From: a virus
Length of the DNA: 39,518 bases
Strand: one strand, 5' to 3'
IMG/VR virus record: IMGVR_UViG_3300023184_000268
Coordinates: 1-39,518 of that record
The position numbers and the translations under genes are program-made. Positions 1 to 39,518 of this stretch are shown in pieces (position 1 is the first letter of the stretch; the number at the start of each line of letters is the position of its first letter). The notes under the pieces were generated by a model that saw only the letters and a program-made list of their open reading frames with translations, did not search any database and had not been told where the DNA came from.

Positions 1-142
1 TTCCCGACGAACTGGTAAAAGTAGCTTGTGGGGTTGTAGTGCCTGCGGCGTAGGTGTACAGTTTACCGCCGGACAAAATGACGCCGCTATTGGTAAAGAA
101 CTGGGCCGCAGCGCCGCCCACAGGGGAGAGAAAGACGGCCAT
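1..142 (-). CDS. Tail fibre/tailspike head-binding protein, 5' part only
   Basis: Only the first 47 codons are present, because the gene runs off the left end of the contig. The encoded residues match the start of the complete 165-residue protein at 36362-36859. The one nucleotide difference (g to t near 129) is silent. It begins MAVFLSPVGGAAAQFF, with the GGKLYTYAAGTTTP element that I associate with N-terminal virion-attachment domains of podovirus tail fibres. The start codon follows GGAG inside the end of the upstream small gene. See the complete copy for function. Confidence 0.8.
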   Translation of the reverse strand, partial: MAVFLSPVGGAAAQFFTNSGVILSGGKLYTYAAGTTTPQATFTSSSG

Positions 143-147
143 TTAGG

Positions 148-312
148 TCACTCCAAAAGAATCAAGCCACCGTCCTCTTGCACGAGGTTATCGGATAACT
201 CGGTAAGAAGATTGTTTTGCACAGTCGCAGTCGCATATCCCGACAAAAGCGAAACAATGCTTCCAAGGCCAATTGAGACCCCGTTGCGAATGGGAATTCC
301 AAAGAAACTCAT
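148..312 (-). CDS. Small phage protein, 54 aa (left copy)
   Basis: A short gene from ATG at 312 to TGA at 148-150, overlapping the stop of the upstream 100-residue gene as ATGA. It starts MSFFGIPIRNGVSIGLGS and ends in an acidic stretch followed by GGLILLE. The N-terminal half is glycine- and aliphatic-rich and could associate with membrane or with other virion parts. I do not recognise a domain. The frame is kept in the second copy (36865-37029) despite 18 differences in 72 bases, with five or so residue changes and no stop. That is good evidence that the gene is translated and under selection. It sits between a probable structural protein and a tail fibre gene in the late operon, so a minor virion or tail-assembly role is a guess. 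Confidence 0.7.
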   Translation of the reverse strand: MSFFGIPIRNGVSIGLGSIVSLLSGYATATVQNNLLTELSDNLVQEDGGLILLE

Positions 313-611
313 TGGATGTTAATTGGTTTGCAATATATTGTGCCGCCCGTGGACACTTGGATTGCGCTTACACGCCACTGGCCGCTAACGCTAGAGGGCA
401 CTTTAAATGGGATTGGCGTGAACGGCGGTACTGGCGTACTGGACGTTGTGGCCGTAACGCCTTCACCAACCAGCACATAGCAAGCCTGGTCAGACCAAAC
501 TACCACACCTTGAGCCCCAGCAGGCCAAGCACCAGTTACGCCAGCAGTGCCGGTGTAAGTAATAGACTTGGCCGGAAAATTGGTGTCCGCTAATGGGTTT
601 AAGAGTTCCAT
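309..611 (-). CDS. Probable minor virion protein, 100 aa (left copy)
   Basis: The gene encodes MELLNPLADTNFPAKSI at the N terminus, then a Gly/Thr/Val-rich body with short beta-like segments (VVVWSDQACYVLVG, SGQWRVSAIQVS). This pattern suggests a small beta-sandwich structural protein. No family is recognised. It lies immediately downstream of the 122-residue helical protein and overlaps the next small gene by ATGA, so it is translationally coupled in the late operon. The second copy (37026-37328) differs at one residue only (Ser to Thr in the PSSVSGQ segment) although the DNA differs at many third positions. That indicates purifying selection. Placement between portal and tail fibre genes favours a head-tail or decoration role; this is inference. 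Confidence 0.75.
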   Translation of the reverse strand: MELLNPLADTNFPAKSITYTGTAGVTGAWPAGAQGVVVWSDQACYVLVGEGVTATTSSTPVPPFTPIPFKVPSSVSGQWRVSAIQVSTGGTIYCKPINIQ

Positions 612-620
612 GATGTGTCC

Positions 621-989
621 TTACGCTAAAAAGCGGAGTTTATACAGAGTACGCAGATAAATCTCAATGATATTGTCGATCAGTTGTTGTAATGACATAT
701 CAGTCCTGTCCACTACGTCATAGCGGCATTTTTCAATCTCATCCAACTGGTTTTGCAAGAAGTCGATGATGTTGGCCGTTTTGGTGGCCGAATGCAGAGT
801 GATTGGCCCCATCAGACCATGACGGCCTTGGTAGGCTTCGGCAAAATCATCCGCAGCGCCAATAATGCGCTCATAGAAAATATTGAGCGCAACATGCTTG
901 GAGTAGCTGCGGGTGTTCAAATGGACGCTATGGGCCACATCACGGGCCAAGAATAGCATCCCGACAAAATCGGCGGCTTTGTACATCAT
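621..989 (-). CDS. Small helical protein, DUF5856-like (left copy)
   Basis: A 122-residue protein predicted to be all-helical. The core has spaced His and acidic residues (LARDVAHSVHLNTRSYSKH, then FYERIIGAADDFAEAYQGRHG). This resembles the helix-bundle, Dps/ferritin-like phage family that I recall as DUF5856; the assignment is from memory and was not searched. His19, His22, His31, Glu39 and Asp46 could in principle bind metal, but a complete di-iron set cannot be shown by eye. The gene has two consecutive ATG codons. The first makes an ATGA overlap with the portal stop, so translation is coupled to portal. The role is unknown; copies next to portal are kept almost unchanged at protein level. 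Confidence 0.75.
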   Translation of the reverse strand: MMYKAADFVGMLFLARDVAHSVHLNTRSYSKHVALNIFYERIIGAADDFAEAYQGRHGLMGPITLHSATKTANIIDFLQNQLDEIEKCRYDVVDRTDMSLQQLIDNIIEIYLRTLYKLRFLA

Positions 990-3172
990 TGTGGCATTCC
1001 CATTGGTTGTTGTTCCATGCCTTCTTGTGGCATCTCAGGGCCGGTGTCCATGTCTCGCCCTGGCATTTCGTTAACCAAGTCGCCCGAAGTGATCATGCCA
1101 TGCACGGTACCCAGCACGATGTCTTGGATTTGCTCTGGCGACATAGACGCCTGCACAGCGGAAATCCGCTGAGTCTCGGCTTGGTACGCTTTGACCGTTG
1201 CCTCAAAGTCTTTGCGGTGCATATCCTGCGCTTCAATCGACTTGCCAGCATTGATGATCATCTGGTGCATCTGCTCCATCTCTTGGCCCATCGCTTGGAT
1301 TTGCTGCTCTGCGGCCTGCAACTCGGGCGGCTTGTCGCCGTCTTGCATGAGTTTGGGGTCGATAGTCTTGGCAAAACGCTTCGCCATCTCTTGGGCACCG
1401 GGCCAATCCATGTTCTTGACAAACAGGTCACCGGCCACTTGCCATAGCTGCGGGTTGCCTTGCAGCAACTGGCCCATTGCTTCCAACGCCTCTTGGCGCT
1501 TGGTCGCATAGCCTGGGCCGGTGGTCGCCACCACATCGTACTTGCCCACGCCAGGGTTGTAAATCTTGTCGATCACAATGCCGTTTTGATCCACGATCTT
1601 TTTGACCGGCTCGGCCTGCATCGGGTCAATCTTGACCATGCTGGTTTCGCCGTCTTCACCAATGATGCGGGCAATGCGCTGTGTGTCGTAGATTTTGGGG
1701 ATCAGGTCAATCAGTTGGCGGGTCAGATACCGCACACCACGGGCCAAGTTGTCACCAAAGTGGTATGTCCCAACATCACCCTCACGCTGACGCGCAAGAA
1801 TTGCTTTTCCTGAGCGTTCATTGGATGTCATGCCCAAAGATGCGTTGTACTGGCCGGTGGACGCTTTGATGTCCTCAGAAGCGCCTGCTTTAGCTTGCAA
1901 CAGCCCGCTGGAGGCCATTGGCGGCTGCGCCCGCTGGGGTAGTGGCAGCGTAGCGCCCGCGCCGTCTGTAACGTCTGGATTGACCTCCAAATACGGCCAG
2001 TTGGTCGTGTTGGCAGTCTTCCATTGGTTCTCGTAGCCTTCAAATTGACCGCCGTAGCCAATAAACGGTGCTTTTGGAGCCAAAGCCAGCATTTCTGCCT
2101 CTTGGGACACCCAATAGTTGTACATCCGCTGGGCATCCTTGGCGTTTCGCACCAGGCCAGACACGTACAAGCGACCGTCAACCTCAAATTCGTTGCCCAC
2201 AATGCGGACAATGGGGATATATTTACCCGCCCACTCGCGTTCTTCCAAGATTTCGTAGCCGTTTATCTTGCAATACTTGATGCGTGGCCGGTCAGACTGC
2301 CTAGATTTCTTGGGTTTGCCATAAATAGCGCGCAACTGCTTGTCTTCAGGCGTTCCCTCAAAGGCCGTGGCGTTGCCAGGGTACAAATTGAGCGTGCCCT
2401 TGTCGTAATCGACGTAATAGTAGTCAGCGATGCGGATCGTGTCTTGATTAAGCCACTGAGACAGGTTTTGATCACCCACACCCAACGTTTGCAAGGTGGT
2501 AATGGGCGCTGAGTCGGGGTACATCCGCTGGTAATCGTCTTTGCTAATGTCCTCAGTCACAAAACAATACTTGGCATCCGCGCCGCAAGGGTCTTGGATG
2601 GTTGGATCCATATACACCGAGAATGAATTGCGAATCCGGCCAATTTTGATATCTTGGTCAAAGGTATTGTCGTCGCAATACTCGGTCAGGATTCGGATAT
2701 AACCTTCTCCGTAGGAGACTTGGTTTTCGCAGGCGGTGTCGTAAGCGACATCTGCATCCGAGATGTATTCAATATGCCTGACCATGCCGTTGAAGACTTG
2801 GGCAACGTCAATGTCGGCCTTGTCGTCGGCTGGAATAACTTTGCCTGTTGGGCGGTTTTGGCGTTGGTCATTGGTGACTTGCCGTACGTGCTGCGGCAGC
2901 TTGTTAATGGTAAGACACGGGCGGGCGTTGATTGTCTGGCCCTGCACCGCACCGCGAGTTGCCAGCACATCAGCAGGCCACTGCCAGTGATTGTCTGGGC
3001 TTCCGGCGTAGAACTTCAGGTCGTCTATCTCGTCCTCGCGGGACTCAGACAGCGCCGATATCGCCATGTCTAGGCGGCTGCGCGCTGTCGCCAGTATGCC
3101 GGAGTCGTCGTTCTTTTTGCCGCCACCGTTGGCGACATTTCCTACCGCCACCATGCCGGTGTAATCAGCCAT
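986..3172 (-). CDS. Portal protein, P22 gp1-like (complete copy)
   Basis: This 728-residue protein has nearly the length of P22 portal (725) and is recognisable as that family. The N-terminal part contains LDMAISALSESREDEID and a conserved KFYAGSPDNHWQWP segment. The stem/crown-forming middle has SYGEGYIRI and YMDPTIQDPCGADAKY. A long Gln/Met/Glu-rich C-terminal helix (about residues 600-690) is typical of the barrel and coiled coil. A dodecameric portal forms the DNA channel, nucleates capsid assembly and docks terminase. The start at 3172 lies just after the stop of a 47-residue Lys-rich gene (taatATG). The partial second copy at the right end differs at only about six of ~600 residues. Confidence 0.93.
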   Translation of the reverse strand: MADYTGMVAVGNVANGGGKKNDDSGILATARSRLDMAISALSESREDEIDDLKFYAGSPDNHWQWPADVLATRGAVQGQTINARPCLTINKLPQHVRQVTNDQRQNRPTGKVIPADDKADIDVAQVFNGMVRHIEYISDADVAYDTACENQVSYGEGYIRILTEYCDDNTFDQDIKIGRIRNSFSVYMDPTIQDPCGADAKYCFVTEDISKDDYQRMYPDSAPITTLQTLGVGDQNLSQWLNQDTIRIADYYYVDYDKGTLNLYPGNATAFEGTPEDKQLRAIYGKPKKSRQSDRPRIKYCKINGYEILEEREWAGKYIPIVRIVGNEFEVDGRLYVSGLVRNAKDAQRMYNYWVSQEAEMLALAPKAPFIGYGGQFEGYENQWKTANTTNWPYLEVNPDVTDGAGATLPLPQRAQPPMASSGLLQAKAGASEDIKASTGQYNASLGMTSNERSGKAILARQREGDVGTYHFGDNLARGVRYLTRQLIDLIPKIYDTQRIARIIGEDGETSMVKIDPMQAEPVKKIVDQNGIVIDKIYNPGVGKYDVVATTGPGYATKRQEALEAMGQLLQGNPQLWQVAGDLFVKNMDWPGAQEMAKRFAKTIDPKLMQDGDKPPELQAAEQQIQAMGQEMEQMHQMIINAGKSIEAQDMHRKDFEATVKAYQAETQRISAVQASMSPEQIQDIVLGTVHGMITSGDLVNEMPGRDMDTGPEMPQEGMEQQPMGMPQ

Positions 3173-3173
3173 A

Positions 3174-3317
3174 TTATTTCTTGCCTTTTGGGGCTGGTGC
3201 GCTGCGCTTTACCGCATACGCAATTGCCACGGCCTGTTTGACCGGCTTGCCAGCTTTGACTTCAGCCTTTACGTTTTCACGAAAGGCTTTGGGTGAAGAT
3301 GATTTGACGAGTGGCAT
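3174..3317 (-). CDS. Small basic phage protein, 47 aa
   Basis: A 47-codon gene starting MPLVKSSSPKAFRENVKAE and containing AGKPVKQAVAIAYAVKRSA. It belongs to a very common short Lys/Ala-rich phage protein type with the PKAF...AGKPxKQAVAIAYxV signature; I know of no established function. Its ATG shares one base with the stop of the upstream 50-residue gene (TAATG), and its own stop lies one base before the portal ATG. Translation from terminase to portal is therefore tightly coupled. A nucleic-acid-binding or capsid-internal role is possible given the charge but is not shown. Confidence 0.8.
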   Translation of the reverse strand: MPLVKSSSPKAFRENVKAEVKAGKPVKQAVAIAYAVKRSAPAPKGKK

Positions 3318-3469
3318 TATTTCTTCTTCGCTGTTTTGGCAGAATCTTTAAAATCCTTGGCCGTTGGAGCGCCTTTTGCGCCTACAGGGCGCATTTTCTC
3401 TTTGCTGCCCGCTGCGATGCGTGCCTGTTTTGCATGAATATTTGCGTACAGTCCAGGTTTGGTAGCCAT
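3317..3469 (-). CDS. Small Lys-rich phage protein, 50 aa
   Basis: The preferred start is the ATG at 3469, one base after the TGA of the upstream gene. An in-frame ATG at 3514 would give 65 residues but would overlap the neighbour by 44 bases. The product begins MATKPGLYANIHAKQARIA, followed by GSKEKMRPVGAKGAPTAKDF and a KTAKKK tail. This is a widespread short phage protein type encoded close to terminase and portal, with no known function as far as I am aware. It is strongly positively charged. Its stop overlaps the next start by one base. Confidence 0.8.
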   Translation of the reverse strand: MATKPGLYANIHAKQARIAAGSKEKMRPVGAKGAPTAKDFKDSAKTAKKK

Positions 3470-3470
3470 A

Positions 3471-3722
3471 TCAACACTTCCATCGTTTAAGCGCAGCTTT
3501 AGCGCGTTCGCCATCTTTGGCGTTGGCCGCTACTGCGCCCATTCTTGCACAAAATGAATCCTTGCGACCCTGGTCTGCCTTGGTCTTGGGATTCGGGGCT
3601 GGCGGTTTGAGATTGGAGCCGGTTGCGGCATTGTACTTCTCGCGGCCTTTGGCCGTCAGGCCAGCGCCTTTGGATGTGGGCAGCTTCTCGCCGCGTCCGA
3701 CAGATAGAGATACTTTTTTCAT
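3471..3722 (-). CDS. DUF6321-like small basic protein
   Basis: The chosen ATG at 3722 forms an ATGA overlap with the stop of the large terminase, giving 83 residues; an ATG four codons upstream is less well placed. The sequence has the pattern KKVSLSVGRGEKLP, GAGLTAKGREKYNAATGSNL and KDSFCARMG...RWKC. I recall this as DUF6321, found in phages and in bacteria; the assignment is from memory. The two conserved Cys residues (in SFCARM and the C-terminal RWKC) and the many Arg/Lys residues suggest a nucleic-acid-associated fold. The gene lies between terminase and portal in a run of three small basic proteins. Function is unknown. Confidence 0.8.
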   Translation of the reverse strand: MKKVSLSVGRGEKLPTSKGAGLTAKGREKYNAATGSNLKPPAPNPKTKADQGRKDSFCARMGAVAANAKDGERAKAALKRWKC

Positions 3723-5242
3723 GCGCCCATCCATGATGTATGCATTGCGCCGTCTTGAGCGTTATAGCGGCGAGTGGGCTCAGTATACTCGCGGTGAGCC
3801 ACAGGAAAAGCAAACGTCACGCATATAGCGTCCGCTGCGTCTGGTGATGCTAAACCCCGTGCTTTCATTTCTTTCTTGCTCTCCAAGAAGATTGTTCCAC
3901 GTGAATCAGGCTTCATCTTAGGCGAAATCAAATCCGTCTTCAAGAACCTGTCGGTCGGGATACTAGCAGATTTCAACCATTCCCGCATCTCGCCCCACAT
4001 CTGCGCGCGCATATTTCCGTACATTATCGGGTTTTTGGCTTTATTTCCAAAGTTCACGCCCTTAATCTTGTATCGCTGCTCCTTGAGCCTGTCCACAATC
4101 CCAGCGCCCAGCCCACCCTCGTCAATCACCACCAGGGTCGGTTTATATTCCTCAATCGCGTCGATCACATACCCCACGACCGTCATAGTGTCGTCGCCCC
4201 GATGCCGGGTGATGTTGACAATATCCCGTCCCTGGCGCACGGCGATGACCGTGGCGTCCGCGCCGTAGCGCGCCGGATCAACGCCGATGATGATGGGCGC
4301 GGACAAGTCTTTGTACTTCTCCCGCTTCATGGCCTCGTCCACAATGTCCGAGCCGATGAACTGATCATCCCCCGCGCTTGGGAACATTCCGTAGACCTCG
4401 ACGTGCGACTGTGAGGAGTCCGGTCCGTACTCTTGAATGATCCGCTCATAGACTTGTTTGTCCGTACCCTCGACCGTGCGCGCGTCCACCACCTTGGTTT
4501 TCCAAAACGCCCGCTTGGAGTTGAACGCCTCGTAGAAGTACCCCGTGTTGCGGCGGGGGTTGGAGAATGCCAGCCAGAAGCGGTTGGGCGTGTTCTCCGT
4601 AAAGAAGCCCGCAGTCACCGCCCAAATCGTGTCGTCGATACCCGATGCCTCGTCGAACACCACCAGCACGCCGTCGTAGTTATGCACACCCGCGTAGGCG
4701 TCGGGGTTCTCCGCTGACCACAGCCGCCCTTCGACGCCCCAGTACCTGGTGCCCTTCTTCAAGTCCCGCTCGACCAGTTCGGTCAGCCACTTGGCGGGCA
4801 TCACCCGCGTGGCTGAGACTTCAAACCAGTGGCTGTTGATTGCCATCGCCAGCCACTTGGTAATCTCGGCCCAGGTGATACTTCTGAGTTGGGACTCCGA
4901 GTTAGCCGAGATGATGGTCGTCGAGCCGATGCGGGTCGCCAGCATCCAGATCGTAATCCAACTGACTAGCGCCGACTTGCCAATACCGCGCCCAGACGAG
5001 ATGGCGGCTTGCAATACTGCGTAATCTAGCTGACCCTTGTTCGCTTCGATATGCTCGGCGATGTCTTGCAGCACCTCGCGCTGCCACTTGCGCGGCCCTT
5101 TGAAGTTCTCCAGCGGCGTGCCTTTGACGCCCCACGGGAATACCAGGGCTACAAAATTAAGCGGGTTGTCCTTGATGCGCGGCGTCCACAGACGCGCCAT
5201 CAGGGCTTGTTCGTCTTCAGCGCTGTATTTGGTTGACTGCAT
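3719..5242 (-). CDS. terL: Terminase large subunit
   Basis: The 507-residue DNA-packaging motor has both expected domains. The ATPase has Walker A SGRGIGKSA at about 83-91 and Walker B GVLVVFDEAS at 191-200 (Glu198 as catalytic acid). The RNase H-like nuclease has VDPARYGADAT with Asp322, VVIDEGG with Asp374, and SPDAADA with Asp468/Asp471 as metal ligands. It cuts concatemeric DNA and pumps it into the prohead through the portal. Length and context match P22 gp2 (499 residues), suggesting headful packaging, but this cannot be proved from sequence alone. Its start overlaps the small terminase by 26 bases, as usual for this pair. Confidence 0.95.
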   Translation of the reverse strand: MQSTKYSAEDEQALMARLWTPRIKDNPLNFVALVFPWGVKGTPLENFKGPRKWQREVLQDIAEHIEANKGQLDYAVLQAAISSGRGIGKSALVSWITIWMLATRIGSTTIISANSESQLRSITWAEITKWLAMAINSHWFEVSATRVMPAKWLTELVERDLKKGTRYWGVEGRLWSAENPDAYAGVHNYDGVLVVFDEASGIDDTIWAVTAGFFTENTPNRFWLAFSNPRRNTGYFYEAFNSKRAFWKTKVVDARTVEGTDKQVYERIIQEYGPDSSQSHVEVYGMFPSAGDDQFIGSDIVDEAMKREKYKDLSAPIIIGVDPARYGADATVIAVRQGRDIVNITRHRGDDTMTVVGYVIDAIEEYKPTLVVIDEGGLGAGIVDRLKEQRYKIKGVNFGNKAKNPIMYGNMRAQMWGEMREWLKSASIPTDRFLKTDLISPKMKPDSRGTIFLESKKEMKARGLASPDAADAICVTFAFPVAHREYTEPTRRYNAQDGAMHTSWMGA

Positions 5243-5627
5243 CTACGACCTCAATGACCCGCATCTCTGCATCTTGCAGCGCCTGCGTGATGGATATGCG
5301 CTGGTCGATGTCCACCGTGATGGACTGCTTGGCAACCCAGCCGTGCTGGTGTTTGAGTATTTCAAGCGCCGCTTTGGCGTCGCCCTCGCGGGCAGCCTTG
5401 TGCAGGATGTCAGCCATCTCGCGCTCGCCGTCGGCCTTGCCCTTGATTGCGGCCATCTCGGCCAGTGCGTCAAATTGGCACAGGTGCCGGTACTCTTCAG
5501 GCCGCATCCCAGAGGCCAGCGCCAGTGTGTCGCCTTTAAGCCCCAGCTTGGCAGCGTCGTATATCGCCTGCAAGCGCGATTCAGTCGCTTGGACGTGTCG
5601 GACAGTGAGCGGCAGTGATTTGAACAT
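5217..5627 (-). CDS. terS: Terminase small subunit
   Basis: A 136-residue protein directly upstream of and overlapping the large terminase. The N-terminal third has a helix-turn-helix-like segment (AAKLGLKGDTLALASGMRPE, about 26-45). The middle is helical and Glu/Ala-rich (ALAEMAAIKGKADGEREMAD), as expected for the oligomerisation part of small terminases. The C-terminal part contains an AALEILKHQHGWVAKQ motif that I associate with TerS-like phage proteins. It recognises the packaging initiation site and recruits the large subunit. The start is supported by AGGAGA eight bases upstream of ATG. It is the first gene of the long leftward late operon, next to the gene-free region. Confidence 0.85.
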   Translation of the reverse strand: MFKSLPLTVRHVQATESRLQAIYDAAKLGLKGDTLALASGMRPEEYRHLCQFDALAEMAAIKGKADGEREMADILHKAAREGDAKAALEILKHQHGWVAKQSITVDIDQRISITQALQDAEMRVIEVVDAVNQIQR

Positions 5628-5755
5628 TTGTTCTCCTGCGCCTGGGAGGCGTGTGCTGGAAGTTTACATTAAAAAAATTTTGTTTGCGGCCCCTCCGTTT
5701 ACGTTGGCCCATCGCGTCGGCCCTACCCCTCCCCACTGGCTGAAATCCTACACAA

Positions 5756-5834
5756 AATGGCAAGCATATAGTTAGCAGAATGGCAAGGGTAATGCTAGTC
5801 AGAATGGCAAGCATATAGTTAGCAAAATGGCAAG
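5756..5834 (+). repeat. Four AATGGCAAG iterons, 23-24 bp period
   Basis: The 9-mer AATGGCAAG occurs at 5756-5764, 5779-5787, 5803-5811 and 5826-5834, spaced 23, 24 and 23 bases apart. Copies one and three extend to a shared CATATAGTTAGCA. A period just over two helical turns puts all copies on about the same face of DNA, as expected for binding sites of an initiator or repressor. They may equally be operators for the leftward late promoter. Confidence 0.8.
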
Positions 5835-5850
5835 CGGTTGGCCATGGGGA

Positions 5851-6119
5851 TGTGGGTCATGTAGGCATAGCCTACGCGGTTGCATGGCCTGCGCTGCTAG
5901 CTACCTGGCCGCGCGCCAGTGCGCGCCAGCACCGGCCGTCGATGTGGGTCATGTGGGTCATGCCAATGTAGTCGCATGGTGTGCGATACCGGCCACCGGC
6001 CACCGGCCACCATGTGGGTCATGTAGGCATGACCTACAGGGTTAGAGTGCTCCCGTTAACCATGCGGCCATGCGCGGCCAGCAAAATGCGGTGCGTTGGC
6101 GGTGTGGGTCATGTAGGCA
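5851..6119 (+). repeat. Dispersed GTGGGTCATGTAGGCA repeats
   Basis: TGTGGGTCATGTAGGCA occurs at 5851-5867, 6013-6029 and 6103-6119. Two shortened back-to-back copies of TGTGGGTCAT lie at 5943-5961. Two of the full copies run on into inverted sequences (GTAGGC-ATA-GCCTAC at 5861-5875, and TGTAGGCATGACCTACA at 6021-6037), so they can form small hairpins or bind a dimer. A fragment, GACCTACA, recurs in the AT-rich block near 6228. The copies are on one strand and absent from coding parts that I read. Confidence 0.75.
5988..6008 (+). repeat. ACCGGCC tandem repeat, three copies
   Basis: Three perfect head-to-tail copies of the 7-mer ACCGGCC lie inside the candidate origin, between two GTGGGTCAT repeats. 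The array is very GC-rich and locally self-complementary (GGCC, CCGG). It could be a protein-binding array or simple slippage. Confidence 0.7.
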
Positions 6120-6415
6120 CCCAAAAAGCCATTTTCAAATCGCTCTACCCCATATTGTAAGTATTGTAAGATTTCATAATGTGAAATGTAAGGTTTAGAT
6201 AAGTTAAGATCAAATAAATGACAATATGACCTACAATATACGGTCGTCATTCGGGGATGCATGGAAACAGCGATCACCCACAAATCGCCACGCTAGGCAC
6301 CCACAAAATGCCTAATAGTTGACTAAAATCAAGGGTTATTGCATTGTGCAAGAAAATCCCTTACACTATCAACCGTAGCAGCTTCGCTACTCAATACAGT
6401 AAAAAGGCAAACACC

Positions 6416-7171
6416 ATGACTAAAATTCTAGGTTACATTGCATACGAAGGCCCATCAGAAATCGACGGCGCGCCCATTGTCGTGATCGTGAATAAGATCA
6501 ACGACGCTAGTAAGAACGGGAAAACGGGCGACATAGTGCAGAGTTTCATTATCCGCAGCGACGTCAACCCGGTGCAGGCACTGCAAACGGGCGACGACGC
6601 CAGCATATGCGGCCAGTGCGAACACCGGCCGATCATCGCAAAGCAAACGGGCAAAGTGCCATGCTATGTGCAAGTAGCAAAATCGGTGCTATCAGTTTAT
6701 AACGCATACAAACGCGGCCGCTATGTCAAAGCGGACCCGGCCACCATAGCGCGCGCACTGGCCGGTAAAGTAGTGCGGATCGGCACCTACGGCGACGGTG
6801 CGGCCGCGCCGGTGCGTATGTGGACACAAATTACCCGGTATGCGGCCGGTGTGCGCGGATATACGCACCAATGGCAAAACGCGGGTTTTGATCATGCTGC
6901 ATGGGCACCGTTAGCCATGGCCAGCGCCGATACCCTCGAACAAGCTGCACTGGCCAATTTATACGGGATGCGGGTTTTCCGGGTATCGGTCGGCGTCGAT
7001 CGTCAACCCGGCGAGACGGTGTGCCCGGCCAGTGCAGAGGGCGGTAAAAAATCGACGTGTGCTAAGTGCACGCTGTGCAGTGGCACGCGGATCCAAGCGC
7101 GCGATGTCGTAATCGCGGACCATGCTATCGGCCATGATCGGCGCCGGACCATTATGCTAGCGGCCGCATAG
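6416..7171 (+). CDS. DUF7227-like Cys-rich phage protein
   Basis: ATG at 6416 is preferred over an upstream TTG at 6344, giving 251 residues. The protein has an N-terminal Cys pair in SICGQCEHRP, then PCYVQVAKSVLSVYNAYKRG, a VRIGTYGDGAAAPVRMW segment, GYTHQW, and a C-terminal Cys cluster (CPASAEGGKKSTCAKCTLCSG). I recall the same order in a widespread phage family called DUF7227. Six or more Cys residues suggest metal or Fe-S binding; this is inference. It is the first gene after the candidate origin and the largest in the early block, so a host-takeover or control role is plausible. No enzymatic activity is established to my knowledge. Confidence 0.8.
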   Translation: MTKILGYIAYEGPSEIDGAPIVVIVNKINDASKNGKTGDIVQSFIIRSDVNPVQALQTGDDASICGQCEHRPIIAKQTGKVPCYVQVAKSVLSVYNAYKRGRYVKADPATIARALAGKVVRIGTYGDGAAAPVRMWTQITRYAAGVRGYTHQWQNAGFDHAAWAPLAMASADTLEQAALANLYGMRVFRVSVGVDRQPGETVCPASAEGGKKSTCAKCTLCSGTRIQARDVVIADHAIGHDRRRTIMLAAA

Positions 7172-7215
7172 GGCTATCTGCAAACGGCCATCGCTGGCCG
7201 CTTAGGGGCGCGCAC
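7172..7215 (+). promoter_or_regulatory. Intergenic hairpin element, copy 1
   Basis: Directly after the stop codon the RNA would read TATCTGCAAACGGCCA and fold CGGCCA-TCGC-TGGCCG (7185-7200). The same leading 16 bases and a stronger hairpin recur after the next gene (7474-7515). There is no T-run, so it is not a standard terminator. Processing site, attenuator or protein-binding RNA element are possible. Confidence 0.6.
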
Positions 7216-7248
7216 TGTGCACGCTATAACCTAAACGAAGGGCAAATT

Positions 7249-7473
7249 ATGCTTAAGACTATGCGCGCACGTTATCCCGGCCGGTGCGCGGCCACCGGCG
7301 CGCCGATCAAACCCGGTGCCTTGATTTATTACGACGGTCGCACCAAACGCGCTACGCTCGCGCCGGTGCTAAACACCATTACGCTAATGGGTGAACATGG
7401 CCCGTCGCACTTTACCCGTAACGCACGCGGCCGGTGTGAGGATGCGCCATGCTGCGGATGCTGCACTATCTAG
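7249..7473 (+). CDS. Small Cys-containing early protein, 74 aa
   Basis: The gene starts at an ATG preceded by GAAGGG. The product has a CAATGAPIKPGALIYYDG segment near its N terminus, resembling short phage proteins that begin with a Cys...Gly-x-x-Ile-x-x-Gly zinc-ribbon-like turn, and it ends in a dense CEDAPCCGCCTI tail. Six Cys residues in 74 suggest metal binding. It lies between two copies of a repeated intergenic hairpin, so its expression may be set separately from its neighbours. No function is recognised. Confidence 0.75.
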   Translation: MLKTMRARYPGRCAATGAPIKPGALIYYDGRTKRATLAPVLNTITLMGEHGPSHFTRNARGRCEDAPCCGCCTI

Positions 7474-7515
7474 GGTTATCTGCAAACGGCCAGCGACGGC
7501 CGTTTGCGGGCTAAT
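7474..7515 (+). promoter_or_regulatory. Intergenic hairpin element, copy 2
   Basis: The stop codon is followed, as in copy 1, by TATCTGCAAACGGCCA. Here the arms are a perfect 10-bp inverted repeat, GCAAACGGCC (7482-7491) and GGCCGTTTGC (7498-7507), around a six-base loop AGCGAC. No T-run follows. The shared 5' part with a changed but still paired stem looks like a duplicated structured RNA element. Confidence 0.65.
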
Positions 7516-7542
7516 CCTGGCCGCTATACATTGGAGTAAATT

Positions 7543-7743
7543 ATGCGAAATTATGGTGAAACCAAAGCCCAGCGCCAGGCGCGCTATTTGGCCGAATTCA
7601 GCGACGCCGTGATCACGGCCAAGCCCGCGCACGCTGGCCGGATCGAATGGCCGTCAGCGCTGCATTTTTATTTTACCGGCGTGCCGGTGGCCGATGCGGC
7701 CGCGCGGTATGTGGCAAACCATGCCGATGAGGTCGCAAAATGA
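7543..7743 (+). CDS. Small early protein, 66 aa
   Basis: The ATG is well placed after TTGGAGTAAATT. The protein is mostly helical (ETKAQRQARYLAEFSDAV at the start; VADAAARYVANHADEVAK at the end) with a central HFYFTGVPV. I do not recognise a domain. The stop overlaps the next ATG (ATGA), and from here six small genes follow almost without gaps, as expected for a single early transcript. Early position and small size suggest host modulation, but nothing in the sequence shows how. Confidence 0.75.
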   Translation: MRNYGETKAQRQARYLAEFSDAVITAKPAHAGRIEWPSALHFYFTGVPVADAAARYVANHADEVAK

Positions 7744-7874
7744 AAATTGGACAACACATCTACATTTCACTATATGGTAAGCCCGAACGGGTCCTAATCC
7801 TGGCGATCCATCGCGCCGGGACCATCGATGTGCAGCGCAGCGATGGCGCTTGTTACCGGGTGAGCGGACTATGA
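7740..7874 (+). CDS. Small beta-rich early protein, 44 aa
   Basis: A 44-codon gene whose ATG overlaps the previous stop (ATGA) and whose stop overlaps the next ATG. It reads MKIGQHIYISLYGKPERVLI, then a RAGTIDVQRSDGACYRVSGL ending. The alternation of short beta strands and turns resembles tiny SH3- or Tudor-like phage proteins with the pattern GTIDVxRxDGxCYRVSGL. The function is unknown to me. Coupling at both ends makes translation credible. Confidence 0.7.
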   Translation: MKIGQHIYISLYGKPERVLILAIHRAGTIDVQRSDGACYRVSGL

Positions 7875-8047
7875 TTCACCCGCTATTTGAAGCCATACTG
7901 CGGCCATACGCGCCACCGGCACCACTACCCACGCCCGAAGCAATCGACGCGGCCATGCTGGCCGATAAGTTAAACGACGGGTACTTTCAACGTCAAATAA
8001 ACAACGCTATCAACCTGGAGTTACGCTATGCAAACCCTGAAAATTAA
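7871..8047 (+). CDS. Small early protein, 58 aa
   Basis: The ATG at 7871 overlaps the upstream stop as ATGA and is preferred over a start seven codons earlier. The product begins MIHPLFEAILRPYAPPAP and continues into a helical part (EAIDAAMLADKLNDGYFQRQ, INNAINLELRYAN). The Pro-rich linker after about residue 13 is distinctive. No family is recognised. It overlaps the following gene by 20 bases. Confidence 0.65.
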   Translation: MIHPLFEAILRPYAPPAPLPTPEAIDAAMLADKLNDGYFQRQINNAINLELRYANPEN

Positions 8048-8309
8048 ATCCACCACCTATACGCTGGCGTCACTCGAGCGCGTCGATCAAGTGCAAGCGC
8101 TTACAAGCAAAATCACCGGCAAACACAAACCCGTGCGGCCAAAGGCACCCAAGCGCACTTACCCGCGTTTTGGGGATAGTCTATCGACGCACGCCTACGT
8201 GCGCGATTATTACGCCATGAATGCCCTGGGCGAGTCGAACCACTTTGCGCCACTGTCCAAGCACCTTAGCGTGCCCGTGGGCGTCGATTCAATGGAGGTC
8301 GAAGCATGA
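8028..8309 (+). CDS. Basic early protein, 93 aa
   Basis: The start is supported by GGAG eight bases before ATG. The protein has a basic central segment (SKITGKHKPVRPKAPKRTYP), which suggests contact with nucleic acid, followed by an aromatic FGDSLSTHAYVRDYYAMN stretch and an acidic end. No known domain is recognised. It is coupled to the next gene through an ATGA overlap and lies in the run of small early genes. Confidence 0.7.
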   Translation: MQTLKIKSTTYTLASLERVDQVQALTSKITGKHKPVRPKAPKRTYPRFGDSLSTHAYVRDYYAMNALGESNHFAPLSKHLSVPVGVDSMEVEA

Positions 8310-8413
8310 GACAGCACTACAAACCCGAACCAGTGGCGCGCCCTTGGGCTGATCTGCTGCTGGCCGTTTCAATTGGCCTGATCTTGGCCGTTATCTTATT
8401 GGAGTACCTATGA
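8306..8413 (+). CDS. Single-pass membrane peptide, 35 aa
   Basis: A 35-codon gene starting inside the previous stop (ATGA), with GGAGG seven bases upstream. After a short soluble N terminus (RQHYKPEPVARPW) comes one clear hydrophobic helix, ADLLLAVSIGLILAVILL, ending EYL. It is a predicted inner-membrane peptide. Similar tiny membrane proteins are common in phage early regions; function is unknown. Its stop overlaps the next start. Confidence 0.6.
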   Translation: MRQHYKPEPVARPWADLLLAVSIGLILAVILLEYL

Positions 8414-8544
8414 TTGACGAAAATTTTGAAGAGGCGCATTACATTGCGCGGATAAACCACCTGGAAGACGTGTTGCGCGCCCTGCTGGACGACGACAATG
8501 AGGCGACGCGCGAAGATGCCCAGCGCGCGCTTGCGTGCTCATAA
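8410..8544 (+). CDS. Small acidic early protein, 44 aa
   Basis: The gene has TTGGAG upstream and an ATGA overlap with the membrane peptide gene. The product is a short acidic helical protein (MIDENFEEAHYIARINHLED, then VLRALLDDDNEATREDAQRA), possibly a single helical hairpin. It is the last credible gene of the early rightward operon and ends about 50 bases before a strong terminator. No domain is recognised. Confidence 0.65.
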   Translation: MIDENFEEAHYIARINHLEDVLRALLDDDNEATREDAQRALACS

Positions 8545-8593
8545 TCGCTGCGGCCCTTGTGGCCGCGATCCTGGCGATCCTTTTCGATCTAGA

Positions 8594-10876
8594 CTAAGCC
8601 CCTTCGGGGGCTTTTTCTATGGCTCGGCGCAGATCGGACTTGTTGCTTTTGGCTAACTCCGGCGCGCAGAAAATATGTTTTTTGGTCTGATACTCGCGCG
8701 ACGCCAGGCGGCCCATGTCCACCCAGCCCGCTTCCTTCAGCGCGTGCATAAGAGCCGGGGGGACTATTTTTATCCCTGCTGGGGCGTATAGCTGCAATTC
8801 GTCGCAGATCGCGTAGAAGGGCGCGCCTACCACGCCGCTAGAGAATGCACGCTGCCGGGCCTTGATTAGGTTGACCAGGAACGACTCAGCGCCGCTCATG
8901 CCATGCTCGACCATAATCATCTTCGCTTCGGTCATTGGGGGCGCTGCGTTGGGGTTCCAAGCGCTCACGTCACGGGTGTGCAAGTAAGCCGCCACGGCAG
9001 CAAAGCCGCCCCGGTGTTCGTACCAGTTCCAAAGGGCGACGGCCTCTGCTTCGGGCAGCTTACCGGCCTCCGACCATAAAACAAACCATCGGCGATCCTC
9101 TGAGGGCAGGGAGATCGCCACGCGCTCATTGGAAAACGCCACCACGAAAACGCGGTTCAACGCATAGTACGGGTGCAAGCCCTTGCGGTTGACCATAAGC
9201 AACTCAGGCGGCGCTGCGATGATGGGCTTGAGGGTATTCTCCAGCGCGCGCCGGTCTTTGGCCTCTGCTTGGCGCAACTCGGCGATCTCCATCACTTCGC
9301 ACTCGAGCGCATAGCCCCATTGCGAATTGAGGTCTTCATTCTTGACCAGGGAGCAATTGGCCTTGGCCTTGCCGCCTATGGCCCAAAAGAACGGGGCAAA
9401 CAGGGTATCTTTGCCGCTGCCATGATTGCCGCCCAAGAGGATAGCGTGATTGATCTTGTGGCTGGGAAACTGCACTTTATGGGCTAGGGCGTTAAGCAAA
9501 TGCTCACGCTCATACTCAATTGGCACCATGCGCTCGACATGGCGCAGCCACGCGGACACGTCAGCGGCCACCGGCTCGGGCCGGGCGTCACGCCAGCGGT
9601 TGCCGTACACCAAGCCCTCACGCGCGACCAGCACCGACTCGCCTGCGGCGTAAGTGATACCGACCAGGGCGCGGGCTCCCTTGTCTTGGCGGTACTCATC
9701 AAACGACACCGACGCCTCGACCTTGGGGTGCTTGCCGTGGCGGGACTTGCAATTGATATGCCGGAACAGGGCGTTGAAGGTCTTACGCATTACCTCGCGC
9801 CGGTCTTCCATGTCAAAGTACGCGTCGTCGTTCTGTATGTACGCAAAGCGCTCGAACCAGCCGGACATCTCCACGCGGCCCAACTCGCGATGCTCGACCT
9901 CGGCGATAACTGTCGCCGCGTCGTTGGGGTATTCGACTGTCGGGGTTAGCTTGGAAAGGGTGTTTTCCATTACTGCCGCCAGCAACTCGTCGCGCAGGCC
10001 ATGCGAACGCTTGGGCCCACCATGCTCTTCCACCCACGCGAGATAGGCGACGCTGTCCAGATGGGCGCAATGCTCATGCAGGCAGCAGTAGGCGCGGTTT
10101 ACGGGGTGATAGCGCCCCATGGGGTTGCCGTCGCTATGCTCGGCGCTGTTCGGGCAAACGATGCCCCACCAGCCGCTGCTGTTGCCCTTCTCCAGCAAGT
10201 CGCCACGCGCTGCTGTCCACGCCAGCACGTCATCGCCGCCGTCATCGGTGAGCCGGATCGGGCGTACTGTGGCGGTGTCGGCTGGGTTGGGGGTGACGCC
10301 CAAGGCGGTGCATATAACTTCTAAAGAAAATTCCCTCTCGGGGTGGAACTCGACCAAGGCAGACGCGAAGCGGTCGCGGCCAGGCTTCAAGTTAATCGAG
10401 CCGGGCAGTCTGAAATTGCGGACGGGGTTAATCGCACCGCCGTCGGTGTAGCCTGCCTCTGCGATTGCGACAATGGCCGCGCTGAATTCGCCCTTCATGG
10501 GCTGGTCGTCAAGGGCGAAGGTGTAGCCGTACTGGTAGTTGTTGGGGCTGGTCTCCATGATCCAAGTCGGGTCGATGGGCGGCACCTTGGCCTTGGTGCC
10601 CACGTCATCCAGCACTAGGAACGCCACACGCTCGCAGGCGTCGGCCTTGGCTGCGGGCTTGCCCTCGTCAAATCGGTCGATGATGAAGCAGCCGGTGTTG
10701 CAGTACCACGTCTGATCGGGCTTCCACTTTTTGGGCAGGAACGCAGGCCACGCGCACTTAACTGCGCCATCGGCGTGAAACTGAGTCTCGCCGTCTTTGA
10801 GGATGGGCTTTTGCCGCACAAACAAAATAACCTCGCCCTCGGGCGCAATGTTTTCGAGATAAGTTAAGAAATTCAT
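8594..10876 (-). CDS. Primase-helicase (RepB-type primase + SF3/D5-like helicase)
   Basis: The 760-residue replication protein has three parts. The N-terminal part (about 60-200) resembles plasmid/phage RepB-like archaeo-eukaryotic primases, with VAFLVLDDVG (Asp90/Asp91) and INPVRNFRLPGSINLKPG (149-166). Next comes a probable zinc-binding segment (Cys241, His247, Cys264/265, Cys270, His272). The C-terminal helicase has Walker A LLGGNHGSGKD at 480-490, an acidic VMEIAELR motif near 528-535, FSNE at 581-584 and DRRWFVLW near 594-601. These resemble the DUF5906/VirE-like superfamily 3 group. It would prime and unwind DNA for the adjacent polymerase. Its start overlaps the polymerase stop by ATGA, and its 3' end contains the opposing terminator. 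Confidence 0.87.
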   Translation of the reverse strand: MNFLTYLENIAPEGEVILFVRQKPILKDGETQFHADGAVKCAWPAFLPKKWKPDQTWYCNTGCFIIDRFDEGKPAAKADACERVAFLVLDDVGTKAKVPPIDPTWIMETSPNNYQYGYTFALDDQPMKGEFSAAIVAIAEAGYTDGGAINPVRNFRLPGSINLKPGRDRFASALVEFHPEREFSLEVICTALGVTPNPADTATVRPIRLTDDGGDDVLAWTAARGDLLEKGNSSGWWGIVCPNSAEHSDGNPMGRYHPVNRAYCCLHEHCAHLDSVAYLAWVEEHGGPKRSHGLRDELLAAVMENTLSKLTPTVEYPNDAATVIAEVEHRELGRVEMSGWFERFAYIQNDDAYFDMEDRREVMRKTFNALFRHINCKSRHGKHPKVEASVSFDEYRQDKGARALVGITYAAGESVLVAREGLVYGNRWRDARPEPVAADVSAWLRHVERMVPIEYEREHLLNALAHKVQFPSHKINHAILLGGNHGSGKDTLFAPFFWAIGGKAKANCSLVKNEDLNSQWGYALECEVMEIAELRQAEAKDRRALENTLKPIIAAPPELLMVNRKGLHPYYALNRVFVVAFSNERVAISLPSEDRRWFVLWSEAGKLPEAEAVALWNWYEHRGGFAAVAAYLHTRDVSAWNPNAAPPMTEAKMIMVEHGMSGAESFLVNLIKARQRAFSSGVVGAPFYAICDELQLYAPAGIKIVPPALMHALKEAGWVDMGRLASREYQTKKHIFCAPELAKSNKSDLRRAIEKAPEGA
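8597..8616 (+). terminator. UUCG-loop intrinsic terminator of the early operon
   Basis: AGCCCC-TTCG-GGGGCT followed by TTTTT is a textbook intrinsic terminator with a stable UUCG tetraloop. It has a T-tract only in the rightward direction, so it stops the early transcript. The hairpin DNA lies within the last codons of the convergent primase-helicase gene. Confidence 0.9.
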
Positions 10877-12768
10877 TTTCCGTATCGCTCCATAATTGAG
10901 ACTTCAGCGTCTAGGGGTAAACCCTTAGCCCATTCGGGCGGGGTACACATGACCAAACGCAGCGCCTCGGGGTCGGGCGTTGCGGTTTCGATCACAATTT
11001 CATCGTGGACGTGCAGCACCACGTCATCAAGCTGGCGCAGCGAATGGCGCAGCAAGTCGTTAGCCACGGCCTGGGTAATGTTCTCGCAGGCCAGCCCCTT
11101 CCACAAACGGGCGCGGGGCCACTCTTTGGCATCAGCGGCGGGTTTCCATGCAGCTTTGGCGTAAGTCACACCTTCGGATTCCAATCGGGCATAGGGGTAA
11201 CACAGGATGCGTCCAGAGGGCAGCACATACCATAGGTGCAGGCCGTCGAACAGGTACACGACGCGCCCCGCGCTGAACTCTTTGCCTTTGTTTCGCATGG
11301 CGCGGGTGTACGCTGATTCTAGGTCTTGCCAGTACAAAACAGACCAAGGGTTTGCCCTACGCCAAGCATCTACCATGCGTTTGGCATCTGACTCAGGCAG
11401 CAAGATGCCGTAGGCGCGGCCCATCGCCGCAAAGGCACCGACGCCACCGGCAAAGCCGCAGGCCAACTCCTGCACCTTACCAATTTGACGCTGGTCTTTG
11501 TTGACCTGGCTCACACTGACGCCGAACGTCGCCGAGGCGTTGACCTTGTACACATCCTCGCCGGACGCAAAGATCGCCAGCTTGTCGTCACCCCTGCCAG
11601 ACAACCAAGGGTTTACCCTAGCTTCGATGGCCGACCAATCAGCAACGACTAGGTGTTTACCCTTACTAGGTACAAGGGCCGGTCGGAGCATCCCTCTGAG
11701 GACGTCGGTGACTCGCTTGCCGAACTTGGGGACGATGGCGTGGCCCCTGACCATTGCTGTGCGTACGGCTTCGGGCTCTTGGGCGCATTTGCGGGTGAAG
11801 TTGTGGACTTGGGCTCCATAAGACGAAGCGCGTCCAGTAGCGCTGCCGCCTGCAAAGACAAACGCGCCTCGTACTCTGCCGTCTTCTTCATCTGATAACT
11901 GTGCAAGGCGGCTGAACTTCGCAACCGACGACGCCCATAGGTCGTCGGCGCATTGGATAACTTCTTGAACGTCATGGGGGACATCCTCACAGTTTAGTAA
12001 ATTGGCCCTGACAGTTTTGTCAATCGAATACTTGCCGTCCTTCTCCATCAGCTTCTTGGCCTGCGGGCCGACACGGGCCAGCACCCATTCGCGCATCTTA
12101 GGGGAGCGCACGCTGGTGATCTCGCCGCCAGTCACCTCGGCGACGATGGTTTGAATCTCGGCCAACTCAGCGCTGGCGTACTTGACCGCAGCATGGCACA
12201 GGGGCACGTCCACCAGCACGCCTCGGTCGTTGATCCGCTCGTTGACGTGGTAGTCTGCCAACTCCTGCGCTGACAGTGGCCGCATGGCCTTGCTGACTGC
12301 TCTCATGGCCTTAACATCCATTTCGCAGTAGGCCACCATCTCGGCGGTCAACTCGGGCGACTCCTCGTAAGGCGGCACGCTCATCTTGCGGATTAGCTGG
12401 GCACCACGATGGTCTTTCTTCATGGACGCGCCAGCAAAGCGCCCCACGTCTTCCAGCGAGCCAGGCGCGCAATTGGCGCGGGCCTGCGCTGCGGTGCAGA
12501 CGAATTGCTCTAGGGCAAAATCCAACTGCAAGACGTACCAAAAAATTAAGCGCTCGAAAGCGGCGTTGTGGGCGTAAATCAAACCGTCCCAGCGCCGCAC
12601 CCGCTCGGGCAGTGGCTGGTCAGGCAACCAGGTCTGCACGTCTTCATCGTCGAAGGCGTAAGACATACACAGCACTTCGGTGCTGCCGTGCTGGGCGTAG
12701 TTGTAAACGCCCGCGACTTTTAGGTCGCACTGTGACCTACTTTCGAAGTCAATCCACAAAGCAGTCAT
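10873..12768 (-). CDS. polA: Family A DNA polymerase with 3'-5' exonuclease
   Basis: The 631-residue replicative polymerase starts with a DnaQ-type exonuclease: LWIDFESRS (Asp7, Glu9), YAHNAAFERL (65-74) and AYCEMDVKA (Asp151). The polymerase domain has motif A VVADWSAIEAR (Asp377), motif B DQRQIGKVQELACGF (425-439) and motif C LHVHDEIVI (588-590). There is no N-terminal 5'-3' exonuclease, as in T7-type phage enzymes. In motif B the residue aligned by eye with E. coli Phe762 is Leu435, the 'Leu762' type common among environmental phage polymerases. Its start overlaps the upstream HNH gene by 20 bases, and its stop is coupled to the primase-helicase start. Confidence 0.95.
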   Translation of the reverse strand: MTALWIDFESRSQCDLKVAGVYNYAQHGSTEVLCMSYAFDDEDVQTWLPDQPLPERVRRWDGLIYAHNAAFERLIFWYVLQLDFALEQFVCTAAQARANCAPGSLEDVGRFAGASMKKDHRGAQLIRKMSVPPYEESPELTAEMVAYCEMDVKAMRAVSKAMRPLSAQELADYHVNERINDRGVLVDVPLCHAAVKYASAELAEIQTIVAEVTGGEITSVRSPKMREWVLARVGPQAKKLMEKDGKYSIDKTVRANLLNCEDVPHDVQEVIQCADDLWASSVAKFSRLAQLSDEEDGRVRGAFVFAGGSATGRASSYGAQVHNFTRKCAQEPEAVRTAMVRGHAIVPKFGKRVTDVLRGMLRPALVPSKGKHLVVADWSAIEARVNPWLSGRGDDKLAIFASGEDVYKVNASATFGVSVSQVNKDQRQIGKVQELACGFAGGVGAFAAMGRAYGILLPESDAKRMVDAWRRANPWSVLYWQDLESAYTRAMRNKGKEFSAGRVVYLFDGLHLWYVLPSGRILCYPYARLESEGVTYAKAAWKPAADAKEWPRARLWKGLACENITQAVANDLLRHSLRQLDDVVLHVHDEIVIETATPDPEALRLVMCTPPEWAKGLPLDAEVSIMERYGK

Positions 12769-13225
12769 AGTGCCTCCGCACTTTTATAGCGCTTATTGTT
12801 GTTTCATGTACGCCATATTCAGCCGCCAGTTGTCTCCCAATACCATAACCTTCAGACTTAATGCGGCTACGGATATCTTTGACTTGTGCTTCGGTCAGCT
12901 TACCTCTGTGTTGGTGTAATACTGCGTCTATGTTGTTCTCACTACGTGTGCCCCACCGCAGATTAGACAGTCGGTTATCGGCAGGGTTTCCGTTCATGTG
13001 CAGGCATTCATGCTTGTCTGGAGCCGCGCCAACAAAAGCCAGCAGCACTAGCTTGTGAACGCACTGGCTATTTCCACGGCCCAACGCCACACTCAAATGA
13101 CCGCCGGGCATACGGCCTGGGCGCAAGATGCAACCTTCAGGACGGCGCTGATACGAGCGAATTTGCCCTTGGTCACTAACTTCATATTTGCCGTCGTACC
13201 CCGGCACAAGTTTCCAAACTTCCAT
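12749..13225 (-). CDS. NUMOD4-HNH homing endonuclease
   Basis: The start at 13225 is preferred to one at 13261 because AAGGAG lies eight bases upstream, giving 158 residues. The N-terminal part begins MEVWKLVPGYDGKYEVSDQG, the NUMOD4 signature. An HNH core follows: HKLVLLAFVG, then HECLHMNGNPADNRLSNLRWGT. The C-terminal part, LTEAQVKDIR to YGIGRQLAAEYGVHETTIS, is a helix-turn-helix DNA-binding element. Such proteins are free-standing or intron-encoded homing endonucleases. It sits directly upstream of and overlapping polA, a frequent insertion target, and no intron is apparent. It is probably a selfish element rather than part of the replication machinery. Confidence 0.92.
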   Translation of the reverse strand: MEVWKLVPGYDGKYEVSDQGQIRSYQRRPEGCILRPGRMPGGHLSVALGRGNSQCVHKLVLLAFVGAAPDKHECLHMNGNPADNRLSNLRWGTRSENNIDAVLHQHRGKLTEAQVKDIRSRIKSEGYGIGRQLAAEYGVHETTISAIKVRRHYDCFVD

Positions 13226-13280
13226 GTCGTCGTCTCCTTTTCCAATGCCCACTGTTACCAATGGGCATCAGAAAAGGCCG

Positions 13281-13910
13281 TTACGCCGCTACGCGACGAC
13301 GACGACTTGGGGCTGCAACCTCGGCGGGCTTGTCAGCTTCGCCTTCCAAAGTCAACCATTCCACCACCTCGAAGACCGGGGTAAAAATCCGGCCATACGA
13401 CTTGTGTTGGTAATGCTCCTTTTTGAGGCGCACGACCGGCACTGGTTTGGATTGGTCTTTGTCAACCTGGTCTGCCAAAGCTACGGCCAGAGCCTGCACG
13501 CTACGCTTGCCGCCCACCGAGGTGGTCGTAAAACGCGCTTCCATGCCCTTGTCTTCGCCAGTCAGACACTTCAGACTCATACCCACCTGAGTCTCCCAGC
13601 CCTTCTTGGCTGCTGGGGGCGCTCCGTCCAACTCCGGCAGGGGCTGGGATACGGGCACCATTTTCTCGCCCAACACTTCGCCGTCGCCCCAAGCAATAAA
13701 GCCGTGGACAAACGAGAAAGGATTGACCGCCCAAGTGCTGTCCTCTTCGACTTCGGTTTGGTCTGCACCAAACACCCAGTGGCCGGTCTTGTCCATTTTC
13801 AGGATGACCGTACCGGCTGGGCCGACGTCGGATTGGATAGCCCGCAGGGAAGTTGCGAGGGTGGAAACTGCGGGCAAGCCCGCTTGGGAGAACGCTACTA
13901 GATTGGACAT
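13281..13910 (-). CDS. Putative ssDNA-binding/replication accessory protein
   Basis: A 209-residue protein with AAGGA upstream of ATG. I do not firmly recognise its family. It has beta-rich segments (GTVILKMDKTGHWVFGADQ, WAVNPFSFVHGFIAWGDGE), a central GWETQVGMSLKCL and a C-terminal VFEVVEWLTLEGEA, ending in a basic SRRRR tail rather than the acidic tail of classic SSBs. Its position between a DUF2800 nuclease and family A polymerase is where many phages carry DUF2815, a gp2.5-like ssDNA-binding protein. The call therefore rests on synteny and composition. A recombination mediator is the main alternative. Confidence 0.5.
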   Translation of the reverse strand: MSNLVAFSQAGLPAVSTLATSLRAIQSDVGPAGTVILKMDKTGHWVFGADQTEVEEDSTWAVNPFSFVHGFIAWGDGEVLGEKMVPVSQPLPELDGAPPAAKKGWETQVGMSLKCLTGEDKGMEARFTTTSVGGKRSVQALAVALADQVDKDQSKPVPVVRLKKEHYQHKSYGRIFTPVFEVVEWLTLEGEADKPAEVAAPSRRRRVAA

Positions 13911-13920
13911 TTCTGTTCCT

Positions 13921-15048
13921 TTATTGAAGTTTAGAAAGGGCAGCGGTTAATTGCTTACCCAAGAGCATCACCTCGGGGCGCGGGTCATCCGCGCTTGCCA
14001 AGGTGTTACCTGAACTGATGGCGACCACCAGATCACCCGGCAAAGCCAGCTTGCGCTTTTTGAGCGCCTTCTCAGCTTTGGCCGGAGAGATCACGGAAGT
14101 CTCCAACACTTCAGATTCGGTGAGACCAAACGCAAACAAGGCGACCTTGGCCTTGTCTTCGTCGGTCCATGAACGGATTGCACGCTTGGCGACCAGTTTG
14201 TAATCGGGCAGCTTGGCACCCGACTCCAGCAACTGGAGCGCCAAGGCGCGCAAATCAGTGATCCACTGCTCCAGCATATCAGCATTTTTGAGATATGTGG
14301 CAATGGTGGGTGGGTCTAGCGAGTCAATGGTCGTTTTGAGCGCCCGCTCGACTGCGCCGGTCATCTGTGGGCATACCGGCTTGGCGGCGCACCAGCGGCA
14401 GTGATCGCCAGAGCGCAGCGGCGCGGTCTTCTTCTCGCTCATTTTGACGGCCTGCACCAACTGCAATTCAAACTCAGCAATGCGCGCTGGTGTGGTCACC
14501 CAACGCTTGACTGCTGGCGGCTGCACAATGACCATCTCGATCTCAGTCACGCCCTCAAAGGCCCACTGAGCGGCTGGCGTACGCATGGCCGCAGCGGCGT
14601 AGAACATCAGTTGCGGATTCTCCACAGAATCAACGACCACTCCATCACCAAACTTCCAATCGAGTACAACAGCGCGAGTGCCGAGACGACCGATAAGGTC
14701 AGTACTACCAAATACACCAGGCAACAAGTCGCCAAAGCTAACACGAGTTTCAGCTTCAATTTCCATCTCCTGTTTGGGGTCAATCTGATCCAGCGCCGCC
14801 AGCGCGGGCTTTAGCTTGTTGTCGATCAGTTCTTGGGTCAACGTCTGATCTTCGTACACGGTGCCAAGGTAATGCTCTGGCGGTTGGCCGGACATCACGA
14901 TCTCTGCGATGACGTTGTGTAGGAGCGTGCCCTCGTCAGCGTACTTGCTGCTGGGCTTGGGTGGCATCTTGGCAACTAGGGCCACAGAGCCAGGGCAGTT
15001 GATTACCCGCTTGGCGGTGCTACCGCCGACGATGTTACTGTGGTTCAT
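13921..15048 (-). CDS. DUF2800 PD-(D/E)XK exonuclease (Cas4/RecB-like)
   Basis: The 375-residue protein carries the RecB/Cas4-type nuclease pattern. It starts with RVINCPGSV (Cys18), then ADEGTLLHNVIAE (38-49), VFGSTDLIG (Asp117) and AVVLDWKFGDG with Asp130 and Lys132 as core residues, then NPQLMFYAAAA (QxxxY-like motif). The Cys set GDHCRWCAAKPVCPQM (217, 220, 226) together with Cys18 would hold an Fe-S cluster. This is the DUF2800 family found beside DNA polymerase genes of many phages. A role in recombination or processing of replication ends is likely. Its ATG overlaps the stop of the small gene before it (ATGA). Confidence 0.88.
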   Translation of the reverse strand: MNHSNIVGGSTAKRVINCPGSVALVAKMPPKPSSKYADEGTLLHNVIAEIVMSGQPPEHYLGTVYEDQTLTQELIDNKLKPALAALDQIDPKQEMEIEAETRVSFGDLLPGVFGSTDLIGRLGTRAVVLDWKFGDGVVVDSVENPQLMFYAAAAMRTPAAQWAFEGVTEIEMVIVQPPAVKRWVTTPARIAEFELQLVQAVKMSEKKTAPLRSGDHCRWCAAKPVCPQMTGAVERALKTTIDSLDPPTIATYLKNADMLEQWITDLRALALQLLESGAKLPDYKLVAKRAIRSWTDEDKAKVALFAFGLTESEVLETSVISPAKAEKALKKRKLALPGDLVVAISSGNTLASADDPRPEVMLLGKQLTAALSKLQ

Positions 15049-15350
15049 ACTTTACCCCCTGCTCGTTTAGCAACTCTTTCCATCGCATCGCCGTAACTCA
15101 TACCCAATGCTTTGTTGATTAAAGCTAAACATGAATCAATAATTTCATCATAGACACCTGGGTCAACTTCCTTGATGACGTTTAGTGTGATTTTTGCGTC
15201 TTCCAACGCTTCGATGTCCGCACTATTGGCGGTGTACAACAGATCAATGTCTGCTTGGATAGGGGGCTTGAGCGGCTGTATCCGGTCAAACATTCTCTTC
15301 CCTCGTTCGTAGAACTCTTTGTCTTTACCTGTATTGTTGTCTTTAGCCAT
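15045..15350 (-). CDS. Small acidic-helical protein, first gene of replication operon
   Basis: The 101-residue product begins MAKDNNTGKDKEFYERGKRM and contains an acidic helical centre (ADIEALEDAKITLNVIKEVD). It is preceded by AAAGGA and, about 30 bases upstream, by a TATAGT -10-like box within the divergent control site. It is coupled to the DUF2800 gene by ATGA. No domain is recognised. As the promoter-proximal gene of the replication operon it could be a cofactor of the nuclease, but nothing in the sequence proves this. Confidence 0.7.
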   Translation of the reverse strand: MAKDNNTGKDKEFYERGKRMFDRIQPLKPPIQADIDLLYTANSADIEALEDAKITLNVIKEVDPGVYDEIIDSCLALINKALGMSYGDAMERVAKRAGGKV

Positions 15351-15377
15351 TTGGACTGTCCTTTAGTTGATTGGGAC

Positions 15378-15408
15378 TTGACTATAGCACAACTTTTTGT
15401 GCTAAACT
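15378..15408. promoter_or_regulatory. Divergent promoters with palindromic operator
   Basis: The 18-base site AGCACAACTTTTTGTGCT (15386-15403) is a perfect 7-bp inverted repeat around four bases. Rightwards, TTGACT (15378-15383) and TAAACT (15403-15408) flank it as -35 and -10 with a 19-bp spacer. Leftwards, TATAGT (15386-15381) is a good -10 box for the replication operon, with no clear -35. A dimeric regulator bound here would block both directions. The only nearby HTH candidate of its own is the protein at 19367. Confidence 0.6.
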
Positions 15409-15415
15409 TCTTGAC

Positions 15416-15688
15416 ATGAAAGAAAAAGATGTAGAAAATCATTTTGTCTGGGCGGTGGAGCGGCTTGGTGGTAAGACCTACAAGTTCACCTCACCAGGGC
15501 GCAAGGGCGTAGCGGACAGGATAGCTTGCCTGCCTGACGGCAGCACTTGGTTTGTGGAACTCAAGACCAAGGGCGGTAGGTTATCAGAATTGCAAAAGCT
15601 GTTTGCCGCAGACATGGCGCGGCTCAATCAAAGGTATGTATGTCTATGGACAAAGGAACAAGTCGATGAACTATTACAACGAAATTGA
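15416..15688 (+). CDS. VRR-NUC domain nuclease
   Basis: The ATG at 15416 gives 90 residues, about the size of a stand-alone VRR-NUC domain. It shows the family pattern: Glu near the start (EKDVENHFVWAVERLGG), KFTSPGRKGVADRIACLP with the catalytic Asp in VADR, and WFVELKTKGGRLSELQ with the ExK motif. VRR-NUC proteins are PD-(D/E)XK enzymes that cut branched DNA, and phages carry them next to SNF2 helicases, as here. There is no Shine-Dalgarno sequence, and the predicted transcription start is within a few bases of the ATG, so the message may be leaderless. Confidence 0.92.
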   Translation: MKEKDVENHFVWAVERLGGKTYKFTSPGRKGVADRIACLPDGSTWFVELKTKGGRLSELQKLFAADMARLNQRYVCLWTKEQVDELLQRN

Positions 15689-16518
15689 CCCGTACGCCGC
15701 GCAGTGGCTACGCAACCTGATAGACGCAGGGCATATCGCCCACGGTATTGTTGACGAACGGAGTATCACAGATGTTAAGCCCTTTGATCTTGCAGGCTAC
15801 ACCCAATGCCATTTCTTTGCTGGTATCGGAGTCTGGAGCCATGCGCTACGTCAATCAGGATGGCCTGACAGTAGACCTGTTTGGACGGGTAGTTGCCCAT
15901 GCCAACCGTTTAGCGCCGCAGGCAACCAAAAAGGCACCACCGACGATCGCCATCTCTGGCCCGTCTGGTTCAATCTCATCCGCGAGTGCCGCCCTCCAGT
16001 TATCTTTGGTGAGCAAGTTGAAGCAGCGATTAGACACGGCTGGCTCGACCTTGTTCAAACTGACTTGGAAGGAGAAGATTACGCCTGCGGGGCGGTCGGT
16101 ATCCCTGCTGCGGGCGTCGGCGCTCCGCACATCCGGCAGCGACTCTGGTTTATGGCCGACGACACTCGCGTCGGACAGTCGGGGGTCAGCGGGCGTTGGC
16201 AAACGCGAGTTACCGAATGCGGTGAAGTGGATAGGCTGGCCGACGACATCGACGCGGGATCACAAGGGCGGCTACCGGGGGGGGGCGTATGAGAGACGGC
16301 AAGATCAGCACGGACACGTTGGATGTAGCAGCGCAACTGGCTTTTGGGCGAACTGTGATTGGCTCTCCTGCCGAGACGGAAAATACCGGCCAGTTGAATC
16401 CGGCACATTCCCGTTGGCTCATGGGTCTACCGCCAGAGTGGGACGCCTGCGCGCCTACGGCAACGCCATTGTCCCGCAAGCCGCGCAAGCGCTCATAGAG
16501 GCTTATCTTGAAACTTAG
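15666..16518 (+). pseudogene. DNA C5-cytosine methyltransferase, frameshifted at G9
   Basis: The gene starts at ATG with AAGGA upstream, overlapping the nuclease by 23 bases. Residues 1-206 carry motif I CHFFAGIGVWSHAL (48-61), motif IV GSCPCQPFS with catalytic Cys79, a GEQV variant of motif VI (115-118) and motif VIII APHIRQRLWFMA (153-164). The frame then hits TGA at 16290. The missing C terminus (DWLSCRDGKYRPVESGTFP, then motif X RLRAYGNAIVPQAA) follows in the next frame up to 16518. Deleting one G from the nine-G run at 16277-16285 joins both parts into a normal 283-residue enzyme. It is either a sequencing/assembly indel or a slippage off-state. It would protect phage DNA or mark it. Confidence 0.85.
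15772..16498 (+). CDS. Nested alternate-frame ORF inside the methyltransferase
   Basis: In the +1 frame relative to the methyltransferase a long open frame runs through VDLFGRVVAHANRL, GPSGSISSASAALQ, GSTLFKLTWKEKITPAGRS, LLRASALRTSGSDSG and WPTTSTRDHKGGYRGG. After the G9 run it resumes, one frame over, as RMRDGKISTDTLDVAAQL and ends LNPAHSRWLMGLPPEWD plus a basic tail. One G fewer gives a continuous 241-residue protein. I recall proteins with these same motifs annotated separately in many phages. They may be a real overprinted gene or a recurrent mis-annotation of the methyltransferase's shadow frame. No strong ribosome-binding site precedes the ATG. Confidence 0.4.
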
Positions 16519-17815
16519 ACCCTATCAAGATGAGGCGGCTGACTTCCTGTACGAGCGCGACAGGGCGATGATCCTCGCCCCTGTGGGTGCTGGCAAGACA
16601 GCCATCACGCTGACTGCCATGCAGGCCATGCTCAAGGACGGGCACGCCAAGCGCTTCCTCGTGCTGGCCCCCAAGCGGGTCGCCACCAGCGTCTGGCCGG
16701 TCGAGCAGCCTAAGTGGGCACCTGATGTGACGCTGGCCGTCGCTGTGGGTTCTGCCAAGCAGCGGGCCGCTGCGCTGGCGTCTAACGCCCAGGTGGTGGT
16801 GACCAACTACGAGAATCTGCCCACGGGCAAGTTTGATGCGGTGGTGTTTGACGAACTGACGCGGCTCAAGAATCCCAGCGGCAAGCGCTTTAAAGACTTG
16901 CTGAAATTCCTTGCGGCCATCGAGATTCGTTGGGGGCTGACCGGCTCGTTCACCAGCAACGGCTTGGAGGACGTGTTCGGCCAATGCAAGATTGTTGACC
17001 AGAGCCTGTTGGGCCGCAGCAAGGGTGCTTTTCAGCAGCAGTATTTCGTGCTAATCAACCCCGACTTTGGCGAGTGGGCACCGCGCAAGGGCAGTTTAGA
17101 GAAAGTGATGGCCGTGATAAAGCCTGCCACTTTTGTGCTGGACGCGGGTGAGTATAGCGACAAGCTGCCGCCGCTTCACACGGTAGAAATGCGCTGCGAT
17201 CTGTACGACCGCAAGCCTTACGACACCATGAAAAAGGACTTCAAGCTGCAAGACATTACGGCCATCAACGCGGCTGTGGTGACCGGCAAGTTGCAGCAGC
17301 TTGCCAGCGGGTTTGTGTACAACACGGTGCAGAGCCCATCGGAGATACCTGGCAAGTGGGTGACGGTGCAGACGCCAGTGTGGTTTGACACGGCTAAGTT
17401 TGACCGGCTGCATGAGTTACTGGAGGAGAACCAACGTGCTAACACGCTTATTGTTTACAACTATCAAGAAGAACTGGCCGAACTCAAGCGGCGTTACCCC
17501 CATGCTCAAACACTTGACGACGACCGGGCAATTGAACGGTGGAACGCGGGCACCATTGAGTTACTGCTTGTCCACCCCAAGTCAGCAGGCCACGGGCTCA
17601 ACCTCCAGTACGGCGGGTGCCGGATCGTGTTTTTGTCCCTGCCCTGGTCGCTTGAGTTGTATGAACAGACCATCGGGCGTTTGCATCGTAGCGGCCAGCG
17701 GCATGACGTGTGGTGCTACGTGATGCTTACCAACAAGACGGTGGACGAACGCATCTGGGCCGCGCTGCACGACAAGCGCGCTATTTCTGATATTGCTATG
17801 GAAGAACTATGTTAA
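16508..17815 (+). CDS. SNF2-family DNA helicase
   Basis: The 435-residue superfamily 2 helicase starts at TTG (AGAGG seven bases upstream). A start at the first internal Met would remove the Q-motif-like LRPYQDEA, so TTG is preferred. Motifs in order: I APVGAGKT (24-31), Ia VLAPKRV, II FDELTRLK (114-121), III GLTGSF (143-148), V AGHGLNLQYGG (360-370) and VI QTIGRLHRSGQ (387-397). SNF2-type phage helicases usually travel with VRR-NUC nucleases and act in recombination or replication restart. It overlaps the methyltransferase end by 11 bases, and its stop overlaps the next small gene. Confidence 0.94.
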   Translation: MKLRPYQDEAADFLYERDRAMILAPVGAGKTAITLTAMQAMLKDGHAKRFLVLAPKRVATSVWPVEQPKWAPDVTLAVAVGSAKQRAAALASNAQVVVTNYENLPTGKFDAVVFDELTRLKNPSGKRFKDLLKFLAAIEIRWGLTGSFTSNGLEDVFGQCKIVDQSLLGRSKGAFQQQYFVLINPDFGEWAPRKGSLEKVMAVIKPATFVLDAGEYSDKLPPLHTVEMRCDLYDRKPYDTMKKDFKLQDITAINAAVVTGKLQQLASGFVYNTVQSPSEIPGKWVTVQTPVWFDTAKFDRLHELLEENQRANTLIVYNYQEELAELKRRYPHAQTLDDDRAIERWNAGTIELLLVHPKSAGHGLNLQYGGCRIVFLSLPWSLELYEQTIGRLHRSGQRHDVWCYVMLTNKTVDERIWAALHDKRAISDIAMEELC

Positions 17816-17967
17816 ATCAATTAAAAGCACAACTTAAAGCGGCCAAGGCCGAACTCAAGGCCCGCGCGCGCCAGTTGAACGCCACCTACCGGGCGTATGA
17901 CCGCTGCGTTAACTTGATTACCAAACTGGAGACACGAATTGAAAAACACTTGGCGAAGTCTAAATGA
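17809..17967 (+). CDS. Small coiled-coil protein, 52 aa
   Basis: ATG overlaps the helicase stop region (tATGTTAA). The 52-residue product is strongly helical and basic: MLNQLKAQLKAAKAELKARA followed by RQLNATYRAYDRCVNLITKL. Leu and Ala occupy heptad positions, so a coiled coil is likely. No function is recognised. It is part of a run of eight short overlapping genes downstream of the helicase. Confidence 0.65.
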   Translation: MLNQLKAQLKAAKAELKARARQLNATYRAYDRCVNLITKLETRIEKHLAKSK

Positions 17968-18130
17968 CCGTCTGCCCACACTGACCGAAGAGGAAGTGCT
18001 GGGCTTACTGAACAACGAGCGCAATACGCTCAAAAGAGTATCCATACTGGAGCGTATGCACCAGCGGTACAACACCCTGCGCGTCGCGCGGGAGAGACTT
18101 GAACTACTAAAAGAGGCTAAATTACCATGA
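17939..18130 (+). CDS. Small helical phage protein, 63 aa (TTG start)
   Basis: The frame opens at TTG with GGAG eight bases upstream and overlaps the previous gene by 29 bases. The product contains LTEEEVLGLLNNERNTLKRV and SILERMHQRYNTLRVARERL, a pattern I have seen in small proteins of proteobacterial phages. It is helical and charged with no catalytic residues visible. Its stop overlaps the next ATG (ATGA). Function is unknown. Confidence 0.65.
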   Translation: MKNTWRSLNDRLPTLTEEEVLGLLNNERNTLKRVSILERMHQRYNTLRVARERLELLKEAKLP

Positions 18131-18318
18131 AATTTATTAAGTTTTTAAAGGACTACTACCGCGACTTGACGCCAGCAGAGGTCATCCAGCGAGAGCTTGC
18201 TTGTGCCCATTTAGACCGTCTTGAGGCCGAGGCCGCAGTCGAGTACGCAAAGGCAGTGCTCGATATGAATATGACCCGCATAGAGCGTTTGAATACACGT
18301 TTAGGAGAGTACAAATGA
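18127..18318 (+). CDS. Small coiled-coil phage protein, 63 aa
   Basis: Coupled to both neighbours by ATGA overlaps. The protein starts MKFIKFLKDYYRDLTPAEVI and continues QRELACAHLDRLEAEAAVEY, ending in a basic helix. The LTPAEVxxRELAxAxLxRLEAE pattern is common among short phage proteins of unknown function. It is predicted to be an extended helical hairpin or coiled coil. Confidence 0.75.
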   Translation: MKFIKFLKDYYRDLTPAEVIQRELACAHLDRLEAEAAVEYAKAVLDMNMTRIERLNTRLGEYK

Positions 18319-18731
18319 CCTGTTGTGACTACGGTGAATGCACTCAAGGCCGAGATTGTCCAGTACGCAAGCAGCGCATGGAGGCTACAAACAAGGCTTA
18401 TATCGAGCGTGGCAGGGTTGTTGACACTGACCCCTATGAAGACACACTTGGCACTGTTAAGGCGTTGGTTGCTTGGCTGGCGGTAGCACTTGGTATGTGG
18501 GTTGTTTTTTTTACTTTTGTGGTGGAAGTGATGAACATCATTGAAATGGCGCTGAAGGCTGGGTGGGATGACGGAGCCGACCACATCAACATTGAAGCCT
18601 TTGCCGCCTTGATAGCAGCGCATGAGCGTAAATTCATCGCTGAAAAATGGGAAGAACGGTACGGCTATGACAAACATGGTGTTGCCGAATTTATTCGTAA
18701 GAGGGCTAATACGCAGGAGGAGCAGACATGA
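18315..18731 (+). CDS. Probable fusion of two small phage proteins
   Basis: As read, one 138-residue protein has a Cys-rich start (MTCCDYGECTQGRDCPVRKQ), a transmembrane helix (VKALVAWLAVALGMWVVFF, about 48-66), and a soluble second half beginning at an internal ATG (18531, MNIIEMALKAGW, later IEAFAALIAAHERK). The two halves resemble proteins that are normally separate in phage genomes. A T8 run (18505-18512) sits just before the junction. With seven Ts the first frame would end exactly at a TGATG overlap with the second ATG. I therefore suspect an indel, giving genes 18315 to about 18532 and 18531-18731. The uninterrupted reading cannot be excluded. Confidence 0.65.
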   Translation: MTCCDYGECTQGRDCPVRKQRMEATNKAYIERGRVVDTDPYEDTLGTVKALVAWLAVALGMWVVFFTFVVEVMNIIEMALKAGWDDGADHINIEAFAALIAAHERKFIAEKWEERYGYDKHGVAEFIRKRANTQEEQT

Positions 18732-18919
18732 CAGGCTATCAAAGCAAAAAGGCAGCGGCGCAGGACAAGCTAGAGCAATGGGGCTACGAAGCGTTTAATG
18801 ACTGGTGGGACAGTGACTACGATGACAGCACTAACCCATACGAAAAAGACACTTTTGCTTATTGGGCATGGGCAGGATGGCAAGCAGCATTGGCACAGGA
18901 GAAGAACAATGGAACGTGA
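18728..18919 (+). CDS. Small acidic aromatic-rich protein, 63 aa
   Basis: ATG overlaps the preceding stop (ATGA) after AGGAGG. The product is rich in Trp, Tyr and Asp (EQWGYEAFNDWWDSDYDDS) and ends in a FAYWAWAGWQAALAQ segment. The AWxGWQAALA ending is a frequent motif in short phage proteins of unknown function. Six or more Trp residues in 63 is striking. No catalytic motif is visible. Confidence 0.7.
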   Translation: MTGYQSKKAAAQDKLEQWGYEAFNDWWDSDYDDSTNPYEKDTFAYWAWAGWQAALAQEKNNGT

Positions 18920-19370
18920 AGCATTGAAGTTGGCGCTTGAGGCGTTGGACATGGAGCGCCTCCACTATCTTGCGCACGAGTCTGGAAACGATGCCCCCGA
19001 ATACATACTTGAGGCAATCGCTTCCTGTGAGCAAGCCCTAGCACAGCAAGCGCAGGAACCCATGTGTCCCAAATGCAAAGCAGGGGTGCTGTATGAATGT
19101 GTGGCTTGTAGTAGCAACAACTATCCACAAAAGTCAGCGCAGGAGCCTGTGGATGAGTTGAAAGCTCTTGGCGACTTGTTGCAGCATGAGGTTGACCGAT
19201 TGATTGCGTCAAAGCCACAGCGCCCGTGGGTAGAGCCAACGGGTAATGAATGGTTTGAATGGTGGCGTGTATCAAAAGTAACAGATGCAACACAAGCAGA
19301 AATTGATTTTGCTGACTTTTTAATTATTGCTCAGGCTGTGATGACTAAATTAAAGGAAGATAACAAATGA
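18909..19370 (+). CDS. Phage protein with central CxxC zinc-ribbon-like pair, 153 aa
   Basis: The ATG at 18909 follows AGGAG and overlaps the upstream gene by 11 bases. The N-terminal part is a helical MEREALKLALEALDMERLHY to EAIASCEQALAQ repeat common in phage hypothetical proteins. The middle has two Cys pairs (PMCPKCKAGVLYECVACSS) typical of a small zinc ribbon. The C-terminal part is helical (EWFEWWRVSKV, then IDFADFLIIAQAVMTKL). It looks modular, probably assembled from common phage small-protein pieces. Function is unknown. Confidence 0.7.
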   Translation: MEREALKLALEALDMERLHYLAHESGNDAPEYILEAIASCEQALAQQAQEPMCPKCKAGVLYECVACSSNNYPQKSAQEPVDELKALGDLLQHEVDRLIASKPQRPWVEPTGNEWFEWWRVSKVTDATQAEIDFADFLIIAQAVMTKLKEDNK

Positions 19371-19702
19371 AACCAAGTCACCCAAAAATCAGGCAGCTAT
19401 TGCACCAGTACCATGATGGCCTGACAGCAAAAGAAATATCCGAAAGGTTAGAAAAGAAACACGACACGATTTATGCCGCTCTGCAAAATATGCCTGATAC
19501 TTACATAGATAGATGGCTAGAGGCCCAACAGCAGTTGCCACCACAAGCCGTATGGTGCGCGGTAATCCCGCCAGAAGATTGTCCTAAACCTAGATCAAAA
19601 AATGTCAGACCTACCCAACTTTGCAGCATGGAACCACGAAACCTTAGCGAAATTCGCTTTGGATTCGTACTTACGAATGCAAGCCCAACAGGACGCCATT
19701 GA
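19367..19702 (+). CDS. Small HTH protein, 111 aa
   Basis: The start overlaps the previous stop by ATGA. Residues about 5-50 form a winged-helix/HTH-like segment: IRQLLHQYHDGLTAKEISER, then KKHDTIYAALQNMPDTYIDR, with TAKEISERL as helix-turn and recognition helix following. The VWCAVIPPEDCPKP ending matches short phage DNA-binding proteins that I have seen. The last ~30 residues overlap another gene by 101 bases and look unlike the family, so the end may be extended by chance. It is the only candidate regulator for the palindromic site at 15386 in this operon; the link is inference. Confidence 0.7.
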   Translation: MKPSHPKIRQLLHQYHDGLTAKEISERLEKKHDTIYAALQNMPDTYIDRWLEAQQQLPPQAVWCAVIPPEDCPKPRSKNVRPTQLCSMEPRNLSEIRFGFVLTNASPTGRH

Positions 19703-19772
19703 GCAACTGCGCGGCGATCTGAAGGACGCTATGCAGTTAGTACGGGCGAGTACCCTTGCTGTCGATGATTAG
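19602..19772 (+). CDS. Small helical protein at operon end, 56 aa
   Basis: A 56-codon gene overlapping the HTH gene in another frame: MSDLPNFAAWNHETLAKFAL followed by RMQAQQDAIEQLRGDLKDAM. The LPxFxxWxxExLxxFAxxxYxRMQ...IEQLRxDLKDAM pattern is a common short phage protein. That supports this frame over the tail of the overlapping one. Its last 36 bases are also the 3' end of the convergent endolysin gene, and no terminator is evident between them. Confidence 0.7.
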   Translation: MSDLPNFAAWNHETLAKFALDSYLRMQAQQDAIEQLRGDLKDAMQLVRASTLAVDD

Positions 19773-20156
19773 CACCTGGCCCCGAGGCTTGCCCTTGGGG
19801 TCATTGGGCACCGATATGTGCGTCCAACGGTCAAACTCACGGATTAGTTGGTCAAACGGCAGCTTGGCCGCGATGACCGCTTTGACCACTTGATCTGGCG
19901 TCATTGCAGGCACGCGGATGTCCGCAGCGCAGCCGACCCGATGCTGGCTGGTGTCTTTGCTGCCTACAGCGTCATTTACTTGTTTGCTCCGAAATGCGCT
20001 GTTGACCATGATCGGTACGCCGCCCAGAACGCTTTTAACTTGTTCCAGCAGGCCAGCCAAGCGTTGGAGATTTGCAATTTCACTAGGGTTAGGCTCATTT
20101 TTAAATTCTCGGTGATCGGTGACAGTTAATTCTGCCAGCGTAAAATTAGGCGTCAT
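19737..20156 (-). CDS. Endolysin, peptidase M15A family
   Basis: The 139-residue protein matches the small M15A (D-Ala-D-Ala carboxypeptidase-like) peptidases used as phage endolysins. It starts FTLAELTVTDHREFKNEPNP; NSAFRSKQVNDAVG (52-65) is the substrate-side motif. SQHRVGCAADI contributes zinc ligands His72 and Asp79, and RWTHIS contributes His113. It would cut peptidoglycan cross-links at lysis. There is no signal peptide, so release depends on the holin encoded immediately upstream, whose stop overlaps this ATG (ATGA). It is the last gene of the late operon and converges on the small-gene operon. Confidence 0.92.
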   Translation of the reverse strand: MTPNFTLAELTVTDHREFKNEPNPSEIANLQRLAGLLEQVKSVLGGVPIMVNSAFRSKQVNDAVGSKDTSQHRVGCAADIRVPAMTPDQVVKAVIAAKLPFDQLIREFDRWTHISVPNDPKGKPRGQVLIIDSKGTRPY

Positions 20157-20560
20157 TTTGCAGCCACGCCTTGCATCTTCTCAGCGGTACGCATACCGCC
20201 CAGGCCAAGCATCCCCAAGAGCAGCGGCATCATGGTGCCCGTGTCCATCGTGGGAAACTTGACCGGGTGACCGGCCAAAGCCGAGCCCCACTCGGCCAGC
20301 GGGCCGACGACGAACTGGACGGCGAACCCAGCGCCGCACACCCAGCCGATGGCAGGCCGCCAGCCGGAGACAAAGATACTGGAGCTTGCCGCCTCTACTT
20401 TATTAATTTCCATCTGGCCGGTGATCTGGGCTAGTTCGCCGTTCTGTTGCAGCTTGAGCAACTCTAGCTTGGCGGCGGCTTGCTGGGCAGGGTCGGGCAG
20501 AATTCGGTCTAGGACTTTGCTGCCGATGTCAAGCATCGCAGATATGGGGTCAAGGGACAT
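20153..20560 (-). CDS. Holin (3TM/GTA-type)
   Basis: The 135-residue membrane protein resembles the Holin_3TMs family shared by phages and gene transfer agents. It has a charged N-terminal part with KVLDRILPDPAQQAAAKLEL, a conserved SGWRPAIGWVCGAGFAVQF start of the hydrophobic region (about 65-85), and a C-terminal hydrophobic MMPLLLGMLGLGGMRTAEK. It would form the inner-membrane lesion that lets the M15 endolysin reach peptidoglycan. It overlaps the upstream membrane protein by 11 bases and is coupled to the endolysin. Confidence 0.88.
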   Translation of the reverse strand: MSLDPISAMLDIGSKVLDRILPDPAQQAAAKLELLKLQQNGELAQITGQMEINKVEAASSSIFVSGWRPAIGWVCGAGFAVQFVVGPLAEWGSALAGHPVKFPTMDTGTMMPLLLGMLGLGGMRTAEKMQGVAAK

Positions 20561-20792
20561 TAGGTTTCTCCTCGTCTATGTGCGAACCTACTTTAAGGCC
20601 CGATAGCCAGCCGATCAAGCCACCGATGATGGTCTGAAAGGCGGGGCCGATGATCTCAAAAATCTTGGTGTTGTCTACTTCCTTGACAAACAGGCCGTGG
20701 ATCAGCGCCCAGATCAAGGACAGCACGACAGCGCACAAGGTAGCGGTGACCATGTAGGTCACTATATTTACAAGTTTGTCTTTATCGTTCAT
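20550..20792 (-). CDS. Small two-TM membrane protein of lysis cassette
   Basis: The 80-residue product has two hydrophobic helices, IVTYMVTATLCAVVLSLIWA (about 9-28) and FQTIIGGLIGWLSGL (about 52-66). They are separated by a polar loop and followed by a charged tail. Size and topology fit a second holin, antiholin or pinholin, but no family is recognised. The ATG overlaps the stop of the secreted protein gene (ATGA). Confidence 0.7.
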   Translation of the reverse strand: MNDKDKLVNIVTYMVTATLCAVVLSLIWALIHGLFVKEVDNTKIFEIIGPAFQTIIGGLIGWLSGLKVGSHIDEEKPNVP

Positions 20793-21097
20793 CTTGCCTT
20801 CTCCATGATCTTGGCCCGCAAGGCGGGGCTATCAGCAGTGCCAGCCCACTCGGGCAAAGCGTTCCATATAAGCGTGTAATCGTCCAAACTGCATGATGTC
20901 TTATCCAGCCACGCCAGCATGGCTTTGTGGCGCTCTAATGGGTCGTGCGTTGACCAGGCTATGGCGTACAACTCTTGCACCGCGCAGCTTGGCTGCTTGG
21001 GTGGCTTCCTGATTGGCGGCGGCTGCGCGTTCAGAATCAGCTTGTCCTGGGCGACCGATACCGTGATCAGCGCCAAAAAGAGTATGACGCCGCGCAT
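20789..21097 (-). CDS. Secreted small protein of lysis cassette
   Basis: The 102-residue protein begins with a typical signal peptide (MRGVILFLALITVSVAQ). It is followed by a Pro/Lys-rich linker and a helical domain with two Cys (PSCAVQELYAIAWSTHDPLE, then TSCSLDDYTLIWNALPEW) that could form a periplasmic disulfide. There is no lipobox. Its place between a membrane coiled-coil protein and the holin suggests an envelope function in lysis, such as a spanin component, but the sequence does not establish this. Confidence 0.65.
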   Translation of the reverse strand: MRGVILFLALITVSVAQDKLILNAQPPPIRKPPKQPSCAVQELYAIAWSTHDPLERHKAMLAWLDKTSCSLDDYTLIWNALPEWAGTADSPALRAKIMEKAR

Positions 21098-21100
21098 TAA

Positions 21101-21319
21101 TCATTTGTCTACTTTGTGATCGAGTTTGTCAAAAATTTTGCCGAGCATCTCTTTGACTTCCCGCATATCGTCTTTGTAGTCTTGACGGGCAACATAAATA
21201 GTGGGCAGCTTAGACAAGTCATTTTTAAGGTCTTGCACTGCTGTCCACAACTCGCGGGCGAACCATCCGGCCACGCCCATGCAGCCGCCCAAAATAAGGT
21301 TGATTGTTTGCTGATCCAT
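21101..21319 (-). CDS. Membrane-anchored coiled-coil protein of lysis cassette
   Basis: The 72-residue protein has an N-terminal hydrophobic helix (LILGGCMGVAGWFARELW) and then a charged coiled coil (VQDLKNDLSKLP, YKDDMREVKEMLGKIFDKLD). Similar short proteins occur next to holins in many phages. They resemble inner-membrane spanins in topology but are shorter. The start shares one base with the stop of the ejection protein gene (TAATG). Confidence 0.7.
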   Translation of the reverse strand: MDQQTINLILGGCMGVAGWFARELWTAVQDLKNDLSKLPTIYVARQDYKDDMREVKEMLGKIFDKLDHKVDK

Positions 21320-23268
21320 TATTGACCACTCAAAAAATTAAATTGAGCGTTGCCAGTGTCTTGTGGGGCTAAATTGTTGACTACGCCGATATTGCGTACT
21401 TTTTCAGCACTTATATTGGCGTTTTTAAACGGGTCGGCAAACTTTTCCCCCGCTGCTTGTCGAGCCATAGACTTACGCAATGCAGCAGCAGCCATTTTTG
21501 GGTCTAACATTTCCGTAGCAATTTCAATCGCAATTTTTTCGTTTACCCCGCCTTTTAAACGTCGGATAATTTCATTTGCGACTGTGGCAACTCGATTCAT
21601 TAAGTTTGGTACTTGAGCCCCCGGCACAGTATGCAAAAGATCAGGCCCAGCTTTAGAACCTTTGCCCGCTGCGTATTCAGTTTCGGCTATGCGAGATAAA
21701 TCGTTTTTTACGCCGTCTATTACGGCCATTTGCTCTGGCGACAAAATCTTAGCCAAGCTATCGTAACGGGGCAACCCTGTAGTTGCCTTTTGTATAGTGC
21801 TGGGCGCGTTTTCTAGCGCTGTTGCAAAACCAGCGGCACGCAACTTCCCTGTTTCTTCGCCAAGCGCGGGGGTTAATTTACCTTCAAGATATTGCCCCAC
21901 TTGCATTTGGTTAATCGGCTTGCTGCCAGCCGAGTACAGTTCTCGGGCTTGGCCGTATTCGGGCACTTTATTTTCAAACCATTTTAAAAATTCTTTACGC
22001 GTTCCACCAATTGCAATAGCTTCATTTTTACCTATGCCAAACGTAGCGGGGTCTTTTATTAAATCATCAAACGCCAGTTTCATGTAGTGCATACTTGTGC
22101 CGGGGTATTGCGCTACTTCGGCAGGCGTTGTTGTATAACCCATTGGTTTGCCAGAAGCGTCCAATATGGGCGACGGCGTTGTTTGCGCGGGGCGGTTTTC
22201 GCCGATTTGAAATGTTTGTTCTTTTTCGGCGGCAAGTTGTTTGGCCCGCGCCAATACTTTATCCATAGACGGGCGCTTTGTAAGCGCTTCAAATGTAGCG
22301 TCAACGGGCACTATTTCTTTGTCTGCGATTTTATATAGTGGGTCAGATACGCTAGTCCTAGCGGCTTCCGCAGCTTTAATGTCATCAGCAGTTTTACCTA
22401 CGCTACGAATAGCCGCAAGCTGGGCTTCTTTTTGCGCTGCTTCACGACCTAAATATTCAGTAGGTAATTTTTCTGCGGCTTGTTTACCTAATGCGGCAAA
22501 CCGTGTTGACCCCGCCGTTGCCGCTGCTTGCGCGGCGGTAGGCATAGAACCTGGCACAAATTCAACCGGCGCGGCCAATGCGTTTAATATTTCAGGAGCG
22601 CGGCCTTCTGCCGCCGTCATGTACGCTTTAGATTTAGGGTCTAACGCGTTGTATATTTGTTGACCCCCTTTTCCGGTTACTTCAAAACCTAAATTTGCAG
22701 CGCCGACAATTGGCGTCATTGGGTTGATAACTTTGGCCGTAGTTGCTAAAACTTTAGACGCCATTGGCGCAGCCCGAGCCGTTGCGGTCGCGCCGCCAGA
22801 TAGTATGGTGGATAGATCAGCCGCCGCGCCCACGGGGTCTTCAGCAAGCGTGCGCTTTATAGACTCAAAATTACCATATCTATCTTTAAGCATTCCACCC
22901 GCAGCATTTGCAGTGTCTATGGCTCGTTTTTGAGCCGCTGGGTTAACTTCAATTGCGTCGATAGCAGTCTGAACTGCTTTGGGCATAAAATTATAGACAC
23001 TGCCAGCCGCGACATCGGAAATATTTGTGAGCGTTTGTATAGGGTGTGCAAAAATATCTGCAACACCACCTAAAAACGCCATGCCACTTTTAGGTACATT
23101 TTCAAGCGCCGCGCCCGGTAGTTCTGCAAGCGCGTATGATTTGCGAGGCGCAGGAATTTCGTTGGGCACGGTTGCTCCGCCATATTGTTTGGCAAGCGCG
23201 GCGTAGTCTATTGAAGCAGGTGAAGTGGTGACCCCACCGTACTGTTGGGCAAGCGCGGCGTAATCCAT
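21319..23268 (-). CDS. Internal virion/ejection protein, gp16-like
   Basis: A 649-residue, Ala-rich, largely helical protein, third of three consecutive ejection-type genes, as is P22 gp16 (609). It opens with a duplicated motif, DYAALAQQYGG and DYAALAKQYGG (residues 2-12 and 21-31), which I have seen in phage internal proteins. After this come membrane-active-looking Ala/Gly segments (ADLSTILSGGATATARAAP) and long amphipathic helices. Such proteins are packaged in the head and released into the cell envelope to carry DNA across. No lysozyme or peptidase motif is visible. It lies directly upstream of the lysis cassette in the late operon. Confidence 0.75.
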   Translation of the reverse strand: MDYAALAQQYGGVTTSPASIDYAALAKQYGGATVPNEIPAPRKSYALAELPGAALENVPKSGMAFLGGVADIFAHPIQTLTNISDVAAGSVYNFMPKAVQTAIDAIEVNPAAQKRAIDTANAAGGMLKDRYGNFESIKRTLAEDPVGAAADLSTILSGGATATARAAPMASKVLATTAKVINPMTPIVGAANLGFEVTGKGGQQIYNALDPKSKAYMTAAEGRAPEILNALAAPVEFVPGSMPTAAQAAATAGSTRFAALGKQAAEKLPTEYLGREAAQKEAQLAAIRSVGKTADDIKAAEAARTSVSDPLYKIADKEIVPVDATFEALTKRPSMDKVLARAKQLAAEKEQTFQIGENRPAQTTPSPILDASGKPMGYTTTPAEVAQYPGTSMHYMKLAFDDLIKDPATFGIGKNEAIAIGGTRKEFLKWFENKVPEYGQARELYSAGSKPINQMQVGQYLEGKLTPALGEETGKLRAAGFATALENAPSTIQKATTGLPRYDSLAKILSPEQMAVIDGVKNDLSRIAETEYAAGKGSKAGPDLLHTVPGAQVPNLMNRVATVANEIIRRLKGGVNEKIAIEIATEMLDPKMAAAALRKSMARQAAGEKFADPFKNANISAEKVRNIGVVNNLAPQDTGNAQFNFLSGQ

Positions 23269-23270
23269 TT

Positions 23271-24830
23271 TTATAACCCCGCTGCTTTTTTAAACTGTGC
23301 CGCAGCAGCGGCAGTGGGAAAAGTGTGTGTTTGTCCATCGGGAGTAATTACGGTCTGGCCGCTAGGTGCAGCCGATGCAGTGCCAAATCGTTTAGGGACA
23401 ACAACAGGCTCTGTAGAAAGACCCGTACCTTCTGTTGCTGATTTAGGAATTTCTTTAACTCGTTTGTTCCATGTAGCCGCGCTTTTTTCCGCCGCAGAAT
23501 GCGAAAGTTCAGCCAAATATTGTATGGTTTTGGCGTTCATAGTGATACGACCACCTTCAACATCTTGCAAGAATTTTAAGTCTTTATCTGTAAATCCTTG
23601 GCCTGTACCAAGTCCAGAGGATTTAACCGCGCCTAAAGTTTGACGCGCTAATCCAGATAATAGCAATTCAGTATTTGCTATTTTTTCGTTGTTGTCCGCG
23701 CCAGCCAAATTCAAAGCGCGGGCCATGTTAAGTTTCATGTCGGCAGCGGTGCCTGTAAACACATTACCTTGGCTCAAGATTCCTAACACTCGGTTAGCGT
23801 TAGCCGCCAAATCAGGTGCTTTGGATGCGGTGTCTAATAAGCCTACATCTCTTTCGGCTATTTTGGTACCAAAAACTTCACCAAATTTTTTCTCTGTAGA
23901 TTGAGAAACATTAACTTGCGTGCTTGCCGCAGGCGCATGGGTAGTTTCTTTCAAAATCATTGCGTTAAGTTCTCTAACGCGAGGATCATCTGGAGGCGCG
24001 CCGCTGGCTATTAGCGCAGCGCGCGCATCTTGATATTTAGTCAAAATTGCAGGCGCAGCATTTCTAGTTTTATCCGCGTTAAATTGCGCGTAACCTTCTG
24101 TAGTAAGCGGGTAACCTAAAGCCTGCATGGTCGATACGTCAGGAGTGCTTAAATGTTTTATTTTTTCCGCAATTAAAGTCATTCGGTCTTTAACGCCTGG
24201 CAAGTCTGAATACTGAGATAATTTCATGTACTCAGTTTCCAATGCTTTTGCAGCATTTGCTTGCGGCGCTGCCGTAAGTTGATTGACAGGCGCAACAGCA
24301 GGCGGCGTCAATTGGTTCATTACCGGCGCCGGTTTAGTTAAGTTAAGAGGCGGAACATTAGGCTGGTTAAACATAGGTACGTTTTGATCCATACCGTACG
24401 TGCCCGAGCCCAAAGCGCCAGGCGCAGGCCCAGCATTTGGTATCACAGGTGCAGCAGCAGCAGGCGCAACTTCACCATAAATGCCAGCTTTCTTTGCCGC
24501 ATCCAAACGTAGCAAAGATTGCAACCCCGTTACGCCATGTTGCGAAATTTGAGGATTTCTGTTTGTTGACATTATCCGAAACGCTTGCATCAAATCCGGC
24601 GGGCCGCCATTTTTTTCTATGGCGTCTTTCATTTGGCTAACGTAATTTTCATCTTGCTGAATTTGACGTTGCATTTGCTCAATTTGCATTTGCGAGCTTT
24701 GTTGTTGCGTACCGGCGGCTCGTTGCTGGGCTTGCGAAGCCAAAATATTTTGTACTTGGCTTTCGCGCGCCAACGGATCAGCAAGCTGAAGCGGCTGAAC
24801 CCCAAGAGCAATTCGTGTGTCTAAAGGCAT
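23271..24830 (-). CDS. Internal virion/ejection protein, gp20-like
   Basis: A 519-residue protein, close to P22 gp20 (471) and in the same place in the order. Near the N terminus is a Gln-rich coiled coil (QQRAAGTQQQSSQMQIEQMQ, about 34-53). It is followed by a Pro/Ala-rich flexible linker (about 125-190) and a helical C-terminal half (GLLDTASKAPDLAANANRVL, ADMKLNMARALNLAGADN). The product ends with a short DGQTHTFPTAAAAAQFKKAAG motif of the 'TFPS-type' tail often found on phage proteins. It is likely packaged with the genome and ejected; this rests on position, size and composition more than on motifs. Confidence 0.7.
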   Translation of the reverse strand: MPLDTRIALGVQPLQLADPLARESQVQNILASQAQQRAAGTQQQSSQMQIEQMQRQIQQDENYVSQMKDAIEKNGGPPDLMQAFRIMSTNRNPQISQHGVTGLQSLLRLDAAKKAGIYGEVAPAAAAPVIPNAGPAPGALGSGTYGMDQNVPMFNQPNVPPLNLTKPAPVMNQLTPPAVAPVNQLTAAPQANAAKALETEYMKLSQYSDLPGVKDRMTLIAEKIKHLSTPDVSTMQALGYPLTTEGYAQFNADKTRNAAPAILTKYQDARAALIASGAPPDDPRVRELNAMILKETTHAPAASTQVNVSQSTEKKFGEVFGTKIAERDVGLLDTASKAPDLAANANRVLGILSQGNVFTGTAADMKLNMARALNLAGADNNEKIANTELLLSGLARQTLGAVKSSGLGTGQGFTDKDLKFLQDVEGGRITMNAKTIQYLAELSHSAAEKSAATWNKRVKEIPKSATEGTGLSTEPVVVPKRFGTASAAPSGQTVITPDGQTHTFPTAAAAAQFKKAAGL

Positions 24831-24839
24831 GATTGTTCC

Positions 24840-25553
24840 TTACGACCGTAGTCCAATTGATGCGTTATAACCGGCGTATGGCTCACTCATTAAAGAACTA
24901 CCGCCGCCGACGCTGGGGAGCCGCAGTCTATTTAAATAGTCTTGCCCTTGGTTATAGTTTAAGTACGAACTTAAACCGCCGGTAAGTGCATTTGCGCCGC
25001 CTACGTATCCAGACGCACGTGCGTTGGCACCCCCCATGTATGCTTCACCAGCGTTTGTGCCGTATGATTGACCGGCATTGCCTAAAGTAGTAGCCGTAGT
25101 TTGCCCCACACCAGCTAATGATTGCAACGGGTTAAGCATGGCTGCACGTTCAGTCTGATAACGATTAAAAGCGTTTTGGTACTCTTGTGAGCCCATGTCT
25201 TGACCGTATCGAGTAGCGGCCTTTAAAGCGCCGCCGGAGATCAAACCGCCCCTTGCAGCGGCTTGACGATCAAGTGCTTTCTGACCTTCACCTAGACGAA
25301 ATGCGTAGCCTGGGTCTGCTTTATACTGATCCATTCCAAACGGTTTGTAATCAACCGCCGTAGTCAGCTTATTAAGCGCTCCTACTCCAGCCTCTAAAAA
25401 AGGCTGTTGCCGTTGCACATTTTCTTGGTACATTTTGTACTGCAACTCGGCAGCGCGGTCAGCGGCGGCGGCTTGAGTGTCAGCGGCTTTGTTGGCAGCA
25501 TTTGCCCCAAACAAAGAACTGCCAATAATTGCGGCGGGAAGCATCCAAGGCAT
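24840..25553 (-). CDS. DNA transfer/ejection protein, gp7-like
   Basis: The 237-residue protein begins with a hydrophobic segment (MLPAAIIGSSLFGANAANKA) and then a helical region. The conserved QPFLEAGVGALNKL, DPGYAFRLGEGQKALDRQ and GGLISGGALKAATRYGQDMG motifs follow. I recognise these in phage DNA-transfer proteins of the P22 gp7 type (gp7 has 229 residues). It would be an internal head protein delivered first into the envelope. The Gly/Tyr-rich C terminus is low in complexity. It is the first of the three ejection genes. Confidence 0.82.
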   Translation of the reverse strand: MPWMLPAAIIGSSLFGANAANKAADTQAAAADRAAELQYKMYQENVQRQQPFLEAGVGALNKLTTAVDYKPFGMDQYKADPGYAFRLGEGQKALDRQAAARGGLISGGALKAATRYGQDMGSQEYQNAFNRYQTERAAMLNPLQSLAGVGQTTATTLGNAGQSYGTNAGEAYMGGANARASGYVGGANALTGGLSSYLNYNQGQDYLNRLRLPSVGGGSSLMSEPYAGYNASIGLRS

Positions 25554-25554
25554 A

Positions 25555-25899
25555 TCAAACTCCTTCGCTCAAACACTGAGCAATATTACGCGCCTGGTCA
25601 ATATCCCCAGGCACAATTAACAATTCATCAATTTCGTCTTCATCAGTGCAATCAGTGGCGTGTATGCAATACCAAACAACATCTGTAATTGATTTTACGC
25701 CGTGATGTTGCCCCGCCGCTATAGTCAGACAAGCGGGGGCGTTAACAATGGATTTAACGCCGTTTACAATAAGTTCTACAGACCCACTAGCCAAAATAGA
25801 TAGGTGGTCATGTTTGTGCGCGTGCTGCACTAAAATTTGACCCGCAGGAATAAACGCTTCTTTAGCGTACACACCTGAACTAAAATGGTGGTGAATCAT
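25555..25899 (-). CDS. Cupin-domain protein
   Basis: ATG at 25899 overlaps the upstream TGA by one base (TGATG) and is preferred to a TTG one codon earlier; the product has 114 residues. It shows cupin motif 1 as GQILVQHAHKHDHLSILASG (20-39), with His26, His28 and His30/32 as likely metal ligands and no Glu at the usual place. Motif 2 is APACLTIAAGQHHGVKS (54-70). It is a single small beta-barrel. It lies between a structural protein and the gp7-like protein, an unexpected place for an enzyme. A receptor-related or structural use of the barrel is possible. Confidence 0.8.
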   Translation of the reverse strand: MIHHHFSSGVYAKEAFIPAGQILVQHAHKHDHLSILASGSVELIVNGVKSIVNAPACLTIAAGQHHGVKSITDVVWYCIHATDCTDEDEIDELLIVPGDIDQARNIAQCLSEGV

Positions 25900-26234
25900 C
25901 AAGTTACCTCACGCCCAGAAACACGGATGTTGATTGCGCTGGCGGTGCCAGCAATGGTACTGATAAAGTCGCCAACACCAAGCACTTGGCCCACCAGTTC
26001 AGGGAATGTGTAGACCTCAGACGCTTGCAAAGTCTTGGTCTTGGTAATCAAGTTGGTGTTACCGGCAGAACCAGACACGGTGACCAAGTTCACGCTAATC
26101 GTAGCTGCCGTAGCAGTAATGTTAGTCGCGGTAAACTTGTCAATAATGGCCGTGACGCCAGTTGCGGCGTATTGGGTTGTTTGCGAGCTTTCGGCAAACT
26201 TTGCGGCTACAAGGACTTTTACTGATACGGTCAT
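25899..26234 (-). CDS. Probable virion structural protein, 111 aa
   Basis: A beta-rich, Thr/Val/Ala-rich protein starting MTVSVKVLVAAKFAESSQTT, with ATAATISVNLVTVSGSAG and a C-terminal AINIRVSGREVT. The composition is that of a small beta-sandwich virion protein such as a decoration or tail component. No family is recognised. The stop is coupled to the cupin gene by a TGATG overlap, and the gene follows a larger tail protein by three bases. Confidence 0.65.
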   Translation of the reverse strand: MTVSVKVLVAAKFAESSQTTQYAATGVTAIIDKFTATNITATAATISVNLVTVSGSAGNTNLITKTKTLQASEVYTFPELVGQVLGVGDFISTIAGTASAINIRVSGREVT

Positions 26235-26237
26235 GGT

Positions 26238-26933
26238 TTACTCCAAAAGCAGGTTGTTGTTAGCGGCCTGTTGCATAATGACCCAATTGGTGCCGTCAGA
26301 CACCATTGTCGCCCAATTTCCTACAACTGCCAAGAGGATTGCGGTGCCAGCCGCCGTGCTGTCAATTAGCACCACGTTGCTTGATGCAGACACCAAGGTC
26401 TGAGCCTGCAAGTTTTTAAAAGTCAAATAACGGCCAGAATATACAGACGCCGAAGGCAAGGTCACCGTGCAAGTCGAGCCTGACTTGTTATTGATAAGCC
26501 AAGTCTCGTTAGCGGCGACAGTAAAGTCAGCGGTCTTGGTAACTGGCGCACTTGAGAGCGCCGCAATGCTTGCGGTGATTAGGCCAACGTCAACAATCGG
26601 CTGCACTTGCAAAGCCTCAATCTGCTTTTGCATTTCAGCAGTCTGAGACACCAAGGCAGAGCAACAGTCGCCCAATACGTCAGGCGCAGGCAAGGTGACT
26701 ACTGGCGGCAGGGTCTGCAATTCCTGATTGACTGAGCGAAGCGCCGCATCGTAGGACGCAAGCAAAGAGTCAGTATTAGTACCAATATCAGCATTATCAA
26801 CAACAGCAGACGCAATGTTGTTGAGCGACAAGAAAAATAAGTACCAAGCGCGGTCAATCAGATTTGTGCGGGGGTCAATCAACGGCACGCGCGGCGGCGT
26901 GATCGGCGTTGGCGTAGCGTTAGGGCTAGGCAT
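26238..26933 (-). CDS. Tail-associated structural protein, 231 aa
   Basis: The protein starts with a Pro-rich leader and the segment PRVPLIDPRTNLIDRAWYLF, which I have seen at the start of podovirus tail-associated proteins. A helical stretch follows with a double Cys (VLGDCCSALVSQTAEMQKQI). The C-terminal half is beta-rich (FTVAANETWLINNKSGSTCT, then YLTFKNLQAQTLVSASSN) and ends in a GNWATMVSDGTNWVIM motif, the typical 'W...DGTNWV' strand pair found on phage fibre-like proteins. It overlaps the gp10-like gene by eight bases. It could be a tail needle or plug equivalent (P22 gp26 position), but similarity is not visible. Confidence 0.65.
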   Translation of the reverse strand: MPSPNATPTPITPPRVPLIDPRTNLIDRAWYLFFLSLNNIASAVVDNADIGTNTDSLLASYDAALRSVNQELQTLPPVVTLPAPDVLGDCCSALVSQTAEMQKQIEALQVQPIVDVGLITASIAALSSAPVTKTADFTVAANETWLINNKSGSTCTVTLPSASVYSGRYLTFKNLQAQTLVSASSNVVLIDSTAAGTAILLAVVGNWATMVSDGTNWVIMQQAANNNLLLE

Positions 26934-28569
26934 TTGTTGGACTCAAAATGAGTTCAGCGCCCATGATTGTAATTTTTACAGGGTCAGTGCCCGACAGTTC
27001 GTACACACGGTCACGCAGCTTTAAAGTCATGCCCAGCCGACGCCAAAAGGTTCGATGACCATACGCACCAATTTTGCCAACTGGTGACCAATGTTCATTG
27101 CTCCAGGTATGACCGCCGTCATCTGACCAACGCAGCATAACTTCAGGGTCGTAGCCTGGTGAAGCAAGGTAAGCCGTGGTCACTAAGTTGTACCCACTAA
27201 TGTCGGTATCTGATAGTTCGTATTGGCCTAAAGGCTCAAAACCGTCCCCAGCCTCGGTAGTTAAAGTAACACCCGATTGCGTTGCTAAAAACGTTTGTAC
27301 GTATTCAGCTACAAGGTCTAGCCCTGACTCAGTGTCAATATTTTCGCCGCCTTCATACCCAGGGTACAGATTTAGCCCTACGCCTGTTTCGCAGTCCAGT
27401 TGCAAGCTGTGATGCGCCGTGCGCTTCAAATTGTTTTGGCCGGTTGGCAACGCCCGCCATGAGCGCAACCACTTTTGAATGCCGCCATTGTCCGAATAAT
27501 CGTCCAAGTCAAACGCATAGATGTTGCCGTTCTCAAAGTCGCCGACAACAATCTTGTTGTTAAACGCCATTTGGCAGTTGCTGCGGTGACGGGTGAATTC
27601 ACCATTAGCAAAACCTGCACGCTCATGCCAGGCTTGCGTTGCCGCGTCATAAACCCAAGTGGTATTGGCGGTAGGAAAAATCAACACATAAAAACTGTGG
27701 CCGTCTTGTTGGTAGGTGTACGCAATAGCGTCCGTTAAGTCAGCGTACTGTTGAATCTGCCATTCAACAGCATGGGTAGAAATGCGAACGCCCGAATAGC
27801 CATTGGCGCGGTAGACAATACCTTGCCCACGGCGATCACGGCCAAGCCAAAAAATGCCATTGTCCATCTTGGCTATAGAAAAGGGAGCCGCGCAGCCTAA
27901 CTCGTTAAACGCGCCTTGGATGCGTTGCAGGGGGAAGTCTGTCGCGCCAGAGTCGTACCAAACCTCAATGGAGTTTGTGCCAAAAGCCCATACCTCACGA
28001 AAGTTGGACGTTACGGCCAGTAGACCGTCAGGTGAGCCTTCGGTGCTGACAAACTCTAGCGGGTCAATGGATGTGCCGTCCAGCAATTGCGTCACCCACA
28101 TCAATTGGCTGTTTGGCTCGTTGAACACAAAGTAGCCGTCTAGATAACAGACAGTTACAGCGCCGGGGAAGTCAGGGTCAGTGATCTGACCAAAAACGTT
28201 TGTGGTGTTGTTGTAGATGTAACTTGGGCCATTGGCCGCAATGAACAACTGCGTACCGTTGTCGGCCAAGCTAACAGGGCCGGTGCCAGCTACCGTGCCA
28301 AGCAGTGTGGCTGCATACAAAGTGGTAATCTTGTACAACTCGGTGCCCGACACCACAAAGGCCGTGCTGTCGTTAGATGAAAACGCCCACAACCCTCGGA
28401 TCGGGCCGGTGCCTACCGTTGAAAGTAAGCTCAAGCCAGGCGCTCGGTTTAGAAAGCCTGGTTCCTTGCCTGCCTCTGGCACGATCTCGGGAAACAGGTT
28501 CACCATGCGGGCATCCGCAGCATTGACGCTACGTGCTACATAGGTTGAACCAAGGATGGGCGTTTTCAT
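26926..28569 (-). CDS. Packaged-DNA stabilisation/tail hub protein, gp10-like
   Basis: A 547-residue protein of the P22 gp10-like type (gp10 has 472 residues). It shows MVNLFPEIVPEAGKEPGFLN, PGLSLLSTVGTGPIRGLWAF and a VVSGTELYKI signature, followed by repeated beta-propeller-like strands (VYRANGYSGVRISTHAVEWQ, FYVLIFPTANTTWVYD). Such proteins close the portal-gp4 channel and form the tail hub to which spikes attach. It follows a fibre-like gene with a TAATG overlap. Confidence 0.88.
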   Translation of the reverse strand: MKTPILGSTYVARSVNAADARMVNLFPEIVPEAGKEPGFLNRAPGLSLLSTVGTGPIRGLWAFSSNDSTAFVVSGTELYKITTLYAATLLGTVAGTGPVSLADNGTQLFIAANGPSYIYNNTTNVFGQITDPDFPGAVTVCYLDGYFVFNEPNSQLMWVTQLLDGTSIDPLEFVSTEGSPDGLLAVTSNFREVWAFGTNSIEVWYDSGATDFPLQRIQGAFNELGCAAPFSIAKMDNGIFWLGRDRRGQGIVYRANGYSGVRISTHAVEWQIQQYADLTDAIAYTYQQDGHSFYVLIFPTANTTWVYDAATQAWHERAGFANGEFTRHRSNCQMAFNNKIVVGDFENGNIYAFDLDDYSDNGGIQKWLRSWRALPTGQNNLKRTAHHSLQLDCETGVGLNLYPGYEGGENIDTESGLDLVAEYVQTFLATQSGVTLTTEAGDGFEPLGQYELSDTDISGYNLVTTAYLASPGYDPEVMLRWSDDGGHTWSNEHWSPVGKIGAYGHRTFWRRLGMTLKLRDRVYELSGTDPVKITIMGAELILSPTNA

Positions 28570-29294
28570 TAAGCCGCAACTGCTTTGATAACTGCAAAGT
28601 TAAAAACTGGCGTTTCTGTGGTCGTGCCGCCAGTGGTGCGGAAAGTGATGTTGAAACTACCCGCTGCCACCGCAGTGACCATCAAGTCGTACAAGTCAGT
28701 GCCTGACTTTTGATTCAAGATGACAACATCAGTCGCCGCCACAGTGCTGTTGGTTACAGTAAAAGTTGCCGCTACTGTTGTACCCGCTGCGCTAAACATG
28801 GTAATTGCGCCTGCTGTCTTGTTAAGCGTTACGCCCGTGGTGCGGCTAGTTAATTGTGTAACCGCCCCGCCTGCGCCTGTGGCATAGCCTACGCCCGCCG
28901 TGCCGGTTGAAACAATTGTGCCTGTGGCTGTCAGGCTTGTACCCGTAGCAGCGCCAAGAACTGGGGTTACCAAAGTTGGCGTAGTCGCAAATACGGCAGA
29001 CCCTGTACCTGTTTCATCCGTCAAAGCCGTTCGTAAGTTGGCGCTGCTTGGTGTTGCCAAAAATGTAGCTACGCCAGTACCTAAGCCGCTTACACCGGTT
29101 GCAACAGGTAACCCCGTGCAATTGGTCAAAACGCCGCTTGCAGGCGTACCAAGCGCGGGCGCAACCAATGTTGCATTGGTAAACAGCAGTGCGTTGGTGA
29201 CCTGTTTAGTTGTGCCCCCTTGCACAATTGGCAAGACATCACCAACGGCAGCAGCAGTTGCGACGGGAAGAGATGAGATTGCGATAGTTGCCAT
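28569..29294 (-). CDS. Fibre-like structural protein with shared N- and C-terminal domains
   Basis: ATG at 29294 (after CAGGAAA) gives 241 residues and replaces a longer reading that overlaps gp4. The N-terminal segment, IAISSLPVATAAAVGDVLPI followed by VQGGTTKQV, is an attachment motif also seen in the protein at 35736. The centre has the repetitive TLVAPALGTPASG and TPTLVTPVLGAATG units common in phage fibres. The C-terminal ~100 residues (TGVTLNKTAGAITMFSAAGT to AVAAGSFNITFRTTG) are paralogous to the end of the protein at 30236. It is probably a short fibre or decoration on the tail or head. Confidence 0.75.
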   Translation of the reverse strand: MATIAISSLPVATAAAVGDVLPIVQGGTTKQVTNALLFTNATLVAPALGTPASGVLTNCTGLPVATGVSGLGTGVATFLATPSSANLRTALTDETGTGSAVFATTPTLVTPVLGAATGTSLTATGTIVSTGTAGVGYATGAGGAVTQLTSRTTGVTLNKTAGAITMFSAAGTTVAATFTVTNSTVAATDVVILNQKSGTDLYDLMVTAVAAGSFNITFRTTGGTTTETPVFNFAVIKAVAA

Positions 29295-29295
29295 G

Positions 29296-30012
29296 TTAGT
29301 AGTTTCCTGCGTAAATGTTAAAGCGTTGACGAGTCGCCACAATGGCGTAAGGCATAGACATCACATCGTCAGGGTTGTTGATGCGTTTCAGATTGCGCTT
29401 GCTGGTCATAGCAATGCGCTGCACTTGGGGGCTGGGCTCCACGCCAAACTCAGGTGCAATCTCGCAAGCCAAGTTGTAGGTAAAGGCACGCAAGTAACCC
29501 GGCGGGAACAAGATATTGGTCGCCAAGTTGGCAGGCTGGGTTAACTCTTCAACGCTGATAAAGTGCCACTCCAAGTCCCGTGTGGGCTTGGGGTAAATGT
29601 ACATATCCACATCAGGATACGTCATATTGATAAACAGCACTTGCGGGTAAGTAGACGTAACCGTCTTGACAGCAATACCGTCGTACTGCTGCTGGTTAAT
29701 CATTTTTATGCCAAAGCTGACGTTGGTGCCTGGGTCGCGGTAGTAGGTCGCGTCGTCTAGCAAGATGGGCCGGTTGCCTACAAAGTTGCCTGTTGGGCCA
29801 AGGGTACGGTTGATAAAGCCAGCAGGCCAAGTAAACACTTGGTCTTGAGTGCTGAACACCGACAGCCGCTCAGTATTCCAGCTATCAATCATCTGGTTTA
29901 GCGCCATCAAGCTGTCTTGCGACACTGACGCAGAAGTAGTCTCGCCTTCGGCCAGCACGCCAAGCAAACGAAGGGCTCGGTTAATCTGATCGCCAGCGGT
30001 GTATGTCGCCAT
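29296..30012 (-). CDS. Tail accessory factor/head completion protein, gp4-like
   Basis: The 238-residue protein fits the P22 gp4 family in sequence pattern and place: TAGDQINRALRLLGVLAEGE at the start, SLMALNQMIDSWNTERL (34-50), VFTWPAGFINRTLGPTG, and a C-terminal LRAFTYNLACEIAPEFG. Gp4 multimers bind below the portal and prepare it for gp10. P22 gp4 is shorter (166 residues). The gene lies between a conserved 61-residue gene and the fibre-like gene in the late operon. Confidence 0.88.
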   Translation of the reverse strand: MATYTAGDQINRALRLLGVLAEGETTSASVSQDSLMALNQMIDSWNTERLSVFSTQDQVFTWPAGFINRTLGPTGNFVGNRPILLDDATYYRDPGTNVSFGIKMINQQQYDGIAVKTVTSTYPQVLFINMTYPDVDMYIYPKPTRDLEWHFISVEELTQPANLATNILFPPGYLRAFTYNLACEIAPEFGVEPSPQVQRIAMTSKRNLKRINNPDDVMSMPYAIVATRQRFNIYAGNY

Positions 30013-30014
30013 GA

Positions 30015-30200
30015 CTAGGCTCCTTCGGGTTCGGTTCTACGACGGCGCTTTACTTCCAGTGCGTTAACAGGAGCCGCCTCGGTAACTTTGGGCGTATCCT
30101 GAGTATATCGTGTCCAGCCGTTTTGTTCATCGTATTCGGCTTCAAGTTCCATAGTGGCAACTTTGCGGCCATGAACGGGGTGAGCGAGGTATATTTCCAT
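30015..30200 (-). CDS. Small conserved phage protein, 61 aa
   Basis: The product begins MEIYLAHPVHGRKVATMELE and continues YDEQNGWTRYTQDTP, ending with a basic EVKRRRR segment. I have seen this type between capsid and gp4-like genes of P22-like phages, with no assigned role. The stop is two bases before the gp4-like start. The upstream intergenic space carries a stem-loop (30207-30231). Confidence 0.75.
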   Translation of the reverse strand: MEIYLAHPVHGRKVATMELEAEYDEQNGWTRYTQDTPKVTEAAPVNALEVKRRRRTEPEGA

Positions 30201-30206
30201 AAATGA

Positions 30207-30231
30207 AAGGGGAAGTTTTTGGCCTCCCCTT
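30207..30231 (-). terminator. Stem-loop, possible weak terminator
   Basis: On the leftward strand AAGGGGA and TCCCCTT form a 7-bp stem with an 11-base A-rich loop, five bases after the stop of the 146-residue gene. Only TCATTT follows, so termination would be partial at best. It may mark the border between capsid and connector parts of the late transcript. Confidence 0.4.
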
Positions 30232-30235
30232 CCTC

Positions 30236-30676
30236 TTACGCTTGAGCAACGTGAATCAAAGCAAAATTCAAAGTTAGCGCCTCAGACAAACTGCCTGCGG
30301 ATGCATTTGAAATTACTACGGTAAATGATCCGGCAGCTACAGCGGCCACCGAAAGCAAATACGTTCCCGCCGTGGCTGCGCCGCTTGCTAATGCCACAAT
30401 TGGAACATCATAGGCACTTACCGCACTATTTGTCACAACAAAAGCTACTTCAACACCGGCGGCCAAAGCAGCATTGTTTGTCACAATTTGACCAACAGAC
30501 GCGTTAATAGTTACGCCAGTAGATTTGCTTGTAGCTTGAGTAACAGTTGAAGGCGCCGTAGTAGAACTTCCAGTGTTATATCCAAGCTGCCCACTTCCAG
30601 CAAGGGCATAAATTGTTGCTGAACCTTTGAGGTCTTGGTCTTCAAAAGCAACACCAATAGATTTTGTATTTGCCAT
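30236..30676 (-). CDS. Probable capsid-associated structural protein, 146 aa
   Basis: ATG at 30676 after AAGGAAATAATT is the clear start. A longer reading from 30838 would run through the neighbour. The protein begins MANTKSIGVAFEDQDLKGSA and then shows TGVTINASVGQIVTNNAAL, VVTNSAVSAYDVPIVALASG and VAAVAAGSFTVVISNASAGS. This domain is clearly paralogous to the C-terminal ~100 residues of the protein at 28569. Placed one gene after the major capsid protein, it may be a decoration or head-fibre protein. Confidence 0.75.
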   Translation of the reverse strand: MANTKSIGVAFEDQDLKGSATIYALAGSGQLGYNTGSSTTAPSTVTQATSKSTGVTINASVGQIVTNNAALAAGVEVAFVVTNSAVSAYDVPIVALASGAATAGTYLLSVAAVAAGSFTVVISNASAGSLSEALTLNFALIHVAQA

Positions 30677-30695
30677 AATTATTTCCTTATAGAAC

Positions 30696-30709
30696 GGGGC
30701 CGAAGCCCC
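30696..30709 (-). promoter_or_regulatory. GGGGC-UUCG-GCCCC stem-loop between capsid-proximal genes
   Basis: On the leftward strand GGGGC-TTCG-GCCCC is a very stable 5-bp UUCG hairpin between two structural genes. GTTCTATAAGG follows instead of a T-run, so it more likely protects or tunes the transcript than ends it. Confidence 0.55.
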
Positions 30710-30717
30710 ATTCAGAT

Positions 30718-31143
30718 TTAAGCAATGCGATACAAAGCCCAAGCGCCGTCGCCAGATTTTACTGCGCGATACATTTGGGAAGTACCGGCGGTGGTGACGG
30801 TCATCAAGCCTTGTGAGCCCGACGAACCAATCGTCCAACCAGTGTTGGTCGTAATGGTAATCACGCCAGAACCAGAGCCGTTGGTATTGACCACAACAAA
30901 ATCAAAGCTGCTGTTGACTTTAGCGCTGGACAAGGCTGCGTCCAGATCAGTAGCCAAAGGCAAGGTGTAAGCCGCTGCGGTCGTGGTGGGAGTGCCCAAA
31001 ATGATACCGTTCAGCAATTGAGCAGTTGTCAGCGTTGCCGTGACAGTTGCCGTAGCTGGAGTAGCTTGGGTCTCCATTTGCATTTCATTAATGTTGCCGT
31101 CACCAAGTTGGTAACCGCCTGCGCCATTAGGTAGAGTAGCCAT
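30718..31143 (-). CDS. Probable virion protein after the major capsid gene, 141 aa
   Basis: The product starts MATLPNGAGGYQLGDGNINE, then has a Thr/Ala-rich beta-forming body (TATVTATLTTAQLLNGIILG, FDFVVVNTNGSGSGVITITT) and ends MYRAVKSGDGAWALYRIA. I have met this GAGGYQLGDGN...WxLYRIA type next to major capsid genes. It is structural by composition and context, perhaps a decoration protein, with no established function known to me. Confidence 0.75.
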   Translation of the reverse strand: MATLPNGAGGYQLGDGNINEMQMETQATPATATVTATLTTAQLLNGIILGTPTTTAAAYTLPLATDLDAALSSAKVNSSFDFVVVNTNGSGSGVITITTNTGWTIGSSGSQGLMTVTTAGTSQMYRAVKSGDGAWALYRIA

Positions 31144-31169
31144 GATAAATTTCCTTTAGAAAGAATTGA

Positions 31170-32378
31170 TTAGCCCCAGATGCGGCAAGCCATCTGTGGA
31201 CGAATGGTGCTAAAGCCATACAGTACGTCAATACGGCAAGGCATACGGTCGTTGTTGATGTCGTACTGGCGCACGACACGCAAGCTAATACCGTTATGAA
31301 TTGCGCGCGCAGCCATGTCAACGCCTTGGGGCAGCAACAAGTCAGCGGTAGCAAACGTAATGGCGTCTTTGTGGTAGACCAAGTTCTGCGCGTAAGCAGT
31401 AGAAGCGGTGCCCACAAAGGTCACAACAGCGTTAATCAGCGGCAGGGCAGTCATGGTAGCCAGTGCGTGAGCAGCGGAGTACATGGGAGCCACAGTCACA
31501 GTCCAAGTGCCAGACACAGCGGTTGCATCAGCCAGAGCTACAAACTGGAACAACGAACCAGTGGTTTCACGGGTTTGCGGATTCACAGCAAAAACGCTAC
31601 CGCAAGTAAACACATCGCCAGCCTTGATGGTCGTGGTTACGGATGCTTGCGACAGGCTCAAAGTTGAAGAACCTTCCGAAGTCACCGAAGCAGCAACAAT
31701 CGTAGCAGCCGTAGCATCGCGCGAACCAGTAGTGAATTGCTTGATGGATTGGCTCATGTTGATTTCTTCGTAACCCAACACGCCAGTACCCATCATGCCG
31801 TTTTTAAACTGCTTGCTGATAGTGTCGGTAGGATTGAACAAACCTTTCATGCCTTCAACCAAACCAGCGTTTGCAGCGGGATTAACTGTTGCATAACGTG
31901 GTGACATCGTAGCGGCATTTTCATTCAGCTTCTGTTGGGCTTGGAGAAGCACTAAAGAAGTCGAAGGGGTCGTGCCGGGTGTGCCGACGGTGTTACCGAT
32001 GGTTTTAAAGCTGTTAGCAACGTCAGCATCAATGCTGGAGGCCAACTGGCTGATACGTGGTTTCAACACACGCTCTGCAAAGTCATCCAATTGCATGGTC
32101 AATTCAGCAGATGTGAAGTTGACACCAATATGTTTTTGGGTAGAAACAGTCAGAGTGGTGAACTGCTCGTTGTCGTCCTGAACTTGCAGGGCGGCACCGT
32201 CAGTTACCAGAGCGCGGTCGGGCAAACGAATACGCAGAGTAGAACCAATCTTGGCACCTTCAACAGCGAAGCTGTCGTCGTACTGACGGTTTACGTTACG
32301 GGTGAGTACCAGGTTGTTCTCGAGGATTTCGAGAGCTTTCCGAGTAATCATGTCAATGGTTAGGATACTATTAGCCAT
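31170..32378 (-). CDS. Major capsid protein, P22 gp5-like
   Basis: The 402-residue protein follows the scaffold gene and has the P22-type coat pattern. The N-terminal MITRKALEILENNLVLTRNV (10-29) and GSTLRIRLPDR lead into DFAERVLKPRISQLASSID, then the central LGYEEINMSQSIKQFTTGSR. The C-terminal part has AITFATADLLLPQG and RVVRQYDINNDRMPCRID, ending in RIWG. It folds as an HK97-like shell protein; P22 gp5 has 430 residues. A clear ribosome-binding site is not obvious, but the frame is fixed by the family start MANSILT. Confidence 0.93.
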   Translation of the reverse strand: MANSILTIDMITRKALEILENNLVLTRNVNRQYDDSFAVEGAKIGSTLRIRLPDRALVTDGAALQVQDDNEQFTTLTVSTQKHIGVNFTSAELTMQLDDFAERVLKPRISQLASSIDADVANSFKTIGNTVGTPGTTPSTSLVLLQAQQKLNENAATMSPRYATVNPAANAGLVEGMKGLFNPTDTISKQFKNGMMGTGVLGYEEINMSQSIKQFTTGSRDATAATIVAASVTSEGSSTLSLSQASVTTTIKAGDVFTCGSVFAVNPQTRETTGSLFQFVALADATAVSGTWTVTVAPMYSAAHALATMTALPLINAVVTFVGTASTAYAQNLVYHKDAITFATADLLLPQGVDMAARAIHNGISLRVVRQYDINNDRMPCRIDVLYGFSTIRPQMACRIWG

Positions 32379-32399
32379 GAAAAAAGTCCTTAAAAAAAG

Positions 32400-33161
32400 T
32401 TAGCGGTTTTGCGCTTCCCACTTTTTTCGTTGTCGTACCCTTTCGGCTTCAATCCACTGCGAGGCCGTCATGGTCTTATCTGACCTGGGGTCTGTAGTGT
32501 CATAGGCCGGTGATCCAGTGGATCGGGCAGTAACAGGCGAAATCGGCGCTGGCGCTGATGTAGTACGTTTCACGGGAGGATCAGACGCCAATTTGGCCTC
32601 AATCTTCCCAATTTCCTTTGCCTGTGCAAGCGGGGCTAGGCGAGATATACGCTCTGCGTCTTTGGGGTTAGTTCCAAGATAGTAAGCTAACTCAGGCCCA
32701 ACATCCGAAGACCGAATTGTATCGGCCATCACGTCCGTAATTGGCAGCTTGGGGTTGTATGCGACTTGTTCAAAGTCATCATACTTAGCGCGGGCTTCCT
32801 CTTCCAAATCGTGATAACTCTCAAGAACTTGCGAGTGCTGCTTGGCCGCTTCGCGCTGCGCGATCAGTTGCTCGGCCTTTTGATAGGCCAACGCATCGGC
32901 GTAAGCCTCCGGCGTTTCAAACTGATCGACAGACTGTGCTGCCGGAGCCCTCAAGGTCTGCGTTTCCGCAACCCTCTGTGCTTGTTCCCGTTCCCACTTT
33001 CGTTGCTCTCTTGCGAGGCGTTTTCCAATAGCTGCATCAAGTTCCTCTTGCGAGAAAGTCTTGGGTGCTTCTGCTTCCGGCGCTTTAACTTCAGGTTCAG
33101 GTGCAGCCGTTGCCACCTGTTCCGGCGCGGGTTCTACTACCGCTAGGTTTTCTTCTGACAT
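32400..33161 (-). CDS. Scaffolding protein
   Basis: ATG at 33161 gives MSEENLAVVEPAPEQVATAA; a frame extension to 33194 lacks support. The 253-residue protein is highly charged. It has a Pro/Glu-rich N terminus, a long coiled-coil region (AAIGKRLAREQRKWEREQAQ, about 56-75), a helical middle and a basic C-terminal end (EAERVRQRKKWEAQNR) that could bind coat protein as the P22 gp8 helix-turn-helix does. Position just before the capsid gene and composition support the call; P22 gp8 has 303 residues. Confidence 0.85.
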   Translation of the reverse strand: MSEENLAVVEPAPEQVATAAPEPEVKAPEAEAPKTFSQEELDAAIGKRLAREQRKWEREQAQRVAETQTLRAPAAQSVDQFETPEAYADALAYQKAEQLIAQREAAKQHSQVLESYHDLEEEARAKYDDFEQVAYNPKLPITDVMADTIRSSDVGPELAYYLGTNPKDAERISRLAPLAQAKEIGKIEAKLASDPPVKRTTSAPAPISPVTARSTGSPAYDTTDPRSDKTMTASQWIEAERVRQRKKWEAQNR

Positions 33162-33181
33162 TTTTCGATTCCATAGAATCC

Positions 33182-33197
33182 CTGGTGAACGCACCAG
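33182..33197 (-). promoter_or_regulatory. CTGGTG/CACCAG stem-loop upstream of the scaffold gene
   Basis: A perfect 6-bp stem with a four-base loop lies 20 bases before the scaffold start on the leftward transcript. There is no T-run. It could shape translation or mark an RNA processing site in front of the scaffold-capsid pair. Confidence 0.5.
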
Positions 33198-33212
33198 TAC
33201 GTGTTTTCAGCA

Positions 33213-33452
33213 TTATGCTGGAATTTGTGCAGCTTTGTATGCTGCGACTACTTGAGGCGTGTGCGTAGCAGCGCAGATAGTTTTTACACGGGCGTCTTCA
33301 ACTGAATAGTCATCACCGGGGGCAACGACATGACGGTGGAAGTTGTCACTGATTTGCTCGCCGTCTTCCATGATGGCGGTCTTGGTGCGTACTTGGACGC
33401 ATCCATTTTCCAAGACCTCAATGCGGTCAACTACGATTACTTTTTCCAACAT
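33213..33452 (-). CDS. Small phage protein, 79 aa
   Basis: ATG at 33452 after AAAGGAAAGCATT is preferred to an in-frame ATG ten codons earlier. The protein reads MLEKVIVVDRIEVLENGCVQ, then RTKTAIMEDGEQISDNFHRH and an Ala-rich helical end (TPQVVAAYKAAQ). The VVDRIEVLENGxVQVRTxTxIxEDGxxIxxxxHRHVxxPG type is common in phage tail regions; I know no function. It is bracketed by two intergenic hairpins. Confidence 0.75.
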   Translation of the reverse strand: MLEKVIVVDRIEVLENGCVQVRTKTAIMEDGEQISDNFHRHVVAPGDDYSVEDARVKTICAATHTPQVVAAYKAAQIPA

Positions 33453-33468
33453 AATGCTTTCCTTTCTT

Positions 33469-33488
33469 GCCCAAGAATCCACTTGGGC
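33469..33488 (-). promoter_or_regulatory. GCCCAAG/CTTGGGC stem-loop between small late genes
   Basis: A perfect 7-bp inverted repeat around six bases lies between the stop of the 95-residue gene and the ribosome-binding site of the 79-residue gene. AAGAAAGG follows on the leftward strand, so it is not a standard terminator. The next gene's ribosome site starts right after it. Confidence 0.55.
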
Positions 33489-33494
33489 TTTGGT

Positions 33495-33782
33495 TTAACA
33501 ATCAATCGCGTTTTCAAACTCTGGCAGAGTTTTCAAGTGCTTGTAGGCCTGTGCAATGTAATTTGCACCTTCAAGGTCAACATTGAATTTGTAAGTCTTG
33601 ATAAATTTCTTGTTTCCATCAGCAAAAGACACATTTGCGGATGCATCTGCTTTTGTTCCACTTACGGTTTCAACTTTGACATAAGCACTCATTTCAATGT
33701 TTGTGTCTGATGTTTCAATCAATCCAAACTCAGTTTGGACAAAACTTTTCCCACTTAGAGAGATAATTTTACGGAGTGCCAT
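33495..33782 (-). CDS. Small virion-type protein, 95 aa
   Basis: The product begins MALRKIISLSGKSFVQTEFG, has beta-rich SAYVKVETVSGTKADASANV, and ends YIAQAYKHLKTLPEFENAID. The same layout (MALxKxISLxGxSFxxxxxG ... IAQAYxxLKTLPEFxxAxDC) is frequent near tail fibre genes in environmental podoviruses. It is likely a minor virion or tail component; function is unknown. Confidence 0.75.
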   Translation of the reverse strand: MALRKIISLSGKSFVQTEFGLIETSDTNIEMSAYVKVETVSGTKADASANVSFADGNKKFIKTYKFNVDLEGANYIAQAYKHLKTLPEFENAIDC

Positions 33783-33797
33783 GATAATTTCCTTTGA

Positions 33798-35726
33798 TTA
33801 AAGAATTGCGCCGAATGCGCTCCATGTTCCAGGCGTTCCGGAAACAGTACAAACCGAGCCAACATATTGGCCGCTGACAGGTGTTATTGCTTCAACTATT
33901 GTGCCAACACGCCAAGACCCAGTGGCTGGAGCCGTATAGTTTGCGCGTCGAAGAACCGCTTTTCCAAGATTGCTGTTGATGTACACAATGTCACCAGTTC
34001 CGACAAAGGTGCTGGTGGTTCCGTCAATGTAGACCTGAGCATCGTCGTCCAAAACGATGTTTGATCCAGAGCCACTAAAAGCAACTTTACCAAAAGAAGC
34101 AACACCAGACTTTGCTCCAATGGCTGTTGTCATTGTTGTGTTTGTGACTTTCAATGAACCGTAATTCAAGATTGCATTAGTTGCACTCAACAGGCTTCCA
34201 CCCTGCGTTGCACTGCCAGGAATGTTTGTGATAGTCAGCGACCCCTCATTGTAAACAAGAGCATTGACAGTCAATGAGAACCCGTTAAGAGCAATGGTAA
34301 TGTTTGATTTTAAAGTAATTGATTTTGTAATTGTGGCGTTCTTTTGCAATGTAATTGTGACATTGCCATTTGTTGTTGAAGAAACAGCAAACGCGGTATC
34401 CATGTCAAAGAAATCAAGACCTGACACATAGTTAGTGCTGGTAATCGTAAGATTGGCATCAGGAACAGAACTACCCGAAACAGAATAATCAGGGTTGTCG
34501 TAATGAAGGTTCAGCGAGTTGTAAGCAACTGGCAACCAAGTCTGATACGTGCCAGAACTTGTGCTTGAAGCGGTGTTTTTGCTGTAAATGCTGACAGAAG
34601 AATCAGGCGCAAAAATAACGGCTTCATTGTCACCTTGAAGATCAACGTCGTAAATGTTAATTGCGGCGCGTCGATTTGCCTGAATATCAAATTGATACTG
34701 ATCGTTTTTACCCGCCGAATACAAGCCACCACGGAATGACATACGTGGGCGCGACTGAAGATCAGGGGCTGGCGGTGTGGCAGATTGGAAGTAATACGCA
34801 ACTTTTGCCCCCCATCCTGTGCCGTAATAGTTGTTGCTCTCTAAGTAACAGTTTGTAACGTAAATGTTGGAAATCAAAGTATCTTCAGGCGAATACTTGA
34901 TCATTGCGTGGTTGTGTGACCCATCTTCCACATTTGGGCCGTACAGCACAAATGTTGAATCGGTCAAAGTAAACGCTGCACCATTGCCAAGCAAGATGCC
35001 GTTTGCGGCAAACGCATCGCAGCTGGTGATCCGGTTGTAGCCCGATGAGGTGGCAATTGCAAAACCGTTGTTCAGCGAGTTTGCCGAAAATAAGCAGTTC
35101 TCAATGACTGAATCATCCATTGAATCGTAGCCTGGATTGCCTTCTGTGGTGTATACGCACAGCATGGCATCCAGTGGGTCGTAGGTGTCTGGATAATCGT
35201 TGTACGGTGGCGACAGATCGCCTTGCTGACACCAGAACATCAGATCGCGAAACGTGTTCTCAGTGACGTTACCTTTAGAGCCGGGAGCATTAACTCCATT
35301 GCCTGCGCAATAAATACCAGTGCGGGCTTTAAAACCTTGGTTGATCTGAAAGTTTTTGAACGTGGCCCAGCTAGAGCAACGAGCATCAATCACAATACCG
35401 CCCGTGGCTGCTGGTGGGTTGTACCAAATTGAAGTGTTGAACTTGTCCTCACCAAAAATGGTGAAATGATTGCGGAAACTCAAATTCAGAGTTGTCAGAA
35501 TTTGATATTTTCCTTTTGGAAAATAAACAGCCTGTTGCTTCCAATAATATTCAACATTGCTTACATCATTAGTGGTTTCAGTAGGGTCGTATTGCTTGAT
35601 GGCGTAATTAATAGCCGCTTGAATTGCATCTGTGTCATCTGCAATGCCGTCACCCTTTGCGCCAAAATCTTTGACGTTGACCACAGCGCCTGTGGTCATC
35701 GAATAGGATGCTTTAGTTAAACTCAT
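33798..35726 (-). CDS. Tailspike with pectate-lyase-like beta-helix
   Basis: The 642-residue protein carries the pectate lyase superfamily signature near the start (GAVVNVKDFGAKGDGIADD, followed by TDAIQAAINYA, about 13-42) and PKGKYQILTTLNL. A long right-handed beta-helix region follows with Asn/Gly turns (GNVTENTFRDLMFW, DSVIENCLFSANSLNNGF). A second solenoid-like stretch (about 430-570) precedes a C-terminal GSWRVGTIVEAITPVSG and CTVSGTPGTWSAFG motif. It is the likely receptor-binding and polysaccharide-degrading protein. Catalytic residues cannot be assigned by eye. G+C is low here (23 of 60 bases in 34141-34200), suggesting a transferred cassette. Confidence 0.9.
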   Translation of the reverse strand: MSLTKASYSMTTGAVVNVKDFGAKGDGIADDTDAIQAAINYAIKQYDPTETTNDVSNVEYYWKQQAVYFPKGKYQILTTLNLSFRNHFTIFGEDKFNTSIWYNPPAATGGIVIDARCSSWATFKNFQINQGFKARTGIYCAGNGVNAPGSKGNVTENTFRDLMFWCQQGDLSPPYNDYPDTYDPLDAMLCVYTTEGNPGYDSMDDSVIENCLFSANSLNNGFAIATSSGYNRITSCDAFAANGILLGNGAAFTLTDSTFVLYGPNVEDGSHNHAMIKYSPEDTLISNIYVTNCYLESNNYYGTGWGAKVAYYFQSATPPAPDLQSRPRMSFRGGLYSAGKNDQYQFDIQANRRAAINIYDVDLQGDNEAVIFAPDSSVSIYSKNTASSTSSGTYQTWLPVAYNSLNLHYDNPDYSVSGSSVPDANLTITSTNYVSGLDFFDMDTAFAVSSTTNGNVTITLQKNATITKSITLKSNITIALNGFSLTVNALVYNEGSLTITNIPGSATQGGSLLSATNAILNYGSLKVTNTTMTTAIGAKSGVASFGKVAFSGSGSNIVLDDDAQVYIDGTTSTFVGTGDIVYINSNLGKAVLRRANYTAPATGSWRVGTIVEAITPVSGQYVGSVCTVSGTPGTWSAFGAIL

Positions 35727-35735
35727 TTCTATTCC

Positions 35736-36350
35736 TTAGGCAAAATATGTGATTGTTGCCAGCAAATATGACGTACCTAAAAGGTTAACTATAGATAAAT
35801 ACGATTGTTCATTTGGGGCCATAGTTCCAGTAAGTGTTGCAAGAGTGGTTGATCCAACTCCACCCGATGGAAAAGTTGTAAGAAATGTCACGGCGTAATC
35901 TGCTTTTAAACTTAATCCAGATGACACGGTAAATGGTAATCCTGTAATTCTTAAATTGCCTGAACCACCAGAAGTAGTAGCAGTAGCTATTTCACAAAAA
36001 CAAATCACACGGTTTCCAATTTTTGTGTATTTTCCAGTTTGTGTGGTGTAGGTGTTTGTTGGATTGCTGACAGTTCCACCCCATGCTGGCGTCCAAGTAC
36101 CTTCTTCGTAATCCGCAAACAATTCACTTGTACCTGTGCCAGGTGTGGCAGAAAAGTCAACACCTTGACCATTGGCAACAATTAAACTACCTGTAGTTAA
36201 AGTAAGCTGAGTTGCACTAATAGCACGGCCTGCTGTTAAATTGGCAACGGATACCTGTCTGGTTGTACTGCTTTGGACAATCGGCAGCACCTCAGTGCCA
36301 GAAAGCGGGGTCGTTGATGCGGGTAATGCTGAGATTTTGGTATCTGCCAT
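35736..36350 (-). CDS. Tail fibre protein
   Basis: ATG at 36350 gives 204 residues. The N-terminal segment TKISALPASTTPLSGTEVLP followed by IVQSSTTRQV matches the attachment-like start of the protein at 28569, suggesting that both dock to a common site. The middle has EGTWTPAWGG and TGKYTKIGNRVICFCEIA, the 'GTWTP...GxYTKIG' domain found at the ends of many phage fibres. The C-terminal part is beta-rich. It lies between the head-binding protein and the tailspike and is probably an adaptor or side fibre. Confidence 0.82.
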   Translation of the reverse strand: MADTKISALPASTTPLSGTEVLPIVQSSTTRQVSVANLTAGRAISATQLTLTTGSLIVANGQGVDFSATPGTGTSELFADYEEGTWTPAWGGTVSNPTNTYTTQTGKYTKIGNRVICFCEIATATTSGGSGNLRITGLPFTVSSGLSLKADYAVTFLTTFPSGGVGSTTLATLTGTMAPNEQSYLSIVNLLGTSYLLATITYFA

Positions 36351-36361
36351 GATATATCCAA

Positions 36362-36859
36362 TCAATTAAACATTACTTCAATGAGTGAAGTAAAAGGTGG
36401 TGCTTCTGAAAATGTAAGTGTTACGCCTGACACGGCATATGTGTTTTTGTTTTGATACACGCCGTTGATGTAGACAAACGTAAAGTTTTCCCCCAGCGAA
36501 GCCGCGCTTAACGTAAATACCGTCTGCGACCCTGTACCAGTAAAATTGTTTACCTGGTAGCTTGCGGCTCCAATACCAGAAACATTGTCATAAGTGCCAA
36601 TTAAAACATCGTTGCTATCTTTAAGCAAAAATTTGTACGGTACTGCGCTTAACCAAATTTCACCGCCAGGCACACGCCCAGCCGAATCTAAAATAGTTGG
36701 GTTGGTGTGGTTGGTATTTCCCGACGAACTGGTAAAAGTAGCTTGTGGGGTTGTAGTGCCTGCGGCGTAGGTGTACAGTTTACCGCCGGACAAAATGACG
36801 CCGCTATTGGTAAAGAACTGGGCCGCAGCGCCGCCCACAGGGGATAGAAAGACGGCCAT
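36362..36859 (-). CDS. Tail fibre/tailspike head-binding protein (complete copy)
   Basis: The complete 165-residue protein starts MAVFLSPVGGAAAQFFTNSG, then GGKLYTYAAGTTTPQATFTS, GRVPGGEIWLSAVPYKFLLK and GTYDNVSGIGA. This is the pattern of short N-terminal particle-binding domains of podovirus tailspikes, encoded here as a separate protein. The C-terminal third (GTGSQTVFTLSAASLGENFT to TFSEAPPFTSLIEVMF) is a small beta-sandwich typical of fibre proteins. It probably anchors the downstream fibre and tailspike to the virion. The start has GGAG eight bases upstream inside the preceding gene. Confidence 0.87.
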   Translation of the reverse strand: MAVFLSPVGGAAAQFFTNSGVILSGGKLYTYAAGTTTPQATFTSSSGNTNHTNPTILDSAGRVPGGEIWLSAVPYKFLLKDSNDVLIGTYDNVSGIGAASYQVNNFTGTGSQTVFTLSAASLGENFTFVYINGVYQNKNTYAVSGVTLTFSEAPPFTSLIEVMFN

Positions 36860-36864
36860 TTAGG

Positions 36865-37029
36865 TCACTCCAAAAGAATCAAACCGCCATCCTCTTGGAT
36901 AAGGTTGTCATCGGATTCGGTTAAAAGATTGCTTTGCACAGTCGCATCCGCATATCCCGACAAAAGCGAAACAATGCTTCCAAGGCCAATTGAGACCCCG
37001 TTGCGAATGGGAATTCCAAAGAAACTCAT
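36865..37029 (-). CDS. Small phage protein, 54 aa (right copy)
   Basis: Homologue of 148-312 with the same start, stop and length. The first 26 residues are identical; from there the copies differ at about five positions (for example Thr27 to Asp, Asn33 to Ser, Leu-Ser39-40 to Ser-Asp, Val44 to Ile). The frame is intact in both. Function is unknown; see the left copy. Confidence 0.7.
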   Translation of the reverse strand: MSFFGIPIRNGVSIGLGSIVSLLSGYADATVQSNLLTESDDNLIQEDGGLILLE

Positions 37030-37328
37030 TGGATGTTAATTGGTTTGCAATAGATCGTGCCGCCCGTGGACACTTGAATTGCGCTTACACGCCATTGTCC
37101 GCTAACGCTAGTGGGCACTTTAAATGGGATTGGTGTGAACGGCGGTACTGGCGTACTGGATGTCGTAGCCGTAACGCCTTCGCCAACCAACACATAGCAA
37201 GCCTGGTCAGACCAAACCACCACACCTTGAGCGCCAGCAGGCCAAGCACCCGTTACGCCAGCAGTGCCGGTGTAAGTAATAGATTTGGCCGGAAAATTGG
37301 TGTCCGCTAATGGGTTTAATAGTTCCAT
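37026..37328 (-). CDS. Probable minor virion protein, 100 aa (right copy)
   Basis: Same gene as 309-611, differing at a single residue (Thr for Ser in the VPTSVSGQW segment) with several silent changes. It keeps the ATGA overlap with the following small gene and the spacing to the preceding one. Confidence 0.75.
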   Translation of the reverse strand: MELLNPLADTNFPAKSITYTGTAGVTGAWPAGAQGVVVWSDQACYVLVGEGVTATTSSTPVPPFTPIPFKVPTSVSGQWRVSAIQVSTGGTIYCKPINIQ

Positions 37329-37337
37329 GATGTGTCC

Positions 37338-37706
37338 TTACGCTAAAAAGCGGAGTTTATATAGAGTACGCAGATAAATCTCAATGATATTGTCGATCAA
37401 CTGTTGCAACGACATATCAGTCCTGTCCACTACGTCATAGCGGCATTTTTCAATTTCATCTAACTGGTTTTGCAAAAAGTCGATGATGTTGGCCGTCTTG
37501 GTGGCTGAATGCAGCGTGATTGGCCCCATCAGACCATGACGGCCTTGGTAGGCTTCGGCAAAGTCATCCGCAGCGCCAACAATGCGCTCGTAAAAAATAT
37601 TAAGCGCAACGTGCTTGGAGTAGCTACGGGTGTTCAAGTGGACGCTGTGGGCCACATCACGGGCCAAGAATAGCATCCCGACAAAATCACAGGCTTTGTA
37701 CATCAT
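37338..37706 (-). CDS. Small helical protein, DUF5856-like (right copy)
   Basis: Same gene as 621-989. Two residues differ (Cys for Ala at position 6, Val for Ile in the YERIVGAAD segment). The His/Glu/Asp pattern of the helical core is unchanged. It keeps the double ATG and the ATGA overlap with the portal stop. Confidence 0.75.
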   Translation of the reverse strand: MMYKACDFVGMLFLARDVAHSVHLNTRSYSKHVALNIFYERIVGAADDFAEAYQGRHGLMGPITLHSATKTANIIDFLQNQLDEIEKCRYDVVDRTDMSLQQLIDNIIEIYLRTLYKLRFLA

Positions 37707-39518
37707 TGTGGCATTCCCATTGGTTGTTGTTCCATGCCTTCTTGTGGCATCTCAGGGCCGGTGTCCATGTCCCGACCTGGCATCTCGTTAACCAAGTCGC
37801 CCGAAGTAATCATGCCATGCACGGTGCCCAGCACGATGTCTTGAATTTGCTCTGGCGACATGGACGCCTGCACAGCGGAAATCCGTTGAGTTTCAGCTTG
37901 GTACGCTTTGACCGTCGCTTCAAAGTCTTTGCGGTGCATATCCTGCATCTCAATTGACTTGCCAGCATTGATAATCATCTGGTGCATCTGCTCCATCTCT
38001 TGGCCCATTGCTTGGATTTGCTGTTCTGCGGCCTGCAACTCGGGCGGCTTGTCGCCGTCTTGCATGAGTTTGGGATCGATGGTCTTGGCAAAACGTTTTG
38101 CCATCTCTTGGGCACCAGGCCAATCCATGTTTTTGACGAACAGGTCACCGGCCACTTGCCATAGCAGGGGGTTGCCCTGCAACAGTTGGCCCATCGCCTC
38201 TAGCGCCTCTTGGCGTTTGGTCGCGTAACCGGGGCCGGTGGTAGCCACTACGTCGTACTTGCCCACGCCAGGGTTGTAAATCTTGTCAATCACAATGCCC
38301 TGCTGATCCACGATCTTCTTGACCGGCTCGGCCTGCATTGGGTCAATCTTGACCATGCTGGTCTCGCCGTCTTCGCCAATGATGCGGGCGATGCGCTGGG
38401 TGTCGTAGATTTTGGGGATCAGGTCAATCAATTGGCGAGTCAGATACCGCACGCCACGAGCCAAGTTGTCACCAAAGTGGTACGTCCCAACATCACCCTC
38501 GCGCTGGCGTGCCAGAATGGCTTTGCCGCTGCGCTCGTTGGATGTCATGCCCAAAGAAGCGTTGTATTGGCCGGTGGATGCTTTGATGTCCTCAGAAGCG
38601 CCTGCTTTGGCCTGTAATAGCCCGCTGGAGGCCATTGGCGGCTGCGCCCGCTGGGGTAGTGGCAGCGTAGCGCCCGCGCCGTCTGTAACGTCTGGATTGA
38701 CCTCCAAATACGGCCAGTTGGTCGTGTTGGCGGTCTTCCATTGGTTTTCATAGCCTTCAAACTGACCGCCGTAGCCAATAAATGGTGCTTTTGGTGCCAA
38801 AGCCAGCATCTCTGCCTCTTGGGACACCCAATAGTTGTACATCCGCTGGGCATCCTTGGCATTTCGCACCAGGCCAGACACGTACAAACGACCGTCAACC
38901 TCAAATTCATTGCCCACAATGCGGACAATGGGGATATATTTGCCCGCCCACTCGCGCTCTTCCAAGATTTCGTAGCCGTTTATCTTGCAATACTTGATGC
39001 GTGGCCGGTCAGACTGCCTAGATTTCTTGGGTTTGCCGTAAATAGCGCGCAACTGCTTGTCTTCGGGCGTTCCCTCAAAAGCCGTGGCGTTGCCAGGGTA
39101 CAAATTAAGCGTGCCTTTGTCGTAATCGACGTAATAGTAGTCTGCGATGCGGATAGTGTCTTCATTAAGCCACTGAGACAAGTTTTGATCACCCACACCC
39201 AGCGTTTGCAAGGTGGTAATAGGCGCTGAGTCGGGGTACATCCGCTCGTAATCGTCTTTGCTAATGTCCTCAGTCACAAAACAATACTTGGCATCCGCGC
39301 CGCAAGGGTCTTGGATGGTTGGATCCATGTAAACCGAAAAACTATTGCGAACCCGGCCAATTTTGATGTCTTGGTCAAAGGTATTGTCGTCGCAATACTC
39401 GGTCAGGATTCGGATGTAGCCTTCTCCGTAGGAGACTTGGTTTTCGCAGGCGGTGTCGTAAGCGACATCTGCATCCGAGATGTATTCAATATGCCTGACC
39501 ATGCCGTTGAAGACTTGG
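37703..39518 (-). CDS. Portal protein, 3' part (right copy, N terminus off contig)
   Basis: The C-terminal ~604 codons of the portal are present, and the gene runs off the right end, so its start is missing. It aligns with 986-2801 without gaps. Residue differences are few (for example RVRNSF for RIRNSF, DYERMY for DYQRMY, LNEDTIR for LNQDTIR, QQGIV for QNGIV, NPLLW for NPQLW, EMQDM for EAQDM) while silent changes are many. Function is as for the complete copy. Confidence 0.92.
   Translation of the reverse strand, partial: QVFNGMVRHIEYISDADVAYDTACENQVSYGEGYIRILTEYCDDNTFDQDIKIGRVRNSFSVYMDPTIQDPCGADAKYCFVTEDISKDDYERMYPDSAPITTLQTLGVGDQNLSQWLNEDTIRIADYYYVDYDKGTLNLYPGNATAFEGTPEDKQLRAIYGKPKKSRQSDRPRIKYCKINGYEILEEREWAGKYIPIVRIVGNEFEVDGRLYVSGLVRNAKDAQRMYNYWVSQEAEMLALAPKAPFIGYGGQFEGYENQWKTANTTNWPYLEVNPDVTDGAGATLPLPQRAQPPMASSGLLQAKAGASEDIKASTGQYNASLGMTSNERSGKAILARQREGDVGTYHFGDNLARGVRYLTRQLIDLIPKIYDTQRIARIIGEDGETSMVKIDPMQAEPVKKIVDQQGIVIDKIYNPGVGKYDVVATTGPGYATKRQEALEAMGQLLQGNPLLWQVAGDLFVKNMDWPGAQEMAKRFAKTIDPKLMQDGDKPPELQAAEQQIQAMGQEMEQMHQMIINAGKSIEMQDMHRKDFEATVKAYQAETQRISAVQASMSPEQIQDIVLGTVHGMITSGDLVNEMPGRDMDTGPEMPQEGMEQQPMGMPQ

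Follow-up and report, generated by a model that had tools for sequence, protein, structure and literature searches.

The 39,518-nucleotide stretch of DNA analysed here (IMG/VR record IMGVR_UViG_3300023184_000268, hereafter the window) is almost certainly the product of an assembly path that ran once around the circular-closing, 36,717-bp genome of a P22-like podophage and then on into a sister strain, in a de Bruijn graph of the metaSPAdes type. The second copy of the repeated end is an assembly artefact, not biology, and the biology of the phage is unchanged by it. The features to which we refer are as follows.

1..36717, no strand: one complete genome unit, strain A, delimited by the unique repeated 127-mer, a closed k=127 cycle and collinear relatives
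1..127, no strand: left occurrence of the branch node (the common 127-mer), where the A and B paths part, with their first difference at 128
36718..36844, no strand: right occurrence of the branch node, where the cycle closes and the path exits onto the strain B branch (common 127-mer and graph)
36845..39518, no strand: strain B dead-end branch of 2,674 bp, an artefactual second copy homologous to 128-2801 (homology and graph)
39420..39518, no strand: terminal 99-nt run identical to 2703-2801, equal to the node that closes the strain B bubble in the k=99 graph
986..3172, minus strand: complete portal protein gene of strain A (phrog_156, E 1.5e-130)
37703..39518, minus strand: portal protein gene of strain B, truncated in its 5' part where the contig stops (phrog_156, E 1.4e-107, profile 103-671)
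621..989, minus strand: DNA-binding / starvation-inducible regulator-like protein, strain A (phrog_858, E 4.8e-23)
309..611, minus strand: small gene without a PHROG match, strain A (dN 0.004 and dS 0.25 between the copies)
36362..36859, minus strand: tail-fibre-like gene across the unit join (open reading frame; phrog_26190, and weakly phrog_18673, 'tail fiber protein')

By direct comparison, positions 1-2801 align with 36718-39518 in 2801 ungapped columns at a constant offset of 36717 and with no net indel, as had been claimed from the sequence. The divergence, which had been put at roughly 5%, is real and measures 6.0% (169 mismatches in 2801 columns, 129 of them transitions and 40 transversions); the identity of 94.0% agrees with the 94% obtained in independent comparisons. 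The differences are mainly silent, again as first described: 133 of the 142 changed codons are synonymous, no reading frame is broken and there are no internal stops. Across the three complete or nearly complete common genes dN is 0.004-0.011 and dS 0.25-0.31 (Nei-Gojobori), and dN/dS between the copies is about 0.03. The strain B copy of the small gene lies at 37026-37328 and that of the regulator-like gene at 37338-37706, the strain B portal copy has an open 5' frame with 604 of 728 codons present, and the tail-fibre-like gene has its first 142 nt to the right of the join.

P22-like phages are a group with headful packaging, and the window carries portal, terminase, head-closure, major head and DNA-ejection families in syntenic order (matches to phrog_156, phrog_2, phrog_578, phrog_283 and phrog_598), a P22-like gene set that speaks for reading the two ends as headful terminal redundancy whose differences arose by sequencing or assembly error. 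However, both redundant ends of a single molecule derive from the same concatemer and should not differ, nor should direct terminal repeats, and here 169 of 2801 positions differ. For 165 of these 169 sites, moreover, relatives carry both alleles, which together with the excess of silent codon changes is the mark of natural polymorphism rather than of error, and leaves redundancy plus error with a vanishingly small probability.

The low dN/dS and the alleles found in relatives show the second copy to be natural sequence, from another strain. A and B each have their nearest third strains at 93-95% identity, approximately the distance that separates the two from one another; they are two ordinary members of one group rather than a copy and its corrupted version. 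They presumably co-occurred in one sample. An exact search of IMG/VR with a 33-mer from within 1-127 returned no other record, and hence no second contig of these strains, and degenerate patterns covering both alleles returned related strains only, whose identity to A or B over long distances was at most about 94-95%. Among the records searchable, from which near-identical ones may be missing, no contig carrying strain B across the right-hand end was found, which counts against an overrun.

At their outer limits the two copies carry runs of exact identity that were absent from the original prediction. Bases 1-127 are identical in both copies and base 128 is the first to differ; the final 99 bases (2703-2801 and 39420-39518) are identical as well. 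When starting points within the overlap are taken at random, an identical run of at least 127 nt has a frequency of 0.0004 and one of at least 99 nt a frequency of 0.0185. Over the whole record and on both strands, the 127-mer at position 1 recurs at 36718 only and is the sole 127-mer present twice, and the 128-mer at the same position is unique in the record. No further long direct repeats were reported across the window. Short imperfect tandem and spaced repeats with 44-nt, 57-nt and 41-nt units, the last of these partly palindromic, sit at 5744-5997 and 7169-7511 among short reading frames in the terminase-primase interval.

The setting metaSPAdes -k 33,55,77,99,127 has been used for JGI metagenomes (PMC7311315, PMC11584781), and those metaSPAdes contigs that break at repeats have common end stretches equal to the maximum word size (PMC10914622). 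Both end-run lengths found here, 127 and 99, belong to this list. The exact overlap at one contig end is 127, which is the maximum word size going by JGI practice; on the same footing, this record was presumably made with the JGI assembler and settings, including a largest word of 127. Built from the right-end copy and the first 36,717 bases in circularised form, a k=127 graph compacts to one cycle of 36,844 (36,717 + 127) and one dead-end branch of 2,801, with only two special nodes: the 127-mer at 1/36718, from which both cycle and branch depart and to which the cycle returns, and the loose tip of the branch. Cycle and branch together account exactly for the record length (36,844 + 2,801 - 127 = 39,518). 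With k=99, it is on the node 2703-2801 that the final bubble of strain B closes, and this node coincides exactly with the contig's right end.

We propose that strain A closes into a cycle on the 127-mer 1-127 = 36718-36844, and that a sister strain B from presumably the same sample, differing by about 6% here, has the same 127-mer and exits from it on a branch of its own. The assembler would walk the A cycle once, reach the common 127-mer and take the B branch, following it for 2,674 bases until support for B ended. At the right edge, a k=99 contig may have been carried into the k=127 stage and left unextended for lack of 127-mers; that the right end shares 99 nt, not 127, and hence needs this extra step, counts against an overrun of this kind. 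The left end starts at the node and not before it, so that the data apparently held only the end of the unit ahead of copy A; such an absence of other sequence is what a closed genome leads one to expect, and for a linear duplication would be coincidence only. The mechanism is now more specific than the one originally put forward, and an artefact arising by way of a 127-nt node is supported. A true recombinant or mixed concatemer, with two strains in one molecule (from a co-infected cell or tandem prophages) and faithfully assembled, is conceivable in that phages do recombine, but its junction would have to coincide with an assembler node whose length is precisely the standard maximum word size, and one would not expect rare recombinant DNA to dominate a metagenome assembly; we consider it very unlikely.

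The portal gene retrieved 80 IMG/VR loci. Related loci with a single alignment extending at least 150 bases to each side of the join between 36717 and 1 were counted as crossing it. There are 49 of these, a few of which share a contig, and in each the alignment is collinear through the join, for example at 93.6% over 5,201 bases in L123 and 92.9% over 5,630 in L117, with L105 another such case; the natural order across the contig ends is therefore known, and at the closure point the relatives run on without a break or a second copy. With the exact 127-nt node, these loci refine the genome unit that had been estimated at about 36.7 kb to 36,717 bp. They also bear out, together with the node here and in sister records, the suggestion of a path taken once around a closed genome, while the onward continuation into a sister strain is upheld by the node, the graph and the alleles of the relatives.

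The ends of 27 other near-complete records were compared. Exact closure is on 127 nt in four of these (G001, G012, G018 and G019) and on 55 to 145 nt in another seven. In three more the first difference falls at base 128: G002 (230-nt overlap, 1 difference), G005 (302-nt overlap, 8 differences, 99-nt tail) and G006 (211-nt overlap, 1 difference). The mirrored pattern is seen in G013, whose final 127 bases are identical to its own 2689-2815 and the rest of whose 2.8-kb overlap is about 87% alike; its overrun falls in the portal region, as in this record. Thus 4 of the 27 carry the mark at base 128 or its mirror. Among these records, IMGVR_UViG_3300011115_000146 (L138/L139, 37,964 bp) is a mirrored overrun: its first 2.7 kb derive from a strain that differs by about 13%, its final 127 bases are an exact match to 2689-2815 and the portal is counted twice. 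Overruns of 84-175 nt past a 127-nt closure are seen in IMGVR 3300035701_000133, 3300043397_000019 and 3300046807_000001 (L142/L143, L148/L149 and L150/L151), which look like complete closed genomes with inexact end repeats and a first difference at 128. In G021 (L172/L173, IMGVR_UViG_3300027971_000088, 41,992 bp) the ends are 86% alike over 5.8 kb, for a unit of about 35.6 kb, and the end overlap contains no 127-nt node; such long diverged ends lacking the node count against the overrun, and perhaps reflect another assembly route.

These records bear directly on whether one phage molecule could carry a copy of the portal region at each end as a real, diverged duplication. Both copies do retain open, conserved frames without indels, which speaks for such a duplication. 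Yet the contig would then have to begin by chance exactly 127 nt before the first difference, with the same coincidence repeated in three more records and mirrored in a fifth. A single portal gene is found in 26 of the 27 near-complete relatives, the exception, G013, being itself a contig-end overrun with an exact 127-nt node, and in the 49 join-crossing loci sequence like the end of the unit leads straight to sequence like its start. Nor is the repeated stretch the same elsewhere: projected on the window, it falls in the capsid/adaptor/head-closure region in G021, in the early region in G002 and in the adaptor region in G005, and among the relatives no duplication was found at a conserved position with both copies internal in some record. 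A real duplication is accordingly extremely unlikely. The overrun into a sister strain accounts for the portal and its neighbours being counted twice in the record, as had been anticipated, and the unit holds one portal gene.

For use of the record, the unit should be taken as 36,717 bp, with 36718-39518 trimmed and the portal and its neighbours treated as single-copy. End-repeat tests that require identical ends miss such records despite the complete closed genomes inside them. A search for a first difference one base past the maximum word size, or its mirror, detects these overruns without reads, as it did in the four relatives here.

Phage DSL-LC05 (OR003940.1), a circular record of 37,569 bp, has the same portal, DNA-binding protein and tail gene order, as do the IMG/VR relatives, and a 'DNA binding protein' is annotated at the place corresponding to 621..989. 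It differs in that its DNA matches 93% of the 1-2801 region at about 72% identity, and it showed no diverged second copy. At 21319-24830 the window encodes two large proteins (649 and 519 aa) with no PHROG match, which are probably DNA-transfer/ejection proteins, as they adjoin the ejection protein and are syntenic with DSL-LC05. A scan of genome contigs gave portal relatives, the closest on contigs binned with Betaproteobacteria and Burkholderiales; L180, L181 and L182, with 84-98% protein identity, lie on short contigs in such bins, a weak hint of a host in that group, given that bins can hold free phage contigs.

Closure as described here is that of a circular assembly graph, and in such a graph permuted and fixed ends look alike: a circularly permuted headful genome, as originally suggested, would produce it, and so would one with direct terminal repeats, or a replicative circle. 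The closest known counterpart is the k-mer terminal overlap of circular genomes ('self_circular' in COBRA, PMC10914622), with which this record shares a start and closure on the 127-nt maximum word, and whose clean form is represented by the relatives G001, G012, G018 and G019. Unlike these, the path in this record ran 2,674 nt past closure into another strain, so that its ends are inexact. The arrangement also resembles the forks caused by within-population variation that were simulated in the same study (PMC10914622), in that the branch occurs at a variant site after a common word of maximum size; here, however, cycle and branch were joined in one contig instead of breaking.

Follow-up and report, generated by a model that had tools for sequence, protein, structure and literature searches.

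Long genes nested within another gene on the same strand are considered rare in prokaryotes. In M.EcoHK31I (YGGCCR), the gene for the small chain lies inside the gene for the large chain and is read in another frame. The label "Mte8-like" used in K1 phages presumably denotes this same enzyme. M.EcoHK31I is a two-polypeptide C5 methyltransferase whose large chain carries motifs I-VIII and X and whose small chain carries motif IX, and its predicted recognition region has been assigned to the large chain (PMC3404938). M.AquI has its catalytic motifs on one chain and a smaller subunit with a distal variable region and motifs IX-X (PMC3404938). A different kind of overlap has been described for ShiLan, where an insertion in a phage methylase hides an HNH endonuclease in another frame (PMC11855218).

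The locus examined here lies in a viral stretch of 39,518 nucleotides (IMG/VR record IMGVR_UViG_3300023184_000268, hereafter the window). A small-chain gene nested in a large one is found both at this locus and in its relatives. We call the outer frame alpha and the nested +1 frame beta, and we consider it probable (roughly 80%) that this single DNA segment, through its two frames, encodes both chains of one C5-cytosine DNA methyltransferase. Like the large chain of M.EcoHK31I, alpha has motifs I-VIII and X (X weak, II-III apparently permuted) and lacks IX. However, the predicted recognition region of M.EcoHK31I is placed in its large chain, whereas the conserved variable part is here in beta; the likeness is drawn from the published description. 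The locus would resemble M.AquI (CYCGRG), with the catalytic motifs on one chain and a putative motif IX accompanying some of the variable region on its partner. It differs in that motif X of M.AquI is on the small chain, as in the mycobacteriophage Peaches, whereas here alpha carries X and beta is the nested chain. Like ShiLan, it has a second protein in another frame within a phage methylase gene, but the ShiLan HNH endonuclease is a mobile homing insertion, whereas every full-length relative sampled has beta as a conserved element of the locus. We found no account of the nested arrangement across phages in the open-access papers searched, and its breadth in phages provisionally appears to be unreported.

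Layout of the locus and the interrupted frames

Alpha begins at an ATG at 15666 and beta at an ATG at 15772, about 106 bases inside alpha (Table 1). In the window, a run of nine G shifts alpha out of frame, so that it meets a stop at 16290, and the same run moves the C-terminal motif of beta into the third frame. L006 and L007, the nearest relatives (96% and 98% identity across the locus), have eight G, and when the window is read with eight G, alpha (283 aa) and beta (241 aa) are both fully open. A first-pass annotation of the window had proposed a 241-codon frame over 15772-16498. A +1 frame inside the methyltransferase does exist there, but that interval, at 727 bases, cannot be divided into whole codons, because the G run shifts the frame; the unbroken frame is found in the relatives with eight G. 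The motifs quoted in that annotation are likewise all present, although GSTLFKLTWK..TPAGR and LRASALRTS are in the frame spanning 15748-16518 and PAHSRWLMGLPPEWD is in another (16289-16498).

Table 1. Positions of the alpha and beta features in the window
Feature	Position	Strand	Basis or remark
Alpha, part 5' of the G run (catalytic C5 methyltransferase chain), with premature stop at 16290-16292	15666..16292	+	
Putative Shine-Dalgarno GGAG of beta, within alpha Arg-Ser codons	15760..15763	+	Covariation with start position
Beta (nested +1 frame), up to and including the G run	15772..16285	+	
Alpha motif IV, PCQPFS (catalytic Cys)	15897..15914	+	M.HhaI alignment for the relative L006
Beta STLFKLTWKEKITPAGRS	about 16045-16098	+	
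Nine-G run breaking the alpha and beta frames	16277..16285	+	Eight G in L006 and L007
Alpha, C-terminal part 3' of the G run, in another frame here; stop at 16516-16518	16286..16518	+	
Beta, C-terminal part 3' of the G run, in the third frame here; final stop at 16498	16286..16498	+	
Beta LNPAHSRWLMGLPPEWD, motif-IX-like, overlapping alpha motif X	16394..16444	+	Canonical LSPREAARLMGLPDDY; bridge through Peaches
Alpha motif X, RVGRLRAYGNAI	16435-16470	+	Motif X alignment weak (E = 0.054)

We take the extra G, which truncates both chains here, to be either an indel error from sequencing or assembly or a mutation that arose recently. Perhaps the run instead works by phase variation, switching both chains on and off, given that it is the longest G run of the window, that a single base alters both frames, and that close relatives differ in having nine or eight G. 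This seems quite improbable, however, since a long G run was seen only in the window record and its two closest relatives and was absent from the next three loci inspected, and the nine-G state rests on a single unverified assembly. For our early database searches, the window proteins were translated as if the run had eight G; all other family comparisons used unmodified relatives.

Read in this way, alpha matches phrog_363 (E = 4e-83) and scores 49 bits against PF00145 (curated cut-off 22), which identifies it as a C5-cytosine DNA methyltransferase. Beta matches phrog_1008 (E = 1e-27), and its C-terminal part matches phrog_31772 (E = 2e-26). Both chains of the locus are matched by PHROGs, where the three families are entered separately, each named DNA methyltransferase, in a listing that is silent on nesting. 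The upstream neighbor (window 15371-15688) is a VRR-NUC-like nuclease (weak Pfam match; phrog_93 endonuclease). The downstream neighbor (16508-17815) is a SNF2-type helicase whose listed open reading frame starts within the end of alpha.

Conservation of the nested frame

The first-pass annotation left two outcomes in play: a nested gene conserved beyond what the methyltransferase frame forces, or an annotation artefact being propagated. On the artefact explanation, the +1 frame would be open solely through composition and methyltransferase-frame constraint. Relatives were gathered by alignment of alpha only. In all 80 viral loci selected in this manner, the longest +1 frame spans 63-98% of alpha, and the +2 frame of the same loci typically covers about a tenth. 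Synonymous-codon shuffling within alpha predicts 4.1 stops per locus in the extent of beta, rising to 5.5 with the codon usage of a neighboring gene, and yet this extent is open in 82/82 loci. At a few loci, openness in this test could be due to chance, with P reaching 0.31 at one of them. Because the extent in that test was taken from the open frame itself, it was repeated with an extent fixed beforehand on 54 cluster representatives below 65% identity. The fixed extent is open in 53 of these, for a joint log10 P of about -109 as a product of probabilities. In 24 C5 methyltransferases that Pfam picked out of the same bacterial genomes, which served as a negative control, the longest +1 frame covers a median 0.23 of the gene. 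Among these canonical enzymes the nested frame is absent except at one partial locus (L274, 232 aa, partial PF00145 match), which was flagged with a nested WLMG frame.

Synonymous-site variation, the check proposed in the first-pass annotation, was compared across 26 disjoint pairs of 70-98.5% identity, with neighboring genes taken from 13 pairs. Ahead of the overlap, the proportion of differing alpha 4-fold sites is 0.387 (CI 0.28-0.50). Within it the value is 0.184 for the catalytic part, 0.062 for the middle region and 0.116 towards the C-terminus, against 0.277 in neighboring genes. Methyltransferase-synonymous change is thus down 2-6 fold inside the overlap. The first-pass annotation had named the lack of such a reduction as part of what would refute a nested gene, and this check went in favor of the gene. 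The pos3/pos1 ratio for alpha is 4.0 before the overlap and then 2.15, 0.64 and 1.24 inside it, compared with 2.6 for the neighbors. Because the wobble positions of beta coincide with first codon positions in alpha, a ratio below 1 in the middle region indicates that beta is the constrained frame there. Similarity among representatives in this region agrees, with median Z values of 7.9 for beta, 1.8 for alpha and 1.2 for the third frame. The closest pairs, which are non-independent, give dNN/dNS values of 0.28-0.38 inside the overlap. These substitution patterns show beta to be under purifying selection.

Judged from sequence conservation, then, the nested +1 frame is a real, conserved protein-coding gene. 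The openness across representatives, the greater conservation of beta than alpha in the middle region, the reduced alpha-synonymous change with pos3/pos1 falling below 1, and the lack of the frame in canonical enzymes leave the artefact explanation with almost no credibility.

The placement of the start codon adds to this picture. Across loci, the ATG of beta is found at a few preferred places. Among loci with the ATG 19 bases beyond the DERSI anchor, 50/67 have GGAG in the Arg-Ser codons of alpha, compared with 0/26 loci where the ATG is elsewhere (Fisher P = 5e-12, relatedness uncorrected); for representatives only, the counts are 22/29 and 0/12 (P = 6e-6). In the window, GGAG is located eight bases ahead of the ATG. 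This covariation between Shine-Dalgarno and start position supports a predicted translation start of beta's own.

Relation of the two chains to C5 methyltransferases

The alignment of alpha to canonical C5 enzymes covers motif I, motifs IV-VIII and, weakly, motif X (E = 0.054), and the alpha of the relative L006 aligns with M.HhaI residues 74-170. Comparison of alpha with canonical C5 profiles gave nothing for the target-recognition region or motif IX, and where a one-chain enzyme has its target-recognition region, alpha has a fast-evolving linker. The N-terminal YYNEIDPYA...DERSITDV of alpha matches the motif II-III part of a second, distantly related methyltransferase family described below (E = 9e-4). 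This suggests a permuted order in window 15666-15830, in which putative motifs II-III (YYNEIDPYA, DERSITDV) precede motif I (FAGIG).

The end of beta, LNPAHSRWLMGLPPEW, resembles the canonical LSPREAARLMGLPDDY by eye. Direct profile comparison with canonical enzymes gives a weak match at motif IX for the beta of the second family (E = 0.04) and nothing at motif IX for that of the first family. A link between beta and the canonical enzymes is provided by Peaches (L285:1113-2208), which has a split, mostly non-nested version in which the catalytic chain ends after motif VIII. Its +1 frame carries in one chain the same TP-repeat region, a WMMG motif and then GNGVVVQQ (motifs IX and X). It has matches to canonical motifs IX-X (E = 1e-4) and, more strongly, to the beta of the second family (E = 1e-21). 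Because this homologous frame has IX and X in one chain, beta would be the C-terminal half of a split enzyme. The structural searches were less informative. PDB sequence searches with beta profiles returned nothing credible, and AlphaFold2 models of beta alone, made with 53 and 127 aligned sequences, have low confidence overall, the confident parts being one helix, one hairpin and short C-terminal helices.

Given these resemblances, we propose that alpha would supply the catalytic chain, with motifs I-VIII and motif X. Beta would be translated from its own ATG, following a Shine-Dalgarno sequence set in the Arg-Ser codons of alpha, and would contribute the variable, presumably DNA-recognizing part and motif IX, which is what alpha lacks. 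The two would then assemble into one active enzyme, as in M.EcoHK31I. We infer that beta is produced, associates with alpha and determines specificity; the enzyme would presumably be an orphan phage methyltransferase protecting or marking phage DNA.

Perhaps beta is instead a real gene with a separate product outside the methyltransferase, for example a regulatory or anti-restriction factor. First-family beta shows no significant direct similarity to C5 enzymes, and some loci with a damaged alpha retain an open beta. The latter observation counts against the two-chain proposal, which in its strict form does not predict it, and decay of the locus is a simple reading. A separate protein nevertheless seems unlikely because alpha lacks exactly what beta resembles, the Peaches homologue joins motifs IX and X in one chain, and alpha and beta strictly co-occur in all loci sampled. 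The first-pass description of an overprinted gene also needs revision: because the nested protein resembles a displaced recognition region with motif IX, de novo overprinting is probably wrong, and beta looks more like a displaced C-terminal half.

Distribution, annotation and significance

Searches by tblastn with beta matched 226 phage records, 98 of them with at least 80% cover. The best 80 beta matches in bacterial genomes are all nested in the +1 frame of alpha, and there is no free-standing copy among these 80. All 127 aligned beta proteins match phrog_1008.

A Pseudodesulfovibrio MAG contig (L128:3862-5766) carries two different nested alpha/beta pairs in tandem, one per family, and the second C5-methyltransferase family was first met as this tandem neighbor. 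Searched separately, this distant family has a long +1 frame in 80/80 loci and the WLMG motif in 73/80. The nested-protein profiles of the two families align at E = 1e-24 over 203 columns, which marks the two nested proteins as homologous, and the arrangement is therefore common to both. The rarity envisaged for a large overlapping gene does not hold in this setting, since the same arrangement covers two distantly related phage families.

Several individual loci differ in form. A Pseudochrobactrum plasmid carries a compact pair (L166:2847-3629) with an alpha open frame of 261 aa and a beta of 207 aa, and the PLSDB gene table lists no gene there. At L005:1464-2294, L122:3832-4860 and L167:2913-3900, alpha is damaged or lacks its N-terminus, and beta, or much of it, is still open.

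Annotation of the two frames is uneven. Both are annotated in K1ind2 and Paenibacillus phage Bloom, only beta in PMG1, and only alpha in N15 and in four E. coli prophages (in RefSeq for the prophages). No beta family was found in Pfam or NCBIfam. The four E. coli prophage relatives were opened and no restriction enzyme was found beside them; these loci are prophage orphans. Because RefSeq holds only the outer frame in these prophages and one phage record holds only the nested frame, the databases contain half-enzymes. Should beta be the recognition half, methyltransferases cloned or classified from alpha alone would turn out inactive or misassigned.

The nested gene recurs in nearly every sampled member of two phage enzyme families, and its selection signature is strong enough for methods of overlap detection to be benchmarked on it. 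With some reservation, we favor the view that large groups of phage C5 methyltransferases are usually encoded with beta nested in alpha, an architecture that predates the split of at least two distant families. If this is true, annotation would have overlooked many recognition subunits, and specificity would evolve through the nested frame, with the outer frame preserving catalysis.
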